Of a stretch of 64,000 nt of DNA, positions 1 to 64,000 are shown piece by piece. Position numbers and translations under genes: made by a program. The first letter of the stretch is position 1; each line of letters starts with the position of its first letter. The DNA is from Todiramphus chloris collaris (lineage: Eukaryota > Chordata > Aves > Coraciiformes > Alcedinidae). The stretch is taken from contig JANVCC010009742.1 in NCBI GenBank assembly GCA_025345505.1, forward strand, positions 3,335,637-3,399,636, given 5' to 3'. The notes under the pieces are model-generated. The model saw nothing but the letters and a program-made list of their open reading frames with translations. It made no database searches and had not been told where the DNA came from.

Positions 1-1594
<1,594 letters not shown>

Positions 1595-1649
1595 AACAAT
1601 ATGGGGTGTGGCTTGAATTGCATTGCTCTTTAAGGCACACCCTTTTCCC

Positions 1650-2546
1650 ATGACCATAGCAACTCCGCGCACGCCCCGACCTGTTGATCATCTGGTTCTG
1701 CCTGTTGTGGACCTCGATACGGCGCGCCAGCGTCTGGAAGCACTCGGCTTTACCGTTGCGCCATCAGCGCAGCATCCGTTTGGCACGGAGAATGCCTGCG
1801 TCTTCTTCTCGGATAACACCTATCTTGAACCCCTTGCCATCGCCCAGCGCGAAACCTGTGAAACCGAAGCCAGAAATGGCAATGTTTTTGTTGCGCGCGA
1901 TCAGGCCTATCGTTTCCGCAACGGGCAGGACGGTTTTTCCGCCCTGGTCATGGGAACGCAGGATGCTGGGGCAGATCACAAGGAGTTTGTGAGATCTGGC
2001 ATTTCGGCTGGCGAAATACTCGATTTTTCAAGAGCCTTCAAAACACCTGATGGAGCAGAAGGTGTGGCCAGTTTCCGGTTGGCCTTTGCCGCGGATCTGC
2101 GCGCGCCGGATGCGTTTTTCTTCACTTGCGAACGTGTCAATGCACCGAAAGTCGACCGCACGGCCCTGCAGACTCACAGGAATGGCGCGATCGGGTTGCG
2201 TGAGATCGTGCTGTCGGAAGTCAATCCGACGGATTTCCAGTATCCCTTGCAGGAACTGGTCAACCAGCGCGACGTCAACGCCCATTCCTTCGGCATGGAT
2301 ATCCGTGCTGCCAATGCCAATATCACCGTGCTGACGCCTGCCGGTCTTCGATCCTTTCTCGGTCTGGGTGCGCCGGAAAACGAGCGGGGTTTGCGCCTGC
2401 AGGCCTTTGTTGTCGGTGTTCGCGATCTGGCTGCGGTTGAAACGCTGCTCACCAACAACAATATCTCCACCGAAAAGCGCGGCTCCCGCCTGATTGTGCA
2501 TAGGGCACCGGGACAGGGCGCTGCCATTGTATTTGAGGCTGCCTGA
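1650..2546 (+). CDS. VOC / glyoxalase-like family protein
   Basis: This 298-residue protein has a vicinal oxygen chelate N-terminus ([19 protein letters not shown], then GTENACVFF and YLEPLAI), followed by a second, weaker half. It resembles the Glyoxalase-like domain proteins found between pyrG and kdsA in Brucella-like genomes; the substrate is unknown. I chose the ATG at 1650 because the homology-like part begins there, although no strong Shine-Dalgarno is visible. Its stop overlaps the kdsA start by one base (TGATG), which suggests translational coupling with kdsA. Confidence 0.8.
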
Positions 2547-3376
2547 TGTCCCTGAATTCCACTGTCTCCGCCGGCCCGGTTGCCTTTTCCAATACCGCGC
2601 AGTTTTCGCTGATTGCCGGGCCTTGCCAGATGGAAAGCCGCCAGCATGCCTTCGACATGGCGGGCGCGCTGAAGGAGCTGACCGGCAAGCTCGGCATCGG
2701 ACTGGTCTACAAGTCGAGCTTCGACAAGGCCAACCGGACGTCGCTGACCGGCAAGCGCGGCTTCGGCCTTGAAAATTCGCTGCCGGTTTTCGCCGATATC
2801 CGCAAGGAGTTCGGACTGCCGACGCTGACCGACGTTCACACGGAAGAGCAGTGCGCGGTTCTGGGCGAAGTGGTCGATGTGCTGCAGATCCCGGCGTTTC
2901 TCTGCCGCCAGACCGATCTGCTGATCGCTGCTGCCAAGACCGGCAAGGTGGTCAACATCAAGAAGGGCCAGTTCCTTGCGCCCTGGGATATGAAGAACGT
3001 CATTGCCAAGGTCACGGAAAGCGGCAACCCGAATGTGATGGTGACCGAGCGCGGCGCATCCTTCGGCTACAACACGCTGGTATCGGACATGCGTTCGCTG
3101 CCGATCATGGCGGGCTTCGGCGCGCCGGTGATTTTCGATGCGACTCATTCCGTGCAGCAGCCGGGCGGGCAGGGCAGTTCCACCGGTGGGCAGCGCGAAT
3201 TTGTCGAGACGCTGGCGCGTGCCGCCGTTGCCGTCGGCGTGGCCGGCGTGTTCATCGAAACGCACCAAGACCCGGACAATGCGCCATCGGATGGCCCGAA
3301 CATGGTGCCGCTCGACCAGATGCCGCGTCTTCTGGAAAAGCTGCTGGAGTTCGACCGGATCGCCAAGTCGGCGTGA
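2546..3376 (+). CDS. kdsA: 3-deoxy-8-phosphooctulonate synthase (KDO8P synthase)
   Basis: Condenses phosphoenolpyruvate with arabinose 5-phosphate to KDO 8-phosphate for the inner core of lipopolysaccharide, in the cytosol. The 276-residue length is normal. Visible family motifs are IAGPCQMES near residue 25, [12 protein letters not shown], the substrate loop [11 protein letters not shown] and the [10 protein letters not shown] segment, with [11 protein letters not shown] and [16 protein letters not shown] towards the end. The start overlaps the VOC gene stop. A strong rho-independent terminator follows directly. Confidence 0.96.
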
Positions 3377-3389
3377 TCTGATTTTCAGG

Positions 3390-3416
3390 AAAAGGCCGTC
3401 TCTGACGGCCTTTTTT
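3390..3416 (+). terminator. Rho-independent terminator after kdsA
   Basis: Perfect GC-rich stem AAAGGCCGTC / GACGGCCTTT with a 3-nt loop, followed by a T run. It lies 14 bp after the kdsA stop and separates the pyrG-kdsA unit from eno. Confidence 0.9.
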
Positions 3417-3506
3417 CTGTTTTGAGCAACAAATCGTCCTCATGGGGATTTTCCTTGTCATCTTCATTCGCTATTCCAGTGGCGAATGCTGCCCAATGCA
3501 AATTGA

Positions 3507-4796
<1,290 letters not shown>

Positions 4797-4821
4797 TACG
4801 CGTTACATTCGAACAATTGAG

Positions 4822-4849
4822 ATGGCGGGCCCTGTGCCCGCCATTTTGT
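4822..4849 (+). terminator. Rho-independent terminator after eno
   Basis: Inverted repeat ATGGCGGGC / GCCCGCCAT with a 5-nt loop, followed by TTTTGTTTT. It lies 26 bp after the enolase stop. Confidence 0.85.
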
Positions 4850-4978
4850 TTTGGTGGGGCGGCCCCCAAGCAGCCGGAGCGGCAAATTTAATCGGCTGTT
4901 AAGCAAAACATTGTTTTATGGCCGGGTGACTAATCGGGCCATCGTGACCTGATTCCGCATCCCTTCGGGTCATTTGCC

Positions 4979-5310
4979 ATGTGGACAAAACAGAGACGGA
5001 AAACCAATCGCGGACGGCTTGTCGTGCCGATCCTTGCCTCGATGTTTTTCGCCTATTTCGGTTTCCATGCCTATCACGGCGAATACGGTCTCTATCCACC
5101 ATCAAGCTGCAGGATCAGACCCGGCTGCTGCGCGCCCAGTACGACGCGGTTAAGGCGTCGCGCACGGAGCTTGAACGGGAAGTACAACTTATGCATGATG
5201 GAACAATCGAGCGGGACATGTTAGATGAACAGGCCCGCAAGGCGTTGAATGTATCGCGGCCGGACGAAGTCACAATTATGCGTGGCTCGGGCGATTTAAC
5301 TATTAACTGA
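4979..5310 (+). pseudogene. ftsB: FtsB/DivIC-type septum formation initiator with apparent frameshift
   Basis: FtsB is a small bitopic divisome protein of the FtsBLQ complex. The frame from the ATG at 4979 encodes a basic cytoplasmic start (MWTKQRRKTNRGR), one membrane helix (LVVPILASMFFAYFGF) and HAYHGEYGLY. The coiled coil (STIKLQDQTRLLRAQYDA onwards) and C-terminal tail continue in a different frame to a stop at 5310. The frames switch around 5093-5097, consistent with one missing base, and no slippery motif is seen. Because ftsB is usually essential and sits here between eno and pdhA as in relatives, a sequencing or assembly error is the simplest explanation. A real lesion or recoding is less likely. 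Confidence 0.8.
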
Positions 5311-5438
5311 ATTCCGGTTAATTCACTTTTTATCGTGCATTTTGAACGTCTTATTTGCATAGCTCTTATTCAATTCTGCATATTGTAAGTTCTGCTCCTG
5401 CTGCTATTGTCGTCCGACAAAATAACAGGGAGTGAGAT

Positions 5439-6470
5439 ATGGCTACGAGGGCGAAAAAAAGCCCTGCGCGTTCTGCGCAGACCTCTGCTGTCAAAGCACC
5501 AAAACCAATCGAGTACACAAAGGAGCAGGAGCTCCACGCCTATGGCGAAATGCTGCTGATCCGGCGTTTCGAAGAAAAGGCCGGCCAGCTCTACGGCATG
5601 GGTTTCATTGGCGGTTTCTGCCATCTCTATATCGGTCAGGAAGCTGTTGTGACCGGCATGCAGGCGACACTGGTTGAAGGCGATCAGGTCATCACCGGTT
5701 ATCGCGACCACGGCCACATGCTGGCCTGCGGCATGAGCGCCCGGGGCGTCATGGCCGAACTGACCGGACGCCGCGGCGGCCTTTCCAAGGGCAAGGGCGG
5801 CTCCATGCACATGTTCTCGAAAGAGAAGCACTTTTACGGCGGTCACGGCATCGTCGGTGCGCAGGTCTCCCTCGGTACGGGCCTCGCCTTTGCCAATCGC
5901 TACCGCGACAACGGCAATGTCTCCCTGGCTTATTTCGGTGATGGCGCGGCCAACCAGGGCCAGGTCTACGAAAGCTTCAACATGGCGGCGCTCTGGAAGC
6001 TGCCGGTCATCTACATCATCGAAAACAACCGTTACGCCATGGGTACGGCGGTTTCCCGCGCTTCGGCCGAAACCGATTTCTCCCGTCGCGGCATTTCCTT
6101 CAACATCCCCGGTATTCAGGTCGACGGCATGGATGTCCGCGCCGTTCAGGCTGCTGGCGAAGAAGCCACCGCATGGGCGCGCTCCGGCAAGGGCCCGATG
6201 ATCCTGGAAATGCAGACATACCGGTATCGCGGTCACTCCATGTCGGATCCGGCCAAGTACCGTTCCAAGGACGAAGTGCAGAAGATGCGCTCCGAACACG
6301 ATCCCATCGAGCAGGTGAAGAGCCGGTTGATCGACAAGGGCTGGTCCACCGAGGACGACCTGAAGAAGATCGACAAGGACGTTCGCGACATCGTTGCCGA
6401 CGCAGCGGATTTCGCCCAGTCCGATCCGGAGCCGGATGCATCCGAGCTCTATACCGACATTCTGCTCTAA
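5439..6470 (+). CDS. pdhA: Pyruvate dehydrogenase E1 component, alpha subunit
   Basis: Thiamine diphosphate-dependent decarboxylation of pyruvate, as an alpha2beta2 E1 with PdhB. The 343-residue protein has the ThDP-binding signature [20 protein letters not shown], ending in ENNRYAMGT, with the phosphorylation-loop-like [15 protein letters not shown]. The N-terminus is lysine/alanine rich. A good Shine-Dalgarno (CAGGGAG) precedes the ATG. It leads the operon pdhA-pdhB-pdhC-SGNH-lpdA with only short gaps. Confidence 0.97.
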
Positions 6471-6483
6471 GGGAGGCGCAACC

Positions 6484-7872
6484 ATGCCTGTAGATATTCT
6501 GATGCCAGCGCTCTCGCCGACCATGGAAGAGGGCAAACTGTCGAAATGGCTGAAAAAGGAAGGTGACAAGGTCACCTCCGGCGACGTTCTCGCGGAAATC
6601 GAAACCGACAAGGCGACGATGGAAGTGGAAGCGGTCGATGAAGGCACCATCGGCAAGATTCTTATTGCCGAAGGCACCGACAACGTGAAGGTCAACACCG
6701 TCATCGCCGTTCTCCTGGGCGATGGTGAAAGCGCCGATAGCGCGCCAAAGGCTGCAGCCGCTGAAGCGCCCGTCAAGGCGCAAGAAGCCCCGCAGCAGGA
6801 AGCGGAAGCCGCGAAGCCGGCCGCGACCGTTCCGGCGGCGCCGAAGACCGAAGTTGCCGCCGATCCGGATATTCCGGCAGGAACCGAAATGGTCTCGACC
6901 ACCGTGCGCGAAGCACTGCGCGACGCCATGGCGGAAGAGATGCGCCGTGACCCCAACGTTTTCGTCATGGGTGAAGAAGTCGCCGAATATCAGGGCGCCT
7001 ACAAGATCACCCAGGGGCTGCTCGACGAATTCGGCCCGCGCCGTGTTGTCGATACGCCGATCACCGAACACGGCTTTGCCGGCGTGGGTGTTGGCGCGGC
7101 CATGACCGGCCTGCGTCCGATCGTGGAGTTCATGACCTTCAACTTCGCCATGCAGGCGATTGACCAGATCATCAATTCGGCGGCCAAGACGCTCTATATG
7201 TCGGGCGGCCAGATGGGCGCACCGATGGTGTTCCGTGGTCCCTCCGGTGCGGCTGCCCGCGTCGCGGCCCAGCACTCCCAGTGCTATGCCGCTTGGTACA
7301 GCCATATTCCGGGCCTCAAGGTCGTCATGCCCTACACGGCTGCCGATGCGAAGGGTCTGCTCAAGGCTGCGATCCGCGATCCGAACCCGGTCATCTTCCT
7401 CGAAAACGAAATCCTCTACGGTCACTCCTTCGATGTGCCGAAGCTCGATGATTTCGTCCTGCCGATCGGCAAGGCCCGTATCCACAAGAAGGGCACGGAC
7501 GTTACGCTCGTCTCCTTCGGCATCGGCATGAACTACACGGTCAAGGCGGCGGAAGAGCTGGCCAAGCTCGGCATCGATGCCGAAATCATCGATCTGCGCA
7601 CCATCCGCCCGATGGACATTCCGACGGTTGTCGAATCGGTCAAGAAGACCGGTCGCTGCGTCACCATCGAGGAAGGCTATCCGCAGTCCTCGGTCGGTAC
7701 GGAAATCGCCACCCGCGTCATGCAGCAGGCTTTCGATTATCTCGATGCGCCGATCCTGACGATTGCCGGCAAGGACGTTCCGATGCCCTATGCCGCCAAT
7801 CTGGAAAAGCTGGCATTGCCGAACGTTCAAGAAATCGTCGAGGCCGTCAAAGCTGTGACATACACAGCATAA
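6484..7872 (+). CDS. pdhB: Pyruvate dehydrogenase E1 beta subunit with N-terminal lipoyl domain
   Basis: Beta chain of E1. Residues 1-80 form a complete biotinyl/lipoyl domain with the lipoylated lysine in [17 protein letters not shown]. An Ala/Pro/Glu-rich linker follows (about 80-135), then the transketolase pyrimidine-binding and C-terminal domains ([29 protein letters not shown]). The lipoyl domain on E1 beta in addition to E2 is a known alphaproteobacterial arrangement and explains the 462-residue length. The ATG at 6484 follows GGGAGG 14 bp after pdhA. Confidence 0.96.
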
Positions 7873-7888
7873 AGGGGAGGAAATCGAT

Positions 7889-9220
7889 ATGCCGATCAAT
7901 ATCACCATGCCGGCTCTTTCTCCCACGATGGAAGAGGGCAATCTTGCCAAATGGCTTGTCAAGGAAGGCGATAAGGTTGGTCCCGGCGATGTGATTGCCG
8001 AGATCGAAACCGACAAGGCAACGATGGAAGTCGAAGCGGTCGACGAGGGCACGGTCGCCAAGATCGTGGTTCCCGCCGGTACGGAAGGCGTCAAGGTCAA
8101 CGCGCTGATCGCCATTCTGGCGGCGGACGGCGAAGATGTCGGCGCTGCTGCCAAGGGCGGCGACGCAGCTCCCGCGAAAGCAGAAGCCGCACCTGCGCCC
8201 GCCAAGGCGGAAGCACCCAAGGAAACGGCGCCAGCGCCGGCTGCACCAGCCGCCGCTGTTGCTGCTCCGGCAAAGTCCGGCGACCGGACATTCTCGTCAC
8301 CGCTGGCCCGCCGCATCGCCAAGGATGCCGGTATCGATCTTTCCGCTGTAACGGGCTCCGGCCCGCATGGCCGCGTCATCAAGAAAGACGTCGAGGCAGC
8401 AATCTCCGGTGGCGGTGCCAAGGCACCTGCGGCAGCTGCAGCGGCCACGCCGGCGGCGGCGCCCAAGCCCATGTCGGACGATACGGTGCTGAAACTGTTC
8501 GAGGAAGGCTCCTACGAGCTCGTGCCGCATGACGGCATGCGCAAGACGATTGCCAAGCGTCTGCTGGAAGCCAAGTCAACCGTTCCGCATTTCTATCTGA
8601 CGGTCGATTGCGAACTCGACGCACTGCTGGCACTGCGTGCCCAGATCAATGCGGCATCGCCGATGCGCAAGACGGAAAAGGGCGATGTTCCCGCCTACAA
8701 GCTGTCCGTCAATGACATGATCATCAAGGCGATGGCTCTGGCCCTGCGCGATGTTCCGGACGCCAATGTGTCCTGGACCGAAGCCAACATGGTCAAGCAC
8801 AAGCATTCCGACGTGGGCGTTGCCGTGTCGATCCCCGGCGGCCTGATCACGCCGATCATCCGCAAGGCGGAGGAAAAGACCTTGTCCACCATCTCCAACG
8901 AGATGAAGGACCTGGCCAAGCGCGCGCGCGACCGCAAGCTGAAGCCCGAGGAATACCAGGGCGGCACGACTGCGGTTTCCAACCTCGGCATGTTCGGCGT
9001 CAAGGACTTCGCCGCCATCATCAACCCGCCGCATGCCACCATTCTGGCAATTGGTGCGGGTGAAGAGCGGGCCGTCGTCAAGAAGGGTGAGATCAAGGTC
9101 GCCACGGTCATGTCCGTGACGCTCTCGACCGATCACCGCGCCGTCGATGGAGCCTTGGGTGCCGAGCTTGCTCAGGCCTTCAAGCGCCACATCGAAAACC
9201 CGATGGGCATGCTGGTCTGA
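7889..9220 (+). CDS. pdhC: Dihydrolipoamide acetyltransferase (PDH E2)
   Basis: Core of the pyruvate dehydrogenase complex; transfers acetyl from lipoamide to CoA. The 443 residues comprise one N-terminal lipoyl domain ([18 protein letters not shown]), an Ala/Pro/Lys-rich linker, a peripheral subunit-binding domain ([19 protein letters not shown] near residue 135) and the catalytic CoA-acyltransferase domain ending with [19 protein letters not shown], which contains the active-site DHRxxDG. It sits 16 bp downstream of pdhB with GGGGAGG as the ribosome binding site. Confidence 0.97.
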
Positions 9221-9228
9221 GGCCGCCA

Positions 9229-9867
9229 ATGAAAACGGTGCTCTGCTATGGCGATTCACTGACCTGGGGGTACGTTCCCGACGGGTCAGGGCGCCATGCG
9301 CTGGGCGATCGCTGGCCACAGATTTTGCAGGCAGAGCTTGGCGGCAGCGTGAATGTTGTCGCGGATGGCCTGAACGGGCGGACAACCGCCTTCGACGACC
9401 ATCTCTCGGGGTTTGAACGCAATGCTGCCAAGACGCTGACCACCGCGCTTGGCACGCATTTTCCGCTCGACCTCGTGATTGTCATGCTCGGCACCAACGA
9501 CATGAAGAGCTTTATCTGCGGCAGTGCGCAGGGCGCCAAGCGCGGCATGCAGCGGCTGATCGAGATCATCCGTACGGCACCCTACCAGCTTGATGCGAAA
9601 GCGCCTGACATCCTGATCATGTCGCCGCCGCCGCTGGGCGAGACGGATGGTCCGGAATTCCGGCTGGTGTTCGAGCAGGGCATCGAACAGTCCCGCCTGC
9701 TCGCCGCCTTTTATGAAGATGCCGCCCGGCAGGCCGATTGCGCGTTTTTCGATGCGGGATCGGTGGCGAAGACATCGCCGGTCGATGGCGTGCATCTGGA
9801 TGCAGACAATACACGGGCAATCGGCAAGGCCATTGCACCAATCGTTCGAGGCATACTCGATATTTAG
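9229..9867 (+). CDS. SGNH/GDSL hydrolase (arylesterase-like)
   Basis: This 212-residue protein has the block I serine motif CYGDSLTWGY near residue 5, block III GTNDMKS and a C-terminal block V DGVHLDADN supplying Asp and His. That places it among the SGNH hydrolases related to arylesterases. No signal peptide is visible, so it is probably cytosolic; the substrate is unknown. It starts 8 bp after pdhC and precedes lpdA by 23 bp, inside the PDH operon, a position shared in related genomes. A role in the complex is not established. Confidence 0.85.
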   Translation: MKTVLCYGDSLTWGYVPDGSGRHALGDRWPQILQAELGGSVNVVADGLNGRTTAFDDHLSGFERNAAKTLTTALGTHFPLDLVIVMLGTNDMKSFICGSAQGAKRGMQRLIEIIRTAPYQLDAKAPDILIMSPPPLGETDGPEFRLVFEQGIEQSRLLAAFYEDAARQADCAFFDAGSVAKTSPVDGVHLDADNTRAIGKAIAPIVRGILDI

Positions 9868-9890
9868 TTCAGTCTTAGGAGGACCGAGAC

Positions 9891-11336
9891 TTGGCCAATA
9901 CTTACGACGTGATCATCATTGGTTCCGGCCCGGGCGGCTATATCGCCGCTATCCGTTCCGCGCAGCTGGGATTGAAGACGGCCATCGTGGAACGCGAGCA
10001 TCTCGCCGGTATCTGCTCCAACTGGGGCTGCATACCGACAAAGGCGCTGCTGCGCTCGGCAGAAATCTTTCATTACGCCGAACACGCGAAGAATTACGGC
10101 CTGAAGATCGAAGGCAGCGTGACTGCTGACCTCAAGGCCATCGTTGCACGCTCGCGCGGCATTGCCGAGCGGATGAATGGCGGCGTCGGCTTCCTGATGA
10201 AGAAGAACAAGGTCGATGTCATCTGGGGCGAGGCCAAGTTGACCAAGCCCGGCGAGATCGTCGTGTCCAAGACCACCAAGAAGCCGGTCGAGCCGCAGGC
10301 GCCGCTGCCCAAGAACACCCTGGGCGAGGGCACTTATACGGCCAAGCATATCATCATCGCCACCGGTGCCCGTCCGCGCGCGCTGCCGGGTATCGAGCCT
10401 GATGGCAAGCTGATCTGGACCTATTTCGAGGCGATGAAGCCGGAAGACATGCCTAAATCGCTGCTTGTCATGGGCTCCGGTGCCATCGGTATCGAATTCG
10501 CATCGTTCTACCGCACGATGGGCGTCGATGTGACCGTCGTCGAGGTCATGCCGCAGGTCATGCCGGTTGAAGACACCGAGATTGCCAATTTTGCCCGGAA
10601 GCAGTTTGAAAAGCAGGGCATGAAGATCATTCTCGACGCCAAGGTGACCAAGGTCGAGAAGTCAGCCAATTCCATCACCGCCCATGTGGAAAAGAAAGAC
10701 GGCAAGGTCGAAAAAATCACCGCGGACCGTATGGTTTCGGCTGTCGGCGTGCAGGGTAATATCGAAAACATCGGCCTTGAGGCACTCGGCATCAAGACCG
10801 ATCGCGGCTGCATCGTCATTGACGGCTATGGCAAGACCAATGTTGCCGGCATCTACGCCATCGGCGACGTTGCCGGGCCGCCCATGCTGGCGCACAAGGC
10901 CGAGCACGAGGCTGTCATCTGCGTCGAGAAGATTGCCGGACTGCCGAACGTGCATCCGATGGACAAGGCCAAGATTCCGGGCTGCACCTATTGCAACCCG
11001 CAGGTCGCTTCCGTTGGTTTGACCGAAGCCAAGGCAAAGGCTGAGGGTTATGACGTCCGCGTCGGCCGTTTCCCGTTCGTCGCCAATGGCAAGGCGATTG
11101 CGCTGGGTGAAGACCAGGGCATGGTCAAGACCGTCTTCGACAAGAAGACCGGCCAGCTCCTTGGCGCCCATCTCGTCGGTGCTGAGGTGACGGAACTGAT
11201 TCAGGGTTTTGTGGTTGCGATGAACCTCGAAACGACCGAAGAAGAACTGATGCACACGATCTTCCCGCATCCGACCCTGTCGGAAACGATGAAGGAAAGC
11301 GTGCTGGATGCCTATGGACGTGCACTGAACGCCTGA
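9891..11336 (+). CDS. lpdA: Dihydrolipoyl dehydrogenase (E3)
   Basis: FAD-dependent flavoprotein that reoxidises dihydrolipoamide with NAD+. The TTG start at 9891 is supported by TAGGAGGA 6 bp upstream and by the protein beginning directly with the FAD dinucleotide fold (YDVIIIGSGPGGYIAAI). The redox-active disulfide motif is GICSNWGCIPTKALL. The NAD fold (VMGSGAIGIEFASFY) and dimerisation domain end with the active-site HPTLSE (HTIFPHPTLSETMKE). At 481 residues it is slightly longer than the norm because of an insertion around residues 125-145 (KPVEPQAPLPKNT). Confidence 0.97.
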   Translation: MANTYDVIIIGSGPGGYIAAIRSAQLGLKTAIVEREHLAGICSNWGCIPTKALLRSAEIFHYAEHAKNYGLKIEGSVTADLKAIVARSRGIAERMNGGVGFLMKKNKVDVIWGEAKLTKPGEIVVSKTTKKPVEPQAPLPKNTLGEGTYTAKHIIIATGARPRALPGIEPDGKLIWTYFEAMKPEDMPKSLLVMGSGAIGIEFASFYRTMGVDVTVVEVMPQVMPVEDTEIANFARKQFEKQGMKIILDAKVTKVEKSANSITAHVEKKDGKVEKITADRMVSAVGVQGNIENIGLEALGIKTDRGCIVIDGYGKTNVAGIYAIGDVAGPPMLAHKAEHEAVICVEKIAGLPNVHPMDKAKIPGCTYCNPQVASVGLTEAKAKAEGYDVRVGRFPFVANGKAIALGEDQGMVKTVFDKKTGQLLGAHLVGAEVTELIQGFVVAMNLETTEEELMHTIFPHPTLSETMKESVLDAYGRALNA

Positions 11337-11358
11337 TAACGAAAGGAATTCCGGTCCG

Positions 11359-11622
11359 TTGGTCACCATCAAGGACAGCAAACCCTGGATTCGCCTGTCA
11401 TGGGCAATCCTCAAATGGTCGACCCTGATCGGCTTTGGGCTGGGGTTTGCTGCGTCTGCCTTGAGTCTGGTTTCCGGCAACACCATATCCATCAATGGCA
11501 CGGCCATCGGCGGCTGGACCGGTGTGTGGGTCGTGACTTTTGCCTGCGGGTTGGGTGGTTTTCTTTTCGGTGCTATATGGGCTCTGGTGTTTCGTGCCAT
11601 TGCGATTGCATCAGGACGATAG
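11359..11622 (+). CDS. Small two-helix membrane protein
   Basis: This 87-residue protein has two hydrophobic segments (SWAILKWSTLIGFGLGFAA near residue 15 and GVWVVTFACGLGGFLFGAIW near 55) joined by a short polar loop. The start is a TTG at 11359 preceded by GGAATTCCGG, so the exact start is weakly supported. It lies between lpdA and the GlsB-like gene on the same strand. I do not recognise a family. Confidence 0.55.
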   Translation: MVTIKDSKPWIRLSWAILKWSTLIGFGLGFAASALSLVSGNTISINGTAIGGWTGVWVVTFACGLGGFLFGAIWALVFRAIAIASGR

Positions 11623-11637
11623 GGCGAGCGAGGGAAG

Positions 11638-11916
11638 ATGGATCAGCCAGTCGGTATCATGAGCATGCCCGGTGTCGGTTTCTTCGGGATGCTGGTCATC
11701 GGCTTCATCGCCGGATATATCGCGGAAAAGGCGATGAGCCGCAATCATGGCTTGTTCACCAATATTCTTGTTGGTATTGCCGGATCGTTCGTGGGTGGCA
11801 CGCTGGCCGGATTGTTGAATTTCAACTTTTACGGCTTTTTTGGAAATCTGATTGTTGCGACGGCGGGCGCAATTATCATTCTGTGGATTTTTGGCAAAGC
11901 CAGATCCTCGAATTAA
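11638..11916 (+). CDS. GlsB/YeaQ/YmgE family membrane protein (transglycosylase-associated)
   Basis: A 92-residue inner-membrane protein with three hydrophobic segments and the family glycine patterns (GFIAGYIAEKAM; NILVGIAGSFVGGTLAGLL; VATAGAIIILWIFGKAR). Members of this family are often stress-induced, and their function is unclear. The ATG follows GAGGGAAG at good spacing. It lies 15 bp upstream of lipA and may be co-transcribed with it. Confidence 0.85.
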   Translation: MDQPVGIMSMPGVGFFGMLVIGFIAGYIAEKAMSRNHGLFTNILVGIAGSFVGGTLAGLLNFNFYGFFGNLIVATAGAIIILWIFGKARSSN

Positions 11917-11930
11917 ACTAGGAAGTCCTG

Positions 11931-12896
11931 ATGGTAACGGTTCTCGATACGATCGATCAAAAGCGGCGCCTGCGGCATCCGGAAAAGGCGCATCGTCCGG
12001 ATACGGAAATTCTGAAGAAGCCGGACTGGATTCGCGTCAAGGCGCCGGTCTCCAAGGGCTATGCGGAAACGCGCGAGATCGTGCGCTCGCACAGCCTCGT
12101 GACCGTGTGCGAAGAGGCCGGTTGCCCGAATATCGGCGAGTGCTGGGACAAGAAGCACGCCACCTTCATGATCATGGGCGAGATCTGCACCCGTGCCTGC
12201 GCATTCTGCAATGTCGCAACGGGATTGCCGACGGCGCTTGATCCGAACGAGCCGGAAAATGTCGGCAAGGCCGTCAAGAAAATGGGCCTGACCCACGTGG
12301 TCATCACCTCGGTCGACCGTGACGATCTTCCCGATGGCGGCGCCCAGCATTTTGCCGACGTCATCAACGCGATCCGCGCGATTTCACCCGGCACAACGGT
12401 TGAAATCCTCACGCCGGATTTCCTGCGCAAGGACGGTGCGCTCGAGATCGTCGTTGCCGCGCGCCCCGACGTGTTCAACCACAATCTGGAAACGGTGCCT
12501 TCCAACTATCTCAAGGTGCGTCCGGGTGCCCGTTATTTTCATTCCATCCGCCTGCTGCAGCGGGTGAAGGAACTCGATCCGACCATCTTCACCAAATCCG
12601 GCATCATGGTCGGCCTCGGCGAAGAGCGCAACGAAGTGCTGCAGCTGATGGACGACCTGCGTTCGGCCAATGTCGACTTCATGACCATCGGCCAGTACCT
12701 GCAGCCGACGCGCAAGCATCATCCGGTTCTCAATTACGTCACGCCAGACGAATTCAAGTCCTATGCGACCATCGCCAAGACCAAGGGCTTCCTGGTGGTT
12801 GCATCGAGCCCGCTGACACGCTCGTCGCACCATGCGGGTGATGATTTCGCCAAGCTGAAGGCTGCACGCGAGGCGCTGCACGCCAACCGAAGCTGA
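11931..12896 (+). CDS. lipA: Lipoyl synthase
   Basis: Radical SAM enzyme that inserts two sulfurs into octanoyl-ACP or octanoylated proteins, making the lipoyl groups needed by PdhB and PdhC upstream. The 321-residue protein carries the auxiliary cluster cysteines in [13 protein letters not shown] and the radical SAM motif [10 protein letters not shown] (CX3CX2C). The C-terminal [14 protein letters not shown] holds the conserved RSSxxA segment. Placement directly after the PDH cluster is functionally consistent. Confidence 0.97.
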
Positions 12897-12900
12897 CTGA

Positions 12901-13359
12901 ATGCCGAAATTCGATACGACACGCCCCGTGGTGCATCGGGCCGAGCAGATGTTCGATCTGGTGGCGGATGTGGAAAGCTATCCGCAGTTCCTGCCGATGT
13001 GCGAAAGCCTGAAGGTGCGCTCACGCAAGGAGCGGGACGGCAAGACGCTGCTCATTGCCGATATGACCGTGGGCTACAAGCTGATCCGCGAGACGTTTAC
13101 CAGCCAGGTCCTGCTCAAGCCGGACGAGAAGATAATCGAGACCAAATATGTCGACGGGCCGTTCCGCTATCTCGACAATAAATGGCAGTTCGTACCCTCC
13201 GCAAACCCGGAACATTCCGAGGTCAAATTCTACATCGACTATGAATTCAAAAGCCGCACGCTCGGTTTTTTGATGGGGTCGATGTTCGATATTGCCTTCC
13301 GGAAATTCACCGAGGCCTTTGAAAAACGCGCCGACCAGATTTACGGCCGCGATTCATAG
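12901..13359 (+). CDS. Coq10/RatA-type START domain protein
   Basis: This 152-residue polyketide cyclase/START-like protein matches the type II toxin RatA/Coq10 ubiquinone-binding family: MPKFDTTRPVVHRAEQMFDLVADVE, ESYPQFLPMCE, and a C-terminal FEKRADQIYG. In alphaproteobacteria it follows lipA and is thought to act as a coenzyme Q-binding chaperone. It begins 4 bp after the lipA stop, so translational coupling is likely. Confidence 0.88.
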   Translation: MPKFDTTRPVVHRAEQMFDLVADVESYPQFLPMCESLKVRSRKERDGKTLLIADMTVGYKLIRETFTSQVLLKPDEKIIETKYVDGPFRYLDNKWQFVPSANPEHSEVKFYIDYEFKSRTLGFLMGSMFDIAFRKFTEAFEKRADQIYGRDS

Positions 13360-13391
13360 GGCAAAGCCATATTTTCATTTGCCGGATAACT

Positions 13392-13433
13392 AAAACACCC
13401 CACAGCGCAGGAATCGCCGCCGTGGGGTGTTTT
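13392..13433. terminator. Bidirectional terminator between coq10 and the DUF1062 gene
   Basis: Perfect 12-bp inverted repeat AAAACACCCCAC / GTGGGGTGTTTT around an 18-nt loop. Runs of A and T on each side make it usable by both converging transcripts. Confidence 0.88.
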
Positions 13434-13436
13434 GTT

Positions 13437-14066
13437 TCAGGCGCTCACCTGTCTGCTAGCCGCATCGATAATCCTGTCACGCTCCGGTTGATCGGAGATA
13501 TCCAGGAGAACGACCAGACCGTCTCCAACGCTTTTTCGCAGAATGTTGCGACCTGATGGCGCCGTGGACAGCAGGCCGCCGCTTTCGAGTGTCTGTATCC
13601 GGCTGCGGGATAAAGCCAGTTCCGAAGCCAGAAGCCGATCGAGGCGCACGGTCGTTGTCAGTGGCAGTCTGAGTTCAATCGATAGATGCGTTACATCCAG
13701 CGCCTGAGATAGAAGCTTCTTCCGGACGGTAACATCTGAGAACTCCGTGACCTCCATTGCCTTCAATCCCACTGGATTGAAAGCCAGACGCTCGAGCCAT
13801 TCCGGATCGTTGGTCTGAAGGGCTGCAAGGGTTTGCAGGTCGATATCCCGGACATACCTGCGCTCGAAAATCGTGCGGTTCCACGTGTTTTCGCAGACCG
13901 TGCATTTGTAGATGAGCCAGGCATCGAGTTTGCGGCCATTGGCATTGAGCCGGGCCTTGCCGCTGGATTGGAAGGGCCGCTCGCAGCGGCAATGGCTGCA
14001 GGCAATGAGGGGCTGGGGAGCCGCTCGTGGAACAATGGTCCATTGGACACAGAGAGTATTGGACAT
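13437..14066 (-). CDS. DUF1062 family protein
   Basis: A 209-residue protein with an N-terminal zinc-ribbon-like set of cysteines (ACSHCRCERPF and YKCTVCENTW), then a helical part and a C-terminal S4-like stretch (RLDRLLASELALSRSRIQTL) that may bind RNA. This matches the DUF1062 family, whose function is unknown. The start at the ATG on 14066 matches the family N-terminus (MSNTLCVQWTI); an in-frame upstream start at 14189 would add an unrelated tail. Confidence 0.75.
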   Translation of the reverse strand: MSNTLCVQWTIVPRAAPQPLIACSHCRCERPFQSSGKARLNANGRKLDAWLIYKCTVCENTWNRTIFERRYVRDIDLQTLAALQTNDPEWLERLAFNPVGLKAMEVTEFSDVTVRKKLLSQALDVTHLSIELRLPLTTTVRLDRLLASELALSRSRIQTLESGGLLSTAPSGRNILRKSVGDGLVVLLDISDQPERDRIIDAASRQVSA

Positions 14067-14421
14067 GCCGTCTTGATCTTCCTTTTGGAAGTTCAGCAAG
14101 AAGGCTGTCAGACAGTCATGGACTGAGCGCGGTGTGGCGTGTTCGGGAATGGGAAGAGTTTTGGGCCGATGCGTCTGCGCAAAGCACACGCTTGAATTGC
14201 CAACCGGCCTCTAACTCTGCCACCCGCTGAACATGTGTCAGCACTGCCGGAACGCAACGCGCGTTGTCAGCAGCACAGGGTAATACAGGCGAGACCGGTC
14301 TTTACGATGGCAAAATGGGACTCCAGGCGGGTCAAAAACTCTTCCGCGCTGAGCCGTATCAAAATCCGGGCGCCATTGGAAGCCCCCGGATTTCTCCCGA
14401 TCAAACGGCGTCTTGTGGCCT

Positions 14422-15150
14422 TTAGCGCTGTGCGGCAACCAGCAGAAACATCGGGCGCTCCAGTTCCTCGGCAAGCTCGGGCCGCGCGATGATCTGTTCT
14501 TTCGTCGGCTTCCATTCTTCCACGTGGGAGATGGTGAAACCCGCTGTCATCAGCAGATTGAGGATGGTGCCGATTGTCCGGTGCTGTTTGATGACGCCTT
14601 TGGCCAGCCAGTCGGTCACACGCGGCCCCTCGACCAGATAGCCGTCGACGGGCCAGGATTTGCGGCCTTCCGCATCGATGAACCAGCCGGGACGGGATGG
14701 TGCCATAAAGATGGGATGTTCCATCGAGAAGATGAATGTCGCGCCGGGAACGAGTGCCTTGTGAACGGTCCGGAACAGCCCGGCCAGATTGTCAATGTAA
14801 TGCAAGGTGAGTGAACTGTAGGCGAGGTCAAACGCTGCCTCGGGGAGGTCAAGCACCTCCAGATCGGCTCTGTCATAACGAATGGCCGCATCTGTCGACA
14901 TTGATCGCGCCCGCGCCAGCATGTTTTCCGAAACATCGAGGCCCAGCACCTCGGCGGCGCCGTTCTCGCGCGCCCAGCGGGCAAACCAGCCAAAGCCGCA
15001 ACCGAGATCCACGGCGCGCAGGCCGTGAAGGTCTGGCATCAGCGCCTGCAGGGCAGGCCATTCCGCGGCACTGGCAAGTCCGCCCACCGAGCGGCCCAAC
15101 TGGCTGTAACCCTCGAAGAAGGCCGGCGTATCATAAATATTCTGTGTCAT
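14422..15150 (-). CDS. Class I SAM-dependent methyltransferase
   Basis: This 242-residue protein has the SAM-binding motif I VDLGCGFGWFARWARENGA, motif II acidic residue in GLDVSENML and later DLAYSSLTLHYI, a type 11 methyltransferase pattern. The substrate is unknown. The ATG at 15150 is preceded by GGAGAACACA. The 296-bp leader upstream on the same strand holds a terminator-like hairpin and a short ORF (described separately), which suggests attenuation-type control. Confidence 0.88.
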   Translation of the reverse strand: MTQNIYDTPAFFEGYSQLGRSVGGLASAAEWPALQALMPDLHGLRAVDLGCGFGWFARWARENGAAEVLGLDVSENMLARARSMSTDAAIRYDRADLEVLDLPEAAFDLAYSSLTLHYIDNLAGLFRTVHKALVPGATFIFSMEHPIFMAPSRPGWFIDAEGRKSWPVDGYLVEGPRVTDWLAKGVIKQHRTIGTILNLLMTAGFTISHVEEWKPTKEQIIARPELAEELERPMFLLVAAQR

Positions 15151-15191
15151 TGTGTTCTCCATCTTGATGCCGATGGACGGCGCGCACCATA

Positions 15192-15226
15192 AAAAAGCCC
15201 CGTCCGTTGCCGGCGGGGTTTGCTGG
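15192..15226 (-). terminator. Terminator-like hairpin in the methyltransferase leader
   Basis: On the - strand CCCCGCCGG...CGGACGGGG forms a stem followed by CTTTTTT. It lies about 45 bp upstream of the methyltransferase start and no complete gene ends just before it, so an attenuator is possible. On the + strand it would be a poor terminator. Confidence 0.6.
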
Positions 15227-15259
15227 TGACGCGTTACGCTTTTCGATCAGCGTGCACAA

Positions 15260-15340
15260 AGTCCCTGCATCCCGCCTGTTGGGATGCCGGCAACCCGCGC
15301 AACAATCAAAACGTCATTCTCGATCATGGAACCGATATCC
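15260..15340 (-). other. Possible 26-codon leader peptide ORF
   Basis: On the - strand an ATG-started ORF of about 26 codons (MIENDVLIVARVAG... ending GLCAR) stops shortly before the terminator-like hairpin in front of the methyltransferase. A second strong inverted repeat, GCATCCC / GGGATGC, lies inside it. Its ribosome binding site is weak. It may be a regulatory leader or chance; I do not recognise a known riboswitch here. Confidence 0.25.
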
Positions 15341-15446
15341 CATGCTGGCGGTGATGATGTCAAGAATGGCAAGTTTCCGCGTCTGGGATGATTGATCGCA
15401 GCGGGACGATTCAGCTAGAACTGCGGCGCAACCAGCTTGGGAGAGA

Positions 15447-15878
15447 ATGATGAGCGGCGTTCAGCCCGATTACACGCTTCACAGGGAAGCACCATCCGTT
15501 GACGATTATTGCCGGTTGCGGGTGATTTCCGGTTTGAGTCCGAAGAGCCGTGAGGCGGCTCTTATCGGTCTTCCCAACACGGTCTGCGGCGTGACGGTGA
15601 CGCTGGACGGCAAGGCAGTCGGCATGGGCCGCATCGTCGGGGATCGCGGCTGTTTCTATCAGGTCGTGGACATTGCGGTTGATCCCGCCCATCAGGCGCG
15701 CGGGCTTGGCAAGAAGATCATGGCTGCGTTGATGGACCATGTGGCGGCGGAAGCGCCTGATGGCGCCTATGTCAGCCTCATCGCCGATGGCCCTGCCAAA
15801 CATCTCTACGCAAAATTCGGTTTCGAGCCGGTGACGCCGGATTCCATCGGCATGGCGTTCCGGGTGTCGCGCACCTGA
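15447..15878 (+). CDS. GNAT family N-acetyltransferase
   Basis: A 143-residue acetyltransferase with the acetyl-CoA binding motif A (QVVDIAVDPAHQARGLGKKIMAAL, containing the QxxGxG/A pattern) and a typical end (YAKFGFEPV). The substrate is unknown. A Shine-Dalgarno (GGGAGAGA) precedes tandem ATGs at 15447 and 15450. It converges with cinA, the two stops being only 2 bp apart. Confidence 0.87.
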   Translation: MMSGVQPDYTLHREAPSVDDYCRLRVISGLSPKSREAALIGLPNTVCGVTVTLDGKAVGMGRIVGDRGCFYQVVDIAVDPAHQARGLGKKIMAALMDHVAAEAPDGAYVSLIADGPAKHLYAKFGFEPVTPDSIGMAFRVSRT

Positions 15879-15880
15879 GT

Positions 15881-16372
15881 TCAGGCGAGCGTCTTCAACA
15901 CCAGATCGAGCGCCGTTTCGACGGCGTTTTGCCGGATGCTCGCGCGTCCCTGATCGGGAAAAACATGCCGCACAGCCTGCGGCGCCTGTCCCTTGAGGGC
16001 GACACCGAACCAGACGAGACCAACCGGCTTGGCCGCCGATCCGCCGCCGGGACCTGCAACACCCGTCACCGCCACGGCAATGCCGGCGCGCGAGTGTTGC
16101 AATGCGCCCGCGGCCATGGCCAGCGCCACTTCTTCCGATACGGCGCCATGGGCAGTGATCACGTCCATGGGAATGCCGAGCATCGCGTGCTTGGCTTCGT
16201 TGGAATAGGTGATGAAGCCACGATCCACCACATCGGATGATCCGCCGATGTCGGTGAGCGATGCCACAATCAGCCCCCCGGTGCAGGATTCGGCTGTTGC
16301 CAGCAGAATGCCTCTGGCGCGGCAGGCTTCCAGAACCGCGATGGCTTTTGTCTCTGCGATCAGTCCGCTCAT
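15881..16372 (-). CDS. CinA C-terminal family protein (nicotinamide-nucleotide amidohydrolase type)
   Basis: A 163-residue stand-alone CinA C-terminal domain: [28 protein letters not shown] near residue 25, [11 protein letters not shown], and [20 protein letters not shown]. Such PncC-type proteins deamidate nicotinamide mononucleotide in pyridine nucleotide salvage; activity here is inferred from the family. Its start overlaps the ispDF stop by 4 bp (ATGA), so the two form one operon. Confidence 0.9.
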
Positions 16373-17589
16373 TCCGGCAATCCTCCGGGATAGATCACCG
16401 ATGCCGTGGCGATGGCGGCGATGCCTTCCTTGCGGCCGATAAAGCCCATTTTTTCATTGGTCGTCGCCTTGACCGATACACGATCGGGCGTAATCCCGAG
16501 CATTTTCGACAGGGCGGCGGTCATCGCCTCGCGGTGCGGGCCGACTTTCGGTTCCTCGCAGATCAGGGTGATATCGGCATTGGCGATGCGCCCGCCGGCC
16601 GCCTTGACGATTTTCACGGCATGCTCGACGAAGATATGCGAGGCGGCACCCTTCCATTGCGGGTCGGACGGCGGGAAATGCGTGCCGATATCGCCCGCGC
16701 CGCGCGTGGCCAGCAAAGCATCGGTCAGTGCATGCAAGGCGACATCCGCATCGGAGTGGCCATTGAGCTTGCGGTCATGTTCGATGAAGACGCCGGCGAG
16801 CGTCACACCATTGCCGGGCTCGAAAGAATGCACGTCATAGCCGTTGCCCGTGCGTACATCCGGGAAGGCGGCATGCCTTTGCGACAGACGGTCATCAGCC
16901 ATATCGATATCCTTTGCCCAGGTGAGTTTCGTATTGTCCGCCGATCCCTCGACAATCCGCACCGGCAGGCCCTGCCACTCGGCAATGGCGGAATCATCGG
17001 TGAAGTCGGAACGGCCGATGGCAAACGCGGCATCATGCGCCGCCATGATCGGCCCATAGGGGAAGGCCTGCGGCGTCTGCGCCGCATAAAGACCGGCACG
17101 CGGCACGGTGGCGCTGACCATCGCATCATGGCCCGCAGCCTTCAGCGTATCGGAAACGGCAAGCACCGGCAGGACACCAATATGCGGCGTCAGGTTGAAA
17201 ATAACCCGCTCGAGCAGGTCGGCTGATATGAACGGCCGCACGCCGTCATGGATGAGCACGTGGTCCGGCGCCTGGTCTTTCAGGGCGAGCAAGCCAAGCC
17301 GGGTTGATTCCTGCCGCGTCGGCCCGCCGGTTACGCATGTGACCCGTGCCGCATAGTCTCCAGCCGCCTGGGCGAAGAGGGATTCGTCTTCCTTGTGGAT
17401 GACAACGACGACATCTCCGATGAACGGGCAGCCGAGAAAGGCCCGCAGCGTATGCGCCAGAACCGCTTCACCGCCGATCTTGCGGTATTGCTTCGGTCCT
17501 TCAACGCTTTGGCCCGCGCGTTCCCCGCGACCAGCCGCCACAATGACGGCTGCCACCCGCATCTGCTTGTCGTTTGTACCTGCCGCCAC
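16369..17589 (-). CDS. ispDF: Bifunctional IspD/IspF of the MEP isoprenoid pathway
   Basis: The N-terminal half is 2-C-methyl-D-erythritol 4-phosphate cytidylyltransferase ([12 protein letters not shown], then [10 protein letters not shown]). The C-terminal half is MECDP synthase ([48 protein letters not shown]). The fused two-domain enzyme is characteristic of many alphaproteobacteria. The 406-residue length is normal. The start is a GTG at 17589 preceded by GGAGAGAA. Co-transcribed with cinA. Confidence 0.96.
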
Positions 17590-17754
17590 ACTTCTCTCCG
17601 TAACTCCAGACTGCGTTACCTCTTGCCGAGGCGAAAGACCAGAGGTTTAAACGAAATCTCGTCCATTCGAGGTGCTCTTTGCCTTGCCTAGTCCGGTGTT
17701 CCTGTCTAAAGGATAGGCGATTGGAAAATTGCATACGAAACAGGCAATAGTGAC

Positions 17755-18753
17755 GTGATCGATCTGAATCAACCACTCGAGATAGGCGGCGTGCCGCTGC
17801 GTAACCGGGTGTTCCTTGCGCCGATGTCCGGTGTGTCCGACCTGCCGTTCCGCCAGCTGGCGTGGAAGGCCGGCGCAGGCATGGTCGTCTCCGAAATGGT
17901 TGCCAGCGCCGAGCTGTGCACGCGCGAGCGCGGCAACCTGCTGCGGCTGCGTGGAGACGGTCTCGGCACCCATGTGGTGCAGATCGCCGGACGCGAAACA
18001 AAGTGGATGGCGGAAGCCGCGCGCATTGCCGAAGGCGAGGGCGCGCATATCATCGATATCAATATGGGCTGCCCGGCCAAGAAGGTGACCGGCGGTTTTT
18101 CCGGTTCGGCCCTGATGCGCGATCTCGACCATGCCCTGACGCTGATCGAGGCGACCATCGGTGCAGTGACGGTTCCCGTGACGCTGAAAATGCGCCTGGG
18201 CTGGGATGACGAAACCATTAATGCGCCGGAACTTGCCGCCCGTGCCGAACAGGCTGGTGTGCAGATGGTGACGGTGCACGGACGCACGCGCTGCCAGTTC
18301 TATGAAGGCAAGGCGGATTGGCACGCCATCCGTGCCGTCAAGGCGGCCGTTTCCATCCCGCTTGTTGCCAATGGCGATGTGTTGAACCGCGACGATGCCA
18401 ATGGCATTCTCGAGGCGTCGGGAGCCGATGCGGTTATGGTCGGACGTGGCTCCTATGGGCAGCCCTGGCTGCCCGGGACGATCGTTCATGGCGCGCAGAA
18501 CGGGCAGAACACAGGTCTGATCGCCGATTATGCGGTCGCCCATTACGAAGCGATGCTGGCCCATTACGGCGAGCCGACCGGCATTCGCCATGCGCGCAAA
18601 CATCTCGGCTGGTATCTGGAAAAGCACGGTGTCGATATCAGCGCGGCTGAACGCGTTTCGATCATGACCGAAACCAATCCGCGTCTGGTTGCCGGGCGCC
18701 TGCATGCCGCACTCGCGCGGCCGGACGAACATGACATGAAGAAGGTTGCATGA
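17755..18753 (+). CDS. dusB: tRNA-dihydrouridine synthase B
   Basis: FMN-dependent reduction of uridine in tRNA. The 332-residue protein has the FMN-binding start ([21 protein letters not shown]), the catalytic cysteine motif [13 protein letters not shown] and [15 protein letters not shown], then [12 protein letters not shown] and [12 protein letters not shown]. The start is GTG at 17755. It is the first gene of the dusB-ntrB-ntrC (nifR3-ntrBC) operon typical of the order, and its stop overlaps the ntrB start. Confidence 0.95.
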
Positions 18754-19907
18754 TGACATCGGCAGACAATGTTGCGATGGACGACAAACTGGCCGGGATC
18801 GTTCTTAATGCGATCCGCCATCCGGTGATCATGCTCGATGAAAGCGGGCATATTTCCTATGCCAATTCCGATGCGGAAGCGTTTTTCCGCTCCAGCGCCA
18901 GCATATTGAGCCGCAACACGCTGGAAATGCTGCTGCCATTCGGCAGCCCGTTGCTGGCTCTGGTCAAGCAGGTGCGGGAAAGCCCGTCGCCCGTCAATGA
19001 ATATCGTGTCGATGTTTCGTCGCCGCGCCTCGGGCAGGACCGCATTGTCGATCTCTATGTCACGCCGGTCAGCGAAGCGCCGGGATCGATCGTCATCCTG
19101 TTCAAGGAGCGGTCAATGGCGGAAAAGCTCGACCGGCAGATGACCCATCGCGGCGCTGCCCGCTCGGTGACGGGCCTTGCATCCATGCTGGCGCATGAAA
19201 TCAAGAACCCGCTGTCAGGTATTCGCGGGGCAGCACAACTATTGGAAACCGGTCTCAACGATGATGACCGCGCGCTGACGCGGCTGATCACCGACGAGAC
19301 CGACCGGATTGTCTCGCTTGTCGACCGCATGGAAGTGTTTTCCGACGAGCGCCCGATCGAACGGGAGGCGGTGAACATCCACGTTGTGCTGGATCACGTC
19401 AAAGCCATCGCCAAGAACGGCTTTGCCAGCCACATCAAGTTCCACGAAGATTACGACCCGTCGCTGCCTTATGTTTTTGCCAATCGCGACCAGCTGGTGC
19501 AGGTGTTTCTGAATCTCGTGAAGAATGCGGCGGAATCCATCGGCACGAGCGAGCCGGGCGAGATCACGCTGTCGACCGCCTTCCGCCCCGGTATCCGCCT
19601 GTCGATTCCGGGCATCCGCAACCGAGTCTCCCTGCCACTCGAATTCTGCGTGCAGGATACCGGTTCCGGTGTTTCACCGGATATCATGCCGCATCTGTTC
19701 GATCCGTTCATCACGACCAAACCGAACGGTTCGGGTCTCGGCCTGGCGCTCGTTGCAAAAATCGTTGGCGATCACGGCGGTGTCATCGAATGCGATTCCG
19801 TACCGCGCAAGACGACATTCCGCATTCTGATGCCCGCATGGCAGAGCGATCCGTCGGACGACGACCATGCGGATGAAATGATTATATCGAAAAAGGCAGG
19901 ATTCTGA
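18750..19907 (+). CDS. ntrB: Nitrogen regulation sensor histidine kinase NtrB
   Basis: Cytosolic sensor kinase that phosphorylates NtrC and is controlled by PII. The N-terminal PAS domain spans about residues 15-125 ([24 protein letters not shown]). The phospho-acceptor motif is [19 protein letters not shown], and the HATPase domain carries [24 protein letters not shown] and [13 protein letters not shown]. At 385 residues the length is normal. The ATG at 18750 overlaps the dusB stop, and ntrC follows 2 bp later. Confidence 0.95.
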
Positions 19908-19909
19908 TC

Positions 19910-21376
19910 ATGAGCTTGGGCAGCATTCTCGTTGCGGATGACGACGCAGCAATCAGAACAGTCCTCAATCAGGCGCTGTCGCGTGCTGGCTACGATGTGC
20001 GCATCACGTCTAATGCAGCCACCCTGTGGCGCTGGATTTCCGCCGGTGACGGCGATCTTGTCATCACCGATGTGGTGATGCCCGATGAAAACGCTTTCGA
20101 CCTTCTGCCACGCATCAAGAAATCGCGCCCCGATCTGCCTGTTATCGTTATGAGCGCGCAGAATACCTTCATGACGGCAATCCGCGCTTCCGAGGCCGGG
20201 GCCTATGAATATCTGCCAAAGCCATTCGATCTGACCGAGCTTGTCAGCATTGTCGGCCGTGCCCTGGCGGAGCCGAAGAAGAAGCCGGAAAAATGGGCCA
20301 ATGACGAACAGCCGGATACCATGCCGCTGGTGGGCCGCTCGCCCGCCATGCAGGATATCTACCGGGTTCTTGCCCGCATGATGCAAACCGACCTGACCGT
20401 GATGATTTCAGGTGAATCCGGCACGGGCAAGGAGTTGGTGGCGCGGGCACTGCATGAATATGGCCGTCGCCGCAAGGGGCCGTTCGTCGCCATCAACATG
20501 GCTGCCATTCCGCGCGACCTGATCGAATCCGAACTGTTCGGCCATGAACGGGGTGCTTTCACTGGTGCGCAGAACCGGTCGAGCGGCCGCTTCGAACAGG
20601 CGGATGGCGGCACGCTGTTCCTCGATGAAATCGGCGATATGCCGATGGAAGCACAGACACGCCTGCTGCGCGTACTCCAGCAGGGCGAATACATGACCGT
20701 GGGCGGGCGCACGCCGATCAAGACCGATGTGCGCATCGTGGCCGCGACAAACAAAGACCTGCGGACGCTGATCAATCAGGGCATGTTCCGCGAAGATCTC
20801 TATTACCGCCTGAATGTCGTGCCGCTGCGTCTGCCGCCGTTGCGCGAGCGCGGCGAGGATATTCCCGACCTTGTCCGGCATTTCTTCAAGATGGCGGCAA
20901 AGGACGGCCTGCCGGAAAAACGCATCACCGCCGATGGTCTCGACCTGATGCGCCGCTATCCCTGGGCCGGCAATGTGCGCGAACTGGAAAACCTGGTGCG
21001 CCGTCTCGCCGCGCTTTATCCGCAGGAAGAAATCAATGCGGATGTGATTGAGGCGGAACTCAAGGCTGACCTGCGGCCGGCGGAGCCATCCTCGGCGTCG
21101 ATGTCCAACGAGGACATCACCATTGCCCAGGCGGTGGAGCTGAACATGCAGCGCTACTTCCTGTCCTATGGCGATGATCTGCCGCCGGTCGGGCTTTACC
21201 AGCGCGTGCTGGAGGAAGTGGAATACCCGCTCATCCTGTCATGCCTGACCGCCACCCATGGCAACCAGATCAAGGCAGCCGAACTGCTCGGCCTCAACCG
21301 CAACACTTTGCGCAAGAAAATCCGCGAACTGGGTGTCAACATCTACAAGAACACCAAGAACGATCTGGGCCGTTGA
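19910..21376 (+). CDS. ntrC: Nitrogen regulation response regulator NtrC
   Basis: Sigma-54 enhancer-binding activator. The receiver domain has [15 protein letters not shown] and the phospho-acceptor D in [15 protein letters not shown]. The AAA+ domain has [15 protein letters not shown] (Walker A), the sigma-54 contact loop GAFTGA and FLDEIGDMP (Walker B). The C-terminal FIS-type helix-turn-helix is [22 protein letters not shown]. Full length at 488 residues. In relatives ntrY follows; here the accessory region begins after it. Confidence 0.97.
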
Positions 21377-21442
21377 TTCATCAGTTCGCTGATTGAACGG
21401 CGGATTTAAATGTTGGTTTTCCCAGAGCTTGCTATTTTGTAC

Positions 21443-21474
21443 AAACGGGATCGTACGCTCGTACGATCCCGTTT
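21443..21474. terminator. Strong bidirectional hairpin between ntrC and the immunity-like gene
   Basis: Perfect 14-bp inverted repeat AAACGGGATCGTAC / GTACGATCCCGTTT with a 4-nt loop. It sits between two converging genes (ntrC ends 21376, the - strand gene ends 21481), as expected for a shared terminator, although the T tracts are short. Confidence 0.75.
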
Positions 21475-21480
21475 CTGCAT

Positions 21481-21846
21481 TTAATCAGCCTTGAATGTCT
21501 GATCAACTGAAAGCTCTACTCTTTCATCGCAGGCCATTGTGGCGAAGTATCGTCCTATACGTTTGCCATCGCTTTTAACGTAAACCGTGACTTCCCAGCC
21601 GCGGATGCCAGAATTGTATCCAAAATCCTCATCCAGTTCGAGATCATCGTACTGAAAGCCATTTTTTGCAATTTTAGTGATGTAAGAAAGTATGCCGTAC
21701 TTAACTGTTGCGGTTTGCATCTCCGGGCATTGCGTTGTTCTGTCCCTGAGTAATGGGATGCCATAGACGACAAATACGGCAAACAAGAACACCACCGCCA
21801 CGATGGTCCCGGTCACGCCCAGGACCCATTTCAATAGTTTTCGCAT
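21481..21846 (-). CDS. Membrane-anchored putative immunity protein for the colicin M-like bacteriocin
   Basis: A 121-residue protein with a short basic start, one membrane helix (about residues 8-30, VLGVTGTIVAVVFLFAVFVVYG) and a predicted periplasmic domain holding two cysteines (Cys40 and Cys106). The colicin M immunity protein Cmi has the same design: about 117 residues, an N-terminal anchor, a periplasmic domain and one disulfide pair. No sequence identity to Cmi is claimed. Its ATG overlaps the stop of the bacteriocin gene by one base, so the two are translationally coupled. The immunity role is inferred from position and topology. Confidence 0.65.
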   Translation of the reverse strand: MRKLLKWVLGVTGTIVAVVFLFAVFVVYGIPLLRDRTTQCPEMQTATVKYGILSYITKIAKNGFQYDDLELDEDFGYNSGIRGWEVTVYVKSDGKRIGRYFATMACDERVELSVDQTFKAD

Positions 21847-22688
21847 TAGTGCCCCTCCCAGGAGATGGGAATGGAACCTGCCATTGATATGTCATAGTTC
21901 GTGCCCGGCAGGAGATTTACTGTTCTTGTGAACAGTTCCTGCATCATTCCACGGTGATCGCTTGGATTGAAATCATAATGATCATCATAGGCGCGAACCT
22001 CACCTTGGAAGTTCCATGTTCCGTCTTGATGACGAGTCATGTCCCCTTCTAGCTTCAACGAGATGTTCCCTAGGTACGCCGCTGCAATTGCATTATCTTC
22101 TGCTGTGTTATGATTAAATTTCTCAACTACAATGTGTTTCGTTCCGATAAAGTTTGAGTCATTGGTGTACTGACTTAACTGGTTGATTTCTCTTATTTTC
22201 ACCTGATCCGGCCGAAGGTTGAGACCGATCTGATTTAAGGGGACGCTCAATGCTTCTCCATGGCCTTGAAGATAATGCGCCATGGCCTTGAATGGTGACG
22301 CTATTCCTCCGGATAATGTGGTGTCATTTCTGTCATAGGTCTTGGCGCTCTCTGGTTCGGAGTCCGTTCCGTTCAGAAGATCCAAAGGCGTGTTCTGTTT
22401 GCCGAGGACATTATCGAGAAATGAGAGACCATTTAGCCAGGTGATGAAATCGCCGGGCGCATCTAGGAGCGCGTTCAGGCCGCTTACAATCCATTTCAGT
22501 CCGGGCAGACTGTTGAGAGAATTCCAGAATGCGTTTTGCGTATATTCCTGATATTGATCCCACAATCGATCCATTTCCGTATACGGATTATATAACCTAC
22601 TCCCCGCCCAACCGGTGAATGAATTGCCGGGATTACTGTCTTCCCAGGATTTAATAATGATTGGTTTCAAGATTATCGTTTCAGGCAT
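21846..22688 (-). CDS. Colicin M-type lipid II-degrading bacteriocin
   Basis: A 280-residue protein related to colicin M (271 residues), whose C-terminal domain hydrolyses undecaprenyl-linked peptidoglycan precursors in the periplasm. The catalytic signature D-x-Y-D-x5-H-R is present as DHYDFNPSDHR (residues 236-246). It is preceded by AAYLGNISLKLEG and AMAHYLQGHGEALSV, both with clear counterparts in colicin M. A TonB-box-like ETIIL lies at residues 3-7, where colicin M has ETLTV, which suggests TonB-dependent uptake. The ATG at 22688 has AAGGAG 8 bp upstream; a TTG at 22694 is too close to it. The gene looks whole. Confidence 0.88.
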   Translation of the reverse strand: MPETIILKPIIIKSWEDSNPGNSFTGWAGSRLYNPYTEMDRLWDQYQEYTQNAFWNSLNSLPGLKWIVSGLNALLDAPGDFITWLNGLSFLDNVLGKQNTPLDLLNGTDSEPESAKTYDRNDTTLSGGIASPFKAMAHYLQGHGEALSVPLNQIGLNLRPDQVKIREINQLSQYTNDSNFIGTKHIVVEKFNHNTAEDNAIAAAYLGNISLKLEGDMTRHQDGTWNFQGEVRAYDDHYDFNPSDHRGMMQELFTRTVNLLPGTNYDISMAGSIPISWEGH

Positions 22689-23113
22689 GCTCAAATCTCC
22701 TTAGTAAAAATAAAAAAGCATCAAAATGAAAATCCGCTTCGCCAAGCCATGCGGGGATAAACGAAAAAGGGACGTCATTACGTTTGAAACAGGCCGGGAG
22801 AATGGGATCCTGCGTATTAAATATTCTAAATATCACACATTGTTAATAAATATGATTATTACAGTCAAGAAATAAATGAGGCGCGTTGTTGATGACTTCC
22901 TTCATGGCAAAGAATGCTGGGCGGGGTGATCGGCGAGCTTCCGTGAATCCGGTTGAAATTGGTCCTATCCATGCTTTGAAGTTACAGAAAATAGCCGAAA
23001 CCGGATGCCGCACCGCAGATAGCAAGTAGTCTTTCCCCGCTGTCGGTCCTATAATTATCTGACTAACTATACTTCCCGTCTGCACCATCGAGCACGTGCA
23101 CGGCCGTTTGATC
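22689..23113. other. 425-bp AT-rich interval with no convincing gene
   Basis: Upstream of the bacteriocin gene the sequence turns visibly AT-rich (for example around 22810-22865). It presumably holds the bacteriocin promoter, but I see no LexA-type box of either the alphaproteobacterial or enterobacterial kind. An 81-codon - strand reading frame at 22843-23088 lacks family features and a good ribosome binding site. Confidence 0.5.
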
Positions 23114-23464
23114 CTAAAGCGGACCCTTGAACACGAAGAATGCGCCGCCGCAGATCATCGCGAAGCCGACGAGGTGGTTGATGGTGATTTTCTCACCAAG
23201 ATACATCACCGAAAAACCGGCAAAGACCAGAAGCGTGATCACTTCCTGGATGGTCTTCAGCTGGGCGGCCGAATAGATCTCGTGACCATAGCGGTTCGCC
23301 GGTACCGCAAGGCAGTATTCGGCAAAGGCGATCATCCAGCTGATGAGGATGACCAGAAAGAGCGGCCGGTCCGCGAATTTAAGATGGCCGTACCAGGCAA
23401 ATGTCATGAAAACATTTGAGCCGAGCAACAGGAGGATGGGCCGGATATAATCAAAGGAGGGCAT
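23114..23464 (-). CDS. DMT superfamily protein, DUF486
   Basis: A 116-residue membrane protein with four hydrophobic helices: PILLLLGSNVFMTFAWYGHLK, FLVILISWMIAFAEYCLAVPANRYG, a middle segment IQEVITLLVFAGFSVMYLGE, and the final HLVGFAMICGGAFFVFKG. This is the DUF486 signature (small DMT-like). Transport activity is unproven. AAGGAGGG precedes the initiating ATG on the - strand. Confidence 0.88.
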   Translation of the reverse strand: MPSFDYIRPILLLLGSNVFMTFAWYGHLKFADRPLFLVILISWMIAFAEYCLAVPANRYGHEIYSAAQLKTIQEVITLLVFAGFSVMYLGEKITINHLVGFAMICGGAFFVFKGPL

Positions 23465-23629
23465 GAAGTGTCCTTGGCTCTAAGCGTCTTGGGGCAGGGA
23501 ATGCAGTAACGTTCAAACGGTCAAAACGATCCGGTCAGCAGGCTTACGTCAAGTCGCGCGCAGCGGAAAGGGCGATCCGGGGTTTGGCGACAAGACATGC
23601 GCGGTGTGGCCTAAAGGCCATAGCCTTGA

Positions 23630-24280
23630 TCAGGTGTTGACAGGCTGTCGTGGCGGGCGTGTCAGATGGATGACGGCAAAAACCGCTGAAACAAGCAGTA
23701 TCGCGAATCCCAGGAAGGAAAACAGGCTGGTCAGGTGTCCAGGCACATCGCTCCAGCGCGGCCTGATGATATCAGCCGTGTTGTAGGGATCGCCGCTATA
23801 CTGGCACATAACGAAAGAGCCGCCATTGCGCACAAGTGTGGCATCGAGATCGGAGACAAGGGCACTGACGGCGTCCCGGTGTTCAGGCATGTCACGCATA
23901 TACACAAGCACAGCCTTCGTCGCAGCAAGATAGGCGTGTGAACAGGCATTGAACGGGCTTTGCTCGTCGGTGACACTGCCGGGGACCATGCCCCAGAGAC
24001 AATAGCTGTATTGGATATTGGTGTAGTTCAGCAGCCGCCGGAATTTCTCATCGGTGCGGGTCATGCGGGCCGCCAGATCGAGGATCGGCTTGCGGTAGTC
24101 AGCGATTACCGCCATTTCACCATGCGACAGGCTTGGAATGGAAATGCCCGACGTATCGGTACCGGCGCTGCTGCGGTGCGCCCATCCGCTTTCGGTTTGC
24201 AGCATGAACAGGCATGCGACCAGAGCCAGGAACCAGCCTGCCGGGCATCCCATAGGGATATCGAAGCGTTGCGGTCTCAT
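23630..24280 (-). CDS. Hypothetical membrane protein of the cbt cluster
   Basis: A 216-residue protein with an N-terminal signal or membrane segment (GWFLALVACLFMLQTESGWAH), a polar middle with four cysteines (SYCLWG, FNACSHAY, FVMCQYSG) and a C-terminal membrane helix (LFSFLGFAILLVSAVFAVIHL). The likely start is the ATG at 24280, since the longer frame overlaps cbtA. It follows cbtA on the same strand. I do not recognise a family; a role with cobalt uptake is suggested only by position. Confidence 0.55.
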   Translation of the reverse strand: MRPQRFDIPMGCPAGWFLALVACLFMLQTESGWAHRSSAGTDTSGISIPSLSHGEMAVIADYRKPILDLAARMTRTDEKFRRLLNYTNIQYSYCLWGMVPGSVTDEQSPFNACSHAYLAATKAVLVYMRDMPEHRDAVSALVSDLDATLVRNGGSFVMCQYSGDPYNTADIIRPRWSDVPGHLTSLFSFLGFAILLVSAVFAVIHLTRPPRQPVNT

Positions 24281-24344
24281 GACAGTCCCATCGGCAGCGG
24301 AAGCCTGAACGCCCGCAGGACGTTCAGGCATAGCGCGACTGCGC

Positions 24345-25085
24345 TCAGCGTGCCGCATGCAGGCGATAGCGCGGACGCTGTCCGGCCAGAACCCGTTCAG
24401 CCAAAGCGCCGAAGAGCAGACCAAGCGTGGTCCAGACGATCACATGGATCCCCAGCGATGCGACGCGGAAGTTCCAGAGAACGGTCGGCGAGAACTGTTC
24501 GGGAACTTCGTTGATGGCGGGAAGCGAGTATTGCACCAGCGCAATGAACACGACATAGGCGGCACCGGCCATCAATATCGCGTTCCATGCGCCGTGCTGG
24601 GCATAAAGGCGCTTTGCCAGACCCACAGCCGCCGCAAGGGCACCGAGCGAAACCACCAGCATGACGAAGAACAGTTCCGTTCTGGCCCCGATGGTATCCG
24701 GGCTGCCAACCGCAGGCGGATTCATCGGGTACTTGATGCAGGGAACGAGAACAATTGCCACAAAACCCGCGAGCGCCAGCAGGGCCGCCGTACTGCGCGG
24801 GCTGAGGGAACTGACCCGGCCATGCACAAAGGCAAAGACCAGAGAGAACAATCCGCCAAGCGCGGCACTGTAGACGACAATGCCGGTAAACAGGCCGATG
24901 CCGGCCTGTGTCGCCCGCGTGACAAGCTCCGGTTCAGCCGCTGTGCCGGCCGCCTGGCTCATCTTTTCCTCGAAGGCAATGGCGTGATCAACCTGCGGTT
25001 CGCCGAACACCCGGGCAAACCCGAACGCCAATAGCCCGGCGATGACCCCTACGATCATGCCGCGGATCAAAAGATCTCTTGTCAT
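24345..25085 (-). CDS. cbtA: Cobalt transporter subunit CbtA
   Basis: A 246-residue integral membrane protein with several predicted helices: LLIRGMIVGVIAGLLAFGFARVFGEP at the start, GIGLFTGIVVYSAALGGLFSLVFAF, and PFxKYPMNPPAV-type loop CIKYPMNPPAVGSPDTIG, typical of the CbtA family. It works with CbtB and is commonly controlled by vitamin B12. It begins 12 bp after cbtB, and a cobalamin riboswitch lies upstream of cbtB. Confidence 0.93.
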   Translation of the reverse strand: MTRDLLIRGMIVGVIAGLLAFGFARVFGEPQVDHAIAFEEKMSQAAGTAAEPELVTRATQAGIGLFTGIVVYSAALGGLFSLVFAFVHGRVSSLSPRSTAALLALAGFVAIVLVPCIKYPMNPPAVGSPDTIGARTELFFVMLVVSLGALAAAVGLAKRLYAQHGAWNAILMAGAAYVVFIALVQYSLPAINEVPEQFSPTVLWNFRVASLGIHVIVWTTLGLLFGALAERVLAGQRPRYRLHAAR

Positions 25086-25097
25086 TGTTTTGTTTCC

Positions 25098-25307
25098 TCA
25101 GTGGCAGGGAAATCCGAGGAGATGGCGGCCGTCATGAACGAATTCGTGCACATACATGCCCGAGAAGAGCGACATCGCACCTTCTTCCGCACCAATGAAA
25201 TAGATTGCGAGCAGCATAATCAGCCCGCCGAAAATGGCCCACGGCAAGACTTCGCCAAGAGGAATGGGCGTGACGCCTGCTGACGGCGTAAGAGCGATAT
25301 CGGACAT
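25098..25307 (-). CDS. cbtB: Cobalt transporter subunit CbtB
   Basis: A 69-residue protein with one membrane helix (VLPWAIFGGLIMLLAIYFIGAE) and a C-terminal histidine-rich tail (MYVHEFVHDGRHLLGFPCH), probably the metal-binding part that is the hallmark of CbtB. First gene of the cbtB-cbtA unit downstream of the cobalamin riboswitch. Confidence 0.93.
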   Translation of the reverse strand: MSDIALTPSAGVTPIPLGEVLPWAIFGGLIMLLAIYFIGAEEGAMSLFSGMYVHEFVHDGRHLLGFPCH

Positions 25308-25364
25308 GAATTTTCTCCCAGAATGACGCGTTCACTAACGGAATAAATGATGTTGCGGCCAGGG

Positions 25365-25485
25365 TCTGGCTTTCAATCAGTGAAAAAGGACTGATTAATT
25401 ACAGTGGCGCGACCGCTCCGGAATTTCACCGGCTTCCAAACTCGCAACAGCACGGTTATATCTGTGCGCGCCGCAGACTGTCAAT
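25365..25485 (-). promoter_or_regulatory. Cobalamin riboswitch upstream of cbtBA
   Basis: On the - strand the stretch contains GCCGGTGAAATTCCGG and GCGGTCGCGCCACTGT, the conserved core and B12 box of the AdoCbl riboswitch (box at 25401-25408). Immediately after it is a hairpin AATCAGT / ACTGATT (25375-25396) that can serve as expression platform or L5-L13 partner. It lies about 60 bp upstream of cbtB. Outer boundaries are approximate. It explains regulation of cobalt uptake by B12. Confidence 0.88.
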
Positions 25486-25537
25486 GAACGGTCTGCGGGC
25501 TGTTTCCGGTTTTTTCCTGAGGGTTTTGAGGGATATT

Positions 25538-26134
25538 TTGGCCAGAGCCACGCGGTTGACCCTTGTTTGCCATGGCGCCACACCGGCGGTCCGCACAGGT
25601 GCTTTCCCCGCCGACGAAGCGCTTGAACCCGGGGAAGCCCAAAACCTGCAGGCTATTGCCGGGCATTTGCGCCGTGCGCACCGTGTTTTGACCAGTCCGG
25701 CGCTGCGCGCCCGGCAAACCGCCGATGCCCTGGGTTTGGAATCCGTTGTCGATGCGGCGTTGGCGGATATCGATTACGGGAAATGGGCGGGGAGGACGCT
25801 CGCCGCTGTCCACCAAGCCCACCCCGACGATGTGACGGACTGGATGAACAATCCCGCCTCGGCCCCGCATGGCGGCGAATCGATCCATGATTTTCTCGTC
25901 AGGATTGCAGATTGGATGAGCGCGCATATGCATGATGGCGGTCACACAATCGTGGTGACGCACGCTTCCGTCATTCGCGCCGCTGTTCTGAGCGTCTTGC
26001 AGGCACCGGATTCCGCATTTTGGCGCATCGATGTCGAGCCGCGCAGCTGTACCGAAATGAGCAGCGACGGCCGCCGGTGGATGCTTCGCGCTGCCGCCTG
26101 CGTGCCGCCGCGCCCAACAGGGATTCTGCCATGA
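25538..26134 (+). CDS. Histidine phosphatase superfamily protein (cbt-linked)
   Basis: A ~198-residue protein of the phosphoglycerate mutase-like fold. The usual RHG motif is altered to CHG (LTLVCHGATPAVRTGAFP). A catalytic-type second histidine is present (IVVTHASVIRAAV), as are TSPALRARQTADALG and a YGKWAG loop. Proteins of this type are often neighbours of cbtAB and cobalamin genes. I prefer a TTG start at 25538, with GAGGGA a few bases upstream, over the ATG at 25484, which would lie opposite the riboswitch. The activity is uncertain given the missing arginine. Confidence 0.7.
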   Translation: MARATRLTLVCHGATPAVRTGAFPADEALEPGEAQNLQAIAGHLRRAHRVLTSPALRARQTADALGLESVVDAALADIDYGKWAGRTLAAVHQAHPDDVTDWMNNPASAPHGGESIHDFLVRIADWMSAHMHDGGHTIVVTHASVIRAAVLSVLQAPDSAFWRIDVEPRSCTEMSSDGRRWMLRAAACVPPRPTGILP

Positions 26135-26220
26135 TCCCGGCAAAAATCAGGCTTAGCTTTCGCCGCGCGGTCACACCCTTTCTCCGGATCCGTCAAATCC
26201 GCCCGCTCACAGGAGTTCTC

Positions 26221-26592
26221 ATGTCACGGCTCATTCGTATTTTTGCTGTCGCAACCGTCCTCAATGCCGGCCTGTTGGGGCAGGTATTGGCGCACGCCCA
26301 TCTTGAATCGGCAGTTCCGGCCGAAAACGCCATCGTGAAGGTCTCGCCCGTCGAGATCGATCTGACGTTTTCCGAGGGTTTGAACCTGAAATTTTCAGGC
26401 GCAACGATCACCGGTCCGGGCAAGGCGACCGTATCGACGGGACAGGCCAAACTGTCGATCAACGACCACAAGACACTGGTCATTCCGCTGTCGGCACCCC
26501 TCGCGTCGGGGGAATATACCGTGAACTGGACCGCACTTTCCACCGACGGTCACAAGACCAAGGGCAGCTATACATTCACCGTCAAACCCTGA
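26221..26592 (+). CDS. copC: CopC-type periplasmic copper-binding protein
   Basis: A 123-residue protein with a signal peptide (FAVATVLNAGLLGQVLAHA) whose mature end begins HAHLESAVPAENA, giving the N-terminal His of the CopC copper site. SEGLNLKFSGATI and VNWTALSTDGHKTKGSYTFTV complete the CopC/YobA beta fold with the C-terminal DxH-type ligand region. The ATG follows ACAGGAG. Its stop overlaps the copD start (TGATG-type junction). Confidence 0.92.
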   Translation: MSRLIRIFAVATVLNAGLLGQVLAHAHLESAVPAENAIVKVSPVEIDLTFSEGLNLKFSGATITGPGKATVSTGQAKLSINDHKTLVIPLSAPLASGEYTVNWTALSTDGHKTKGSYTFTVKP

Positions 26593-27476
26593 TGGGGTTG
26601 GAGACCACGCTTGTTCTGTGCAGGTTCGTGCACAATGCATCCACGATGTTCCTGTGGGGCGCGTTTGCCTATCTCGCACTGCTTGTGCCCAAACCTCTGG
26701 CGCTGGAGATCGGTGAGCGCCTGCGTCCTGCGAGCGTCATCGCGGTCTTTCTGGCTATCGGAACGATCTTTGCTGCGCTGCCGCTGCAGGCTGGAATGAT
26801 CGGGCAGGGCTGGAGCGATGCCGTCGATCTCGGAACCATCCGGGACGTGCTGTTTGAGACAAGCGTTGGCCGCGGCTGGGCGATACAGGTCGCCGCCGCC
26901 CTGCTTTTGTTGCCCGCATTGGCTCTGTCGCCACGCCGCGCGCACATCGCTCTTGCCATGGCTTCGGGACTGCTTCTGGCAAGCCTGGCATTTTCCGGCC
27001 ATGCCACAATGCGGGAGAGCTGGATTGGCGCGGCCCACCGTTTCAACGATATGGTGCATGTGCTCTCGGGCGGCGCGTGGATCGGAGCGCTGATACCGGT
27101 TATGCTGATCCTTGGCCGGTTGCGCCAGGCGGAATGGCGTGTGGCTGCGCAAACGGCGCTGATGCGGTTTTCGTCGGTCGGTCATGCGGCCGTCGCACTG
27201 GTGATTGCATCCGGCGTGGTCAATACCACGCTCGTCCTTCGACGTCTGCCGGCTGATTGGACATCCCCCTATCAGGCCTTGCTGGCGCTGAAGATCACTC
27301 TGGTTGTGGTGCTGACCGGACTGGCCCTGATCAACCGGTATGTTTTCGTTCCGCGGATGCGCACCAGCGAGGCAGGTTCCATGCGCGCCATACGGCTCGG
27401 AACCCTGACGGAGATCGCACTGGGCATTGTCGTGCTCGGGCTGGTTGCCTGGTTTGGCATGCTCGAACCTGTCTAG
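26592..27476 (+). CDS. copD: CopD family copper transport membrane protein
   Basis: A 294-residue protein with about eight membrane helices, matching the CopD domain. It begins with LVLCRFVHNASTMFLWGAFAY, includes the conserved GRGWAIQV and FSGHATM segments, FNDMVHVLSGGAWIGALIP (His-bearing helix) and a C-terminal TGLALINRYVFVPRM. It works with CopC in copper import or resistance. The start overlaps the copC stop. Confidence 0.92.
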   Translation: MGLETTLVLCRFVHNASTMFLWGAFAYLALLVPKPLALEIGERLRPASVIAVFLAIGTIFAALPLQAGMIGQGWSDAVDLGTIRDVLFETSVGRGWAIQVAAALLLLPALALSPRRAHIALAMASGLLLASLAFSGHATMRESWIGAAHRFNDMVHVLSGGAWIGALIPVMLILGRLRQAEWRVAAQTALMRFSSVGHAAVALVIASGVVNTTLVLRRLPADWTSPYQALLALKITLVVVLTGLALINRYVFVPRMRTSEAGSMRAIRLGTLTEIALGIVVLGLVAWFGMLEPV

Positions 27477-27568
27477 GTCGAAAAACGTGAGGGCCATGTC
27501 ACGTTCGATTGGGCTGTCTCGTCTTGGTGGCGCAAGAGCAATTGCAGGCAATGACAGGAGACAGACAC

Positions 27569-28309
27569 GTGATCAGGAATATCTTTCTCGCAGGCGCCAG
27601 CGGCGCCGTTGGCAGGCGGCTCGCACCGCTGTTGGTGGAGGCCGGATATGTGGTGACCGGCACCACGCGAAGCGCCGAGAAGGCCGCTTCCTTGCGCCAG
27701 ATCGGGGTTGAGCCGGCCATTGTCGATGTCTTCGATGCCGAAAAACTCAAATCCGTTGTGGCTGAGGCCGCGCCCGATGTGATCATACATCAGCTCACGG
27801 ATTTGCCGCATGGCGTCAGTCCAGCGGCGATGAAGGATTTCATCAGCCGTAATGCCCGCATCCGCAGCGAGGGGACCGCCAATCTCGTACAGGCGGCAAA
27901 AGCCGCGGGTGTCGGGCGTATCATCGCGCAGAGCATCGCCTGGGCCTACGCGCCGAAAACCGGTGTGTTCATCGAGACGGACCCGCTTGATCTGCACGCG
28001 GACGAACCCCGCGCGACGACCGTTGCCGGTGTCGCGGCCATGGAACAGGCTGTGTTGAACGAGCCGGGCATGGAGGGCATTGTCCTGCGCTACGGCTTTT
28101 TCTACGGGCCGGGGACCGGTGTCGATATGCCGGCCAATCCTGATTTGCGCGTCCATGTCGATGCGGCCGCCAGCGCGGCGCTCAGGGCTATCGAGCGCGG
28201 TGCAAGCGGCGCCTACAATGTTACCGAGACAGACATTGTCGCCAGCAGCGGGAAAGCCCGCAATGCGCTCGGCTGGGACGCCGCATTCCGCATTGACGGC
28301 CGCCCGTAG
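27569..28309 (+). CDS. NAD-dependent epimerase/dehydratase (atypical SDR)
   Basis: A 246-residue Rossmann protein with the NAD(P) motif LAGASGAVGRRLAPLL (GxxGxxG type), DLPHG-region loops and an extended-SDR-like active segment (AQSIAWAYAP rather than a clear YxxxK). The GTG at 27569 is supported by ACAGGAG 8 bp upstream. The substrate cannot be predicted; nearest resemblance is to NAD(P)H-binding sugar epimerase-like proteins. Confidence 0.82.
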   Translation: MIRNIFLAGASGAVGRRLAPLLVEAGYVVTGTTRSAEKAASLRQIGVEPAIVDVFDAEKLKSVVAEAAPDVIIHQLTDLPHGVSPAAMKDFISRNARIRSEGTANLVQAAKAAGVGRIIAQSIAWAYAPKTGVFIETDPLDLHADEPRATTVAGVAAMEQAVLNEPGMEGIVLRYGFFYGPGTGVDMPANPDLRVHVDAAASAALRAIERGASGAYNVTETDIVASSGKARNALGWDAAFRIDGRP

Positions 28310-28506
28310 ATCCTCGCGATACCAGGCGCGTGGCGAATCGACAGACGCCTCCCACAGAGTTGGGAGACGGGCAAAGCGCAATCTGGTTCTAGCACAGGTG
28401 GCAGAACCGGAATCCGGTGCCCGTTTTGACGGGAGTTTTAACCGTGCTTTCGTTTCAGCTTGGGATGCCATGCCCTATGCTGTGGCCAATCGTCAAAGAA
28501 TGGCCC

Positions 28507-28914
28507 ATGAAAAACGTGTCCGACCTGAACAGCAAATCTGCCGGCCGCGCCGGCAAGAATACGTTGGAAGAGCAAAGCAGGCAGGCTTTCCTCTCCAGCG
28601 CAGCCGGGCGTTCATCGAAAGCGGTAAAGCGCACAATGAGCCAGTATTTCAAGAGCTTGTCGGATGTTGATGCGGCCAGACATCACGTGGAGAAGGCCAG
28701 GCGCACCGCCGATGACAGCTTGAACCGGGCCAAAGCTGCACCAAAACCGCATGAAATCACCAACCCGGCCTTTGTTGCGCTGTTCGAGGCGCACCAGCAT
28801 GACCGGGAGGTGCTTTTTGCTGCCATGCGCGCGCTTGACCGGGCTCAGGAAATGCTGCAATCGGAGGCAGAAAAGACGGCATTTTTTGCCAGGGATGACG
28901 ATCAGCCGCGCTGA
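28507..28914 (+). CDS. Hypothetical helical protein
   Basis: A ~135-residue, highly charged, probably all-helical soluble protein (HVEKARRTADDSLNRAKAA; DREVLFAAMRALDRAQEML). No signal peptide, cysteines or metal motif are visible. The start is uncertain: the ATG at 28507 is used, but no strong ribosome binding site precedes it. I do not recognise a family. Confidence 0.45.
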   Translation: MKNVSDLNSKSAGRAGKNTLEEQSRQAFLSSAAGRSSKAVKRTMSQYFKSLSDVDAARHHVEKARRTADDSLNRAKAAPKPHEITNPAFVALFEAHQHDREVLFAAMRALDRAQEMLQSEAEKTAFFARDDDQPR

Positions 28915-29026
28915 AAGTTGCAATCTATAGGTGAATAAGCACACCGCAAGATTGTATTTTACAGACTTTTGCTTTCCGTCGGCCTATCAATCCGCTGTTC
29001 GATGTCATCAACAACGGAAAATCTGC

Positions 29027-30280
29027 GTGAAAAAACTCATTTCCCTGATCATGGCGGCAAGTTTTGCCTGCTTCGCTTTTTCAGCAGCAGCGCGGGCAGA
29101 CAATGCCGCGACCGAGCTGTTCCAGAAATATCTCGCCAATGGCCGTATCGGCGAGGCCGACGAGCAACTGCTGGCCTTGGCGACGAAGGCGACGAACAAT
29201 GCCGATGCGCAGCTGGGGCTGGGCCTTGTGCGCACCGCCCGCGCGTTCGAAAAGCTGGCCCAATCGCTTTACAAACATGGATTTGGTTCGAAATCGGATG
29301 GCTATGAATTGTATCTGGGGCTGGGCGCCAGCCAAATCGCCAGAAACGGCAATCCGGAACCCATCACCTATGAGCAGTTCCGCGGTATTCTCGCAACGTT
29401 CATTGCCGATCTCGATTCTGCCGACAAGGCACTTGCCTCCGTTGGCGACAAGCCGGCAAAGCTGAAGGTCGATCTTTCCGTTGCCCGGTTTGACTGGAAC
29501 GGCGATGGCAAGGTTGGACCGGAAGACCATATCGGCCGTGCCATTTCGGATACCAATGAAAACGGCGATCCCCTGCCTTTCATTGTCGGCTTCGACACCG
29601 CCGATGCGAAATGGCTGCAAGGCTATGACAATCTGCTGATGGCCGTCGCCAAGGCTTGGCTTTCCCATGATTTTTCCGAAAGCTGGAACAGCAGCTTCAG
29701 CGTGGTGTTTCCCCGCGCTGTCTCGACCATGTCGGCGGTCAACGGCAGAGGCGCGGACGAATATACGATGTTCGGGGTGAACAAAGCACAGGCCGATGAC
29801 ATCGCCGATTTCATAACCCTCATTCACACCATCCGCTGGCCGGTTGCCGATACGGCGATGTGGAGCGATGTGCGTGTTCACCTGAAAAAGGTCATTGCAC
29901 TCAACCGGGAAACCTGGGCTCTCATCGACAAGGAAACCGACGACGATCATGAATGGCTGCCCGGCCCGAAGCAGAAGAGCGGCGTGCTGCCATCCTTCAA
30001 TGTCACGCAGGAGCGCATCCAGGCCTGGCTCGCGGTATTGTCGCAATTCGAGGCGGCCCTTGACGGCAAGATCCTCATTCCCCATTGGCGCTTTGACAAA
30101 GGCGTCAATCTGGCCAAGGTTTTCGACGATCCAAAGCCGTTTGATTTCATCCTCTGGCTCACCGGTCCGGCTGCCGTGCCGTATCTTGAGGACGGCCCGG
30201 CGATGAGCAGCGGCGAATGGAACCAGATCACGGCGATCTTCGAAGGAAATTTCGCCTCTTACGCCTTCTATTTCAATTAG
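29027..30280 (+). CDS. Secreted/periplasmic protein with an EF-hand-like loop
   Basis: A 417-residue protein starting at GTG 29027 with a classic signal peptide (KKLISLIMAASFACFAFSAAARAD). After a TPR-like helical start (NGRIGEADEQLLALATKA) there is a single canonical calcium-binding loop, DWNGDGKVGPED, near residue 160. The rest is rich in Trp and acidic residues. I do not recognise a characterised family; it resembles secreted conserved hypotheticals of Rhizobiales. It stands alone, with about 110 bp before and 220 bp after. Confidence 0.72.
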   Translation: MKKLISLIMAASFACFAFSAAARADNAATELFQKYLANGRIGEADEQLLALATKATNNADAQLGLGLVRTARAFEKLAQSLYKHGFGSKSDGYELYLGLGASQIARNGNPEPITYEQFRGILATFIADLDSADKALASVGDKPAKLKVDLSVARFDWNGDGKVGPEDHIGRAISDTNENGDPLPFIVGFDTADAKWLQGYDNLLMAVAKAWLSHDFSESWNSSFSVVFPRAVSTMSAVNGRGADEYTMFGVNKAQADDIADFITLIHTIRWPVADTAMWSDVRVHLKKVIALNRETWALIDKETDDDHEWLPGPKQKSGVLPSFNVTQERIQAWLAVLSQFEAALDGKILIPHWRFDKGVNLAKVFDDPKPFDFILWLTGPAAVPYLEDGPAMSSGEWNQITAIFEGNFASYAFYFN

Positions 30281-30499
30281 AATAAAGCCGTTCGGGTGTC
30301 GGCCGATGGCAATCGTTGGCCGATCTCGTGACGAGTAATGAGGGCGGGCGCTTCTTCAAGCCTTAAACTTGTGCCGTTGCGGTCTATATGTATCAAGGAC
30401 GCACCGCGGCGTGCGTTCACGATCTTGCGCGCGTTCCATGCGCAACAGACGTTCCCGACTTTCATCGAATACTCCAATTCAAACGAAAGAACTGTGACA

Positions 30500-31375
30500 A
30501 TGTCCCAATCCATTGCATCCCAATCCGGTACATTCAGAATTGGCGGCGATATCGAAATCAATCGTCTTGGCTTTGGCGCCATGCGCATCACTGGCCGTGG
30601 TATCTGGGGGGAGCCCGCCGACAAGCCGGAAGCTATCCGCACGTTGCAGCGCCTGCCGGACCTTGGCGTGAACTTCATCGATACGGCAAATTCCTATGGT
30701 CCGGATGTTTCGGAACTTCTGATCAAGGAAGCCCTTCATCCCTATGGCGATATTCTCGTCGCCACCAAGGCTGGCCTTACGCGCGAGGGGCCGGACCGTT
30801 GGACGCCGAAGGGTGATCCGAAATACCTGATCGATGAGGCGCATAAGAGCCTTCGCCAGCTTGGTGTTGATCAGATCGGTCTCTGGCAACTGCATCGGAT
30901 CGACTCGAAAGTGCCGCGTGACGAGCAGTTCGGCGCTGTGAAATCGCTGCTCGACGCGGGTGTGATCCGCCACGCCGGACTGAGCGAGGTGTCTGTTGAA
31001 GAGATCAAGGCCGCTTCGAAATTCTTCAAGGTGGCGACCGTGCAGAACCGCTACAATCTCGTTGATCGCGCAAGCGAGGATGTCGTGGATTACTGCACGC
31101 AGAACGGAATCGGCTTCATACCCTGGTTCCCGCTGGCTGCCGGAGATCTGGCAAAGCCAGGCTCGTTGCTGGACACCATCGCTGCCCATCACAAGGCGAC
31201 GCCGGGCCAGATCGCCCTGGCATGGGTGCTCAAGCGCAGCCCGGTCATTTTGCCCATACCGGGAACATCCAAGGTCAGGCACCTTGAGGAAAACGTCGAT
31301 GCCGCGAGGATCAGCCTCTCAGATGAGGAATTCAGCGCGCTTGACCGGGAAGGCAAGGCACACGCCGGACGATAG
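30500..31375 (+). CDS. Aldo/keto reductase
   Basis: A 291-residue NADPH-dependent oxidoreductase of the AKR superfamily. It shows the catalytic Asp/Tyr region (FIDTANSYG), the Lys segment [10 protein letters not shown] and the His motif GLWQLHRID. The nucleotide-binding end is [17 protein letters not shown]. The ATG at 30500 matches the start of the conserved part. Substrate unknown. A strong terminator follows. Confidence 0.92.
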
Positions 31376-31395
31376 ATTTCCTTGGGAAAACGCAG

Positions 31396-31424
31396 AAAAG
31401 GCCCGGTTTTCCGGGCCTTTTTCT
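31396..31424 (+). terminator. Rho-independent terminator after the aldo/keto reductase
   Basis: Perfect stem AAAAGGCCCGG / CCGGGCCTTTTT with a 4-nt loop and a T-rich tail, 20 bp after the stop. Confidence 0.9.
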
Positions 31425-31484
31425 TTTGCTTCTTGTAAACAGCATTCGCCCGTCTAAAGTGCGGCAAACAACAGGAGAAACGCC

Positions 31485-31691
31485 ATGAAGATCAGTGCAC
31501 GCAATCGGCTGAAAGGGACAGTTGTCGAAGTGACAAAGGGGGCAACGACGGCCCATGTCCGCATCGATGTCGGCGGTTCAATCGTCACGGCATCAATCAC
31601 CAACGAAGCCGTTGACGAGTTGCAGCTGAAGGTTGGCGACAGTGCCTATGCCGTCGTCAAGGCTTCCGACGTCATGGTCGCCGTTGACTGA
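31485..31691 (+). CDS. Molybdopterin-binding (MOP/TOBE domain) protein
   Basis: A 68-residue single MOP domain: MKISARNRLKGTVVEVTKGA, SITNEAVDELQLKVGD, AYAVVKASDVMVAV. These small molbindins bind molybdate or tungstate and buffer it in the cytosol. It stands alone, preceded by ACAGGAG and followed by its own hairpin. Confidence 0.93.
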   Translation: MKISARNRLKGTVVEVTKGATTAHVRIDVGGSIVTASITNEAVDELQLKVGDSAYAVVKASDVMVAVD

Positions 31692-31713
31692 TTGACCAGT
31701 CACGCCGGCAATG

Positions 31714-31737
31714 AAGGTGCCCGTTCGCGGGCACTTT
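31714..31737. terminator. Hairpin after the MOP-domain gene
   Basis: Inverted repeat AAGGTGCCCG / CGGGCACTTT with a TTCG tetraloop, 22 bp after the stop. The T run is short, so termination is probable but not certain. Confidence 0.6.
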
Positions 31738-31769
31738 CCGTTTGTGCCGACAACCGCTTGCCTTTTAAT

Positions 31770-31800
31770 GTTGACTGAGTCAATACTCAAGCCAGTCAAC
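31770..31800. promoter_or_regulatory. Palindromic operator candidate for the MarR-GNAT gene
   Basis: TTGACTGAGTCAA (31771-31783) is a 13-bp palindrome, and a further CAGTCAAC (31793-31800) repeats its half site. Both sit just upstream of the MarR-family gene at 31818, where an autoregulatory MarR operator is expected. Confidence 0.6.
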
Positions 31801-31817
31801 AGCAAAGGAATGGGCCG

Positions 31818-32753
31818 ATGTCGGAACCGGTCGCAGAAATACGCACGTTCAATCGCTTCTACACCCACATTATCGGCCTCTTGGATGAGCATCTGACCGA
31901 CAGTCCGTTTTCGCTTCCCGAAGCGCGCATTCTCTATGAACTTGCCAATAATGACACCGTCAAAACGGCTGCCGACCTCTCGCGGATACTCGATATGGAC
32001 ACCGCGCAGATCAGCCGGATACTGGCGCGGTTCAAAGCGCGCCAGCTTGTCTGCAGTACGGTCAGCACCGATCATGCCAAGCTGCGTATTCTCTCGCTGA
32101 CGCCGGAGGGGCAGGCTGCCTTCGCAGCGCTGGACCGAAGCGCAATCGACAGGGCCAATGCGGTGCTTGCGCCGCTCGATACAGCCCGTGTCAGCCGCTT
32201 GACCCAATCCATGCGCGAGATCCGCTCCATACTGGACAATCGATCCGAAACGGTCAGCCCGGCTCCGGCCTACATCTTGCGGGCTCCCAGGGCAGGTGAT
32301 CTTGGCCTGGTCGTTCACAGGCAGGCCTATCTTTACAACAAGGAATACAATCTGGATTGGACGTTTGAAGGTCTGATCGCCGGCATCATGTCCGGGTTCA
32401 TCGCAAACTTCGATCCGGCACGGGAGCAGGCGTGGATTGCCGACCGGAATGGTGAAATTGCCGGGTCGGTCTTTCTCATGCGCACGGACGACCCGCAGGT
32501 CGGCAAATTGCGTATGCTCTATGTGGAACCGTCAGCGCGGGGATTGGGCATCGGCTCGGCGCTTGTTGCCGCCTGCATCGAGCGGGCGCGGGCGGTCGGC
32601 TATCACAAGCTTACCCTCTGGACAAATGACTTTCTGCTTTCGGCCCGGCGCATTTATCAGGACGCGGGATTCAAGCTCATGGAGGAAGAACGGCACCATT
32701 CGTTCGGGCACGACCTTGTCGGCCAGACGTGGACACTTGATCTGCGGGCGTAA
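31818..32753 (+). CDS. MarR-GNAT bifunctional regulator/acetyltransferase
   Basis: A 311-residue fusion. Residues 1-145 are a MarR winged helix (FSLPEARILYELAN; ADLSRILDMDTAQISRILARF). Residues 155-311 are a GNAT acetyltransferase (LRMLYVEPSARGLGIGSALVAACIERA; YQDAGFKL). This architecture is a known family and the acetylated substrate is unknown. A palindromic operator candidate lies directly upstream, which suggests autoregulation. Confidence 0.9.
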   Translation: MSEPVAEIRTFNRFYTHIIGLLDEHLTDSPFSLPEARILYELANNDTVKTAADLSRILDMDTAQISRILARFKARQLVCSTVSTDHAKLRILSLTPEGQAAFAALDRSAIDRANAVLAPLDTARVSRLTQSMREIRSILDNRSETVSPAPAYILRAPRAGDLGLVVHRQAYLYNKEYNLDWTFEGLIAGIMSGFIANFDPAREQAWIADRNGEIAGSVFLMRTDDPQVGKLRMLYVEPSARGLGIGSALVAACIERARAVGYHKLTLWTNDFLLSARRIYQDAGFKLMEEERHHSFGHDLVGQTWTLDLRA

Positions 32754-32765
32754 TGAGTGCTGACC

Positions 32766-33092
32766 CTAGGACTTGACGCGGCGCAGAAGCTCGCGGGCAA
32801 TCTGCAGCACATCCTTTTCGCGGATGCTCACCGTGACATCTTCGACATCGTCGATGGTTTCGCCGGCAACCAGCCGGATCGGGTTATGGCCCTTGGCAAC
32901 AATCATTGTCTGTACCCGGCGCGGAATGGCCGGCAACAGGAAGCGTTTGACGCATTCGACCAAGACCTCGCGCTTGTTGGGTGCCAGCTTGCCGAGTTTT
33001 TCGCGCAGCAGCGCGCCAAACATATTGCCGTCGGCAAAACCAAATTTGCTATCAAGATCAAAGGCATGCAATTGATATTCAAAGTGAGCCAT
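32766..33092 (-). CDS. Hypothetical protein
   Basis: A ~108-residue soluble protein starting MAHFEYQLHAFDLDSKFGFADGN and ending in a basic helix (DVLQIARELLRRVKS), with no clear motif. The start at 33092 is chosen because GAGAG precedes it; an open frame extends upstream to 33269. It converges with the MarR-GNAT gene. I do not recognise a family. Confidence 0.5.
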   Translation of the reverse strand: MAHFEYQLHAFDLDSKFGFADGNMFGALLREKLGKLAPNKREVLVECVKRFLLPAIPRRVQTMIVAKGHNPIRLVAGETIDDVEDVTVSIREKDVLQIARELLRRVKS

Positions 33093-33397
33093 GTTGCTCT
33101 CCCATGGGCGTCCGTCCGTGGTGCCAGATTGCGACGCCTTATCGTTTCCAGAGATATGGTGCGTGACCCGAAGGTTTTCACGTTCTTTTTGCCAATCGAC
33201 ACCAGATATTACAATGAGCCGGAAATCTTGATAATTCAATTGGTCTTTAGACGGGGCTTTCATTGTCACGGCGCGCCGGGTAGGTTACAGGAACTCTATC
33301 TGCGGCGCCGCGCGATGCGGTGCGTTGTAGCGTGAACGGCAGGTGCCGGGCGCGCCTCCGGCAGATCCAAAACGACCCATACAAGGACTACCCCGGT

Positions 33398-33760
33398 TTG
33401 AAACATCTCAATGAATTCGCTGATCGCCGCAAAGCGGCGGCCGAGGCCAAGCAACTGCTTCTCAAAAAGTTCGAAAAAGCACCCAAGCCAACCGACCCGG
33501 AGGTGCAGGCAAAACGCGCAGAACGGGAAGCCATTGCGGCGGCACGTGCGGCACGGCAGGCAGAACGCGAGCGCGTAAAGCAGGAAGAGCGGGACCGCAA
33601 GCTTGCCGAGGCGGCAGCCGTGGCAGAGGCAGCAGAAGCCGCCGCAAAGGCGCTTCAGGCCGAGTCAAGCAACCGGATCGCCCGCGTCATCGCCGATGAG
33701 GCCGAGCGCAAGGCGGAACGCGATCGCCGCTACGCTGCCCGCAAGGCAAGACAGCGCTAA
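33398..33760 (+). CDS. DUF6481-like Ala/Arg/Glu-rich protein
   Basis: A ~120-residue low-complexity, highly charged coiled-coil protein. It begins LKHLNEFADRRKAAAEAKQ and continues with Ala-Glu-Arg repeats, the pattern of DUF6481 proteins of alphaproteobacteria. The TTG at 33398, with AAGGA 10 bp upstream, places the start at the family N-terminus. Function unknown. Confidence 0.65.
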   Translation: MKHLNEFADRRKAAAEAKQLLLKKFEKAPKPTDPEVQAKRAEREAIAAARAARQAERERVKQEERDRKLAEAAAVAEAAEAAAKALQAESSNRIARVIADEAERKAERDRRYAARKARQR

Positions 33761-33787
33761 CGGCTTTTTACTCCAAGGGTTCTGACC

Positions 33788-34300
33788 CTAGTTGCTGTAG
33801 GCGCCCAGATAATCCAGCTTGCCGATGGGAACCCCATTGTGCCGCAGGATGTCATGGGCGGTGGTGACGTGGAAAAAGAAGTTCGGCAGCGCGAACTGCA
33901 GCATGTAGTCATGGCCGCCCAGATGCGCCTTGTGCGGACCAAAGCTCAGGGTAACCTCGCGGCCTTCGCTGTCATCGAGCACTGATGTGTCCAGGCCTTC
34001 CAGAAAGGCCACGGTCTTGTCTATCCGCGCCTTCAGATCGGCAAAGCTCACTTCATCGTCGGGAAAGCTTGGCACTTTGACATCGGTCAGGCGGGCAATG
34101 GTCGCCTTGGACGTGTCGCTGGCCCGTTGGATCTGCCCCGAAAAGGGCAGCATGTCGGGGGCCAGGCGCGCGCTGACAAGCACGGAAGGGTCGATCTTCT
34201 TTTCCTGCGCATAGGCTTCGGCCTTGGCAATCAGCGCCGAAACGATCGAAAACCCGCGGATAAAGACCGGGACTGAAATCTGGTACATGGAAAGCGGCAT
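33788..34300 (-). CDS. DUF1993 family protein
   Basis: A 170-residue protein that begins MYQISVPVFIRGFSIVSALIAKAEAYA and contains FPDDEVSFADLKARIDKT, the histidine-bearing LGGHDYMLQFALPNFFFHVTTAHDILRHNGVPIGK, and the typical end YLGAY. This is the DUF1993 pattern, related to DinB-like four-helix metal proteins; function unknown. The ATG at 34300 has GGAAGGA upstream. Confidence 0.9.
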   Translation of the reverse strand: MPLSMYQISVPVFIRGFSIVSALIAKAEAYAQEKKIDPSVLVSARLAPDMLPFSGQIQRASDTSKATIARLTDVKVPSFPDDEVSFADLKARIDKTVAFLEGLDTSVLDDSEGREVTLSFGPHKAHLGGHDYMLQFALPNFFFHVTTAHDILRHNGVPIGKLDYLGAYSN

Positions 34301-34367
34301 GGGTGTTCCTTCCGGGAGCATGCTTGTTTAAGCAGTTGCGCTTTCCGATTCCGGAACAGCAACCGCA

Positions 34368-35450
34368 TCAGGCAAATATATGCGGCTCGCCAAGGACTTC
34401 AATGCGCACATGATCCCCGGTTGCAGGAAGATTGACCGCGGAACACTTTATCTGCACCGGCGCGGCCCTCTGGCCGTTGCAAGAACCGTGGTCTCCCATG
34501 ATGGCAAGCGTCACTGTGCACACCGCCCCGCCAAATTCGATGTCAACGACCCTGCCATAACCGGCATTCTCGTCAGGGGCAGCCACGGCGTCGCTCTCGG
34601 TGACGGAGACTAGTTTCAGCTGTTCGGGGCGCAGCATGATTTCCGCTGTGCCCAGCCGTTCGGCTGTCTGCGCCTTCAACCGGCCAAACGCGCAATCGAT
34701 CCAGCCGTTGCCGATCTGCGCCGGCAGCAGAATTGCATCGCCAAGAAACGAGGCCGTCGTGCGGTCCGACGGGTTCAGATAGAGCGAGCGCGGCGGTCCG
34801 GCCTGAACCAGTTTGCCCTGCCGCATCACGGCGACCTGATCGGCAAAGGACAGGGCCTCCGCCTGATCGTGGGTGACCAGAATGGTGGTAATGCCGGCTT
34901 TTTTCAGAACCGCAGCAACAGCCTTGCGCATGTTTTCGCGCAGACCGGTGTCGAGCGCGGAAAACGGCTCGTCCAGCAGCATCAGTTTGGGCTGGCGTGC
35001 CAAAGCCCGGGCAAGCGAGACCCGTTGCTGCTGTCCACCGGAAAGCTGATGCGGCCGGCGGTTCAGCATGATGGGGTCGAGCTCGACCATATCCATGAGG
35101 GCAAGGATGCGCTGGCTGCGGTCGGGACTACGCTTGTCCAGGCCAAAGCCGATATTGTCGGCGACGGTCAGGTGCGGGAAAAGCGAGCCATCCTGCGTCA
35201 CGAACCCGACACTGCGGCGATGCGCCGGAACGATCGCCGCACCCTCGGCCAATACATCGCCATTCAGTGTCACCTGGCCGCTGTCCGGGGCTTCAAACCC
35301 GCCAATGAGGCGCAGCAGAGTGGTCTTGCCCGATCCCGATGGTCCGACAACCGCCGTACGGCTGCCTGCTGCGACTGACAGCGTGACGTCATCGACGGCG
35401 GTGGTGACACCGTATCGTTTTGTTACACCGCGAATGTCGAGAAAGGTCAT
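34368..35450 (-). CDS. fbpC: Fe3+ ABC transporter ATP-binding protein
   Basis: A 360-residue ABC ATPase with Walker [17 protein letters not shown], signature [16 protein letters not shown] and Walker [15 protein letters not shown]-terminal TOBE-like regulatory extension follows ([12 protein letters not shown]). It matches FbpC/AfuC ferric iron importers. Its start overlaps the permease stop by 4 bp. Last gene of a fbpA-fbpB-fbpC operon read on the - strand. Confidence 0.88.
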
Positions 35451-37048
35451 CGTCCAATAATCCGTTTCGATTGGGCATGCAGCAGGAGCGTGAGGGGCAG
35501 GGACAGCACCACCATCATCAGTGCATAGGGCGCGGCAGCCGCATAATCAATCTCGCTGGTCAACGACCAGAATTCCGTCGCCAATGTTCGCGTGCCATTG
35601 GGCGCAAGCATCAGCGTGGCCGTCAATTCATTGGTAATGCCGAGCGCCACCAATGCGACGCTGGCGGCGGCGCCGGGCGCAGCCAGCCGCATGGTAATGC
35701 GCGTGACCGCCTGCACCGGCGTGCGCCCAAGCGCCATGGCGGCCCGCTCCAGTTCGACAGGCGCCTGCGCGATGCTGGCCCGCAGTCCGACGAGGGCGCG
35801 CGGCAGGAAAAGCAGACCGTAGGCGAGCAGCAGCGTCGCGGCGGTCTGGTAAAGCGGCAGGACAACACGCACCGTGATGGTCACAAGTGCCAGCGCGACC
35901 ACGACCCCGGGCAGGGAGCCGACATAATAATGGCAGGCCTCGAGGGCCCGCTGCATGCGGCTGGGAGCCCGCACCGAAAGCCAAGCCATGGGGGTCGCTG
36001 CGACGGTGGCCAGCAAGGCCCCGGCAACAGCCAGCAGCAGTGTTGTCCCGAAGGCAGTGCCGATTTCGTTCAGCTTCCACACCGACGTGCCGCCGGCAAT
36101 CAGCCAGCGGCCAAGGGTGACGAATGGAACGCCCAGCGCCAGCGCCGTGGTTGCCAGCGGAATGAGCAGGCAGGGCAGGGCAAGCCAGCCCAGCCGGTAT
36201 TTTGTGATCGGGCGCGCCGATCCCGAGCCGACACGCGCATAACGTTCATTGCCGCGGATCAACGCTTCGAGTGCCAGCAAACCGGCGCAGCACAGCACCA
36301 GAACACCGGCCAGCATGTTGGCGGCAGGACCGTTGAAGGTCGACTGGAACTGGTCAACGATGGCTGTCGCGAAGGTATCGAAGCGGATCATGACGAAAAG
36401 GCCGTATTCCGCCAGAAGATGCAGGCCGATCAGCAGGGAGCCGCCGCAAATGGCAAAACGCAGCTGCGGCAGGAGCACCCGGAAGAAGACCCGCCACGGA
36501 CCGAGGCCAAGCGATGCGCCGACATCTTCCATGGCCGGATCGACGCGCCGCATCTGCGCCGCGACCGGAAGATAGAGAAACGGGAAATAAGCCAGAACGG
36601 AAACCAGCACGCCGCCGAACAGGCCATGCAGGCTGGGGGCCATGCTGATCCAGGCATAACTGTGGACAAATGCCGGGACGGCAAGCGGCGCAACCGCGAG
36701 CCACGCCCACAGGCGGGCGCCGGGCAGGTCGGTGCGCTCGGTCAGCCAGGCAAGGCTGACCGCCAGAACGATGGAAAGCGGGATTGTCCAGACTTCCAGC
36801 AGCACCGTATTGATCAGCAGTTCACCGACGCGGGCGCGGAACACCAGGGTGACGACCGTATCCCAGCCGGTCTGGATGGTCACCCAGATGACGAAACCGA
36901 GCGGCAGAAGGCTGAGCAGGGCAACAAGCCCGGCGAGGCCGAAAACGGATAAAAACGGCAGGCGACGCACGGCATGATGCGGGACCAAGGCCAGCTGCGC
37001 TGCAGCTGCATTGGGACGTTGGCCGTTTATTGATCCGGTAGACAACAA
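35447..37048 (-). CDS. fbpB: Fe3+ ABC transporter permease (two-domain)
   Basis: A ~533-residue permease with about twelve helices and two inner-membrane component loops ([23 protein letters not shown] and [22 protein letters not shown]), the duplicated design of FbpB. The start is uncertain: a TTG at 37048 is used, and other in-frame starts exist within the first 30 codons. A 150-bp gap with a small hairpin separates it from fbpA. Confidence 0.88.
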
Positions 37049-37176
37049 TTCACATTTGCTTTCATATGCACGAACACCCGCCGGCGGCCAGATTGGCCTT
37101 CATACCCGAAGGGGAATCGAACAACACCCCCTGCAAGATCAAATGTCTGTGCAGGAGGTGTCCAGAGTTATTTCAT

Positions 37177-37192
37177 TGCCGGCTAACCGGCA
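37177..37192. other. Intercistronic hairpin between fbpA and fbpB
   Basis: Short perfect stem TGCCGG / CCGGCA with a 4-nt loop, 7 bp after the fbpA stop and without a T run. Such stems often protect the 3' end of binding-protein mRNA and let the binding protein exceed the permease. Confidence 0.45.
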
Positions 37193-37198
37193 TTGTGG

Positions 37199-38209
37199 TT
37201 ACAGCAGGCCCGCTGCCGTCATCAGGTCCGTCACCTTCTTGCTGTTCAGCTTCGAAGGTTCGACCTTCGGCGCCTGCAGATCGGCCAGAGGCACCAGAGC
37301 GGCATTGGATGCCGCATCCTTGCCAACGGCATATTCGAAGGAATCCCCATCCTTCAAGATTGCCTGGCCAGCCTTGCCGGTGACCCACTTCAGGAACGCC
37401 TGGGCATCTTCCTTGTGCTTGCTCGAAGCCAGAACACCGCCGCCGGAAATGCTGACGAATGCGCCCGGATCCTCATGCTTGAAGTAGTGCAGGGACACGT
37501 TCTTGGTGTTTTCGCCGGTTTTGGCCTTATCGCCGAAATAGTAATAGTGATAAATCACCGCGCCTTCGATTTCTCCGGCATTGACGGCCTTCATGGCAAC
37601 GCTGTTGCCCTTATAGGCGGTCGCATTTTCCTTGAGTGCCTTCAACCACTTGGCTGTGGTTTCCTCGCCCTTGAGTTCCAGAAGCGCGCTGACGATTGCC
37701 TGGAAATCCGCGCCAGCCGGTGCGGCGCCCCAGCGGCCCTTCCAGCTTGCATCGGCAAGGTCGAGCAGCGACTTCGGCAGCTTGTCTTCCGTCAGCTTGT
37801 TCTTGTCATAGGCGAACACGGTGGAACGGGCGGCAACGCCGGTCCAGCGGCCATGTTCCGGGCGGTAATTGGCCGGCACCTGATCGAGCACTGCCTTGTC
37901 GAGCGGTGCGAACAGCTTGGCATTGTCGACCAGAACCACTCCCGGGGAATTCTCCGTCAGGAATGCGTCAGCCGGGGAAGCAGCGCCTTCCTGCACGATC
38001 TGGTTGGCCAGTTCCATGTCCTTGCCGTTGCGGATCGTCACCTTGATGCCGGTTTCCTTGGTGAACCCGTCGGCCCACGCCTTGGTCAGGCTTTCATGCT
38101 GCGCATTATAAACAACGATGCCATCGGCGTTCTGCGCCATTGCCGGCGCGGCGATCAAGGCAACAGCGAGCGCCGCGGCACTTGCAAAAGTCGGAAAGTT
38201 GATTTTCAT
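37199..38209 (-). CDS. fbpA: Fe3+ ABC transporter periplasmic binding protein
   Basis: A 336-residue periplasmic protein with a signal peptide (FASAAALAVALIAAPAMAQ). The mature domain starts DGIVVYNAQHESLTKAWADGF, and the C-terminal lobe has the paired tyrosines of the FbpA iron site (AVIYHYYYFGDK). GRWTGVAARSTVFAYDKN fits family 1 iron-binding proteins. The ATG at 38209 is preceded by AAGAGG. First gene of the - strand fbpABC operon. Confidence 0.9.
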   Translation of the reverse strand: MKINFPTFASAAALAVALIAAPAMAQNADGIVVYNAQHESLTKAWADGFTKETGIKVTIRNGKDMELANQIVQEGAASPADAFLTENSPGVVLVDNAKLFAPLDKAVLDQVPANYRPEHGRWTGVAARSTVFAYDKNKLTEDKLPKSLLDLADASWKGRWGAAPAGADFQAIVSALLELKGEETTAKWLKALKENATAYKGNSVAMKAVNAGEIEGAVIYHYYYFGDKAKTGENTKNVSLHYFKHEDPGAFVSISGGGVLASSKHKEDAQAFLKWVTGKAGQAILKDGDSFEYAVGKDAASNAALVPLADLQAPKVEPSKLNSKKVTDLMTAAGLL

Positions 38210-38494
38210 GAAAACCTCTTTGATTTGTATGGCTTGCAGAGCAAATTTCGGTTGCGCCAGCAATGGACCCCGGAACAAGTGAGCCATACAAAACATGAGC
38301 GGTCTGGTCAACAAAAAATGGTTGGCGTTTATAACCCAAAATGCCTATCACAAAATAGTTATCACCCGCATTGTCGGGTGTGATTTGCGTTCCGGCGCAA
38401 AGAGGAATCTACTCGTTTTGTCCGCGATTTTGGCGTGCCTCAGGCACGGCAGTGCGGCATTGAAAAACTTTCAGTCATATCCAGGGAGTGTGTC

Positions 38495-38788
38495 ATGCCT
38501 TTTTCAAGCAGGGACCAACGCATTCACTCCACGACGGATTGGGACATCATGCAGCAGGCCCATGACCGGGCTTCCAAAATGCTCGATCGCTGCCCGAAAA
38601 CCCACGCTCGCTGCAACCAGCTCGCCCGGATTGTCATTGCGATCTACGAAAGCGGTGTGCGCGATGTGGATGAGTTGGCCGTCATGGCGGCAAATCGCGA
38701 ACTGAACGTCTTGGCGGAGAGAGGACATTTTCAAAAGCCGTTCCGCTTCACGCCAGCCGACGAACGCCCGCAAATACTGCATTCGTGA
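38495..38788 (+). CDS. Small hypothetical protein
   Basis: A 97-residue soluble protein (MPFSSRDQRIHSTTDWDIM; QLARIVIAIYESGVRDVDEL) with a good ribosome binding site (CCAGGGAG, 6 bp). It resembles small conserved rhizobial hypotheticals with no known function. It converges on the microcin exporter gene with a 24-bp gap. Confidence 0.6.
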   Translation: MPFSSRDQRIHSTTDWDIMQQAHDRASKMLDRCPKTHARCNQLARIVIAIYESGVRDVDELAVMAANRELNVLAERGHFQKPFRFTPADERPQILHS

Positions 38789-38812
38789 GAGCGTATCTCT
38801 TGTGATCGCGCT

Positions 38813-40930
38813 TCAGGATATGGCTTCCTCGATTATGCCGTTCTGAATTCTGATTGTTCTATGCGCAAGAGCGATGCTTGATTGCCGGTGCACCACAATA
38901 ATTCGCGTTATGGCAAGGCTGGCCAGTGCGCCGTTGATCTTTTTCTCATTGTCTTCGTCAAGATGGCTGGTCGCCTCATCGAGAAACAGGATTTTTGGCT
39001 GGCGGTAAAGCGCGCGCGCCAGAAAAATCCGCTGTCTTTGGCCGCCGGACAGTGCGCTGCCCATATCGCCGACGAGTGTCTCGTAGGCCATAGGCATACG
39101 GTTTATCTCGTCGTCGATGGCCGCAAGTCGTGCGCATTGGCATACCCGCTCGCTATCGTGTTCCGGATCGAAAGCGGAAATATTTTCGGCGATCGTACCG
39201 GCGAAAAGCCGGTCATCCTGCAGAACACAAGCAACCGCTTTGCGATAGTAAGATGCGCCGAGGCGGTTGATATCCTGTCCATCGATCGACAAATGGCCAT
39301 CCTGAATCACCAGCAATCCCGCCAGGAGCTTCATGAGCGTGGTTTTGCCTGCGCCGGATGGACCCGTCAGAGCAATGATTTCTCCCGGATTGATGGTGAG
39401 ATTGATATTCGTCAGAACAGGCGGGTCACCATCACTATAACAAAAGGTCAAATCCCTGACTTCCAATCTGCCCTGCAACCGCGACATGTCCCGCTCACCC
39501 CACACGGCGCCGGTTGCCTCCTCGGGGGTGCCCAGGGCGATATCGGCAAGGCGTTCGGCGTGCATACCGAGCATGTTGAGCCGGACGGCCAGACCGATGA
39601 GCGCAGACACCCGCCCGGTGAACTGGTCCTTGTAGGCAAGGAAAGCAATGAGCATACCGATGGTCATGGCTCCGTCCATGACGGCCGAAGCTCCCAGCCA
39701 GAGCATGATGATGCGGTCAAAACCATCAAGGAGATCGCTTGTCGTACCAAAAACCAGATCGAGTTTCCGGATGCGCAGGTCCGCATTGATCGATTCGACC
39801 ATCAGGTTAAGCCATGCTCCGCGCCGTCGTTCAAACAGATCGAGCGCCTTGAGGCTGGCAATGCCCCGAATGGATTCCAGAAAGTGTGAATCCTCTTTGG
39901 CTCCCTGCACGATGGCTGCCTCGTTGGCTGCCCGATAGGCCGGGTAGGAGACGACGCGAATGAGGGTCTGGATCGCCAGCGTGGCGACAGCGACCCATGT
40001 CAGCCAGCCGCCATAGATCAGCATCAGGCTCAGCGAGCCCGCAACAACCGTGACATCGAGGACAGCCGCAACGATGTCCGTGGTCAGCGCCGACTGAATG
40101 GGAACGAGCGAGGAAAAGCGCGACACGACATCGCCGATATGACGCTTTTCGAAATAGGACAAGGGAAGGCGCAGCAGGTGATCGAACAGTCCGGTTGTCC
40201 ATTGCAGGTTGAGACTGGTGCCCAAGACAAGTCCGGCCCAGCCGCGTGCAATCCCGATCATCGTCTGGAGCAGCAGGAACAGGCATAGGCCAATCGCGAT
40301 GGTGATGAGCAGATCGTGATCGGCCGAGACGACAACCTGATCGATAATGATTTGCGAACCCACCGGGCTGAGGAGCGCAAAAACCTCCAGGCAGAGCGAC
40401 AGCAGAAAAAGCTGGGTCAGCGCGCGCTTGAGGCCGGCGACATTGCGGAACAGATCGCTCAGGCGAATGCGTTCTCTTTCGACTTTTTTCGCAAAGCCGC
40501 CGGTCGGCAACAACTCCAGCGCGACGCCGGTGAAATGGGCCGAGGCCTGGCCGAACGTGAGAGAGCGTCGCCCGAGCGCAGGGTCGTGGACGACGATCCC
40601 CTTTGCCGTTGTCTTCGCCAGGACAACAAAGTGGGAGAAATCCCAATGCAGAATGCAGGGCAGGCGCAGATCGGCAAAATCTGCAACATCGAGACGAATG
40701 GCCCTGCTGGCAAACCCGAGCTTTGTCGCAATACGCATCAAGGACGTCAGCGCCGTGCCCTTGATGGAAGCCGCGTGCCGGCGGCGAAGGACGCCAATAT
40801 CCACTCGGTTGCCGTGAAAACCGCAGATCATGGCGAGACAGGCAAGGCCGCATTCGGCCACTTCCGTTTGCAGGATGACCGGCAAGCGATGCCTGAAGCC
40901 GAATGACACCCTATTGAGCACCGGATTCAT
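38813..40930 (-). CDS. C39-peptidase ABC exporter of a double-glycine peptide (CvaB/RaxB type)
   Basis: A ~705-residue peptidase-containing ABC transporter. The N-terminal C39 peptidase has Gln21, catalytic Cys27 (QTEVAECGLAC), His100 (DFSHFVVL) and Asp116 (VHDPALG), all intact, so it should cleave double-glycine leaders. The membrane domain follows (PVGSQIIIDQVVV onwards). The ATPase has GPSGAGKTTLMKLLAG, LSGGQRQRIFLARAL and ILFLDEATSHLDED. It overlaps the HlyD gene by 20 bp and is the last gene of an operon with a matching precursor peptide (42758-43144). Confidence 0.93.
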   Translation of the reverse strand: MNPVLNRVSFGFRHRLPVILQTEVAECGLACLAMICGFHGNRVDIGVLRRRHAASIKGTALTSLMRIATKLGFASRAIRLDVADFADLRLPCILHWDFSHFVVLAKTTAKGIVVHDPALGRRSLTFGQASAHFTGVALELLPTGGFAKKVERERIRLSDLFRNVAGLKRALTQLFLLSLCLEVFALLSPVGSQIIIDQVVVSADHDLLITIAIGLCLFLLLQTMIGIARGWAGLVLGTSLNLQWTTGLFDHLLRLPLSYFEKRHIGDVVSRFSSLVPIQSALTTDIVAAVLDVTVVAGSLSLMLIYGGWLTWVAVATLAIQTLIRVVSYPAYRAANEAAIVQGAKEDSHFLESIRGIASLKALDLFERRRGAWLNLMVESINADLRIRKLDLVFGTTSDLLDGFDRIIMLWLGASAVMDGAMTIGMLIAFLAYKDQFTGRVSALIGLAVRLNMLGMHAERLADIALGTPEEATGAVWGERDMSRLQGRLEVRDLTFCYSDGDPPVLTNINLTINPGEIIALTGPSGAGKTTLMKLLAGLLVIQDGHLSIDGQDINRLGASYYRKAVACVLQDDRLFAGTIAENISAFDPEHDSERVCQCARLAAIDDEINRMPMAYETLVGDMGSALSGGQRQRIFLARALYRQPKILFLDEATSHLDEDNEKKINGALASLAITRIIVVHRQSSIALAHRTIRIQNGIIEEAIS

Positions 40931-42242
40931 TTCTTGTGCTTGATCCCGGCCCGCCGCCAATGCCGCCGCTCAGGCTGTAGAGCGGCTCCAATATCCATTC
41001 ATACAGCTTTCTGGTTTCCAGAAAGACATCGGCTTCGACGTCCATGCCGACCTGCAATGGTTCACGTTTGCCATAGGCAAGCACGGTGTCCTGCTCCGGC
41101 TTGGCGGAAACCCGATAAAAGCCGCTGGGCGGCTGTTTTCCCGCGATTTGCCCGCCGGCAATGCCTTCGCCGTCCGTTGCGCGCAACGCGACGCGGGAAA
41201 TCTCTGCAATGATCGCGGGATACTGGCCGAACTTCTGATAGGGAAACGGCGCGTAGCGCAGAAGCACAGGCGATCCCTGTCTGATAAAACCGATTGCCGC
41301 GCTTGAGGCAAAAAAGTGAATTTCCAGATGTCCCGATGCCGGCAATATGGACAAAAGCGGTGTGCCTGCGCCAACCGTCTGCCCCGACTGGACAAGCACG
41401 GCTGTCACCGTGCCATCCTGTGGCGCCGTCACCAATATTTCCCGGTTGCGCTCCATATCTGCGCTCTGTTGATCAAGAGCCGATATTTGTCGCCGCAACC
41501 CGCCGATGGCGGATGCCGCCTCATGATCGAAGCCCCTGAGCTTGGAACGGATCTCCTGCAATTTGGACTGCAGCTGGATGGTGTCCCGGCGCAGGTTTTC
41601 CAGCAGTGCGCGCTGCCCCATGTAACTTTCCCGCCGCACCTCGAATTCCCGTTGTGCAACAATGCCTTTCTCAACGACGCCTTCCAGCCTGTCGGCGAAT
41701 TGCTTCAGGGTTTCCGCATAGGTGGCCGTTACGGATATCTGTGCCGCAACCTGGGCAATCTCCCGCTCGAGCGCAGCCGCCTGCTTTTGCAGATTGTCCC
41801 TTTGTTCCTTGTCCAGTTCAACGCGGCGCGCAATCTCCACCTGCAGTTCGTTTCGCTGCAGGCGGATCTGGCCGATGATGGCGGCATAGGTGTTTCCATC
41901 GGAGGTCGTACTATCGGTGCTCAATACATACAGGCGGTCGCCTTTATGCACGGGCTGCCCCTCGCTGGCTGAGGTTTCGACAACCCGTCCGGCTTGCGGA
42001 GCAATCAAACGCACGACGCCGACGCTGGTCTGCACCGTGCCGGTGAGGCGGACCCTGCGCGTGTATTCGCCAAATGCCACGAACATGCCGATCATTGCGA
42101 CCGAAGCCACCGCACACCCCGTCGCCACTGTTGCGGATATCGGTCGCAATAATTGCGGGCGGCCGAACCATTTGTGCTTGCGGCCGTCAATGGCTTCCTG
42201 ACGAAAAAGCGCAAGATTTGCGCTCTCATTCGCGGGGGGCAC
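40911..42242 (-). CDS. HlyD/CvaA-type periplasmic adaptor of the microcin exporter
   Basis: A ~443-residue membrane fusion protein: short cytosolic start, one helix (SATVATGCAVASVAMIGMFVAF), a lipoyl half (RLTGTVQTSVGVVRLIAPQAGRVV), a long coiled coil (about residues 100-250), then the second lipoyl half and beta-barrel (VTAPQDGTVTAVLVQSGQTV). It links the ABC exporter to an outer-membrane TolC. I take the GTG at 42242, which overlaps the end of the upstream PrsW-like gene; that start has no strong ribosome binding site and is the least certain part. Confidence 0.88.
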   Translation of the reverse strand: MPPANESANLALFRQEAIDGRKHKWFGRPQLLRPISATVATGCAVASVAMIGMFVAFGEYTRRVRLTGTVQTSVGVVRLIAPQAGRVVETSASEGQPVHKGDRLYVLSTDSTTSDGNTYAAIIGQIRLQRNELQVEIARRVELDKEQRDNLQKQAAALEREIAQVAAQISVTATYAETLKQFADRLEGVVEKGIVAQREFEVRRESYMGQRALLENLRRDTIQLQSKLQEIRSKLRGFDHEAASAIGGLRRQISALDQQSADMERNREILVTAPQDGTVTAVLVQSGQTVGAGTPLLSILPASGHLEIHFFASSAAIGFIRQGSPVLLRYAPFPYQKFGQYPAIIAEISRVALRATDGEGIAGGQIAGKQPPSGFYRVSAKPEQDTVLAYGKREPLQVGMDVEADVFLETRKLYEWILEPLYSLSGGIGGGPGSSTRNESGAQ

Positions 42243-42708
42243 TGTTGATGCGCCGTTCAAAGTAATAGTAGCCAAACAGAAGAACCACCTCGGCGAGTGT
42301 ATATGGCAAGGACAACACGAGCGTATAAGAATATAGGGGTAGGGTCGGCAGCTGATAGAGAGTAAAATTCGACGCAAAATGCACCAGTGTGCAGTAGAAG
42401 ATTGCCGCGTAAATCCATCTGGCTTTGGCATAAACCAATGATGTAAAAATGTGAAAGCTGGTTGAGGAGACAACGACGAACAAGGTTCCAAGCACTGCAA
42501 ACACCGGACCGGCACCAAGTTCCAAAGTGTGCTCGTAGACCACCGGTGTCTTGAACACACATTCGAGGCCAAAAAACAGGAAATAGGACGGTATGCGGAA
42601 CCTGGTGTCGCGGAACAGGACAACGAGGTAAGCCTTGATCAACTCCTCAATCCCGGCCAAAATAAATGTCGTTGAAATATTCCGGGCCAAATCCAAAGCA
42701 TTGCTCAT
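42226..42708 (-). CDS. PrsW-like membrane protein, paralogue 1
   Basis: A 160-residue protein with about four to five hydrophobic helices. All four motifs of the PrsW intramembrane protease family are visible: EELIK (residues 21-25, EExxK), FFGLE (45-49, FxxxE), HIFTS (86-90, HxxxS) and HFASN (110-114, HxxxN). The first 107 residues are nearly identical to the paralogue at 43364-43843; the last 50 are unrelated. It sits between the precursor and the HlyD gene. Either processing of the peptide or self-immunity (CPBP/PrsW-like proteins do both in bacteriocin loci) is possible. Confidence 0.72.
   Translation of the reverse strand: MSNALDLARNISTTFILAGIEELIKAYLVVLFRDTRFRIPSYFLFFGLECVFKTPVVYEHTLELGAGPVFAVLGTLFVVVSSTSFHIFTSLVYAKARWIYAAIFYCTLVHFASNFTLYQLPTLPLYSYTLVLSLPYTLAEVVLLFGYYYFERRINSAPRE
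42388..42708 (-). repeat. Duplicated 5' part of the PrsW-like genes, copy 1
   Basis: About 320 bp nearly identical to 43523-43843, direct orientation. Identity extends a few bases upstream of both start codons (CTCATGGTTC / GGATTGA) and fades abruptly at codon ~107. Confidence 0.9.
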
Positions 42709-42728
42709 GGTTCAGGATTGAGAGGGGT

Positions 42729-42749
42729 AAGCGCGGCCATGCCGCGCTT
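42729..42749 (-). other. Intercistronic hairpin downstream of the microcin precursor
   Basis: Perfect 8-bp stem AAGCGCGG / CCGCGCTT with a 5-nt loop, 9 bp after the precursor stop and before the PrsW-like gene. There is no T run. Partial termination or mRNA stabilisation would give more precursor than exporter mRNA, as in other bacteriocin operons. Confidence 0.55.
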
Positions 42750-42757
42750 TAAGATAT

Positions 42758-43144
42758 TCAGGCTAGCGGGACCGGTATTGACCTTTGCCGCCACCACCTG
42801 TTTCCGCCTTGGTTGGGGCCATTGCCGTCGCCACTACCGCCGGTATAGTCGCCCATCGCGTTGTAGGCACCAAAATCTGGCGTACCGCCGCCTTTGAACG
42901 CACTTTTGATGGCCTGGCCAATATAACTCAAGAGATTATCCTTCGGATTATTGGACGGCAGTCTCGATGCCTCATAGGTATGGTCCATGATGGAGCCGCC
43001 ATCGGCCCCCTTGCCAATGCCTTTACCCGTAGCACTTGAGCTTTTGCTGTTACTGGATGTTTGGCCTTTGGAATAACCGGTGTCGCGATCCAAAGCGCCT
43101 CCACCAACGACGAACGATATTTCATGCTCGGTTAGTTCACGCAT
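42758..43144 (-). CDS. Double-glycine-leader precursor peptide (microcin/bacteriocin candidate)
   Basis: A 128-residue precursor. It begins MRELTEHEISFVVGG, a textbook double-glycine leader (compare colicin V MRTLTLNELDSVSGG) with the conserved E, hydrophobic positions and GG at residues 14-15. Cleavage would release a ~113-residue Gly/Ser/Asn-rich core without cysteines and with a Trp/Arg end (NRWWRQRSIPVPLA). GGAG precedes the ATG at 43144, which is preferred to the ATG 4 codons upstream. It is followed by its likely exporter. The activity and target are unknown. Confidence 0.8.
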   Translation of the reverse strand: MRELTEHEISFVVGGGALDRDTGYSKGQTSSNSKSSSATGKGIGKGADGGSIMDHTYEASRLPSNNPKDNLLSYIGQAIKSAFKGGGTPDFGAYNAMGDYTGGSGDGNGPNQGGNRWWRQRSIPVPLA

Positions 43145-43363
43145 CAAAATCTCCATATTTAAATAATAAAATCAATATGTTGAAATATGAAATCTACTCG
43201 ATGGATTTATTGTGTTCATAAAATGCAGTGCCGTGAAAACACTGTTTGGCTGCTCATTCATGGAATGCCCGCAAGGCCTCTATCCGGGTATTATTGATTG
43301 GACGGATGATACTTCCATGAAACCCTGACGCCAATCCGTAGCTATACTTACAGCCGCCCGCGC

Positions 43364-43843
43364 TCAATCGCAGCGCGCAACGTTCATCCATCGTTCGAAA
43401 TAAAAGTAGGCAAAGAGAATGATTATCGCGACTGATGTATATGGCCACCAGATGAACGCGTAGATTTTGAGGGGAATAGCGGGCAAATAATCCATCGTCG
43501 TGTTGACGGTGGAATGAATGACTGTGCAGTAGAAAATTGCCGCATAAATCCATCTGGCTTTGGCATAAACCAATGATGTAAAAATGTGAAAGCTGGTTGA
43601 GGAGACAACGACGGACAAGGTTCCAAGCACAGCAAATACCGGACCGGCACCAAGTTCCAACATGTAATCATAAATCACCGGCGTCTTGAAAGCGCACTCC
43701 AGACCAAAAAACAGGAAATAGGACGGTATGCGGAACCTGGTGTCGCGAAAAAGGACAACGAGGTAAGCCTTGATCAACTCCTCAATCCCGGCCAAAATAA
43801 ATGTCGTTGAAATATTCCGGGCCAAATCCAAAGCAGTGCTCAT
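43364..43843 (-). CDS. PrsW-like membrane protein, paralogue 2
   Basis: A 159-residue protein, near identical to the paralogue at 42226-42708 over its first ~107 residues and different after that. The four PrsW-type motifs are again intact: EELIK, FFGLE, HIFTS and HSTVN (residues 110-114). The C-terminal helix (YTSVAIIILFAYFYFERWM) differs. It lies upstream of the precursor on the same strand. The duplication looks recent. Confidence 0.72.
   Translation of the reverse strand: MSTALDLARNISTTFILAGIEELIKAYLVVLFRDTRFRIPSYFLFFGLECAFKTPVIYDYMLELGAGPVFAVLGTLSVVVSSTSFHIFTSLVYAKARWIYAAIFYCTVIHSTVNTTMDYLPAIPLKIYAFIWWPYTSVAIIILFAYFYFERWMNVARCD
43523..43843 (-). repeat. Duplicated 5' part of the PrsW-like genes, copy 2
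   Basis: Partner of 42388-42708, offset 1135 bp. The few differences cluster around codons 50-65 and 70-80. Confidence 0.9.
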
Positions 43844-43875
43844 GGTTCGGGATTGAAGGTGGCACGTGCGTGCGG

Positions 43876-44259
43876 TTATTTGTGGTTTTCGTCAGTCAAT
43901 TCTTTTGGTCTGGCCGTTAGCTGCGCGATGAAAAAACAGGCGAAAACTCCGGAAAACACGAGTGTTGCTGAAATGAAATCTGTATCGTCTCCACAGTACA
44001 GTAGGCTAAACAGAGTTGAGCCTACGATGGATTTCAATATTACTTTATAAGAATTGGTAAAAGTTGAATCTTTTATGCATGAAAACGCAATAATTATTGA
44101 TGGAATTGATAGTAACTTTAGTATCAATAGGACGTGCGGGTGGTTTCTAAACGTCGAGTCCGATATTATGATTGCTGCTAGTGCAAGAAAAACAAGTGTG
44201 TTGCAGCCGCTCTTTTTATATTGAGAAAGCATTGGCATACGCGTTGTCCGTAAGATCAT
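43876..44259 (-). CDS. Small AT-rich multi-helix membrane protein (possible immunity protein)
   Basis: A ~120-127-residue protein with about four hydrophobic helices (NTLVFLALAAIIISDSTF; VLLILKLLSIPSIIIAFSCI; VILKSIVGSTLFSLLYCG; ISATLVFSGVFACFFIAQL) and a polar tail. The base and codon use is clearly more AT-rich than the neighbours, a sign of transfer. It is first on the - strand of the microcin cluster, 32 bp before PrsW-like paralogue 2. Size and position fit an immunity protein, but no family is recognised. Start uncertain (several Met within 10 codons). Confidence 0.55.
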   Translation of the reverse strand: MILRTTRMPMLSQYKKSGCNTLVFLALAAIIISDSTFRNHPHVLLILKLLSIPSIIIAFSCIKDSTFTNSYKVILKSIVGSTLFSLLYCGDDTDFISATLVFSGVFACFFIAQLTARPKELTDENHK

Positions 44260-44577
44260 TTTTGAAATGAGAACGGCTGGTTATCAATAAAATCACCACT
44301 CCCACTCCGCCGTTTTCAACCATATTTGTAAATCCGAGCAAATACCTTGATTGCCTTTCCATCTGTTACACCCGCATAGCCTGACGTACCCCCACGGCAT
44401 GGCCAAAACCTGCGCGGCCAAGGCGATCGCTGAATGAAGGCCTTTCGCTATCATGCTCCGGTGCACCACCAGTGCCAATTGGTAACCATACCTATCGCCG
44501 CAATGGATTTCAGCACCAGCCACAATCTGCTACATCGCATTTGCCGTCTGAGGCCGGATTCGCGTGTGGAGAGAGTG
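44260..44577. other. 318-bp interval without a convincing gene
   Basis: Lies upstream of both the microcin cluster (- strand) and the DUF1349 gene (+ strand), so it should hold divergent promoters. A 76-codon - strand frame (44293-44523) reads like the decayed piece of some coding sequence but cannot be assigned. Confidence 0.45.
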
Positions 44578-45153
44578 ATGACTGATGCGTTCAACTGGCT
44601 CAATGCGCCGCCGTCCCATCACGGCGAAGCCCGTCTGCTCACGCTTGCGACGGCTGAGAACACCGATTTCTGGCAGCACACCTTCTATGGTTTCGAGCGC
44701 GACAACGGCCATGCCTATCTGACGCCGGTCAGCGGTGATTTCAGCGCCCGCGTGACAGTGCGCGGCGATTACCGGGAACTCTATGACCAGGCTGGTCTGA
44801 TGCTGCGGATCGACGCCCGGACCTGGATCAAGACCGGCATCGAATATACCGACGGCCTCATGCATTTCAGCGTTGTCGTGACCAAGCGCGTATCCGATTG
44901 GTCCGTCATTCCCCTGCACAGCGCCCGTGTCGACGACGCGGTGCACATCCGGCTGACCCGCCATGATGATGCGGTGCGGGTCCAGTATGCCATCAATGAT
45001 GCGCCGTGGCAGCTGGCGCGGCTCGCGCCATTTCCCAAAGACGATGCGTCGGTCGGTATCATGGCCTGTTCGCCGCAGCGCGGCGGCTTTGCGGCGGAAT
45101 TCCGCGATCTCGAGGTCGGTCCGGCAATCCCGCGTGACCTGCATGCGGACTAG
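44578..45153 (+). CDS. DUF1349 family protein
   Basis: A 191-residue beta-sandwich protein of the DUF1349 (concanavalin-like) family: FYGFERDNGHAYLTPVSGDFSARVTVRGDY, YDQAGLMLRIDARTWIKTGIEYTDG, then SVVVTKRVSDWSV and GIMACSPQRGGFAAEF. Probably carbohydrate-related, but not proven. The ATG at 44578 has GAGAG upstream and matches the family start. Confidence 0.9.
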   Translation: MTDAFNWLNAPPSHHGEARLLTLATAENTDFWQHTFYGFERDNGHAYLTPVSGDFSARVTVRGDYRELYDQAGLMLRIDARTWIKTGIEYTDGLMHFSVVVTKRVSDWSVIPLHSARVDDAVHIRLTRHDDAVRVQYAINDAPWQLARLAPFPKDDASVGIMACSPQRGGFAAEFRDLEVGPAIPRDLHAD

Positions 45154-45174
45154 GCCGCGGCGAGGGGCGGCTTG

Positions 45175-45930
45175 CTAATCGGCAAACAGCTCCGGCCGTT
45201 TGGTCTGCAGCTGCAGCAGCATTTTGCCCATCTTCGAAATATGCTCTTCCATCGCCGCCGCCGCGCGCTCGACGCTGTTGTCGGCAATGGCATCAACAAT
45301 AGCCTGGTGCTCTTTCAGCGTTTCGACCATGCGCGTTTCGTAGTGCAGGAGCAGCCGCCGCACGCGGTCGATCTGGCTGCGCTCCTTGGCGGCAATTTCG
45401 CGCAATCCAACCAAACCCGCCGCATCGCAGATCATGTCGTGCAATTCCTCGTCGAGCGCGTAAAACCCTTCGAAATCCCTGGAGTCCGCTGCCTTGCGCT
45501 GCCGGTCGAGATTATCGCGCAGGCGCTGCACGATCTCAGCCGAGCTGCGTTCTGCCGCCCGCCGGATGGCCGCCGTTTCCAGGGCAATGCGCACGAATTG
45601 GGCTGTCTCGATCTTGTCGAGGCGCAGCCGGGCAACGAAAGTGCCGGTTTGCGGGTAAATCTCCACCAGGCCTTCGTCGGCGAGGCGGTTGATGGCATCG
45701 CTGACCGGCGTGCGTGATACGCCGAGCTGCAGCGCCACCAGTTCCTTGCGGATGGCTTCGCCGGGCGCCAGCTGCGATGAAATGATGGCCTGACGCAGGA
45801 TGGAATAGACCTGGTCCTTGCGTGTGACCGCAATGACCTTCTGTTCCCTGAAACTCTTGCTGCCTGACCCCAATTGCACGTCCAAAGCTCCCCGGTAGGC
45901 CCTGTTGCATGGCAGGAGGCTGAATTCCAT
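45175..45930 (-). CDS. GntR family transcriptional regulator (FCD subfamily)
   Basis: A ~251-residue repressor-type protein. The N-terminal winged helix reads VYSILRQAIISSQLAPGEAIRKELVALQLGVSRTPVSDAINRLADEGLVE. The C-terminal FCD ligand domain has the metal-binding pattern (DEELHDMIC, EHQAIVDAI, ANDxER-type AAMEEHISKM). It is divergent from the sugar ABC operon at 46016, with a palindrome between them, so it probably controls that operon. Start uncertain: ATG at 45930 or a start nearer the winged helix. Confidence 0.88.
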   Translation of the reverse strand: MEFSLLPCNRAYRGALDVQLGSGSKSFREQKVIAVTRKDQVYSILRQAIISSQLAPGEAIRKELVALQLGVSRTPVSDAINRLADEGLVEIYPQTGTFVARLRLDKIETAQFVRIALETAAIRRAAERSSAEIVQRLRDNLDRQRKAADSRDFEGFYALDEELHDMICDAAGLVGLREIAAKERSQIDRVRRLLLHYETRMVETLKEHQAIVDAIADNSVERAAAAMEEHISKMGKMLLQLQTKRPELFAD

Positions 45931-45969
45931 TTCTCCGAATGAAGCATTTGACTCCTGCACAATAACATC

Positions 45970-45979
45970 TAACATGTTA
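45970..45979. promoter_or_regulatory. GntR operator candidate
   Basis: Perfect palindrome TAACATGTTA in the intergenic region between the divergent GntR gene and the ABC operon, about 35 bp before the TTG start of the ATPase gene. Position and symmetry fit a GntR-type operator. Confidence 0.55.
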
Positions 45980-46015
45980 CATATTAACTTGAAAGAATGT
46001 TTTGGGAGGAACATT

Positions 46016-47572
46016 TTGGATAGTCAGCTGCCGATCGTCTCGATGCGCGGCATCAGCAAGTCATTCGCTCATATTGTTGCCCTGCGAAGTATCGATCTCG
46101 ACATCTATCCGGGCGAGATTCATGCCATCATGGGGGAGAACGGTGCGGGCAAGTCGACGCTGGTGAAAATCCTCAGCGGCGTGCATCGTCGCAGCGGCGG
46201 TGACATGCTTGTCCGGGGGCGGGCGGTCGACTTCGCCTCGCCGCGGGAAGCCGAGCATAACGGCATCGCCATCATCCACCAGGAACTCAACCTCATTCCA
46301 AGCCTCAGCGTGTCCGAGAATATTTTTCTCGGGCGCGAGCCGCTGATCGGGGGCCTGTTCATTGATCGCAGGAGCATCGAGACGAAGAGCGCAGAGCTGC
46401 TCGACCGCTTCGGCATCGATATTGATCCGCGTGCCGATGTGGAGAATTTGCGCGTCGGCGAGCAGCAGCTTGTCGAGATTGCCCGCGCATTGTCCCTGAA
46501 TGCCGACGTGCTGGTTCTGGACGAGCCGACCTCGGCGCTGTCGGAGGCCGAAGCCCAGAGACTGGCCAGTTTTGTGCGGGAACTGGCCCGTAACGGCGTT
46601 GCCATCATCTACATTTCCCATCGGATGAATGAAATATTCTCGCTTGCCGACAAGATCACCGTGTTGCGCGACGGCAGCTTCATCGCCACGCGCCGGGCCC
46701 AGGATGTGAGCGAGCGCGATCTCATCCGCATGATGGTTGGGCGCGATCTGGCAGCACCGGAACCCAAGGCGGATAGATCGGGCAGGCCGATTGTACTTGA
46801 AGCGCGCAATCTCGCCCTACGCCGCCCGAATTCGCGCGGCAGCATGCACAATGTCGTCGAGGATGTGAGCTTCGATCTCCACGCCGGCGAAATTCTCGGG
46901 ATCGGCGGGCTGCTCGGTTCCGGGCGCACTGAAGTGCTCGAACTGATTTTTGGCGCGGCGACTGGAGAACGCTCCGGCACGATCACCCGCAACGGCACCA
47001 GCCTTGCCGCCGCGTCCCTGACCCCACGCCGGTCGGTGGCGAAGGGCATTGCCTTCCTCACCGAAGACCGCAAGGGAACGGGTCTTCTCATGAATGCGGA
47101 CATCCGGGCCAATGCCGTTCTGCCGTCCTTGCCGTGGCTCGCGCCGTTCGGCTGGATCAGCCGCCGGCGCGAGGACCCCGTGGCGGGCCGGATCATCAAA
47201 GCGATGCACGTGCGCTGCGATGGCCCGGACCAGAAGATCGATCAGCTGAGCGGCGGCAACCAGCAAAAGATCGTGCTGGGCAAATGGCTGGAAACCCGGC
47301 CCAGCGTCGTCCTCTTGGATGAACCGACCCGGGGGATCGACGTCGGCGCCAAGGATGAAATCTACGAGCTCCTGAAAAAACTCGCTTTGTCCGGCGTGGC
47401 GGTGATCATGGTGAGTTCCGAATTGCCGGAACTTCTTGCGCTCTCCAGCCGCATCCTCGTGATGTGCGAGGGCAGGGCGGCGGGCATTCTTGAGAGCACA
47501 GCGTTTTCCGAAGAACAGGTGATGGAACTGGCGACACCCCTGGGCACGGCTCTGACAAAGGACGCGGCATGA
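46016..47572 (+). CDS. Sugar ABC transporter ATP-binding protein (RbsA/MglA type)
   Basis: A 518-residue protein with two ABC domains in tandem. The first has GENGAGKSTLVKILSG, the RVGEQQLVEIARAL segment and VLVLDEPTSAL. The second has GIGGLLGSGRTEVLELIFG and a full LSGGNQQKIVLGKWL with VVLLDEPTRGIDVG, the usual degenerate/active pair of ribose-type importers. The TTG at 46016 is supported by GGGAGGA 5 bp upstream. Leads an ATPase-permease-binding protein operon opposite the GntR gene. Confidence 0.94.
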   Translation: MDSQLPIVSMRGISKSFAHIVALRSIDLDIYPGEIHAIMGENGAGKSTLVKILSGVHRRSGGDMLVRGRAVDFASPREAEHNGIAIIHQELNLIPSLSVSENIFLGREPLIGGLFIDRRSIETKSAELLDRFGIDIDPRADVENLRVGEQQLVEIARALSLNADVLVLDEPTSALSEAEAQRLASFVRELARNGVAIIYISHRMNEIFSLADKITVLRDGSFIATRRAQDVSERDLIRMMVGRDLAAPEPKADRSGRPIVLEARNLALRRPNSRGSMHNVVEDVSFDLHAGEILGIGGLLGSGRTEVLELIFGAATGERSGTITRNGTSLAAASLTPRRSVAKGIAFLTEDRKGTGLLMNADIRANAVLPSLPWLAPFGWISRRREDPVAGRIIKAMHVRCDGPDQKIDQLSGGNQQKIVLGKWLETRPSVVLLDEPTRGIDVGAKDEIYELLKKLALSGVAVIMVSSELPELLALSSRILVMCEGRAAGILESTAFSEEQVMELATPLGTALTKDAA

Positions 47573-48894
47573 CACGAGCGAGCGAGCAGACAATGCAGTC
47601 ATCCCAAGGCAATCTTAGCCGGATCAAGCGCCTGCTGAATGCAACTAAGCTCTACTGGGGATTGGTGCTGCTCTTTCTGGTCGGCATTTTTTCATCGCCG
47701 ATCTCGTCCAAGGGGCACAATATTTTCCTGTCCTATGGCAATCTGTCCGATGTTTTCCGGCAGATTTCGGTTACCGGCATTACTGCCGTGGGCATGACGC
47801 TGGTGATCCTCATTGCCGGAATTGACCTGTCGGTCGGGTCCGTGCTTGCGCTGGGTTCCGTCGTCTGCGCCATGCTTCTGACCAATGAGGGCTGGTCGGC
47901 GGCCTATACCATCGGCGTTCCCGCCATTTTCGTGCTGGCATTCCTTGTTGTGCTGGGGGCGGGGTTGTTCCTTGCCAAGGTACCTGGCCGCGCCGTTGGC
48001 GAGCCCGAAAATGACCGGACGCACCTGAACCGCATTATCGCCCTTGTGGCTGTGGTCGCCGCGGCCGCTGTCGCCTGGTGGGTCGCCTCCGGCACGGATG
48101 CAAAGGCCGGCGTGCTGCTGGTGCTCGTGGTGGTTCCGGCCGTCGGTTTCATGCTCGGCATGGTCAACGGCCTCGTCATCGTTGGCGGTCGCCTGCAACC
48201 GTTCATTGTGACACTTGCCATGATGGTGGCGGGGCTGGGCATTGCCCGCCTGACGGCGGGGCAGAATACGGCGGTCTGGCCGGTCTATACCGGCAGCAAC
48301 GCGACGGCGAATTTCGAATTCCTGCGCGCGCTCATTTTCGGGCTGATTCCGGTGCCGGGTCTGATTTTCGCCGGCATCATTCTCCTGTTCTGGGTGATCC
48401 TGAAATACACCAAGTTCGGACGGTACATCTATGCCATCGGCGGCAATGAAGAGGCGGCGCGGCTCGCCGGCGTGCCGGTCTGGCGGGTAAAGATCAGCGT
48501 CTATGCCATATCGGGATATCTCGCCGCACTGGCGGGCATTCTCTATGTCGCGCAATACAGGCAGGGAAAGCCCGATGCGGGCATGGGGCTCGAACTCGAC
48601 GCCATTGCTGCCGTGGTGATCGGCGGCACCAGCTTGATGGGCGGGCGCGGCTCGATGATTGGCACCCTTGTCGGCGTCCTCATCTTCGGCTTTCTCAGCA
48701 ATATCCTGCAGCTCAACAATATCGACAGCAACACGCAGCTGGTGCTCAAGGGCATCATCATCATCGTGGCGGTGCTGCTGCAGGAGCGGCGCTCCAGCGG
48801 ATGGCTGTTTTTTCTCTCCCAGCTCATGACAGCCACGCCGTCCAAGAAATCCGTGCCCGGCAAGCCAGAAAACCGGCAAGGGCAGGGTGATTGA
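47569..48894 (+). CDS. Sugar ABC transporter permease (RbsC type, long form)
   Basis: A 441-residue permease with about ten helices. The N-terminal GITAVGMTLVILIAGIDLSVGSVLALGSV and C-terminal GGNEEAARLAGVPVWRVKISVYAISGYLAALAG are characteristic of the ribose/xylose permease family. At 441 residues it is ~110 longer than RbsC because of extra hydrophobic sequence around residues 120-190, as in XylH-like permeases. It overlaps the ATPase stop by 4 bp (ATGA). Confidence 0.92.
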   Translation: MTRASEQTMQSSQGNLSRIKRLLNATKLYWGLVLLFLVGIFSSPISSKGHNIFLSYGNLSDVFRQISVTGITAVGMTLVILIAGIDLSVGSVLALGSVVCAMLLTNEGWSAAYTIGVPAIFVLAFLVVLGAGLFLAKVPGRAVGEPENDRTHLNRIIALVAVVAAAAVAWWVASGTDAKAGVLLVLVVVPAVGFMLGMVNGLVIVGGRLQPFIVTLAMMVAGLGIARLTAGQNTAVWPVYTGSNATANFEFLRALIFGLIPVPGLIFAGIILLFWVILKYTKFGRYIYAIGGNEEAARLAGVPVWRVKISVYAISGYLAALAGILYVAQYRQGKPDAGMGLELDAIAAVVIGGTSLMGGRGSMIGTLVGVLIFGFLSNILQLNNIDSNTQLVLKGIIIIVAVLLQERRSSGWLFFLSQLMTATPSKKSVPGKPENRQGQGD

Positions 48895-48925
48895 ACCAAC
48901 AACAAGGACTATCAGGGAGGATAGC

Positions 48926-49891
48926 ATGAGACTGACACGCAGACATTTTGCCAGACTGGCAATGGCAACCGCCTTCATCGCGCCGCTGGCGCTCCACATG
49001 CCGGGCGCATGGGCCAAGGACAAGTATGTCATCGGCTTCAGCCAGACCACGACCGTTGAACCCTGGCGTGTCCAGTTCAACAAGGATCTGGTTGCCGAAG
49101 CCAAGAACCATCCGAATGTTGAGCTGCTTGTCGCCGATGGCCAGGACAAGACGGAAAAGCAGGTGGCGGACGTTGAAAACTTCATCCGGCAGGAGGTGGA
49201 CGCAATCCTGATTTCACCCAAGGAATCGGCAGGCCTGACCGGTGTCGTGGAGAAAGCGATGGATGCCGGCATTCCGGTGATCGTGCTTGACCGCAACGTC
49301 GATACCGACAAGTTCACCCAGTGGATCGGCGGCGACAATGTGGTGATCGGCGAAGCGGCGGGACAACATGCCGTGGAACTCCTCGGCGGCAAGGGCAAGG
49401 CCAAGGGCACCGTCGTTGAAATCTGGGGTGGCCTCGGCACGCAGGCGAGCCATGACCGCAGCAACGGTTTCCACAAATACACCGACGCGGAGAATGGCAT
49501 CACCTATCTCCTGGACAAGCAGTCCGGCGACTGGAAGCAGGATCAGGCCTACAACATCATGGCAACCGCTCTGCGCAACCATGAGGACATCAAGCTGGTC
49601 TACGGCCACAATGATCCGATGGCCTATGGTGCCTATCTCGCCGCCAAGGATGCGGGGCGCGAGAAGGACATCCTGTTCCTTGGTGTCGACGGACTGCCGA
49701 ATGAAGGCGTCCAGTGGGTCAACAAGGGCGAGCTCGCCGCAACGTTCCTCTACCCGACACCCGGAGCGGAGGGATTGCGCCAGGCGCTGAAAGTTCTGGC
49801 GGGCGAAAAGGTGGAAAAGAAGATCGTTCTTGGCACTGAAACCATCACCAAGGCGAATGCGCCGGAGATTCTCAAAAAGAACGGTCTTTGA
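48926..49891 (+). CDS. Sugar ABC transporter periplasmic binding protein (RbsB type)
   Basis: A 321-residue type 1 periplasmic binding protein with a twin-arginine-like signal (RLTRRHFARLAMATAFIAPLAL) ending MPGAWAKDKY. The mature domain shows VIGFSQTTTVEPWRVQF, VDAILISPKESAGLTGVV, GIPVIVLDRNVDTD and KLVYGHNDPMAYGAYLAA. The ligand is probably a pentose/hexose or polyol, but cannot be specified. It follows AGGGAGG, 31 bp after the permease. A hairpin follows. Confidence 0.92.
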   Translation: MRLTRRHFARLAMATAFIAPLALHMPGAWAKDKYVIGFSQTTTVEPWRVQFNKDLVAEAKNHPNVELLVADGQDKTEKQVADVENFIRQEVDAILISPKESAGLTGVVEKAMDAGIPVIVLDRNVDTDKFTQWIGGDNVVIGEAAGQHAVELLGGKGKAKGTVVEIWGGLGTQASHDRSNGFHKYTDAENGITYLLDKQSGDWKQDQAYNIMATALRNHEDIKLVYGHNDPMAYGAYLAAKDAGREKDILFLGVDGLPNEGVQWVNKGELAATFLYPTPGAEGLRQALKVLAGEKVEKKIVLGTETITKANAPEILKKNGL

Positions 49892-49909
49892 CCACTGAGA
49901 GCAAAGAAG

Positions 49910-49950
49910 TGGAGTAACCGCTTTAGAAAGAGCAGTTACTCCATTGTTAT
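49910..49950 (+). terminator. Terminator-like hairpin after the sugar ABC operon
   Basis: Inverted repeat TGGAGTAAC / GTTACTCCA with a 16-nt loop followed by TTGTTATTT, about 20 bp after the last gene. Confidence 0.6.
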
Positions 49951-50034
49951 TTCGTCGATATTTCATTCTTCAAGTTTTGATGCATGGCTGTTGCACAGGG
50001 TGCGCAACCCAGCGGCATCGCGTAATGATTTGAC

Positions 50035-50054
50035 ATGCAACTAAAAGGTTGCAT
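50035..50054. promoter_or_regulatory. ArsR operator candidate
   Basis: Perfect inverted repeat ATGCAAC - 6 nt - GTTGCAT, ending 9 bp before the ArsR start codon. It also has a TTGACA-like element next to it. Autoregulation by the downstream ArsR repressor is expected. Confidence 0.65.
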
Positions 50055-50063
50055 AATGTAGAT

Positions 50064-50387
50064 ATGACCATAGACGCGACATTCCGGGCCCTTGCCGATG
50101 TGAGCCGGCGCCAATTGCTCGACAATCTCTTTGCCAGGAACGGCCAGACGCTGGGCGAACTCTGCGAGGGCATCGACATGACGCGTCAGGCCGTAACCAA
50201 GCATCTTGCGATATTGGAAGAGGCCAATCTCATCGCGACGGTCTGGCGGGGCAGGGAAAAGCTGCACTACCTCAACCCGGTGCCGATCCATGAAATTTCC
50301 ACGCGCTGGATCCACAAGTATGAACAGGGTCCGCTGCGCACCCTCGATGAACTCAAGAAAACCCTGGAGGAAGACGGCCATGACTAA
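50064..50387 (+). CDS. ArsR family transcriptional regulator
   Basis: A 107-residue winged-helix repressor (IDATFRALADVSRRQLLDNLF; ELCEGIDMTRQAVTKHLAILEEANLI) without a clear metal-cysteine motif. It is of the type paired with SRPBCC/AHSA1 proteins. Its stop overlaps the next gene by 8 bp. An inverted repeat just upstream suits autoregulation. Confidence 0.92.
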   Translation: MTIDATFRALADVSRRQLLDNLFARNGQTLGELCEGIDMTRQAVTKHLAILEEANLIATVWRGREKLHYLNPVPIHEISTRWIHKYEQGPLRTLDELKKTLEEDGHD

Positions 50388-50841
50388 ACCCAGATTTGTG
50401 TACGTGACCTATATCCGCACAACGCCGGAAAAGCTCTGGCACGCGCTGATCGATCCGGAATTTACCCGGCAGTATTGGGCGGGAACCTGGCAGGATTGCG
50501 ATTGGCAACCCGGTTCCTCGTGGAAACTCATGATTCCGGATGGGCGGGTTGGCGATGCCGGAGAGGTTGTTGAAATCGATCCGCCCAAACGCCTCGTTCT
50601 ATCCTGGCGCAACGAATTCATGCCGGAATTGAAGCAGGAGGGATTTTCGCGCCTCACCTATGAGCTTGATCCGATGGGCGATATGGTGAAACTGACTGTA
50701 GTCCATGAGATGGACCGGCCAGAATCCAAGCTGATCGAGCAGGTTTCCACCGGATGGCCCAGCCTTCTCTCAAGCCTCAAGAGCCTGCTTGAGACAGGTG
50801 AATCGCTTGAAGCGACACGCCATTGGCCGAAAGATATGTAA
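50380..50841 (+). CDS. SRPBCC / AHSA1 domain protein
   Basis: A 153-residue START-like protein of the activator of Hsp90 ATPase 1 type (TTPEKLWHALIDPEFTRQYWAGTW; VVEIDPPKRLVLSW). In bacteria these ArsR-coupled proteins have an unknown ligand. The start overlaps the ArsR gene and GGAGGAAG precedes it, so the two are translationally coupled. Confidence 0.9.
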   Translation: MTKPRFVYVTYIRTTPEKLWHALIDPEFTRQYWAGTWQDCDWQPGSSWKLMIPDGRVGDAGEVVEIDPPKRLVLSWRNEFMPELKQEGFSRLTYELDPMGDMVKLTVVHEMDRPESKLIEQVSTGWPSLLSSLKSLLETGESLEATRHWPKDM

Positions 50842-50894
50842 GCGCCCGAATAAAAACGGGAACGATGTAGAATGTCGGCCCGTTCAATCGTCCT

Positions 50895-50961
50895 AGGGCT
50901 GTTGAACCGAATGAGGAGGGTATGATGACCTATGTTGATGGATTTGTGCTTGCCGTACCGA
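50895..50961 (+). repeat. 67-bp perfect direct repeat, copy A (DUF1428 gene start)
   Basis: Identical over 67 bp to 58021-58087 in the same orientation, 7126 bp apart. It spans the 27 bp before the DUF1428 ATG, including the ribosome binding site, and the first 13 codons. Flanks on both sides are unrelated. Confidence 0.97.
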
Positions 50962-51278
50962 AGGACAAGATCGATGCCTATAAGGCCATGGCGCGCGTGG
51001 CTGGTGACGTCTGGAAGGAACATGGCGCGCTGGCCTATGTAGAATGCCTTGGCGATGACGTTCCCTATGGCGAACTCACCTCGTTTCCACGCGCCGTGCA
51101 GGCGAAGGACGATGAAATCGTCATCTTTTCGTGGATTGTTCATGCGTCGCGAAAGCAGCGGGACGAAACCAACAAGAAAGCCATGGCGGATCCCAGACTT
51201 GCCAGCGATAAATGGGAGATGCCCTTCGATGGCAAGCGCATGATCTATGGCGGGTTCGAGTCGTTTATGGAACTCTGA
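50922..51278 (+). CDS. DUF1428 family protein
   Basis: A 118-residue ferredoxin-like alpha/beta protein of the DUF1428/YbaA-type family (MMTYVDGFVLAVPKDK; AYVECLGDDVPYG; MADPRLASDKWEMPFDGKRMIYGGFE). Function unknown; it often travels with ArsR and SRPBCC genes as here. The ATG at 50922 has GAGGAGGG upstream. Its first 40 bases are duplicated at the start of ntrY. Confidence 0.93.
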   Translation: MMTYVDGFVLAVPKDKIDAYKAMARVAGDVWKEHGALAYVECLGDDVPYGELTSFPRAVQAKDDEIVIFSWIVHASRKQRDETNKKAMADPRLASDKWEMPFDGKRMIYGGFESFMEL

Positions 51279-51314
51279 CACCCATAAAAGGGATTTCAGC
51301 GCAATCGGGGTGAC

Positions 51315-51788
51315 CTACCGCGCGACGTGCTTTTGAACCAGTCGATACTCGTGCCAGATGAGCAGCATGACAAACAGGTCGAAAACCGTCAGCACGATGA
51401 GCGCCGGACTCTGCGTGTAGGAGTAGCGATAAAGCTGATAGGCGATGAATAGCCCCAGAACCACGAGGGACAGCGGATAGGCCCACAGCTTGTTGCGCAG
51501 CAGCGCAATGACGAGCAGGGCTTTGATGAGGCCGTGGCTCAGCAGATAAAAGGCGTAGAAATGCTGGCTGCTGACGGAGAAATCGCCGGCGAGCCTTGCG
51601 AGGTGCGTGGCGATATAATCATCGGGATCGTCCACGAGTCTCGTCTGTGTGAACGTGTTCACCATCAGCCGGATGGAGGCCGTGTTGACAAAAACCAGGA
51701 TCAGACCGCCGATACACTCGATGAGTGCATGGGCGCCCTTCAACAGGATGCTGATCTCGAAAATCCGGTGAATGCGCTTCTCGTTCAT
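51315..51788 (-). CDS. DUF2127 family membrane protein
   Basis: A 157-residue protein with about four helices (RIFEISILLKGAHALIECIGGLILVF; FYAFYLLSHGLIKALLVIALLRNKLWAYPLSL; the last ALIVLTVFDLFVMLLIWHEYR), typical of DUF2127. Function unknown. The start at 51788 is the ATG where the family signature begins. It is 20 bp downstream of the next gene on the - strand. Confidence 0.88.
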   Translation of the reverse strand: MNEKRIHRIFEISILLKGAHALIECIGGLILVFVNTASIRLMVNTFTQTRLVDDPDDYIATHLARLAGDFSVSSQHFYAFYLLSHGLIKALLVIALLRNKLWAYPLSLVVLGLFIAYQLYRYSYTQSPALIVLTVFDLFVMLLIWHEYRLVQKHVAR

Positions 51789-51808
51789 CAGGGCTTCCCG
51801 TTTCGCCG

Positions 51809-52534
51809 CTACGCCAGGATATTGACGGCGCGTGCTGCGACAAGGGCGATGGTCAGCAGGGAGAGCGAAGCTTCCGCCATCATGAGCAGTTTTGCCCGTG
51901 GTGACAGGGGCATCGTGTCGGTCGGCGAGAAAGCCGTCGCGTTGGTGAATGACAGAAAGAGGTAGTCGATGAAGCCGGGTGACCAATCCTTCAGCCGTTC
52001 ATCCTGAATGACCATTTGCGGGAACTGGAAATCGCCATAAGTTTTTGATGTCAGCCCGCGGCTGGCCGGGCCGCCGCGGTCGATGCTCCAGTACCAAAGG
52101 GTGAAGGCGATGACGTTCGTCACCCATATGTTGACCGCATCGATCAGCAGCGTCTGCGCCGACCCTGCATGACCGCCGAGAAGGGCTCTTACAAGAAAAT
52201 ACAGCGCGACAAAGTTCATGAACGTGATCAGGATTGTCAGGCCGAGGGCGGCGCGGCGGATCAGGCGCCGCGAACGCCCGACCAGATGAAAATGCTCGTC
52301 CGTCGTTGCCTGCCTTGCCCGCGTCTGCACCCATGCGGTTGCCATGGACAGCGGCGCCAGCAGCAAAAGCTCGATCACCGGCGCGAGCCAGCGCGGCCCC
52401 CACGAAAAATCATTCACCAGCAGAAACTGCAATCCGGCAACGACGAGGACGGCGGCGCGCGCCATCCAGAAGTCCAGTGCATGGGTCCGCACCGCCATAT
52501 GCTTCTGACGGATATCCGTGTGAGCTGTCTGCAC
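51809..52534 (-). CDS. Uncharacterised inner-membrane protein with ion-channel-like C-terminus
   Basis: A 241-residue protein with about five hydrophobic helices. The C-terminal part has SFTNATAFSPTDTMPLSPRAKLLM between two helices, an arrangement like the pore loop of two-helix ion channels, but without a TVGYG selectivity sequence. It is a conserved family in rhizobia of unknown role. It probably shares an operon with the DUF2127 gene downstream. Confidence 0.7.
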   Translation of the reverse strand: MQTAHTDIRQKHMAVRTHALDFWMARAAVLVVAGLQFLLVNDFSWGPRWLAPVIELLLLAPLSMATAWVQTRARQATTDEHFHLVGRSRRLIRRAALGLTILITFMNFVALYFLVRALLGGHAGSAQTLLIDAVNIWVTNVIAFTLWYWSIDRGGPASRGLTSKTYGDFQFPQMVIQDERLKDWSPGFIDYLFLSFTNATAFSPTDTMPLSPRAKLLMMAEASLSLLTIALVAARAVNILA

Positions 52535-52717
52535 TTGTTTTCACCCCGTTGCTGAAAGACCGCTGCATCCACTGCTGCACCGAAACAGTTCACGGACAAT
52601 TATGTCCTTGAAGCGGCGGCAGCTGTCAAACGCCTGCGATTTCGGGCACGGGGGTTCTGGAACAAATGCGAGGGATAGTGCACTGTCCAAGGGCTCAAAC
52701 CGGAGTAAGACCCCCTC

Positions 52718-53083
52718 ATGCTGTTCAGTCCCGTTGAAACAACCCGCCTTTACCACGCTGCAATCAATGCCCTCGACTTTGAGGCACTTGCCGGCTTTTT
52801 CGCAATCGATGCCGTCTATGCATCGAGCGGTATCGGCGAGATTGCCGGGCAGGAGGCTATCCTGGACGCATTCAAGGTCTATTTTGCAAGCTATCCCGAT
52901 CAGGTTGCCGAGGACGATCTGATCGAAGAGCTGTCGCCCCAATCGGCCAGATCGGTTTGGCGTCTGGTCGCAACGCACCGCCAGACGGGTGAAGTGTCCC
53001 GGCGTTCCGGCGAGGAAGTCATTCTGTTCGATGCAGCCGGGAAAATTCTGCGCGTGACGGTTCAAGACCGCGATGCCTCCTGA
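52718..53083 (+). CDS. SnoaL/NTF2-like protein
   Basis: A 121-residue cone-shaped NTF2-like fold protein (YHAAINALDFEALAGFFAIDAVYASSGIGEIAGQEAILDAF, the SnoaL polyketide cyclase-like pattern). No catalytic residues can be assigned, so function is unknown. It is isolated between two - strand blocks. Confidence 0.85.
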   Translation: MLFSPVETTRLYHAAINALDFEALAGFFAIDAVYASSGIGEIAGQEAILDAFKVYFASYPDQVAEDDLIEELSPQSARSVWRLVATHRQTGEVSRRSGEEVILFDAAGKILRVTVQDRDAS

Positions 53084-53145
53084 GAAGTCCCGGAAAGCAC
53101 CGCGGCAAACCGCATTTATGGCTGTCACCAGGCAGCCTGACGGGA

Positions 53146-53922
53146 TCAGGCTGTCTTCTCTTCAGCCGTATTTGGTCGCCATTTGATCAGCCGGTTCTCC
53201 ACCACGTCGAGCACGCGGTCAATGACGAGAACAAAGACGGCCAGGATGATGATACCGGCAAAAACGCCGACTGCATCGAAATTGCCTTCCGCCTGCGCGA
53301 TCAGATAGCCAAGGCCTGCCGACGCGCCAAGATATTCACCGATGATGGCGCCGACGACCGCGAAGCCGACCGAGGTGCGCAGGGAGGACAGAATCCAGCT
53401 GGCGGCAGCAGGGAAGTAGACATGGCGCAGGAGTTCTGAACGCTTTGCACCGAGAATACGGGCATTGGCCAGAACCACCGGATTGACTTCGCGCACGCCC
53501 TGCATGGCATTGAAGAACGTGATGAAGAACACGAGTGTGACGGCAAGCGCCACCTTCGACCACAACCCGAGTCCGAGCCACAGCACGAAGATCGGCGCAA
53601 GCACCACGCGCGGAATGGCATTGAGGCCCTTGATGAACGGGTCGAGAATGCGTGCGGCACTGCGACTGAGGCCGAGCCAGACGCCGGCGGCAACGCCCAA
53701 TCCCGTTCCGATGACATAGCCCAGAACGGTTTCCGTCAGCGTGATCGTGACGTGGCGATAAAAATTGGGATCGATGACCCAGTTGACGATCTGGTTGAAA
53801 ATGTCGACGGGTGCCGGAAAGAAGAACACGTCGATGACGCCGGTCGACACGCCAAGCTGCCAGCCGCCGAGGATGGCCACAAGCAGGCCCAGTTGGATCA
53901 GTCGTTCAGTCGCGACGTTCAT
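53146..53922 (-). CDS. ABC transporter permease (SsuC/TauC/NrtB type)
   Basis: A 258-residue permease with six helices and the EAA-type loop (ARILGAKRSELLRHVYFPAAASWIL). It matches nitrate/sulfonate/taurine permeases. The ATG at 53922 overlaps the ATPase gene by 17 bp. Part of a - strand operon ordered prpF-like, binding protein, ATPase, permease. Confidence 0.9.
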   Translation of the reverse strand: MNVATERLIQLGLLVAILGGWQLGVSTGVIDVFFFPAPVDIFNQIVNWVIDPNFYRHVTITLTETVLGYVIGTGLGVAAGVWLGLSRSAARILDPFIKGLNAIPRVVLAPIFVLWLGLGLWSKVALAVTLVFFITFFNAMQGVREVNPVVLANARILGAKRSELLRHVYFPAAASWILSSLRTSVGFAVVGAIIGEYLGASAGLGYLIAQAEGNFDAVGVFAGIIILAVFVLVIDRVLDVVENRLIKWRPNTAEEKTA

Positions 53923-54736
53923 AGCTCTTCTCCACTTCGCCGCGCAGCGACGCCCAGATATTGCGGTACAGATCCATAAAACGTGGATCCAGTTTGATTT
54001 CAGCGACGTCGCGCGGTCTTGCAAGGTCCACGTCGAAGCTGTCGATAACCCGGCTGCGCGGTCCGGCGGCAAGCACCGCCACCCGGTCGCCGAGCGCGAT
54101 CGCTTCCTCCAGGTCATGGGTGATCATCACCACGGCGCGGCGCTCCTCCTGCCACAGGCGCAGGAGCTCATTCTGCATCAGATGCCGGGTATGGATATCG
54201 AGCGCCGAAAACGGCTCGTCCATCAGAATGACTTTCGGACCGGTAATCAGCGCCTGCGCCATCTGCACACGCTTGCGCTGGCCGCCGGACAGCTGGTGCG
54301 GATATCGCTGCTCAAAACCCTTCAAGCCCACCTTGGCCAGCCACATCATCGACCGCTCGCGGCGTTCCGCCGTTGCGACGCCTTTGAACAGCAGCCCGAG
54401 TTCAACATTCTCGATGGCGGTTTTCCAGGGCAGCAGGGCATCCTGCTGGAACAGGTAGCCGATATCGTTCTGGATGCCAGAAACCGGATTGCCGTCAATC
54501 GCGACGCGGCCGCCGGACGGCTTGAGCAGCCCGGCGATGGCATTCAATATCGTGCTTTTGCCGCATCCGGTGGGACCGACGATGGCAAGAAACTCCCCAT
54601 CGGCCACCGTCAGATTGACGTTCTCCACCGCAACGAACGTGCCGAATGACATCGTTACGGAATCGATGGACACCATCGCTTTTCGCGGCTGTTCAACGGT
54701 TGCGGCCGCAACCGGTTTTACCATTGCCAAGGCCAT
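53906..54736 (-). CDS. ABC transporter ATP-binding protein (SsuB/TauB type)
   Basis: A 276-residue ABC ATPase with Walker A GPTGCGKSTILNAIAG, Q-loop YLFQQDALLPWKTAIENVELG, signature LSGGQRKRVQMAQALI and Walker [13 protein letters not shown]. Nearest resemblance is to taurine/aliphatic sulfonate/nitrate importers. The N-terminus carries ~20 extra residues before the domain (MALAMVKPVAAATVEQPRK). Confidence 0.92.
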   Translation of the reverse strand: MALAMVKPVAAATVEQPRKAMVSIDSVTMSFGTFVAVENVNLTVADGEFLAIVGPTGCGKSTILNAIAGLLKPSGGRVAIDGNPVSGIQNDIGYLFQQDALLPWKTAIENVELGLLFKGVATAERRERSMMWLAKVGLKGFEQRYPHQLSGGQRKRVQMAQALITGPKVILMDEPFSALDIHTRHLMQNELLRLWQEERRAVVMITHDLEEAIALGDRVAVLAAGPRSRVIDSFDVDLARPRDVAEIKLDPRFMDLYRNIWASLRGEVEKSYERRD

Positions 54737-54747
54737 GGTTCTCTCCC

Positions 54748-55749
54748 TCAGTTCGTGCCTTCGTGCGGCGCTTTGTCGACGAAATGGTTGGTGTAGGTCT
54801 TCTTCAGGTCGATGTCCGTTGCCGCCACCTTGTCATTGAAGCTTTTCAGGACTGCCAGCGGCGTTTCGACTTCGGCCTCGTTGAAGCGGCCGTCGACCGA
54901 GAAGATGGGCTTGGCGTTTGCCACTGCCTTTATGTAGGTTTCCTTGTCTCCGGAAATGAAGGCCTCGGGAAGTTTTTGAACGATTTCCTCCGGAGCGCTC
55001 TTGTTCATCCATTCCAGGGCCTTGACCGTTGCATTGACGACCTTCTGGATCGTCTCCGGATTCTTGTCGATGTAGGACTGCGTGGCGTAGAGAACCGAGG
55101 TCGGATAGATGCCGCCGTAGATCTCCTTGGCGCCGTCGTCGCTGCGCGCGTCGATCAGGATTTTACCGACGCCCTTGGCTTCAATGAAGGTCGCCGCCGG
55201 ATCGTAGTTCACCAGGAGGTCGACCTTTCCCTGTTCGAGAGCGGCGACGGCTGCCGAGCCGGAACCGACGCCGATGAGCGAAACGTCATCCGCCGAAAGC
55301 TGGTGGCGCTGCAGATAGTAGCGAACGAAGAAATCCGACGAGGAGCCGGGGGCGGTAATGCCGATCTTGGCGCCCTTGATGGTTTCGGGCTTTGCCGGAT
55401 CGAATGTGCTGTTCTTGCCGCCTGCAAGCACCAGCCCCGAATTGCGCGCCAGCAGCACAATGCCAACAACGTTCTTCTTCTGCGCCTGCATCTGGATCGT
55501 GTGATCGTAGAAGCCGACCGCTATGTCGGTCGAACCGGCGACGAGCGCCTGCAGCGTTTTCGAACCGCCCGAGGCAAAATTCTCGACGGTGACATCAAGC
55601 CCTTCCTTTTCATAAAGGCCGAGGCCCGAAGCGACCGGAAATGGCAGGTTGTTGAGATTGTAAGAGCCGACGCTGATGCGGACAGGTTCGGCAAACGCGG
55701 ATCCTGCGAATGCCACCGTCGCCGCCAGAGCGAGCATGAGTTTATGCAT
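54748..55749 (-). CDS. ABC transporter substrate-binding protein (NMT1/SsuA-like)
   Basis: A 333-residue periplasmic protein with a signal peptide (LMLALAATVAFAGSAFAEP). The mature domain reads VRISVGSYNLNNLPFPVASGLGLYEKEGLDVTVE, then STDIAVGFYDHTIQMQAQ and GITAPGSSSDFFVRYYLQRH, the NMT1/SsuA fold. The ligand is unknown; the neighbouring isomerase hints at a tricarboxylate or aromatic breakdown acid. Start at the ATG on 55749 with GGAGGAAATA upstream. Confidence 0.9.
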   Translation of the reverse strand: MHKLMLALAATVAFAGSAFAEPVRISVGSYNLNNLPFPVASGLGLYEKEGLDVTVENFASGGSKTLQALVAGSTDIAVGFYDHTIQMQAQKKNVVGIVLLARNSGLVLAGGKNSTFDPAKPETIKGAKIGITAPGSSSDFFVRYYLQRHQLSADDVSLIGVGSGSAAVAALEQGKVDLLVNYDPAATFIEAKGVGKILIDARSDDGAKEIYGGIYPTSVLYATQSYIDKNPETIQKVVNATVKALEWMNKSAPEEIVQKLPEAFISGDKETYIKAVANAKPIFSVDGRFNEAEVETPLAVLKSFNDKVAATDIDLKKTYTNHFVDKAPHEGTN

Positions 55750-55796
55750 GGTATTTCCTCCCAGATGTGCGATGCCCTCCCGGCAACCGCGTTCAA

Positions 55797-56879
55797 TTAT
55801 GCTGCGCAAACCATTTGCGCTACAGGTTTGGCAAAGACTTGCCCCTCAAACAGACGGCGGGCGGTACGCAATATGCCGGCGACCGTTGTGCCATTGCGGG
55901 ATTCCAGCTTGACTTCCAGACGGCCGCTCGGATGTTCGAGAACAAGATTGACCGGAAGCTTGCGTCCTCCGATCAGGCGTGATGCGACCGTGGCATCGCT
56001 GATGCAGGCCGTGGCAATGCCAACGGCTCCCGTCGTGGCGAGGGAGGGATGGCACTGGTGCGGCATGAAATAGCGCACATTCAGATCACCGCCGGCTTTC
56101 GGTTTTGAGATGAGGACGGGTTTGGGCGTGACCTGCATCCGCACGTCGCCCATGCCCATGCGCTGGCCCGCCTGCAGCCGCAGCCTTTCCAGCCGCTCGA
56201 GGAGGGCACGGTCCGCGTTGAGTTCGACAGCGCTCTCATAGCCTGTTGCTCCGATGGCTGCGGCCTCGAGTATCATCATCGGCATGGCGCAATCGATGCA
56301 GGTGACATCGATGCCGTCGATGATCTCGCGGGGATGGCCCGTTGGAAACAGCTTGCCGGTTCGTGCTCCGGCAGCGTCCATGAATGTCAGGGCAATCGGC
56401 GCGGCGTGCCCCGGCACCCCGTCAATCGATGCATCGCCGAGATAGGCCACGCGGCCGTCGGGCGTCGGCACCTCCGCCTCAATCAGCTTGCCGGTGTTGA
56501 CATTGTGTATCCGCACCCGCGTTACCGGTCCTGTCGTTGTGATCAAACCGGCTTCGATGGCAAACGGGCCAACGGCAGCAAGCATGTTGCCGCAATTGGG
56601 GGATGTGTCGACCATCTGCTGATCGATCCGTACCTGGGCAAAGAGATAGTCGACATCGGCACCCGTGACCGTGGACGGGCCAACGATGGCAACCTTGCTG
56701 GTGACCGGGTTGCCGCCGCCGATACCGTCGATCTGCAGGGGATGACCGGACCCCATCACCGACAGCAGGATCTGGTCGCGCTGCTGCGGATCGGAGGGAA
56801 GATCCGATGCCAGAAAAAACGGTCCCTTGGACGTACCGCCTCTCATGAGGACGCAAGGTATGCGAAGGAGGTCATTCAT
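55797..56879 (-). CDS. PrpF-family isomerase (4-oxalomesaconate tautomerase GalD-like)
   Basis: A 360-residue protein of the AcnD-accessory PrpF/GalD fold. It starts LLRIPCVLMRGGTSKGPFFLA, the signature of the family, with IDGIGGGNPVTSKVAIVGPS and NCGNMLAAVGPFAIEAG supplying the catalytic Cys. The IDCAMPMM segment supplies a second conserved cysteine. Such enzymes isomerise cis/trans unsaturated acids such as 2-methylaconitate or oxalomesaconate. It is divergent from the LysR gene, and upstream of the ABC genes in one operon. The ATG at 56879 is preferred; an in-frame start at 56900 exists. Confidence 0.88.
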   Translation of the reverse strand: MNDLLRIPCVLMRGGTSKGPFFLASDLPSDPQQRDQILLSVMGSGHPLQIDGIGGGNPVTSKVAIVGPSTVTGADVDYLFAQVRIDQQMVDTSPNCGNMLAAVGPFAIEAGLITTTGPVTRVRIHNVNTGKLIEAEVPTPDGRVAYLGDASIDGVPGHAAPIALTFMDAAGARTGKLFPTGHPREIIDGIDVTCIDCAMPMMILEAAAIGATGYESAVELNADRALLERLERLRLQAGQRMGMGDVRMQVTPKPVLISKPKAGGDLNVRYFMPHQCHPSLATTGAVGIATACISDATVASRLIGGRKLPVNLVLEHPSGRLEVKLESRNGTTVAGILRTARRLFEGQVFAKPVAQMVCAA

Positions 56880-56928
56880 GGCGCAGCGCTCTTTATTCAT
56901 GCGTTCAACAGAACAATCTGTCGGTTTC

Positions 56929-56967
56929 TTGCATTTTGCGGTAAGGTGATTGATATGTGAAATGCAA
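56929..56967. promoter_or_regulatory. Inverted repeat between prpF-like and LysR genes
   Basis: TTGCATTT (56929-56936) and AAATGCAA (56960-56967) form a perfect 8-bp inverted repeat with a 23-bp spacer in the divergent promoter region. This fits LysR binding as an operator for the operon and its own gene. Confidence 0.5.
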
Positions 56968-56989
56968 AGTTTTCGAGGATTGATGTGAT

Positions 56990-57889
56990 ATGAGCATTAA
57001 TTGTGAGATACTGGATCTGCGGGCTTTTCTCTCGGTGGTGGAGCTGGAAAGTTTTCACCGGGCGGCGGAAGTCTTGAATCTCTCGCAACCGGCGTTGAGC
57101 CGGCGCATCCAGAAGCTGGAGGCAACCATCGGAGCGCCGCTTCTGGAGCGGACCACGCGCCATGTCTCGGCCACGGCGGTGGGAAGCGAACTCATTCCGC
57201 TCGTTCAGCGCATGCTGGAGGAATTTGACGGCTCGCTCTTTGCCGTGCGGGATATCGGCGCCCAGCGCAGCGGGCTCGTCACCATCGCGTGCCTGCCCAC
57301 CGCCGCCTTCTATTTTCTGCCGACAGTGATCAAGCAGTTCAATGCCGAATACCCGCACATCCGCTTCCGCATCCTTGACCTTCCCGCCACCGACGGGCTT
57401 TTGGCTGTTGCCCGCGGCGAGGTGGAATTCGGCATCAACATCATGGGCGCTGCCGACCCCGATCTGATTTTCGACCGGCTGATCGAGGACCCGTTCGTGC
57501 TTGCGGCGCGCAAGGATCACCCGCTTGCCGCCAAAAGCGAACTCGGATGGGAAGACCTGACGCCCTATCCGCTGATTACCGTGCACCGCTCCAGCGGCAA
57601 CCGGACACTGCTCGACGCGGCATTGGCGAAATCCAACCTGAAATTGCGCTGGTTCTACGAGGTGACGCACCTGTCAACGTCGCTCGGCCTCGTCGAGGCG
57701 GGACTGGGGATTTCCGTGCTGCCCAAGCTGGCAACGCCGCAGGAGGAGCACCCGTTTCTCGTCACTCGGCCGATCCGAAATCCGGAAATTTCGCGGACCA
57801 TCGGGGTTGTCCGGCGGCGGGGAGGAACATTGTCACCCGCTGCCGAGCGCTTTCTCAACATGCTGATTGGCACTTGGTCGGAAGGTTAG
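56990..57889 (+). CDS. LysR family transcriptional regulator
   Basis: A 299-residue LTTR with an N-terminal winged helix (LRAFLSVVELESFHRAAEVLNLSQPALSRRIQKLEATIGAPLLERTTR) and a LysR substrate domain (VTIACLPTAAFYFLPTVIKQF). Divergent from the prpF-like gene and therefore its probable regulator, with a ligand that should be a breakdown acid. The ATG at 56990 follows GAGGATTGATGTG. Confidence 0.94.
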   Translation: MSINCEILDLRAFLSVVELESFHRAAEVLNLSQPALSRRIQKLEATIGAPLLERTTRHVSATAVGSELIPLVQRMLEEFDGSLFAVRDIGAQRSGLVTIACLPTAAFYFLPTVIKQFNAEYPHIRFRILDLPATDGLLAVARGEVEFGINIMGAADPDLIFDRLIEDPFVLAARKDHPLAAKSELGWEDLTPYPLITVHRSSGNRTLLDAALAKSNLKLRWFYEVTHLSTSLGLVEAGLGISVLPKLATPQEEHPFLVTRPIRNPEISRTIGVVRRRGGTLSPAAERFLNMLIGTWSEG

Positions 57890-58020
57890 GGCGGCGTGAA
57901 AACTGCTTCTTCAAGGGAAGCTGTGATCCGCAATACGCTGGCCATTGACCGGGTCAACCCGAAAGGATGAGCCGTGCCAAACGTGCGGTGTTGAAGCAAT
58001 TCTGCACAGGTTTCGACGAG

Positions 58021-58087
58021 AGGGCTGTTGAACCGAATGAGGAGGGTATGATGACCTATGTTGATGGATTTGTGCTTGCCGTACCGA
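58021..58087 (+). repeat. 67-bp perfect direct repeat, copy B (fused to ntrY)
   Basis: Second copy of the DUF1428 gene start (see 50895-50961). It ends at codon 13/14 of the ntrY reading frame, after which the sequence is NtrY-like. The frame is kept, so ntrY uses this ribosome binding site and ATG. Confidence 0.97.
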
Positions 58088-60360
58088 TCGAAAAAAACGA
58101 GGTCAATCAGTTGGGAAACTCGCTCACGGCTGCCGCTGGCGGCAACACGCAGCGCTTTTACTCCCGTATCGGCGTTGTCACGGTTGTTTTGGCGCTTTTG
58201 ACGACGGGCGTAACGTTTTTCATCCTCACGGGAATGACCCCGGTTCAGCCCGAGAGCAACCTCACTTTTGTCCTGACCGGTCTCAATGCGCTGCTGATTC
58301 TCGCCTTGATCGTGCTGATTGGCCGCGAAGTCTATCGCATCAGCCAGGCCCGGAACCGGGGGAAGGCCGCATCCCGCCTGCATGTGCGCCTCGTCGTGCT
58401 GTTTTCGCTTGTCGCTGCGGTGCCGGCCATGCTGGTGGCCATCGTTGCATCGGTCACGCTCGATCTCGGGCTCGATCGCTGGTTCGAAATGCGGACCACG
58501 ACGATCGTCAACTCGTCGATCAGCCTTGCCAATTCCTACATTCAGGAAAGTGCGCGCAACCTGCAGGGCACGACGCTTGAAATGGTCAGCGATGTCGACA
58601 CACAACGCTCGCTGTACAATCTGGACCGCACGAGCTTCACGCGCTTCCTGACCCAGCAGGCGCTTGGCCGCGGCCTGATCGGTGCATTCATCATCCGCTC
58701 CAACGGTGACACCTCCGTTCGCGCTGACATACGCACGAATTTTTCAATTCCGCCGGTCGCGAAATCCATTCTCAATACGGCACAGGACGGCAAGCCGGTG
58801 CTCATCCCGCCGGAACGGACCAATCTGCTCAGCGCCGTCGTCAAACTCCAGCAGATACCGGATATGTTCCTCTACACGGTCCGCCCGGTCGACGGTGACA
58901 TTCTCAACTCCATGCGCGCCATCGAGGGCAACAATCTCGATGCGGGTAAACCGGTTGCCAATGGTGTGGACACACAGATTCTGTTTGCTCTGCTCTATTT
59001 CGGCCTGACGCTGACTTTGCTTCTGTCGGCCATCTGGACCGGCATTGCGGTGGCGGACCGGCTTGTGCGCCCCATCCGGCTGCTGATCGGTGCAGCGGAT
59101 GATGTTGCAACCGGCAATCTGGATGTTGCGGTGCCGGTGCGCCGTTCCGACGGCGATGTCGGGTCGCTCTCCCAGACTTTCAACACCATGGTGCGCCAAC
59201 TGGGAACGCAGCGCCGCGACCTCGTTGCCGCCAAGGACCAGATCGACGAACGCCGCCGTTTTTCCGAAGCGGTGCTCTCCGGCGTGACGGCAGGGGTCAT
59301 CAGCGTGGATGCCGATGGGGCAATCGGCATCATGAACCGTTCCGCCGAAGCGATGTTCGATCTGGACCCAGTCACGACCGTCGGCAAGAATCTGACGGCG
59401 CTCGTCCCGGAAATCGGGCTGGTGTTCGAGGTTGCCCATGCCACGGGCCGGTCGGTTTACCGCGAACAGGTATCGATGTCGCGGCGCGGCAGCGCCCGGA
59501 CGTTCAATGTCCAGATTACAGTGGAGGACGCGGAATCCGCTGACCACTCCTATGTGGTCACCGTCGATGACATCACCGATCTGGTGGAGGCGCAGCGTTC
59601 GTCCGCCTGGGCCGATGTCGCGCGGCGCATCGCCCACGAAATCAAAAATCCGCTCACGCCCATCCAGCTGTCGGCGGAACGCATCCGCCGGCGTTACGGC
59701 AAGGTGATCACCGAAGATCGCGAAGTTTTCGACCAGTGCACGGAAACCATCATCCGGCAGGTGGGTGACATCGGGCGCATGGTCGACGAGTTTTCATCCT
59801 TTGCGCGCATGCCCAAACCGGAAATCAAGGCGATGGATTTGCGCGAAGCCTTGCGCGAAGCCTCGTTCCTCGTCGAAGTCAGCCGCAGCGACATCCGCTT
59901 TGAGCGGGATTTCGGCAACGTGCCGCTCATCGGGCAATTCGACGGCAGGCTTATCGGGCAGGCGTTCGGAAACGTTATCAAAAATGCTGCAGAAGCAATT
60001 GAATCCGTTGTGAAAGATGGACTGGGTGACGGACATATCCGTATCCGGTCGAGGCAGGAGGGAGACGCTCTGATTGTCGAAATTTCGGACAATGGCAAAG
60101 GCTTGCCGCGTGAACACCGGCAGCGTTTGCTTGAACCCTACATGACGACGCGCGAGAAAGGCACGGGCCTTGGCCTCGCAATTGTCAAAAAGATCGTTGA
60201 AGAACATGACGGTCAAATTGAACTGCACGATGCCCCCGCGGACTTCCACGGCGGGCGGGGTGCAATGATCCGCATGGTTTTTCCCACGACCCATACCAAT
60301 ACACAGACAGCCGACAATTCCGATCCATCGGCGAAACAGGTGAATTCAAATGGCATCTGA
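58048..60360 (+). CDS. ntrY: Nitrogen regulation sensor histidine kinase NtrY with a borrowed N-terminus
   Basis: Membrane sensor kinase paired with NtrX. Residues 1-13 (MMTYVDGFVLAVP) come from the DUF1428 repeat; residues from about 14 (IEKNEVNQLGNSL) are NtrY-like. The four helices include IGVVTVVLALLTTGVTFFIL near 40 and LYFGLTLTLLLSAIWTGIA near 320. HAMP, PAS, HisKA ([21 protein letters not shown]) and HATPase (EISDNGKGLPREH; GLGLAIVKKI) domains follow. The ATG at 58048 has GAGGAGGG; a frame upstream to 57967 has no usable ribosome binding site. The 3' end overlaps ntrX by 11 bp. Confidence 0.93.
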   Translation: MMTYVDGFVLAVPIEKNEVNQLGNSLTAAAGGNTQRFYSRIGVVTVVLALLTTGVTFFILTGMTPVQPESNLTFVLTGLNALLILALIVLIGREVYRISQARNRGKAASRLHVRLVVLFSLVAAVPAMLVAIVASVTLDLGLDRWFEMRTTTIVNSSISLANSYIQESARNLQGTTLEMVSDVDTQRSLYNLDRTSFTRFLTQQALGRGLIGAFIIRSNGDTSVRADIRTNFSIPPVAKSILNTAQDGKPVLIPPERTNLLSAVVKLQQIPDMFLYTVRPVDGDILNSMRAIEGNNLDAGKPVANGVDTQILFALLYFGLTLTLLLSAIWTGIAVADRLVRPIRLLIGAADDVATGNLDVAVPVRRSDGDVGSLSQTFNTMVRQLGTQRRDLVAAKDQIDERRRFSEAVLSGVTAGVISVDADGAIGIMNRSAEAMFDLDPVTTVGKNLTALVPEIGLVFEVAHATGRSVYREQVSMSRRGSARTFNVQITVEDAESADHSYVVTVDDITDLVEAQRSSAWADVARRIAHEIKNPLTPIQLSAERIRRRYGKVITEDREVFDQCTETIIRQVGDIGRMVDEFSSFARMPKPEIKAMDLREALREASFLVEVSRSDIRFERDFGNVPLIGQFDGRLIGQAFGNVIKNAAEAIESVVKDGLGDGHIRIRSRQEGDALIVEISDNGKGLPREHRQRLLEPYMTTREKGTGLGLAIVKKIVEEHDGQIELHDAPADFHGGRGAMIRMVFPTTHTNTQTADNSDPSAKQVNSNGI

Positions 60361-61711
60361 CATTCTTGTCGTCGACGATGAAGTCGACATCCGCGAGCTT
60401 GTTGCAGGAATATTGAGCGACGAGGGGCACGAAACCCGTGTAGCCTCGGACGCGGACAGCGCATTGGCGGCGATCGATGATCGCATTCCCCGCCTGATCT
60501 TTCTGGACATCTGGATGCAGGGCAGCCGCCTCGATGGTCTTGCCCTGTTGGACGAGATCAAGAGCCGCCATCCCGATATTCCCGTGGTCATGATTTCCGG
60601 TCACGGCAACATTGAAACCGCAGTTTCGGCCATCCGACGCGGCGCCTATGATTTCATCGAGAAGCCGTTCAAGGCTGACCGTCTGATTCTTATCGCCGAA
60701 CGGGCACTCGAAACATCCAAGCTGCGGCGCGAAGTTTCCGACCTGCGCAAGCGCTCGACGGAAAGCTCCGAACTGCTCGGCACGTCGCTGTCGATGAACC
60801 ACCTGCGCCAGACCATCGAGCGTGTCGCGCCGACCAACAGCCGCATCATGATTACCGGTCCGTCCGGCGCCGGCAAGGAACTCACGGCACGGGCCATCCA
60901 CGCCCTGTCGACCCGTTCCAAGGGACCATTCGTCAACCTGAACGCGGCGACCATCACGCCGGAACGCATGGAAGTCGAGCTTTTCGGCACGGAATCCGAT
61001 GGCGGCGAGCGCAAGGTGGGGGCGTTGGAAGAAGCCCATGGCGGCATTCTCTATCTCAATGAAATTGCCGATATGCCGCGCGAAACGCAGAACAAGATCC
61101 TGCGCGTGCTCGTCGATCAGCAGTTTGAACGGGTAGGCGGCACCAAGCGCATCAAGGTCGATGTACGGATCATCTCCTCGACCGCGCAGAACCTCGAAGC
61201 GATGATTGCGGAAGGCCGGTTCCGCGAAGACCTGTTCCACCGGCTGGCAGTGGTTCCCGTGATTGTTCCGCCCTTGGCGGACCGGCGCGATGACATTCCT
61301 GCGCTTGTCGAATTCTTCATGACGCAGATTGCCGAGCAGGCGGGTATCAAGCCGCGCAAGATCGGCCCGGATGCGATGGCCGTGCTGCAGTCCCATTCCT
61401 GGCCGGGCAATATCCGCCAGCTGCGCAACAATATCGAGCGCCTGATTATCCTGGCGCGCGGCGATGATCCGGAAGCCGTTATCACCGCCGATCTGCTGCC
61501 TGCGGAAATCGGCGACACGCTGCCGAAGGCTCCAACCGAATCCGACCAGCACATCATGGCTCTGCCGCTGCGCGAGGCGCGTGAGCGCTTCGAGAAGGAA
61601 TATCTCATCGCGCAGATCAACCGGTTCGGCGGCAATATTTCCCGCACGGCGGAGTTTGTCGGCATGGAGCGTTCGGCCCTGCACCGGAAGCTGAAATCGT
61701 TGGGGGTCTAA
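60350..61711 (+). CDS. ntrX: Nitrogen regulation response regulator NtrX
   Basis: A 453-residue AAA+ response regulator. The receiver has DILVVDDEVDIRELV and the phospho-acceptor Asp in IFLDIWMQGS. The AAA+ domain has GPSGAGKELTARAIH and ILYLNEIADMPRETQN. The sigma-54 loop GAFTGA is absent (ELFGTESDGGERKVGAL), as known for alphaproteobacterial NtrX. The C-terminal FIS-type helix is GGNISRTAEFVGMERSALHRKLKSL. Overlaps ntrY by 11 bp. Confidence 0.96.
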   Translation: MASDILVVDDEVDIRELVAGILSDEGHETRVASDADSALAAIDDRIPRLIFLDIWMQGSRLDGLALLDEIKSRHPDIPVVMISGHGNIETAVSAIRRGAYDFIEKPFKADRLILIAERALETSKLRREVSDLRKRSTESSELLGTSLSMNHLRQTIERVAPTNSRIMITGPSGAGKELTARAIHALSTRSKGPFVNLNAATITPERMEVELFGTESDGGERKVGALEEAHGGILYLNEIADMPRETQNKILRVLVDQQFERVGGTKRIKVDVRIISSTAQNLEAMIAEGRFREDLFHRLAVVPVIVPPLADRRDDIPALVEFFMTQIAEQAGIKPRKIGPDAMAVLQSHSWPGNIRQLRNNIERLIILARGDDPEAVITADLLPAEIGDTLPKAPTESDQHIMALPLREARERFEKEYLIAQINRFGGNISRTAEFVGMERSALHRKLKSLGV

Positions 61712-61847
61712 CCGCTTCACGCAATCTCGGGGGGGCTTCGGGGGAATACGTTGGTAGCCGACAGTATTCGGTTGCGACTCTCCAGCTTTTACGGGAAAGT
61801 CGGCGGCCTTTGCCCTGCGGCATCGGCCTTCATCATGGGAGTGAGGA

Positions 61848-62252
61848 ATGTTTCGCCCTGTCAATCCGCCCGGTCCATCCATTCCGGGTCTGTCTCAAGC
61901 CATGCTGATTGAAGGCGGCAAGCTGCTCGTCCTGTCAGGGCATGTGCCTTTCGATTCGGAAGGCAAGATTGGCGGCAAAGACGTGGCAGCGCAGCTTGAT
62001 CTGGTATTTGCCAATATTGCGGCAACGCTCAGGGCGGCAGGCACGGATTTTGCCAGCATCGTCCGCCTGACCTATTACATCCGGGATTTTGACCAGGCGA
62101 TGCTGCCGCAAATACGTGGCGTTCGTGACCGCTGGGTCAACACCGAGTGCCCGCCGGCCAGCAGCCTCATTGGCGTGGCCGCCCTGTTCCATCCCGATGT
62201 TCTCATCGAGGTGGATGCCATGGCCGTGATTGCCGAAGGCGAAACCAGCTGA
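61848..62252 (+). CDS. RidA family protein (reactive intermediate deaminase)
   Basis: A 134-residue YjgF/RidA fold protein (GGKLLVLSGHVPFDSEGKIGGKDVAAQ; FANIAATLRAAGTDFASIVRLTYYIRDF; CPPASSLIGVAALFHPDVLIEVDAMAVI). The conserved Arg of RidA enzymes is not in the usual RT-S/T context (PASSLIGV rather than ARTCV), so enamine deaminase activity is uncertain. Its stop overlaps the trkA start by one base. In several relatives trkA follows ntrX directly. Confidence 0.88.
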   Translation: MFRPVNPPGPSIPGLSQAMLIEGGKLLVLSGHVPFDSEGKIGGKDVAAQLDLVFANIAATLRAAGTDFASIVRLTYYIRDFDQAMLPQIRGVRDRWVNTECPPASSLIGVAALFHPDVLIEVDAMAVIAEGETS

Positions 62253-63628
62253 TGCGTGTAATCATCTGCGGCGCAGGGCAGGTTGGATATGGCATCGCCG
62301 AACGGCTGGCTGCCGAAGACAACGATATTTCGGTCATCGACACGTCGGCCGAGCTCATTCAAGTCATACGCGATACGCTGGATGTGCGCGGTTTTGTCGG
62401 TCACGGCGCCCACCCGGATGTTCTGGCGGCGGCCGGTGCCGAGCAGGCTGATATGATCATTGCAGCCACGCTTTATGACGAAGTGAACATCGTCGCCTGT
62501 GAAGTGGCGCATGCGCTGTTCAACGTGCCGACCAAGATCGCCCGCATCCGCGCACAGGCCTATCTGCAGCCGCACTATCAGGACCTGTTTTCCCGCGATC
62601 ACATGCCGATCGACGTCATCATTTCGCCCGAGCTTGAAGTGGGTGAGATGGTACTGCGCCGCATCGCCTTGCCCGGCGTGAGCGATGTCGTCCGCTTTGC
62701 CGACGAGACTATCGTGGTGATGGCGATCGAATGCCTGGAAGACTGTCCGGTCATCAACACGCCGCTCATTCAATTGAGCAATCTCTTTCCCGATCTGCCG
62801 TCGACCGTGATGGCCATCATCCGCAATGACACGTTGCTCATTCCGCGCTCCGCCGATCACCTCTTGGCCGGTGACATCGCCTATGTCGCGACAACCAAGT
62901 CACAGGTGCGCCGCACGCTGGCGCTGTTCGGTCACGAGGAGCCCGAGGCAACACGCATCGTCATTGCCGGCGGCGGCAATGTCGGGCTCTACGTCGCCCA
63001 GACGATTGAAGCCAAGCAGCCCAAGACCAAGGTCAAGCTGATCGAACCCAATTTGACCCGCGCCAATGCCATCGCAGACGGGCTTCGGCGTTCCATGGTG
63101 CTGCATGGCAGTGCGCTGGATCAGAAACTACTGCTGGAAGCGGAAATCCAGGATGCGGACCTTCTGGTCGCGCTCACCAATGACGATCAGGTCAACATGC
63201 TCGCCGGCGTCATGGCCAAACGCCTCGGCTGCAAATCCAGCCTCGTGCTCATCAACAATCCGGACTATCTCGACCTCAGCAAATCCCTCGGCATCGATGC
63301 CCATATCAGCCCGCGCAGCGTCACCATTTCGCGTGTGCTGCAACATGTGCGGCGGGGCCGTATCCGGGCCGTACACAGCGTCCAGAAGGGCCGGGCGGAG
63401 ATTATCGAGGCTGAGGCGCTTGAAACCTCGCCGCTTGTCGGCGCCCCGCTGCGCGACCTAGACCTGCCGGACGGACTGCGGATCGGCGCGATCTACCGCA
63501 ATGGCGAAGTCATCCGCCCCGACGGTTCGGCCCGCATCAAACCGCAGGACCGGGTGGTCATCTTTGCCACGGCCGAAGCGGTCAAACAGGTCGAGCAGAT
63601 GTTCCGCGTCAGCCTCGAATTCTTCTGA
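62252..63628 (+). CDS. trkA: Trk system potassium transporter TrkA
   Basis: Peripheral NAD-binding subunit of the Trk K+ uptake channel. The 458-residue protein has two RCK-N/RCK-C pairs: MRVIICGAGQVGYGIAERLAAEDNDISVID at the start and TRIVIAGGGNVGLYVAQTIEA near residue 230. LLVALTNDDQVNMLAGVMAKRLG follows. The ATG overlaps the ridA-like stop (TGATG). The ntrYX-trkA order is standard for the order. Confidence 0.95.
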   Translation: MRVIICGAGQVGYGIAERLAAEDNDISVIDTSAELIQVIRDTLDVRGFVGHGAHPDVLAAAGAEQADMIIAATLYDEVNIVACEVAHALFNVPTKIARIRAQAYLQPHYQDLFSRDHMPIDVIISPELEVGEMVLRRIALPGVSDVVRFADETIVVMAIECLEDCPVINTPLIQLSNLFPDLPSTVMAIIRNDTLLIPRSADHLLAGDIAYVATTKSQVRRTLALFGHEEPEATRIVIAGGGNVGLYVAQTIEAKQPKTKVKLIEPNLTRANAIADGLRRSMVLHGSALDQKLLLEAEIQDADLLVALTNDDQVNMLAGVMAKRLGCKSSLVLINNPDYLDLSKSLGIDAHISPRSVTISRVLQHVRRGRIRAVHSVQKGRAEIIEAEALETSPLVGAPLRDLDLPDGLRIGAIYRNGEVIRPDGSARIKPQDRVVIFATAEAVKQVEQMFRVSLEFF

Positions 63629-63649
63629 TCAGCAGAAAGACGCACCGAC

Positions 63650-64000
63650 ATGAAACTGCAACTTCTCCGCAATGCCACGCTGAAACTTGATTATGCCGGT
63701 TCAACCGTCCTGATCGATCCATTTTTCGCTCCCAAACACAGCCGCCCGTCCTTTACCGACCGTTCGCCGAATCCCATGACGGATCTGCAGGTTTCAACCG
63801 ACGAGATCCTTGATGGCGTCGAGCTTGTACTCGTCTCGCATCTGCATGCGGATCATTTCGACCCCGTGGCTCAGGAACTTGTCCCCAAGCATCTGCCGCT
63901 GATCTGCCAGCCGGGCGATGAAGAGAAAATCCGCTCCTTCGGTTTCACCGAGGTCACGCCATTGACCGGGGATCTGACGTGGAAGAATATCCGCCTGACA
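63650..64000 (+). CDS. MBL-fold metal-dependent hydrolase (3' truncated by window edge)
   Basis: The first 117 residues of a metallo-beta-lactamase-fold protein of the UlaG/YtnP type. It begins MKLQLLRNATLKLDYAGSTVLIDPFFAP and has the metal motif SHLHADHFDPVAQELV (HxHxDH). GDLTWKNIRL follows and the frame is still open at the end of the window. The substrate is unknown. Confidence 0.88.
   Translation, partial: MKLQLLRNATLKLDYAGSTVLIDPFFAPKHSRPSFTDRSPNPMTDLQVSTDEILDGVELVLVSHLHADHFDPVAQELVPKHLPLICQPGDEEKIRSFGFTEVTPLTGDLTWKNIRLT

Follow-up and report, generated by a model that had tools for sequence, protein, structure and literature searches.

A 5.7-kb block within the window (the whole stretch of 64,000 nucleotides analysed) carries six genes that are best explained, with good probability, as a strain-variable island for a class II-type microcin, in which PrsW2 would be the cognate immunity protein and PrsW1 a paralogue directed to a related microcin (Table 1). 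The gene content and boundaries of the island, the conservation of the PrsW motif and the pairing of PrsW-like genes with one core type are established by computation. The six-gene set on one strand proposed by the sequence-only reading was recovered as six minus-strand ORFs with refined starts and all frames open, and its microcin-like character (colicin V layout) is supported by the leader, the exporter, the adaptor and the gene order.

Table 1. Features of the island; positions are those of the window.
Feature	Position	Strand	Evidence
Strain-variable island with all six genes	38791..44507	.	blastn gap against L110
ABC exporter with peptidase (C39 + ABC membrane + ATPase)	38813..40930	-	Pfam; ATG at 40930
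HlyD-family periplasmic adaptor; GTG start at 42242 overlapping the PrsW2 end	40911..42242	-	PF13437, E=2.4e-17
PrsW2, PrsW/APH-1-like membrane protein of 160 aa, proposed as the cognate immunity protein	42226..42708	-	
Microcin precursor: 15-aa GG leader (43144-43100) and 113-aa core with C-terminal PDFGAYNAMGDY motif	42758..43144	-	
PrsW1, 159-aa PrsW2 paralogue, candidate second immunity allele	43364..43843	-	
Membrane protein, 127 aa, three hydrophobic stretches	43876..44259	-	ORF table, hydropathy

The block is absent from locus L110 of genome G380, where blastn and a reading of the junction place about 93 bp instead. The flanks align to L110 with 97.3% (34945-38790) and 96.5% (44508-60062) identity, and blastn of the window against L110 gives no match between 38790 and 44508. 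L111, whose flank identity is about 80%, likewise gives no blastn match to the island. Judged by sequence, the G380 genome looks like the same species as the island carrier, which appears to be a Phyllobacterium-like, soil-type bacterium. GC content is 43-47% at 43000-44499, against 52-67% on either side of the island (34000-38499 and 44500-47999, in steps of 500 bases). A tRNA-borne insertion was rejected because the window has zero tRNA, and a known defence island because PADLOC returned no match to any of the four small proteins. PrsW1 and the precursor are separated by a terminator-like stem (43244-43226) and a promoter-like site (43191-43163), in a region where promoter-like sites are at chance level (6 found, 4.4 expected) and terminator-like ones number 12 against 6.8. 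The 127-aa membrane protein, a possible candidate for an accessory immunity gene, weakly resembles a protein of 134 aa in the L088 array (30% over 37 aa).

The exporter is matched far above cut-off by PF03412 (E=2.1e-32), PF00664 (4.2e-34) and PF00005 (1.3e-33), and scores 498 bits with the NHLP bacteriocin export model TIGR03796, whose equivalog cut-off of 853.3 is not reached. The Cys-His-Asp site reported earlier is present at the expected places as C37, H110 and D126 (long-ORF numbering), the presumed catalytic residues of the family. A C39-peptidase ABC exporter and an HlyD adaptor in the same cluster are features of class II microcins, and so is the double-glycine leader MRELTEHEISFVVGG of the 128-aa precursor, whose start is most likely at 43144 with GGAG just 5' of it. 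Related exporter loci have the leaders MRELTVNEMTLVFGG (L004) and MRELTVTEMASVFGG (L005). The core of 113 residues is cysteine-free and Gly/Ser/Asn-rich (39%), as had been read, and hydrophilic without a hydrophobic stretch. Mature class II microcins are usually below about 10 kDa, a size that the core exceeds at 11.59 kDa. The matches of the precursor to precursor families stay below cut-off, as for the MccV profile with E=0.046 and 14.7 bits against 27. The WWRQR tail singled out previously lacks conservation, since the homologue P0011 (117 aa) stops at the preceding NR. Among 397 genomes of the order the precursor profile finds a match in G301 only, a rarity known roughly given the thin genome samples of class, order and family. 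G470 gives a weak precursor-like match with two stops, and nothing was seen in its stretch L123.

Otherwise different cores have in common a C-terminal PDxxxYxxMGDY motif. The window core, referred to as type B, has two isolated GxxxGxxxG matches, against 6, 8 and 8 in the glycine-zipper (type A) cores of L088, L090 and L121, and so does not show the glycine-zipper run of a Cdz-type toxin. A hydrophilic Gly/Ser/Asn-rich core devoid of a membrane segment would also suit a secreted peptide with a role in surface structure, aggregation or signalling, which would have the membrane proteins as its receptors or anchors and could use the shared C-terminal motif as an assembly signal; two of the type A cores also have weak, far-sub-cut-off matches to a glycine-zipper/OmpA-like family. 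We hold this alternative to be very unlikely, since a core-specific membrane protein, cassette arrays, strain variability and a second paralogue are features seen in toxin-immunity pairs.

The motif residues of PrsW1 and PrsW2 are invariant across 22 sequences, down to 28% identity. They are placed at E21, E22 and K25 (helix 2-32), E49 (38-63), H86 (68-95), and H110 and N114 (99-118), in agreement with the definition of the PrsW/Rce1/APH-1 superfamily by an EExxK-type motif, a Glu and two His over four core helices (PMC6588880). A model of the PrsW-like proteins suggests that they are closest to APH-1, a relative of PrsW and Rce1. The PrsW motifs recognised by the sequence-only reading stand at the level of residues, but no PrsW or CAAX model of Pfam and NCBIfam matches either protein. 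PF13367 matches none of the 13 members of the alignment of relatives (E limit 10, with filters that drop most matches above 0.1), and PF02517 (CPBP/Rce1-like) matches neither the window proteins nor the 13 relatives; PF02517 does match proteins of L005 and L090. In a whole-genome search PF13367 was missing from all 5 genomes of interest, whereas 4 of 14 controls and 16 of 289 genomes from the class gave a match.

Profile comparison by hhalign used 14 of the 20 PF13367 places (L130, L131, L134, L138, L139 and L143 left out). Locally it aligns the EExxK segment alone, over 20-21 columns and with a probability of only 33-37%, at scores of 30.8-31.7 against 17.8-18.2 for the best of 100 shuffles. 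The global score exceeds those of all 100 column shuffles, yet E49 and H86 do not line up with the PrsW motifs. When three CPBP proteins are compared in this way the result stays at noise level, and CPBP compared with PrsW is also weak, so that hhalign has little power here. A profile search with the PrsW alignment in the genome contigs and viral contigs returned zero relatives, and in the genus to which G380 belongs (20 genomes) there was no strong PrsW-like match, with three that were weak (E about 0.004, partial profile, long frames).

The two PrsW genes have 92% DNA identity over 300 bp. Their products are identical at 99 of 106 residues and then at 21 of 53, with dN of 0.03 over the first 106 codons and 0.51 over the last 53; the conserved part is under purifying selection (dN/dS about 0.15). 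Two nearly identical thirds followed by a diverged last third are as would be expected of two immunity specificities. That the island is a decaying remnant devoid of present function is extremely improbable: several of its relatives are clearly decayed, with fragmentary exporters in Rhizobium, a PrsW frame that is interrupted in L089 and apparent frame changes in the type B precursor of L088 and the precursor of L122, whereas the island itself has six open frames, the C39 residues and purifying selection on the conserved part of PrsW1 and PrsW2.

PrsW-like genes follow the toxin core and not the export machinery. One lies directly downstream of the type B core in all six of the loci read that have it (window, L003, which is G458, L088 B, L089, L094 and L095) and of none of seven other precursors (L088 A, L088 C, L004, L005 and the type A precursors of L090, L121 and L122). 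These two lists were built non-blind from ORF tables and tblastn, the weak G470 match being dropped before counting. The one-sided Fisher value of this pairing is 0.0006, and it becomes 0.018 once the Rhizobium loci are collapsed, from loci that are few and, for Rhizobium, mutually related. The putative immunity position is filled differently elsewhere: among the seven other precursors, all four type A cores have a 58-60-aa membrane protein behind them, a 65-aa membrane protein is found in L004 and an Rce1-like protease in L005, both of which have different precursors. L088 has one HlyD protein and one C39 exporter followed by three cassettes of precursor plus membrane protein, and L090 has a PrsW-like gene with no adjoining type B core. 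Class II microcins have a dedicated immunity gene next to the precursor; PrsW2, the candidate for it here, occupies that slot and tracks the core type.

The type B core with an adjoining PrsW gene occurs also in Rhizobium, where the core seemingly lacks a leader and the intact exporter (L094, L121) is a different type I system with no peptidase. Four Rhizobium PrsW loci have only a broken exporter, or none, within the sequence read; the PrsW frame is open in three of them (L003, L090, L095) and interrupted in L089. An in-frame upstream ATG could add MMHHIMKFQPKAQDRRSF before MGGSS in four of six Rhizobium cores (L090, L094, L121, L122). This odd leader ending in GG was rejected, though not firmly, because an AGGAGA ribosome-binding site before MGG is kept in 6/6 cores, the upstream DNA of L003 has no in-frame start and the L095 counterpart is out of frame, with an extension of 8 aa only.

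The sequence-only reading had held that precursor homologues without a GG leader would speak against it, and core relatives that seem to have none do exist in Rhizobium, which in part counts against that reading. Since L094 and L121, where the exporter is intact, have a peptidase-free one, these seemingly leaderless relatives argue against a PrsW leader protease rather than against a microcin. A role of the PrsW-like proteins as maturation proteases, of the kind proposed for SilX and SagE, is unlikely; they would then trim the exported peptide, activate it or process a regulator. Their invariant motif residues do suggest that the chemistry is retained, peptide processing by CAAX proteases can occur in bacteriocin clusters (PMC9298176), and for PrsW domains a part in processing polymorphic toxins and extruding them has been proposed (PMC3482391). 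However, the exporter already has its own C39 peptidase, PrsW is kept with the type B core in L094, whose exporter has no C39 domain and whose core is seemingly leaderless, and it was not found beside the type A core served by an L094-type exporter in L121, nor in L122. The 80 related exporter loci L004-L083, some ended by contig edges, gave zero PrsW-like matches at E<=1. Leader processing by PrsW thus fits poorly. The pairing with a core type, which holds also for a leaderless-looking core with a peptidase-free exporter, makes immunity the best reading.

We privilege the hypothesis that the C39 domain of the ABC exporter would cut the 128-aa precursor after its GG leader during export, for which HlyD and a TolC-like channel from another locus would form the path. 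The hydrophilic core of 11.6 kDa would then act on closely related bacteria, and PrsW2, as a small member of the PrsW/Rce1/APH-1 superfamily in the membrane, would protect the producer, perhaps by proteolysis; PrsW1 would probably protect against a related microcin through its diverged C-terminal third. A wider and tentative reading, which we regard as doubtful, is that of a rhizobial bacteriocin family with interchangeable cores, a common PDxxxYxxMGDY motif and two export modes between which it would have shifted, whose type B members would be neutralised by a PrsW/APH-1-like intramembrane protease. One mode would combine a GG leader with a C39 exporter, and the other a leaderless peptide with a type I exporter that has no peptidase; an HlyC-type acyltransferase is encoded next to the latter, so that the leaderless peptides may be fatty-acylated. 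The PrsW-like protease would destroy or displace the toxin in the producer membrane, with specificity in its last third. The Rhizobium relatives suggest that leader-dependent export of one toxin core can be rewired into leaderless export, a point of interest for the evolution of type I secretion signals. To our knowledge, bacteriocin immunity comes so far from the CAAX/Rce1 branch only; if true, the immunity reading would add the PrsW/APH-1 branch and offer very small natural pairs for asking whether intramembrane-protease folds protect by proteolysis. The island-free sister genome makes a test of this reading direct.

Among known families, PrsW peptidases (PF13367) have the same EExxK, membrane Glu, His and HxxxN over four helices; the window proteins differ in having no profile match, five to six helices in 160 aa and a stand-alone place in a microcin operon. 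Microcin V and other class II microcins have in common with the island the GG leader, C39 ABC exporter, HlyD adaptor and a sub-cut-off MccV profile match, but the window core is longer, hydrophilic and cysteine-free and the candidate immunity family is another one. Cdz of Caulobacter is also an alphaproteobacterial system in which small toxins leave by type I secretion and a membrane protein gives immunity (PMC5380434), and the type A cores of the relatives are glycine-zipper-rich like Cdz, in contrast to the window core. According to that report, CdzI has three predicted transmembrane segments and no obvious homologues, and a CaaX-protease gene beside cdz is dispensable for killing (PMC5380434). 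SilX exemplifies that CAAX proteases encoded near bacteriocin genes are not always immunity proteins (PMC9298176). A literature search over titles and abstract starts, with subscription journals mostly outside its scope, had no PrsW-type immunity protein among the matches listed. Microcin S (mcsS-mcsI-mcsA-mcsB) has the same order of precursor, intramembrane-protease-like protein, HlyD and ABC exporter, and its mcsI, of the CAAX-protease family, gave immunity when tested (PMC3316575). McsI differs in its 216 aa and in having no transmembrane helices predicted by its authors (PMC3316575), whereas the window encodes two PrsW/APH-1-like membrane proteins of about 160 aa, both unmatched by the CAAX and PrsW models of Pfam. 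The parallel is thus loose, McsI being of another family. The pairing with PrsW proteins described as unusual is real and recurrent, but the slot concerned is where class II microcins ordinarily have their immunity gene, as in microcin S. Calling the island an undescribed system was too strong, its general layout being known from the microcin S order; the PrsW-like type of shield and its pairing with one peptide type look new.

ORF reading and Pfam matches bear out the six-gene layout that the sequence-only reading had placed on one strand (see table), and its description of the core, 113 amino acids long and free of cysteine, also holds. The core has a mass of 11.6 kDa, lacks a hydrophobic stretch and exceeds textbook microcins in size; the nearest Pfam precursor profile to the window precursor is MccV, with a score under the cut-off. 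Gene content and neighbourhoods indicate that this is likely a class II-type microcin island, with the PrsW/APH-1 branch supplying its likely immunity proteins.

Features of the window, with the island genes in order of transcription
Feature	Position	Strand	Length	Remarks
Six-gene block	38813-44259	minus
Membrane protein		minus	127 aa
PrsW1		minus	159 aa
Double-glycine precursor	start 43144	minus	128 aa	leader MRELTEHEISFVVGG
PrsW2		minus	160 aa
HlyD		minus
C39 ABC exporter		minus
DUF1349 protein	44434-45153			PF07081, E=6.3e-63; borders island on right
Cobalamin riboswitch	25340-25490	minus		31.9 bits, barely above Rfam threshold of 31.5

The window (contig C618) is plainly bacterial DNA inside what must be a eukaryote's assembly, at 1.17 Gb in 889 contigs much larger than any bacterial one: a bacterial replicon of a symbiont or contaminant. 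Both named homologues of PrsW2 come from Phyllobacterium. G380, a genome of what looks like the same species, shares 99% identity with the window at the neighbouring gene and 96.5-97.3% over both flanks, but window positions 38791-44507 correspond there to a stretch of about 93 bp. Nor does G155, a less closely related genome, match the island region; apart from the six genes, the variable block therefore contains hardly anything. On the right, similarity to the island-free genome restarts at 44508, 74 bases into the longest DUF1349 ORF and beside an in-frame ATG at 44503.

Profile searches found PrsW-like genes in 2 of the 394 genomes of the family and in 4 of 148 genomes of the genus of G301 (Rhizobium, judged by the named record NZ_CP072143.1 in this set; G301 counted again), seven of the latter 148 matching the precursor profile, one weakly. 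The neighbourhoods read contain two kinds of core with a common C-terminal PDxxxYxxMGDY segment: type A, in which glycine zippers abound, and type B, to which the window core belongs. Across 13 precursors, several from closely related loci, a PrsW-like gene lies directly behind the type B core in all six loci and behind none of the seven other precursors (one-sided Fisher 0.018 with Rhizobium loci collapsed), while a 58-60-aa membrane protein follows type A cores (4/4). The exception is L090, where a type A core, a 58-aa protein and an Rce1-like protease precede a PrsW-like gene and type B is absent. Each of the three Rhizobium loci with a type A core has such an Rce1-like CPBP gene behind the 58-aa protein (L090:6774-7439, L121:8256-8921 and L122:7713-8195); the Pfam match is established for L090, and the L122 frame is shorter. 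Behind a single HlyD and C39 exporter, L088 has three precursors whose leaders are nearly the same, and a separate membrane protein comes after each of them. This cassette array (L088:5860-9293) has a window-type middle precursor that shifts frame between leader and core.

Rhizobium cores, as read, start with MGGSS directly after an AGGAGA ribosome-binding site. In four of six, an in-frame ATG further upstream would allow 18 additional residues, but L003 offers no such start and L095 has the upstream DNA in another frame; this DNA therefore looks non-coding, and these cores probably lack a leader. L094 and L121 encode beside the core a complete divergent type I system composed of a 551-aa ABC protein, an HlyD protein and an RTX toxin acyltransferase family protein (PF02794, E=1.3e-35 in L094; the match is established for L094 and L089), the L121 proteins being 93, 94 and 90% identical to those of L094. 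In L094 the alignment of the ABC protein to HlyB begins at model position 126, and the protein thus lacks the N-terminal peptidase-like domain. Seemingly leaderless microcin-like cores neighbour a peptidase-free exporter, HlyD and an HlyC-type acyltransferase (L094:3446-6865, L121:4124-7541). This suggests acylated small bacteriocins in Rhizobium, and the apparent switch of export mode among relatives of the window island is of interest. In four Rhizobium PrsW loci the exporter is broken or missing; the PrsW frame is open in L003, L090 and L095, not in L089. There, the 3' end of HlyD, read in antisense, continues into the core frame (L089:7364-7778), as if a deletion had taken the exporter and the start, and a single stop interrupts the PrsW-like frame next to the core.

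The PrsW proteins could serve in processing or in immunity. The same type I system accompanies a type B core with PrsW in L094 and a type A core without it in L121; PrsW thus tracks the core, not the exporter. It is also kept in L094 beside a core with probably no leader to cut. Together these observations, our main argument, favour immunity over processing. Deletion of SilX did not render its strain sensitive (PMC9298176) and the CaaX-protease gene adjoining cdz was not needed for killing (PMC5380434); a bacteriocin cluster can include a CAAX protease with a different role or with no role at all. PrsW1 and PrsW2 are identical at 99 of their first 106 residues (dN 0.03) and at 21 of the last 53 (dN 0.51), though motif residues H110 and N114, inside the diverged part, are retained in both. 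Such a sharp step fits two candidate immunity alleles, the first part kept alike and a putative toxin-recognising part diverged.

A search of the best 80 of 119 candidate loci of exporter relatives, some shortened by contig ends (L006 starts within HlyD), gave no PrsW-like hit at E<=1. Other membrane proteins lie between precursor and HlyD in two of the three closest of these loci: a 65-aa protein in Paramesorhizobium deserti (L004) and a 300-aa Rce1-like protease in a Mesorhizobium MAG (L005). In the window, PrsW2 occupies this slot. In microcin S it holds a CAAX-family gene with demonstrated immunity function, whose product has no transmembrane helices by its authors' prediction (PMC3316575).
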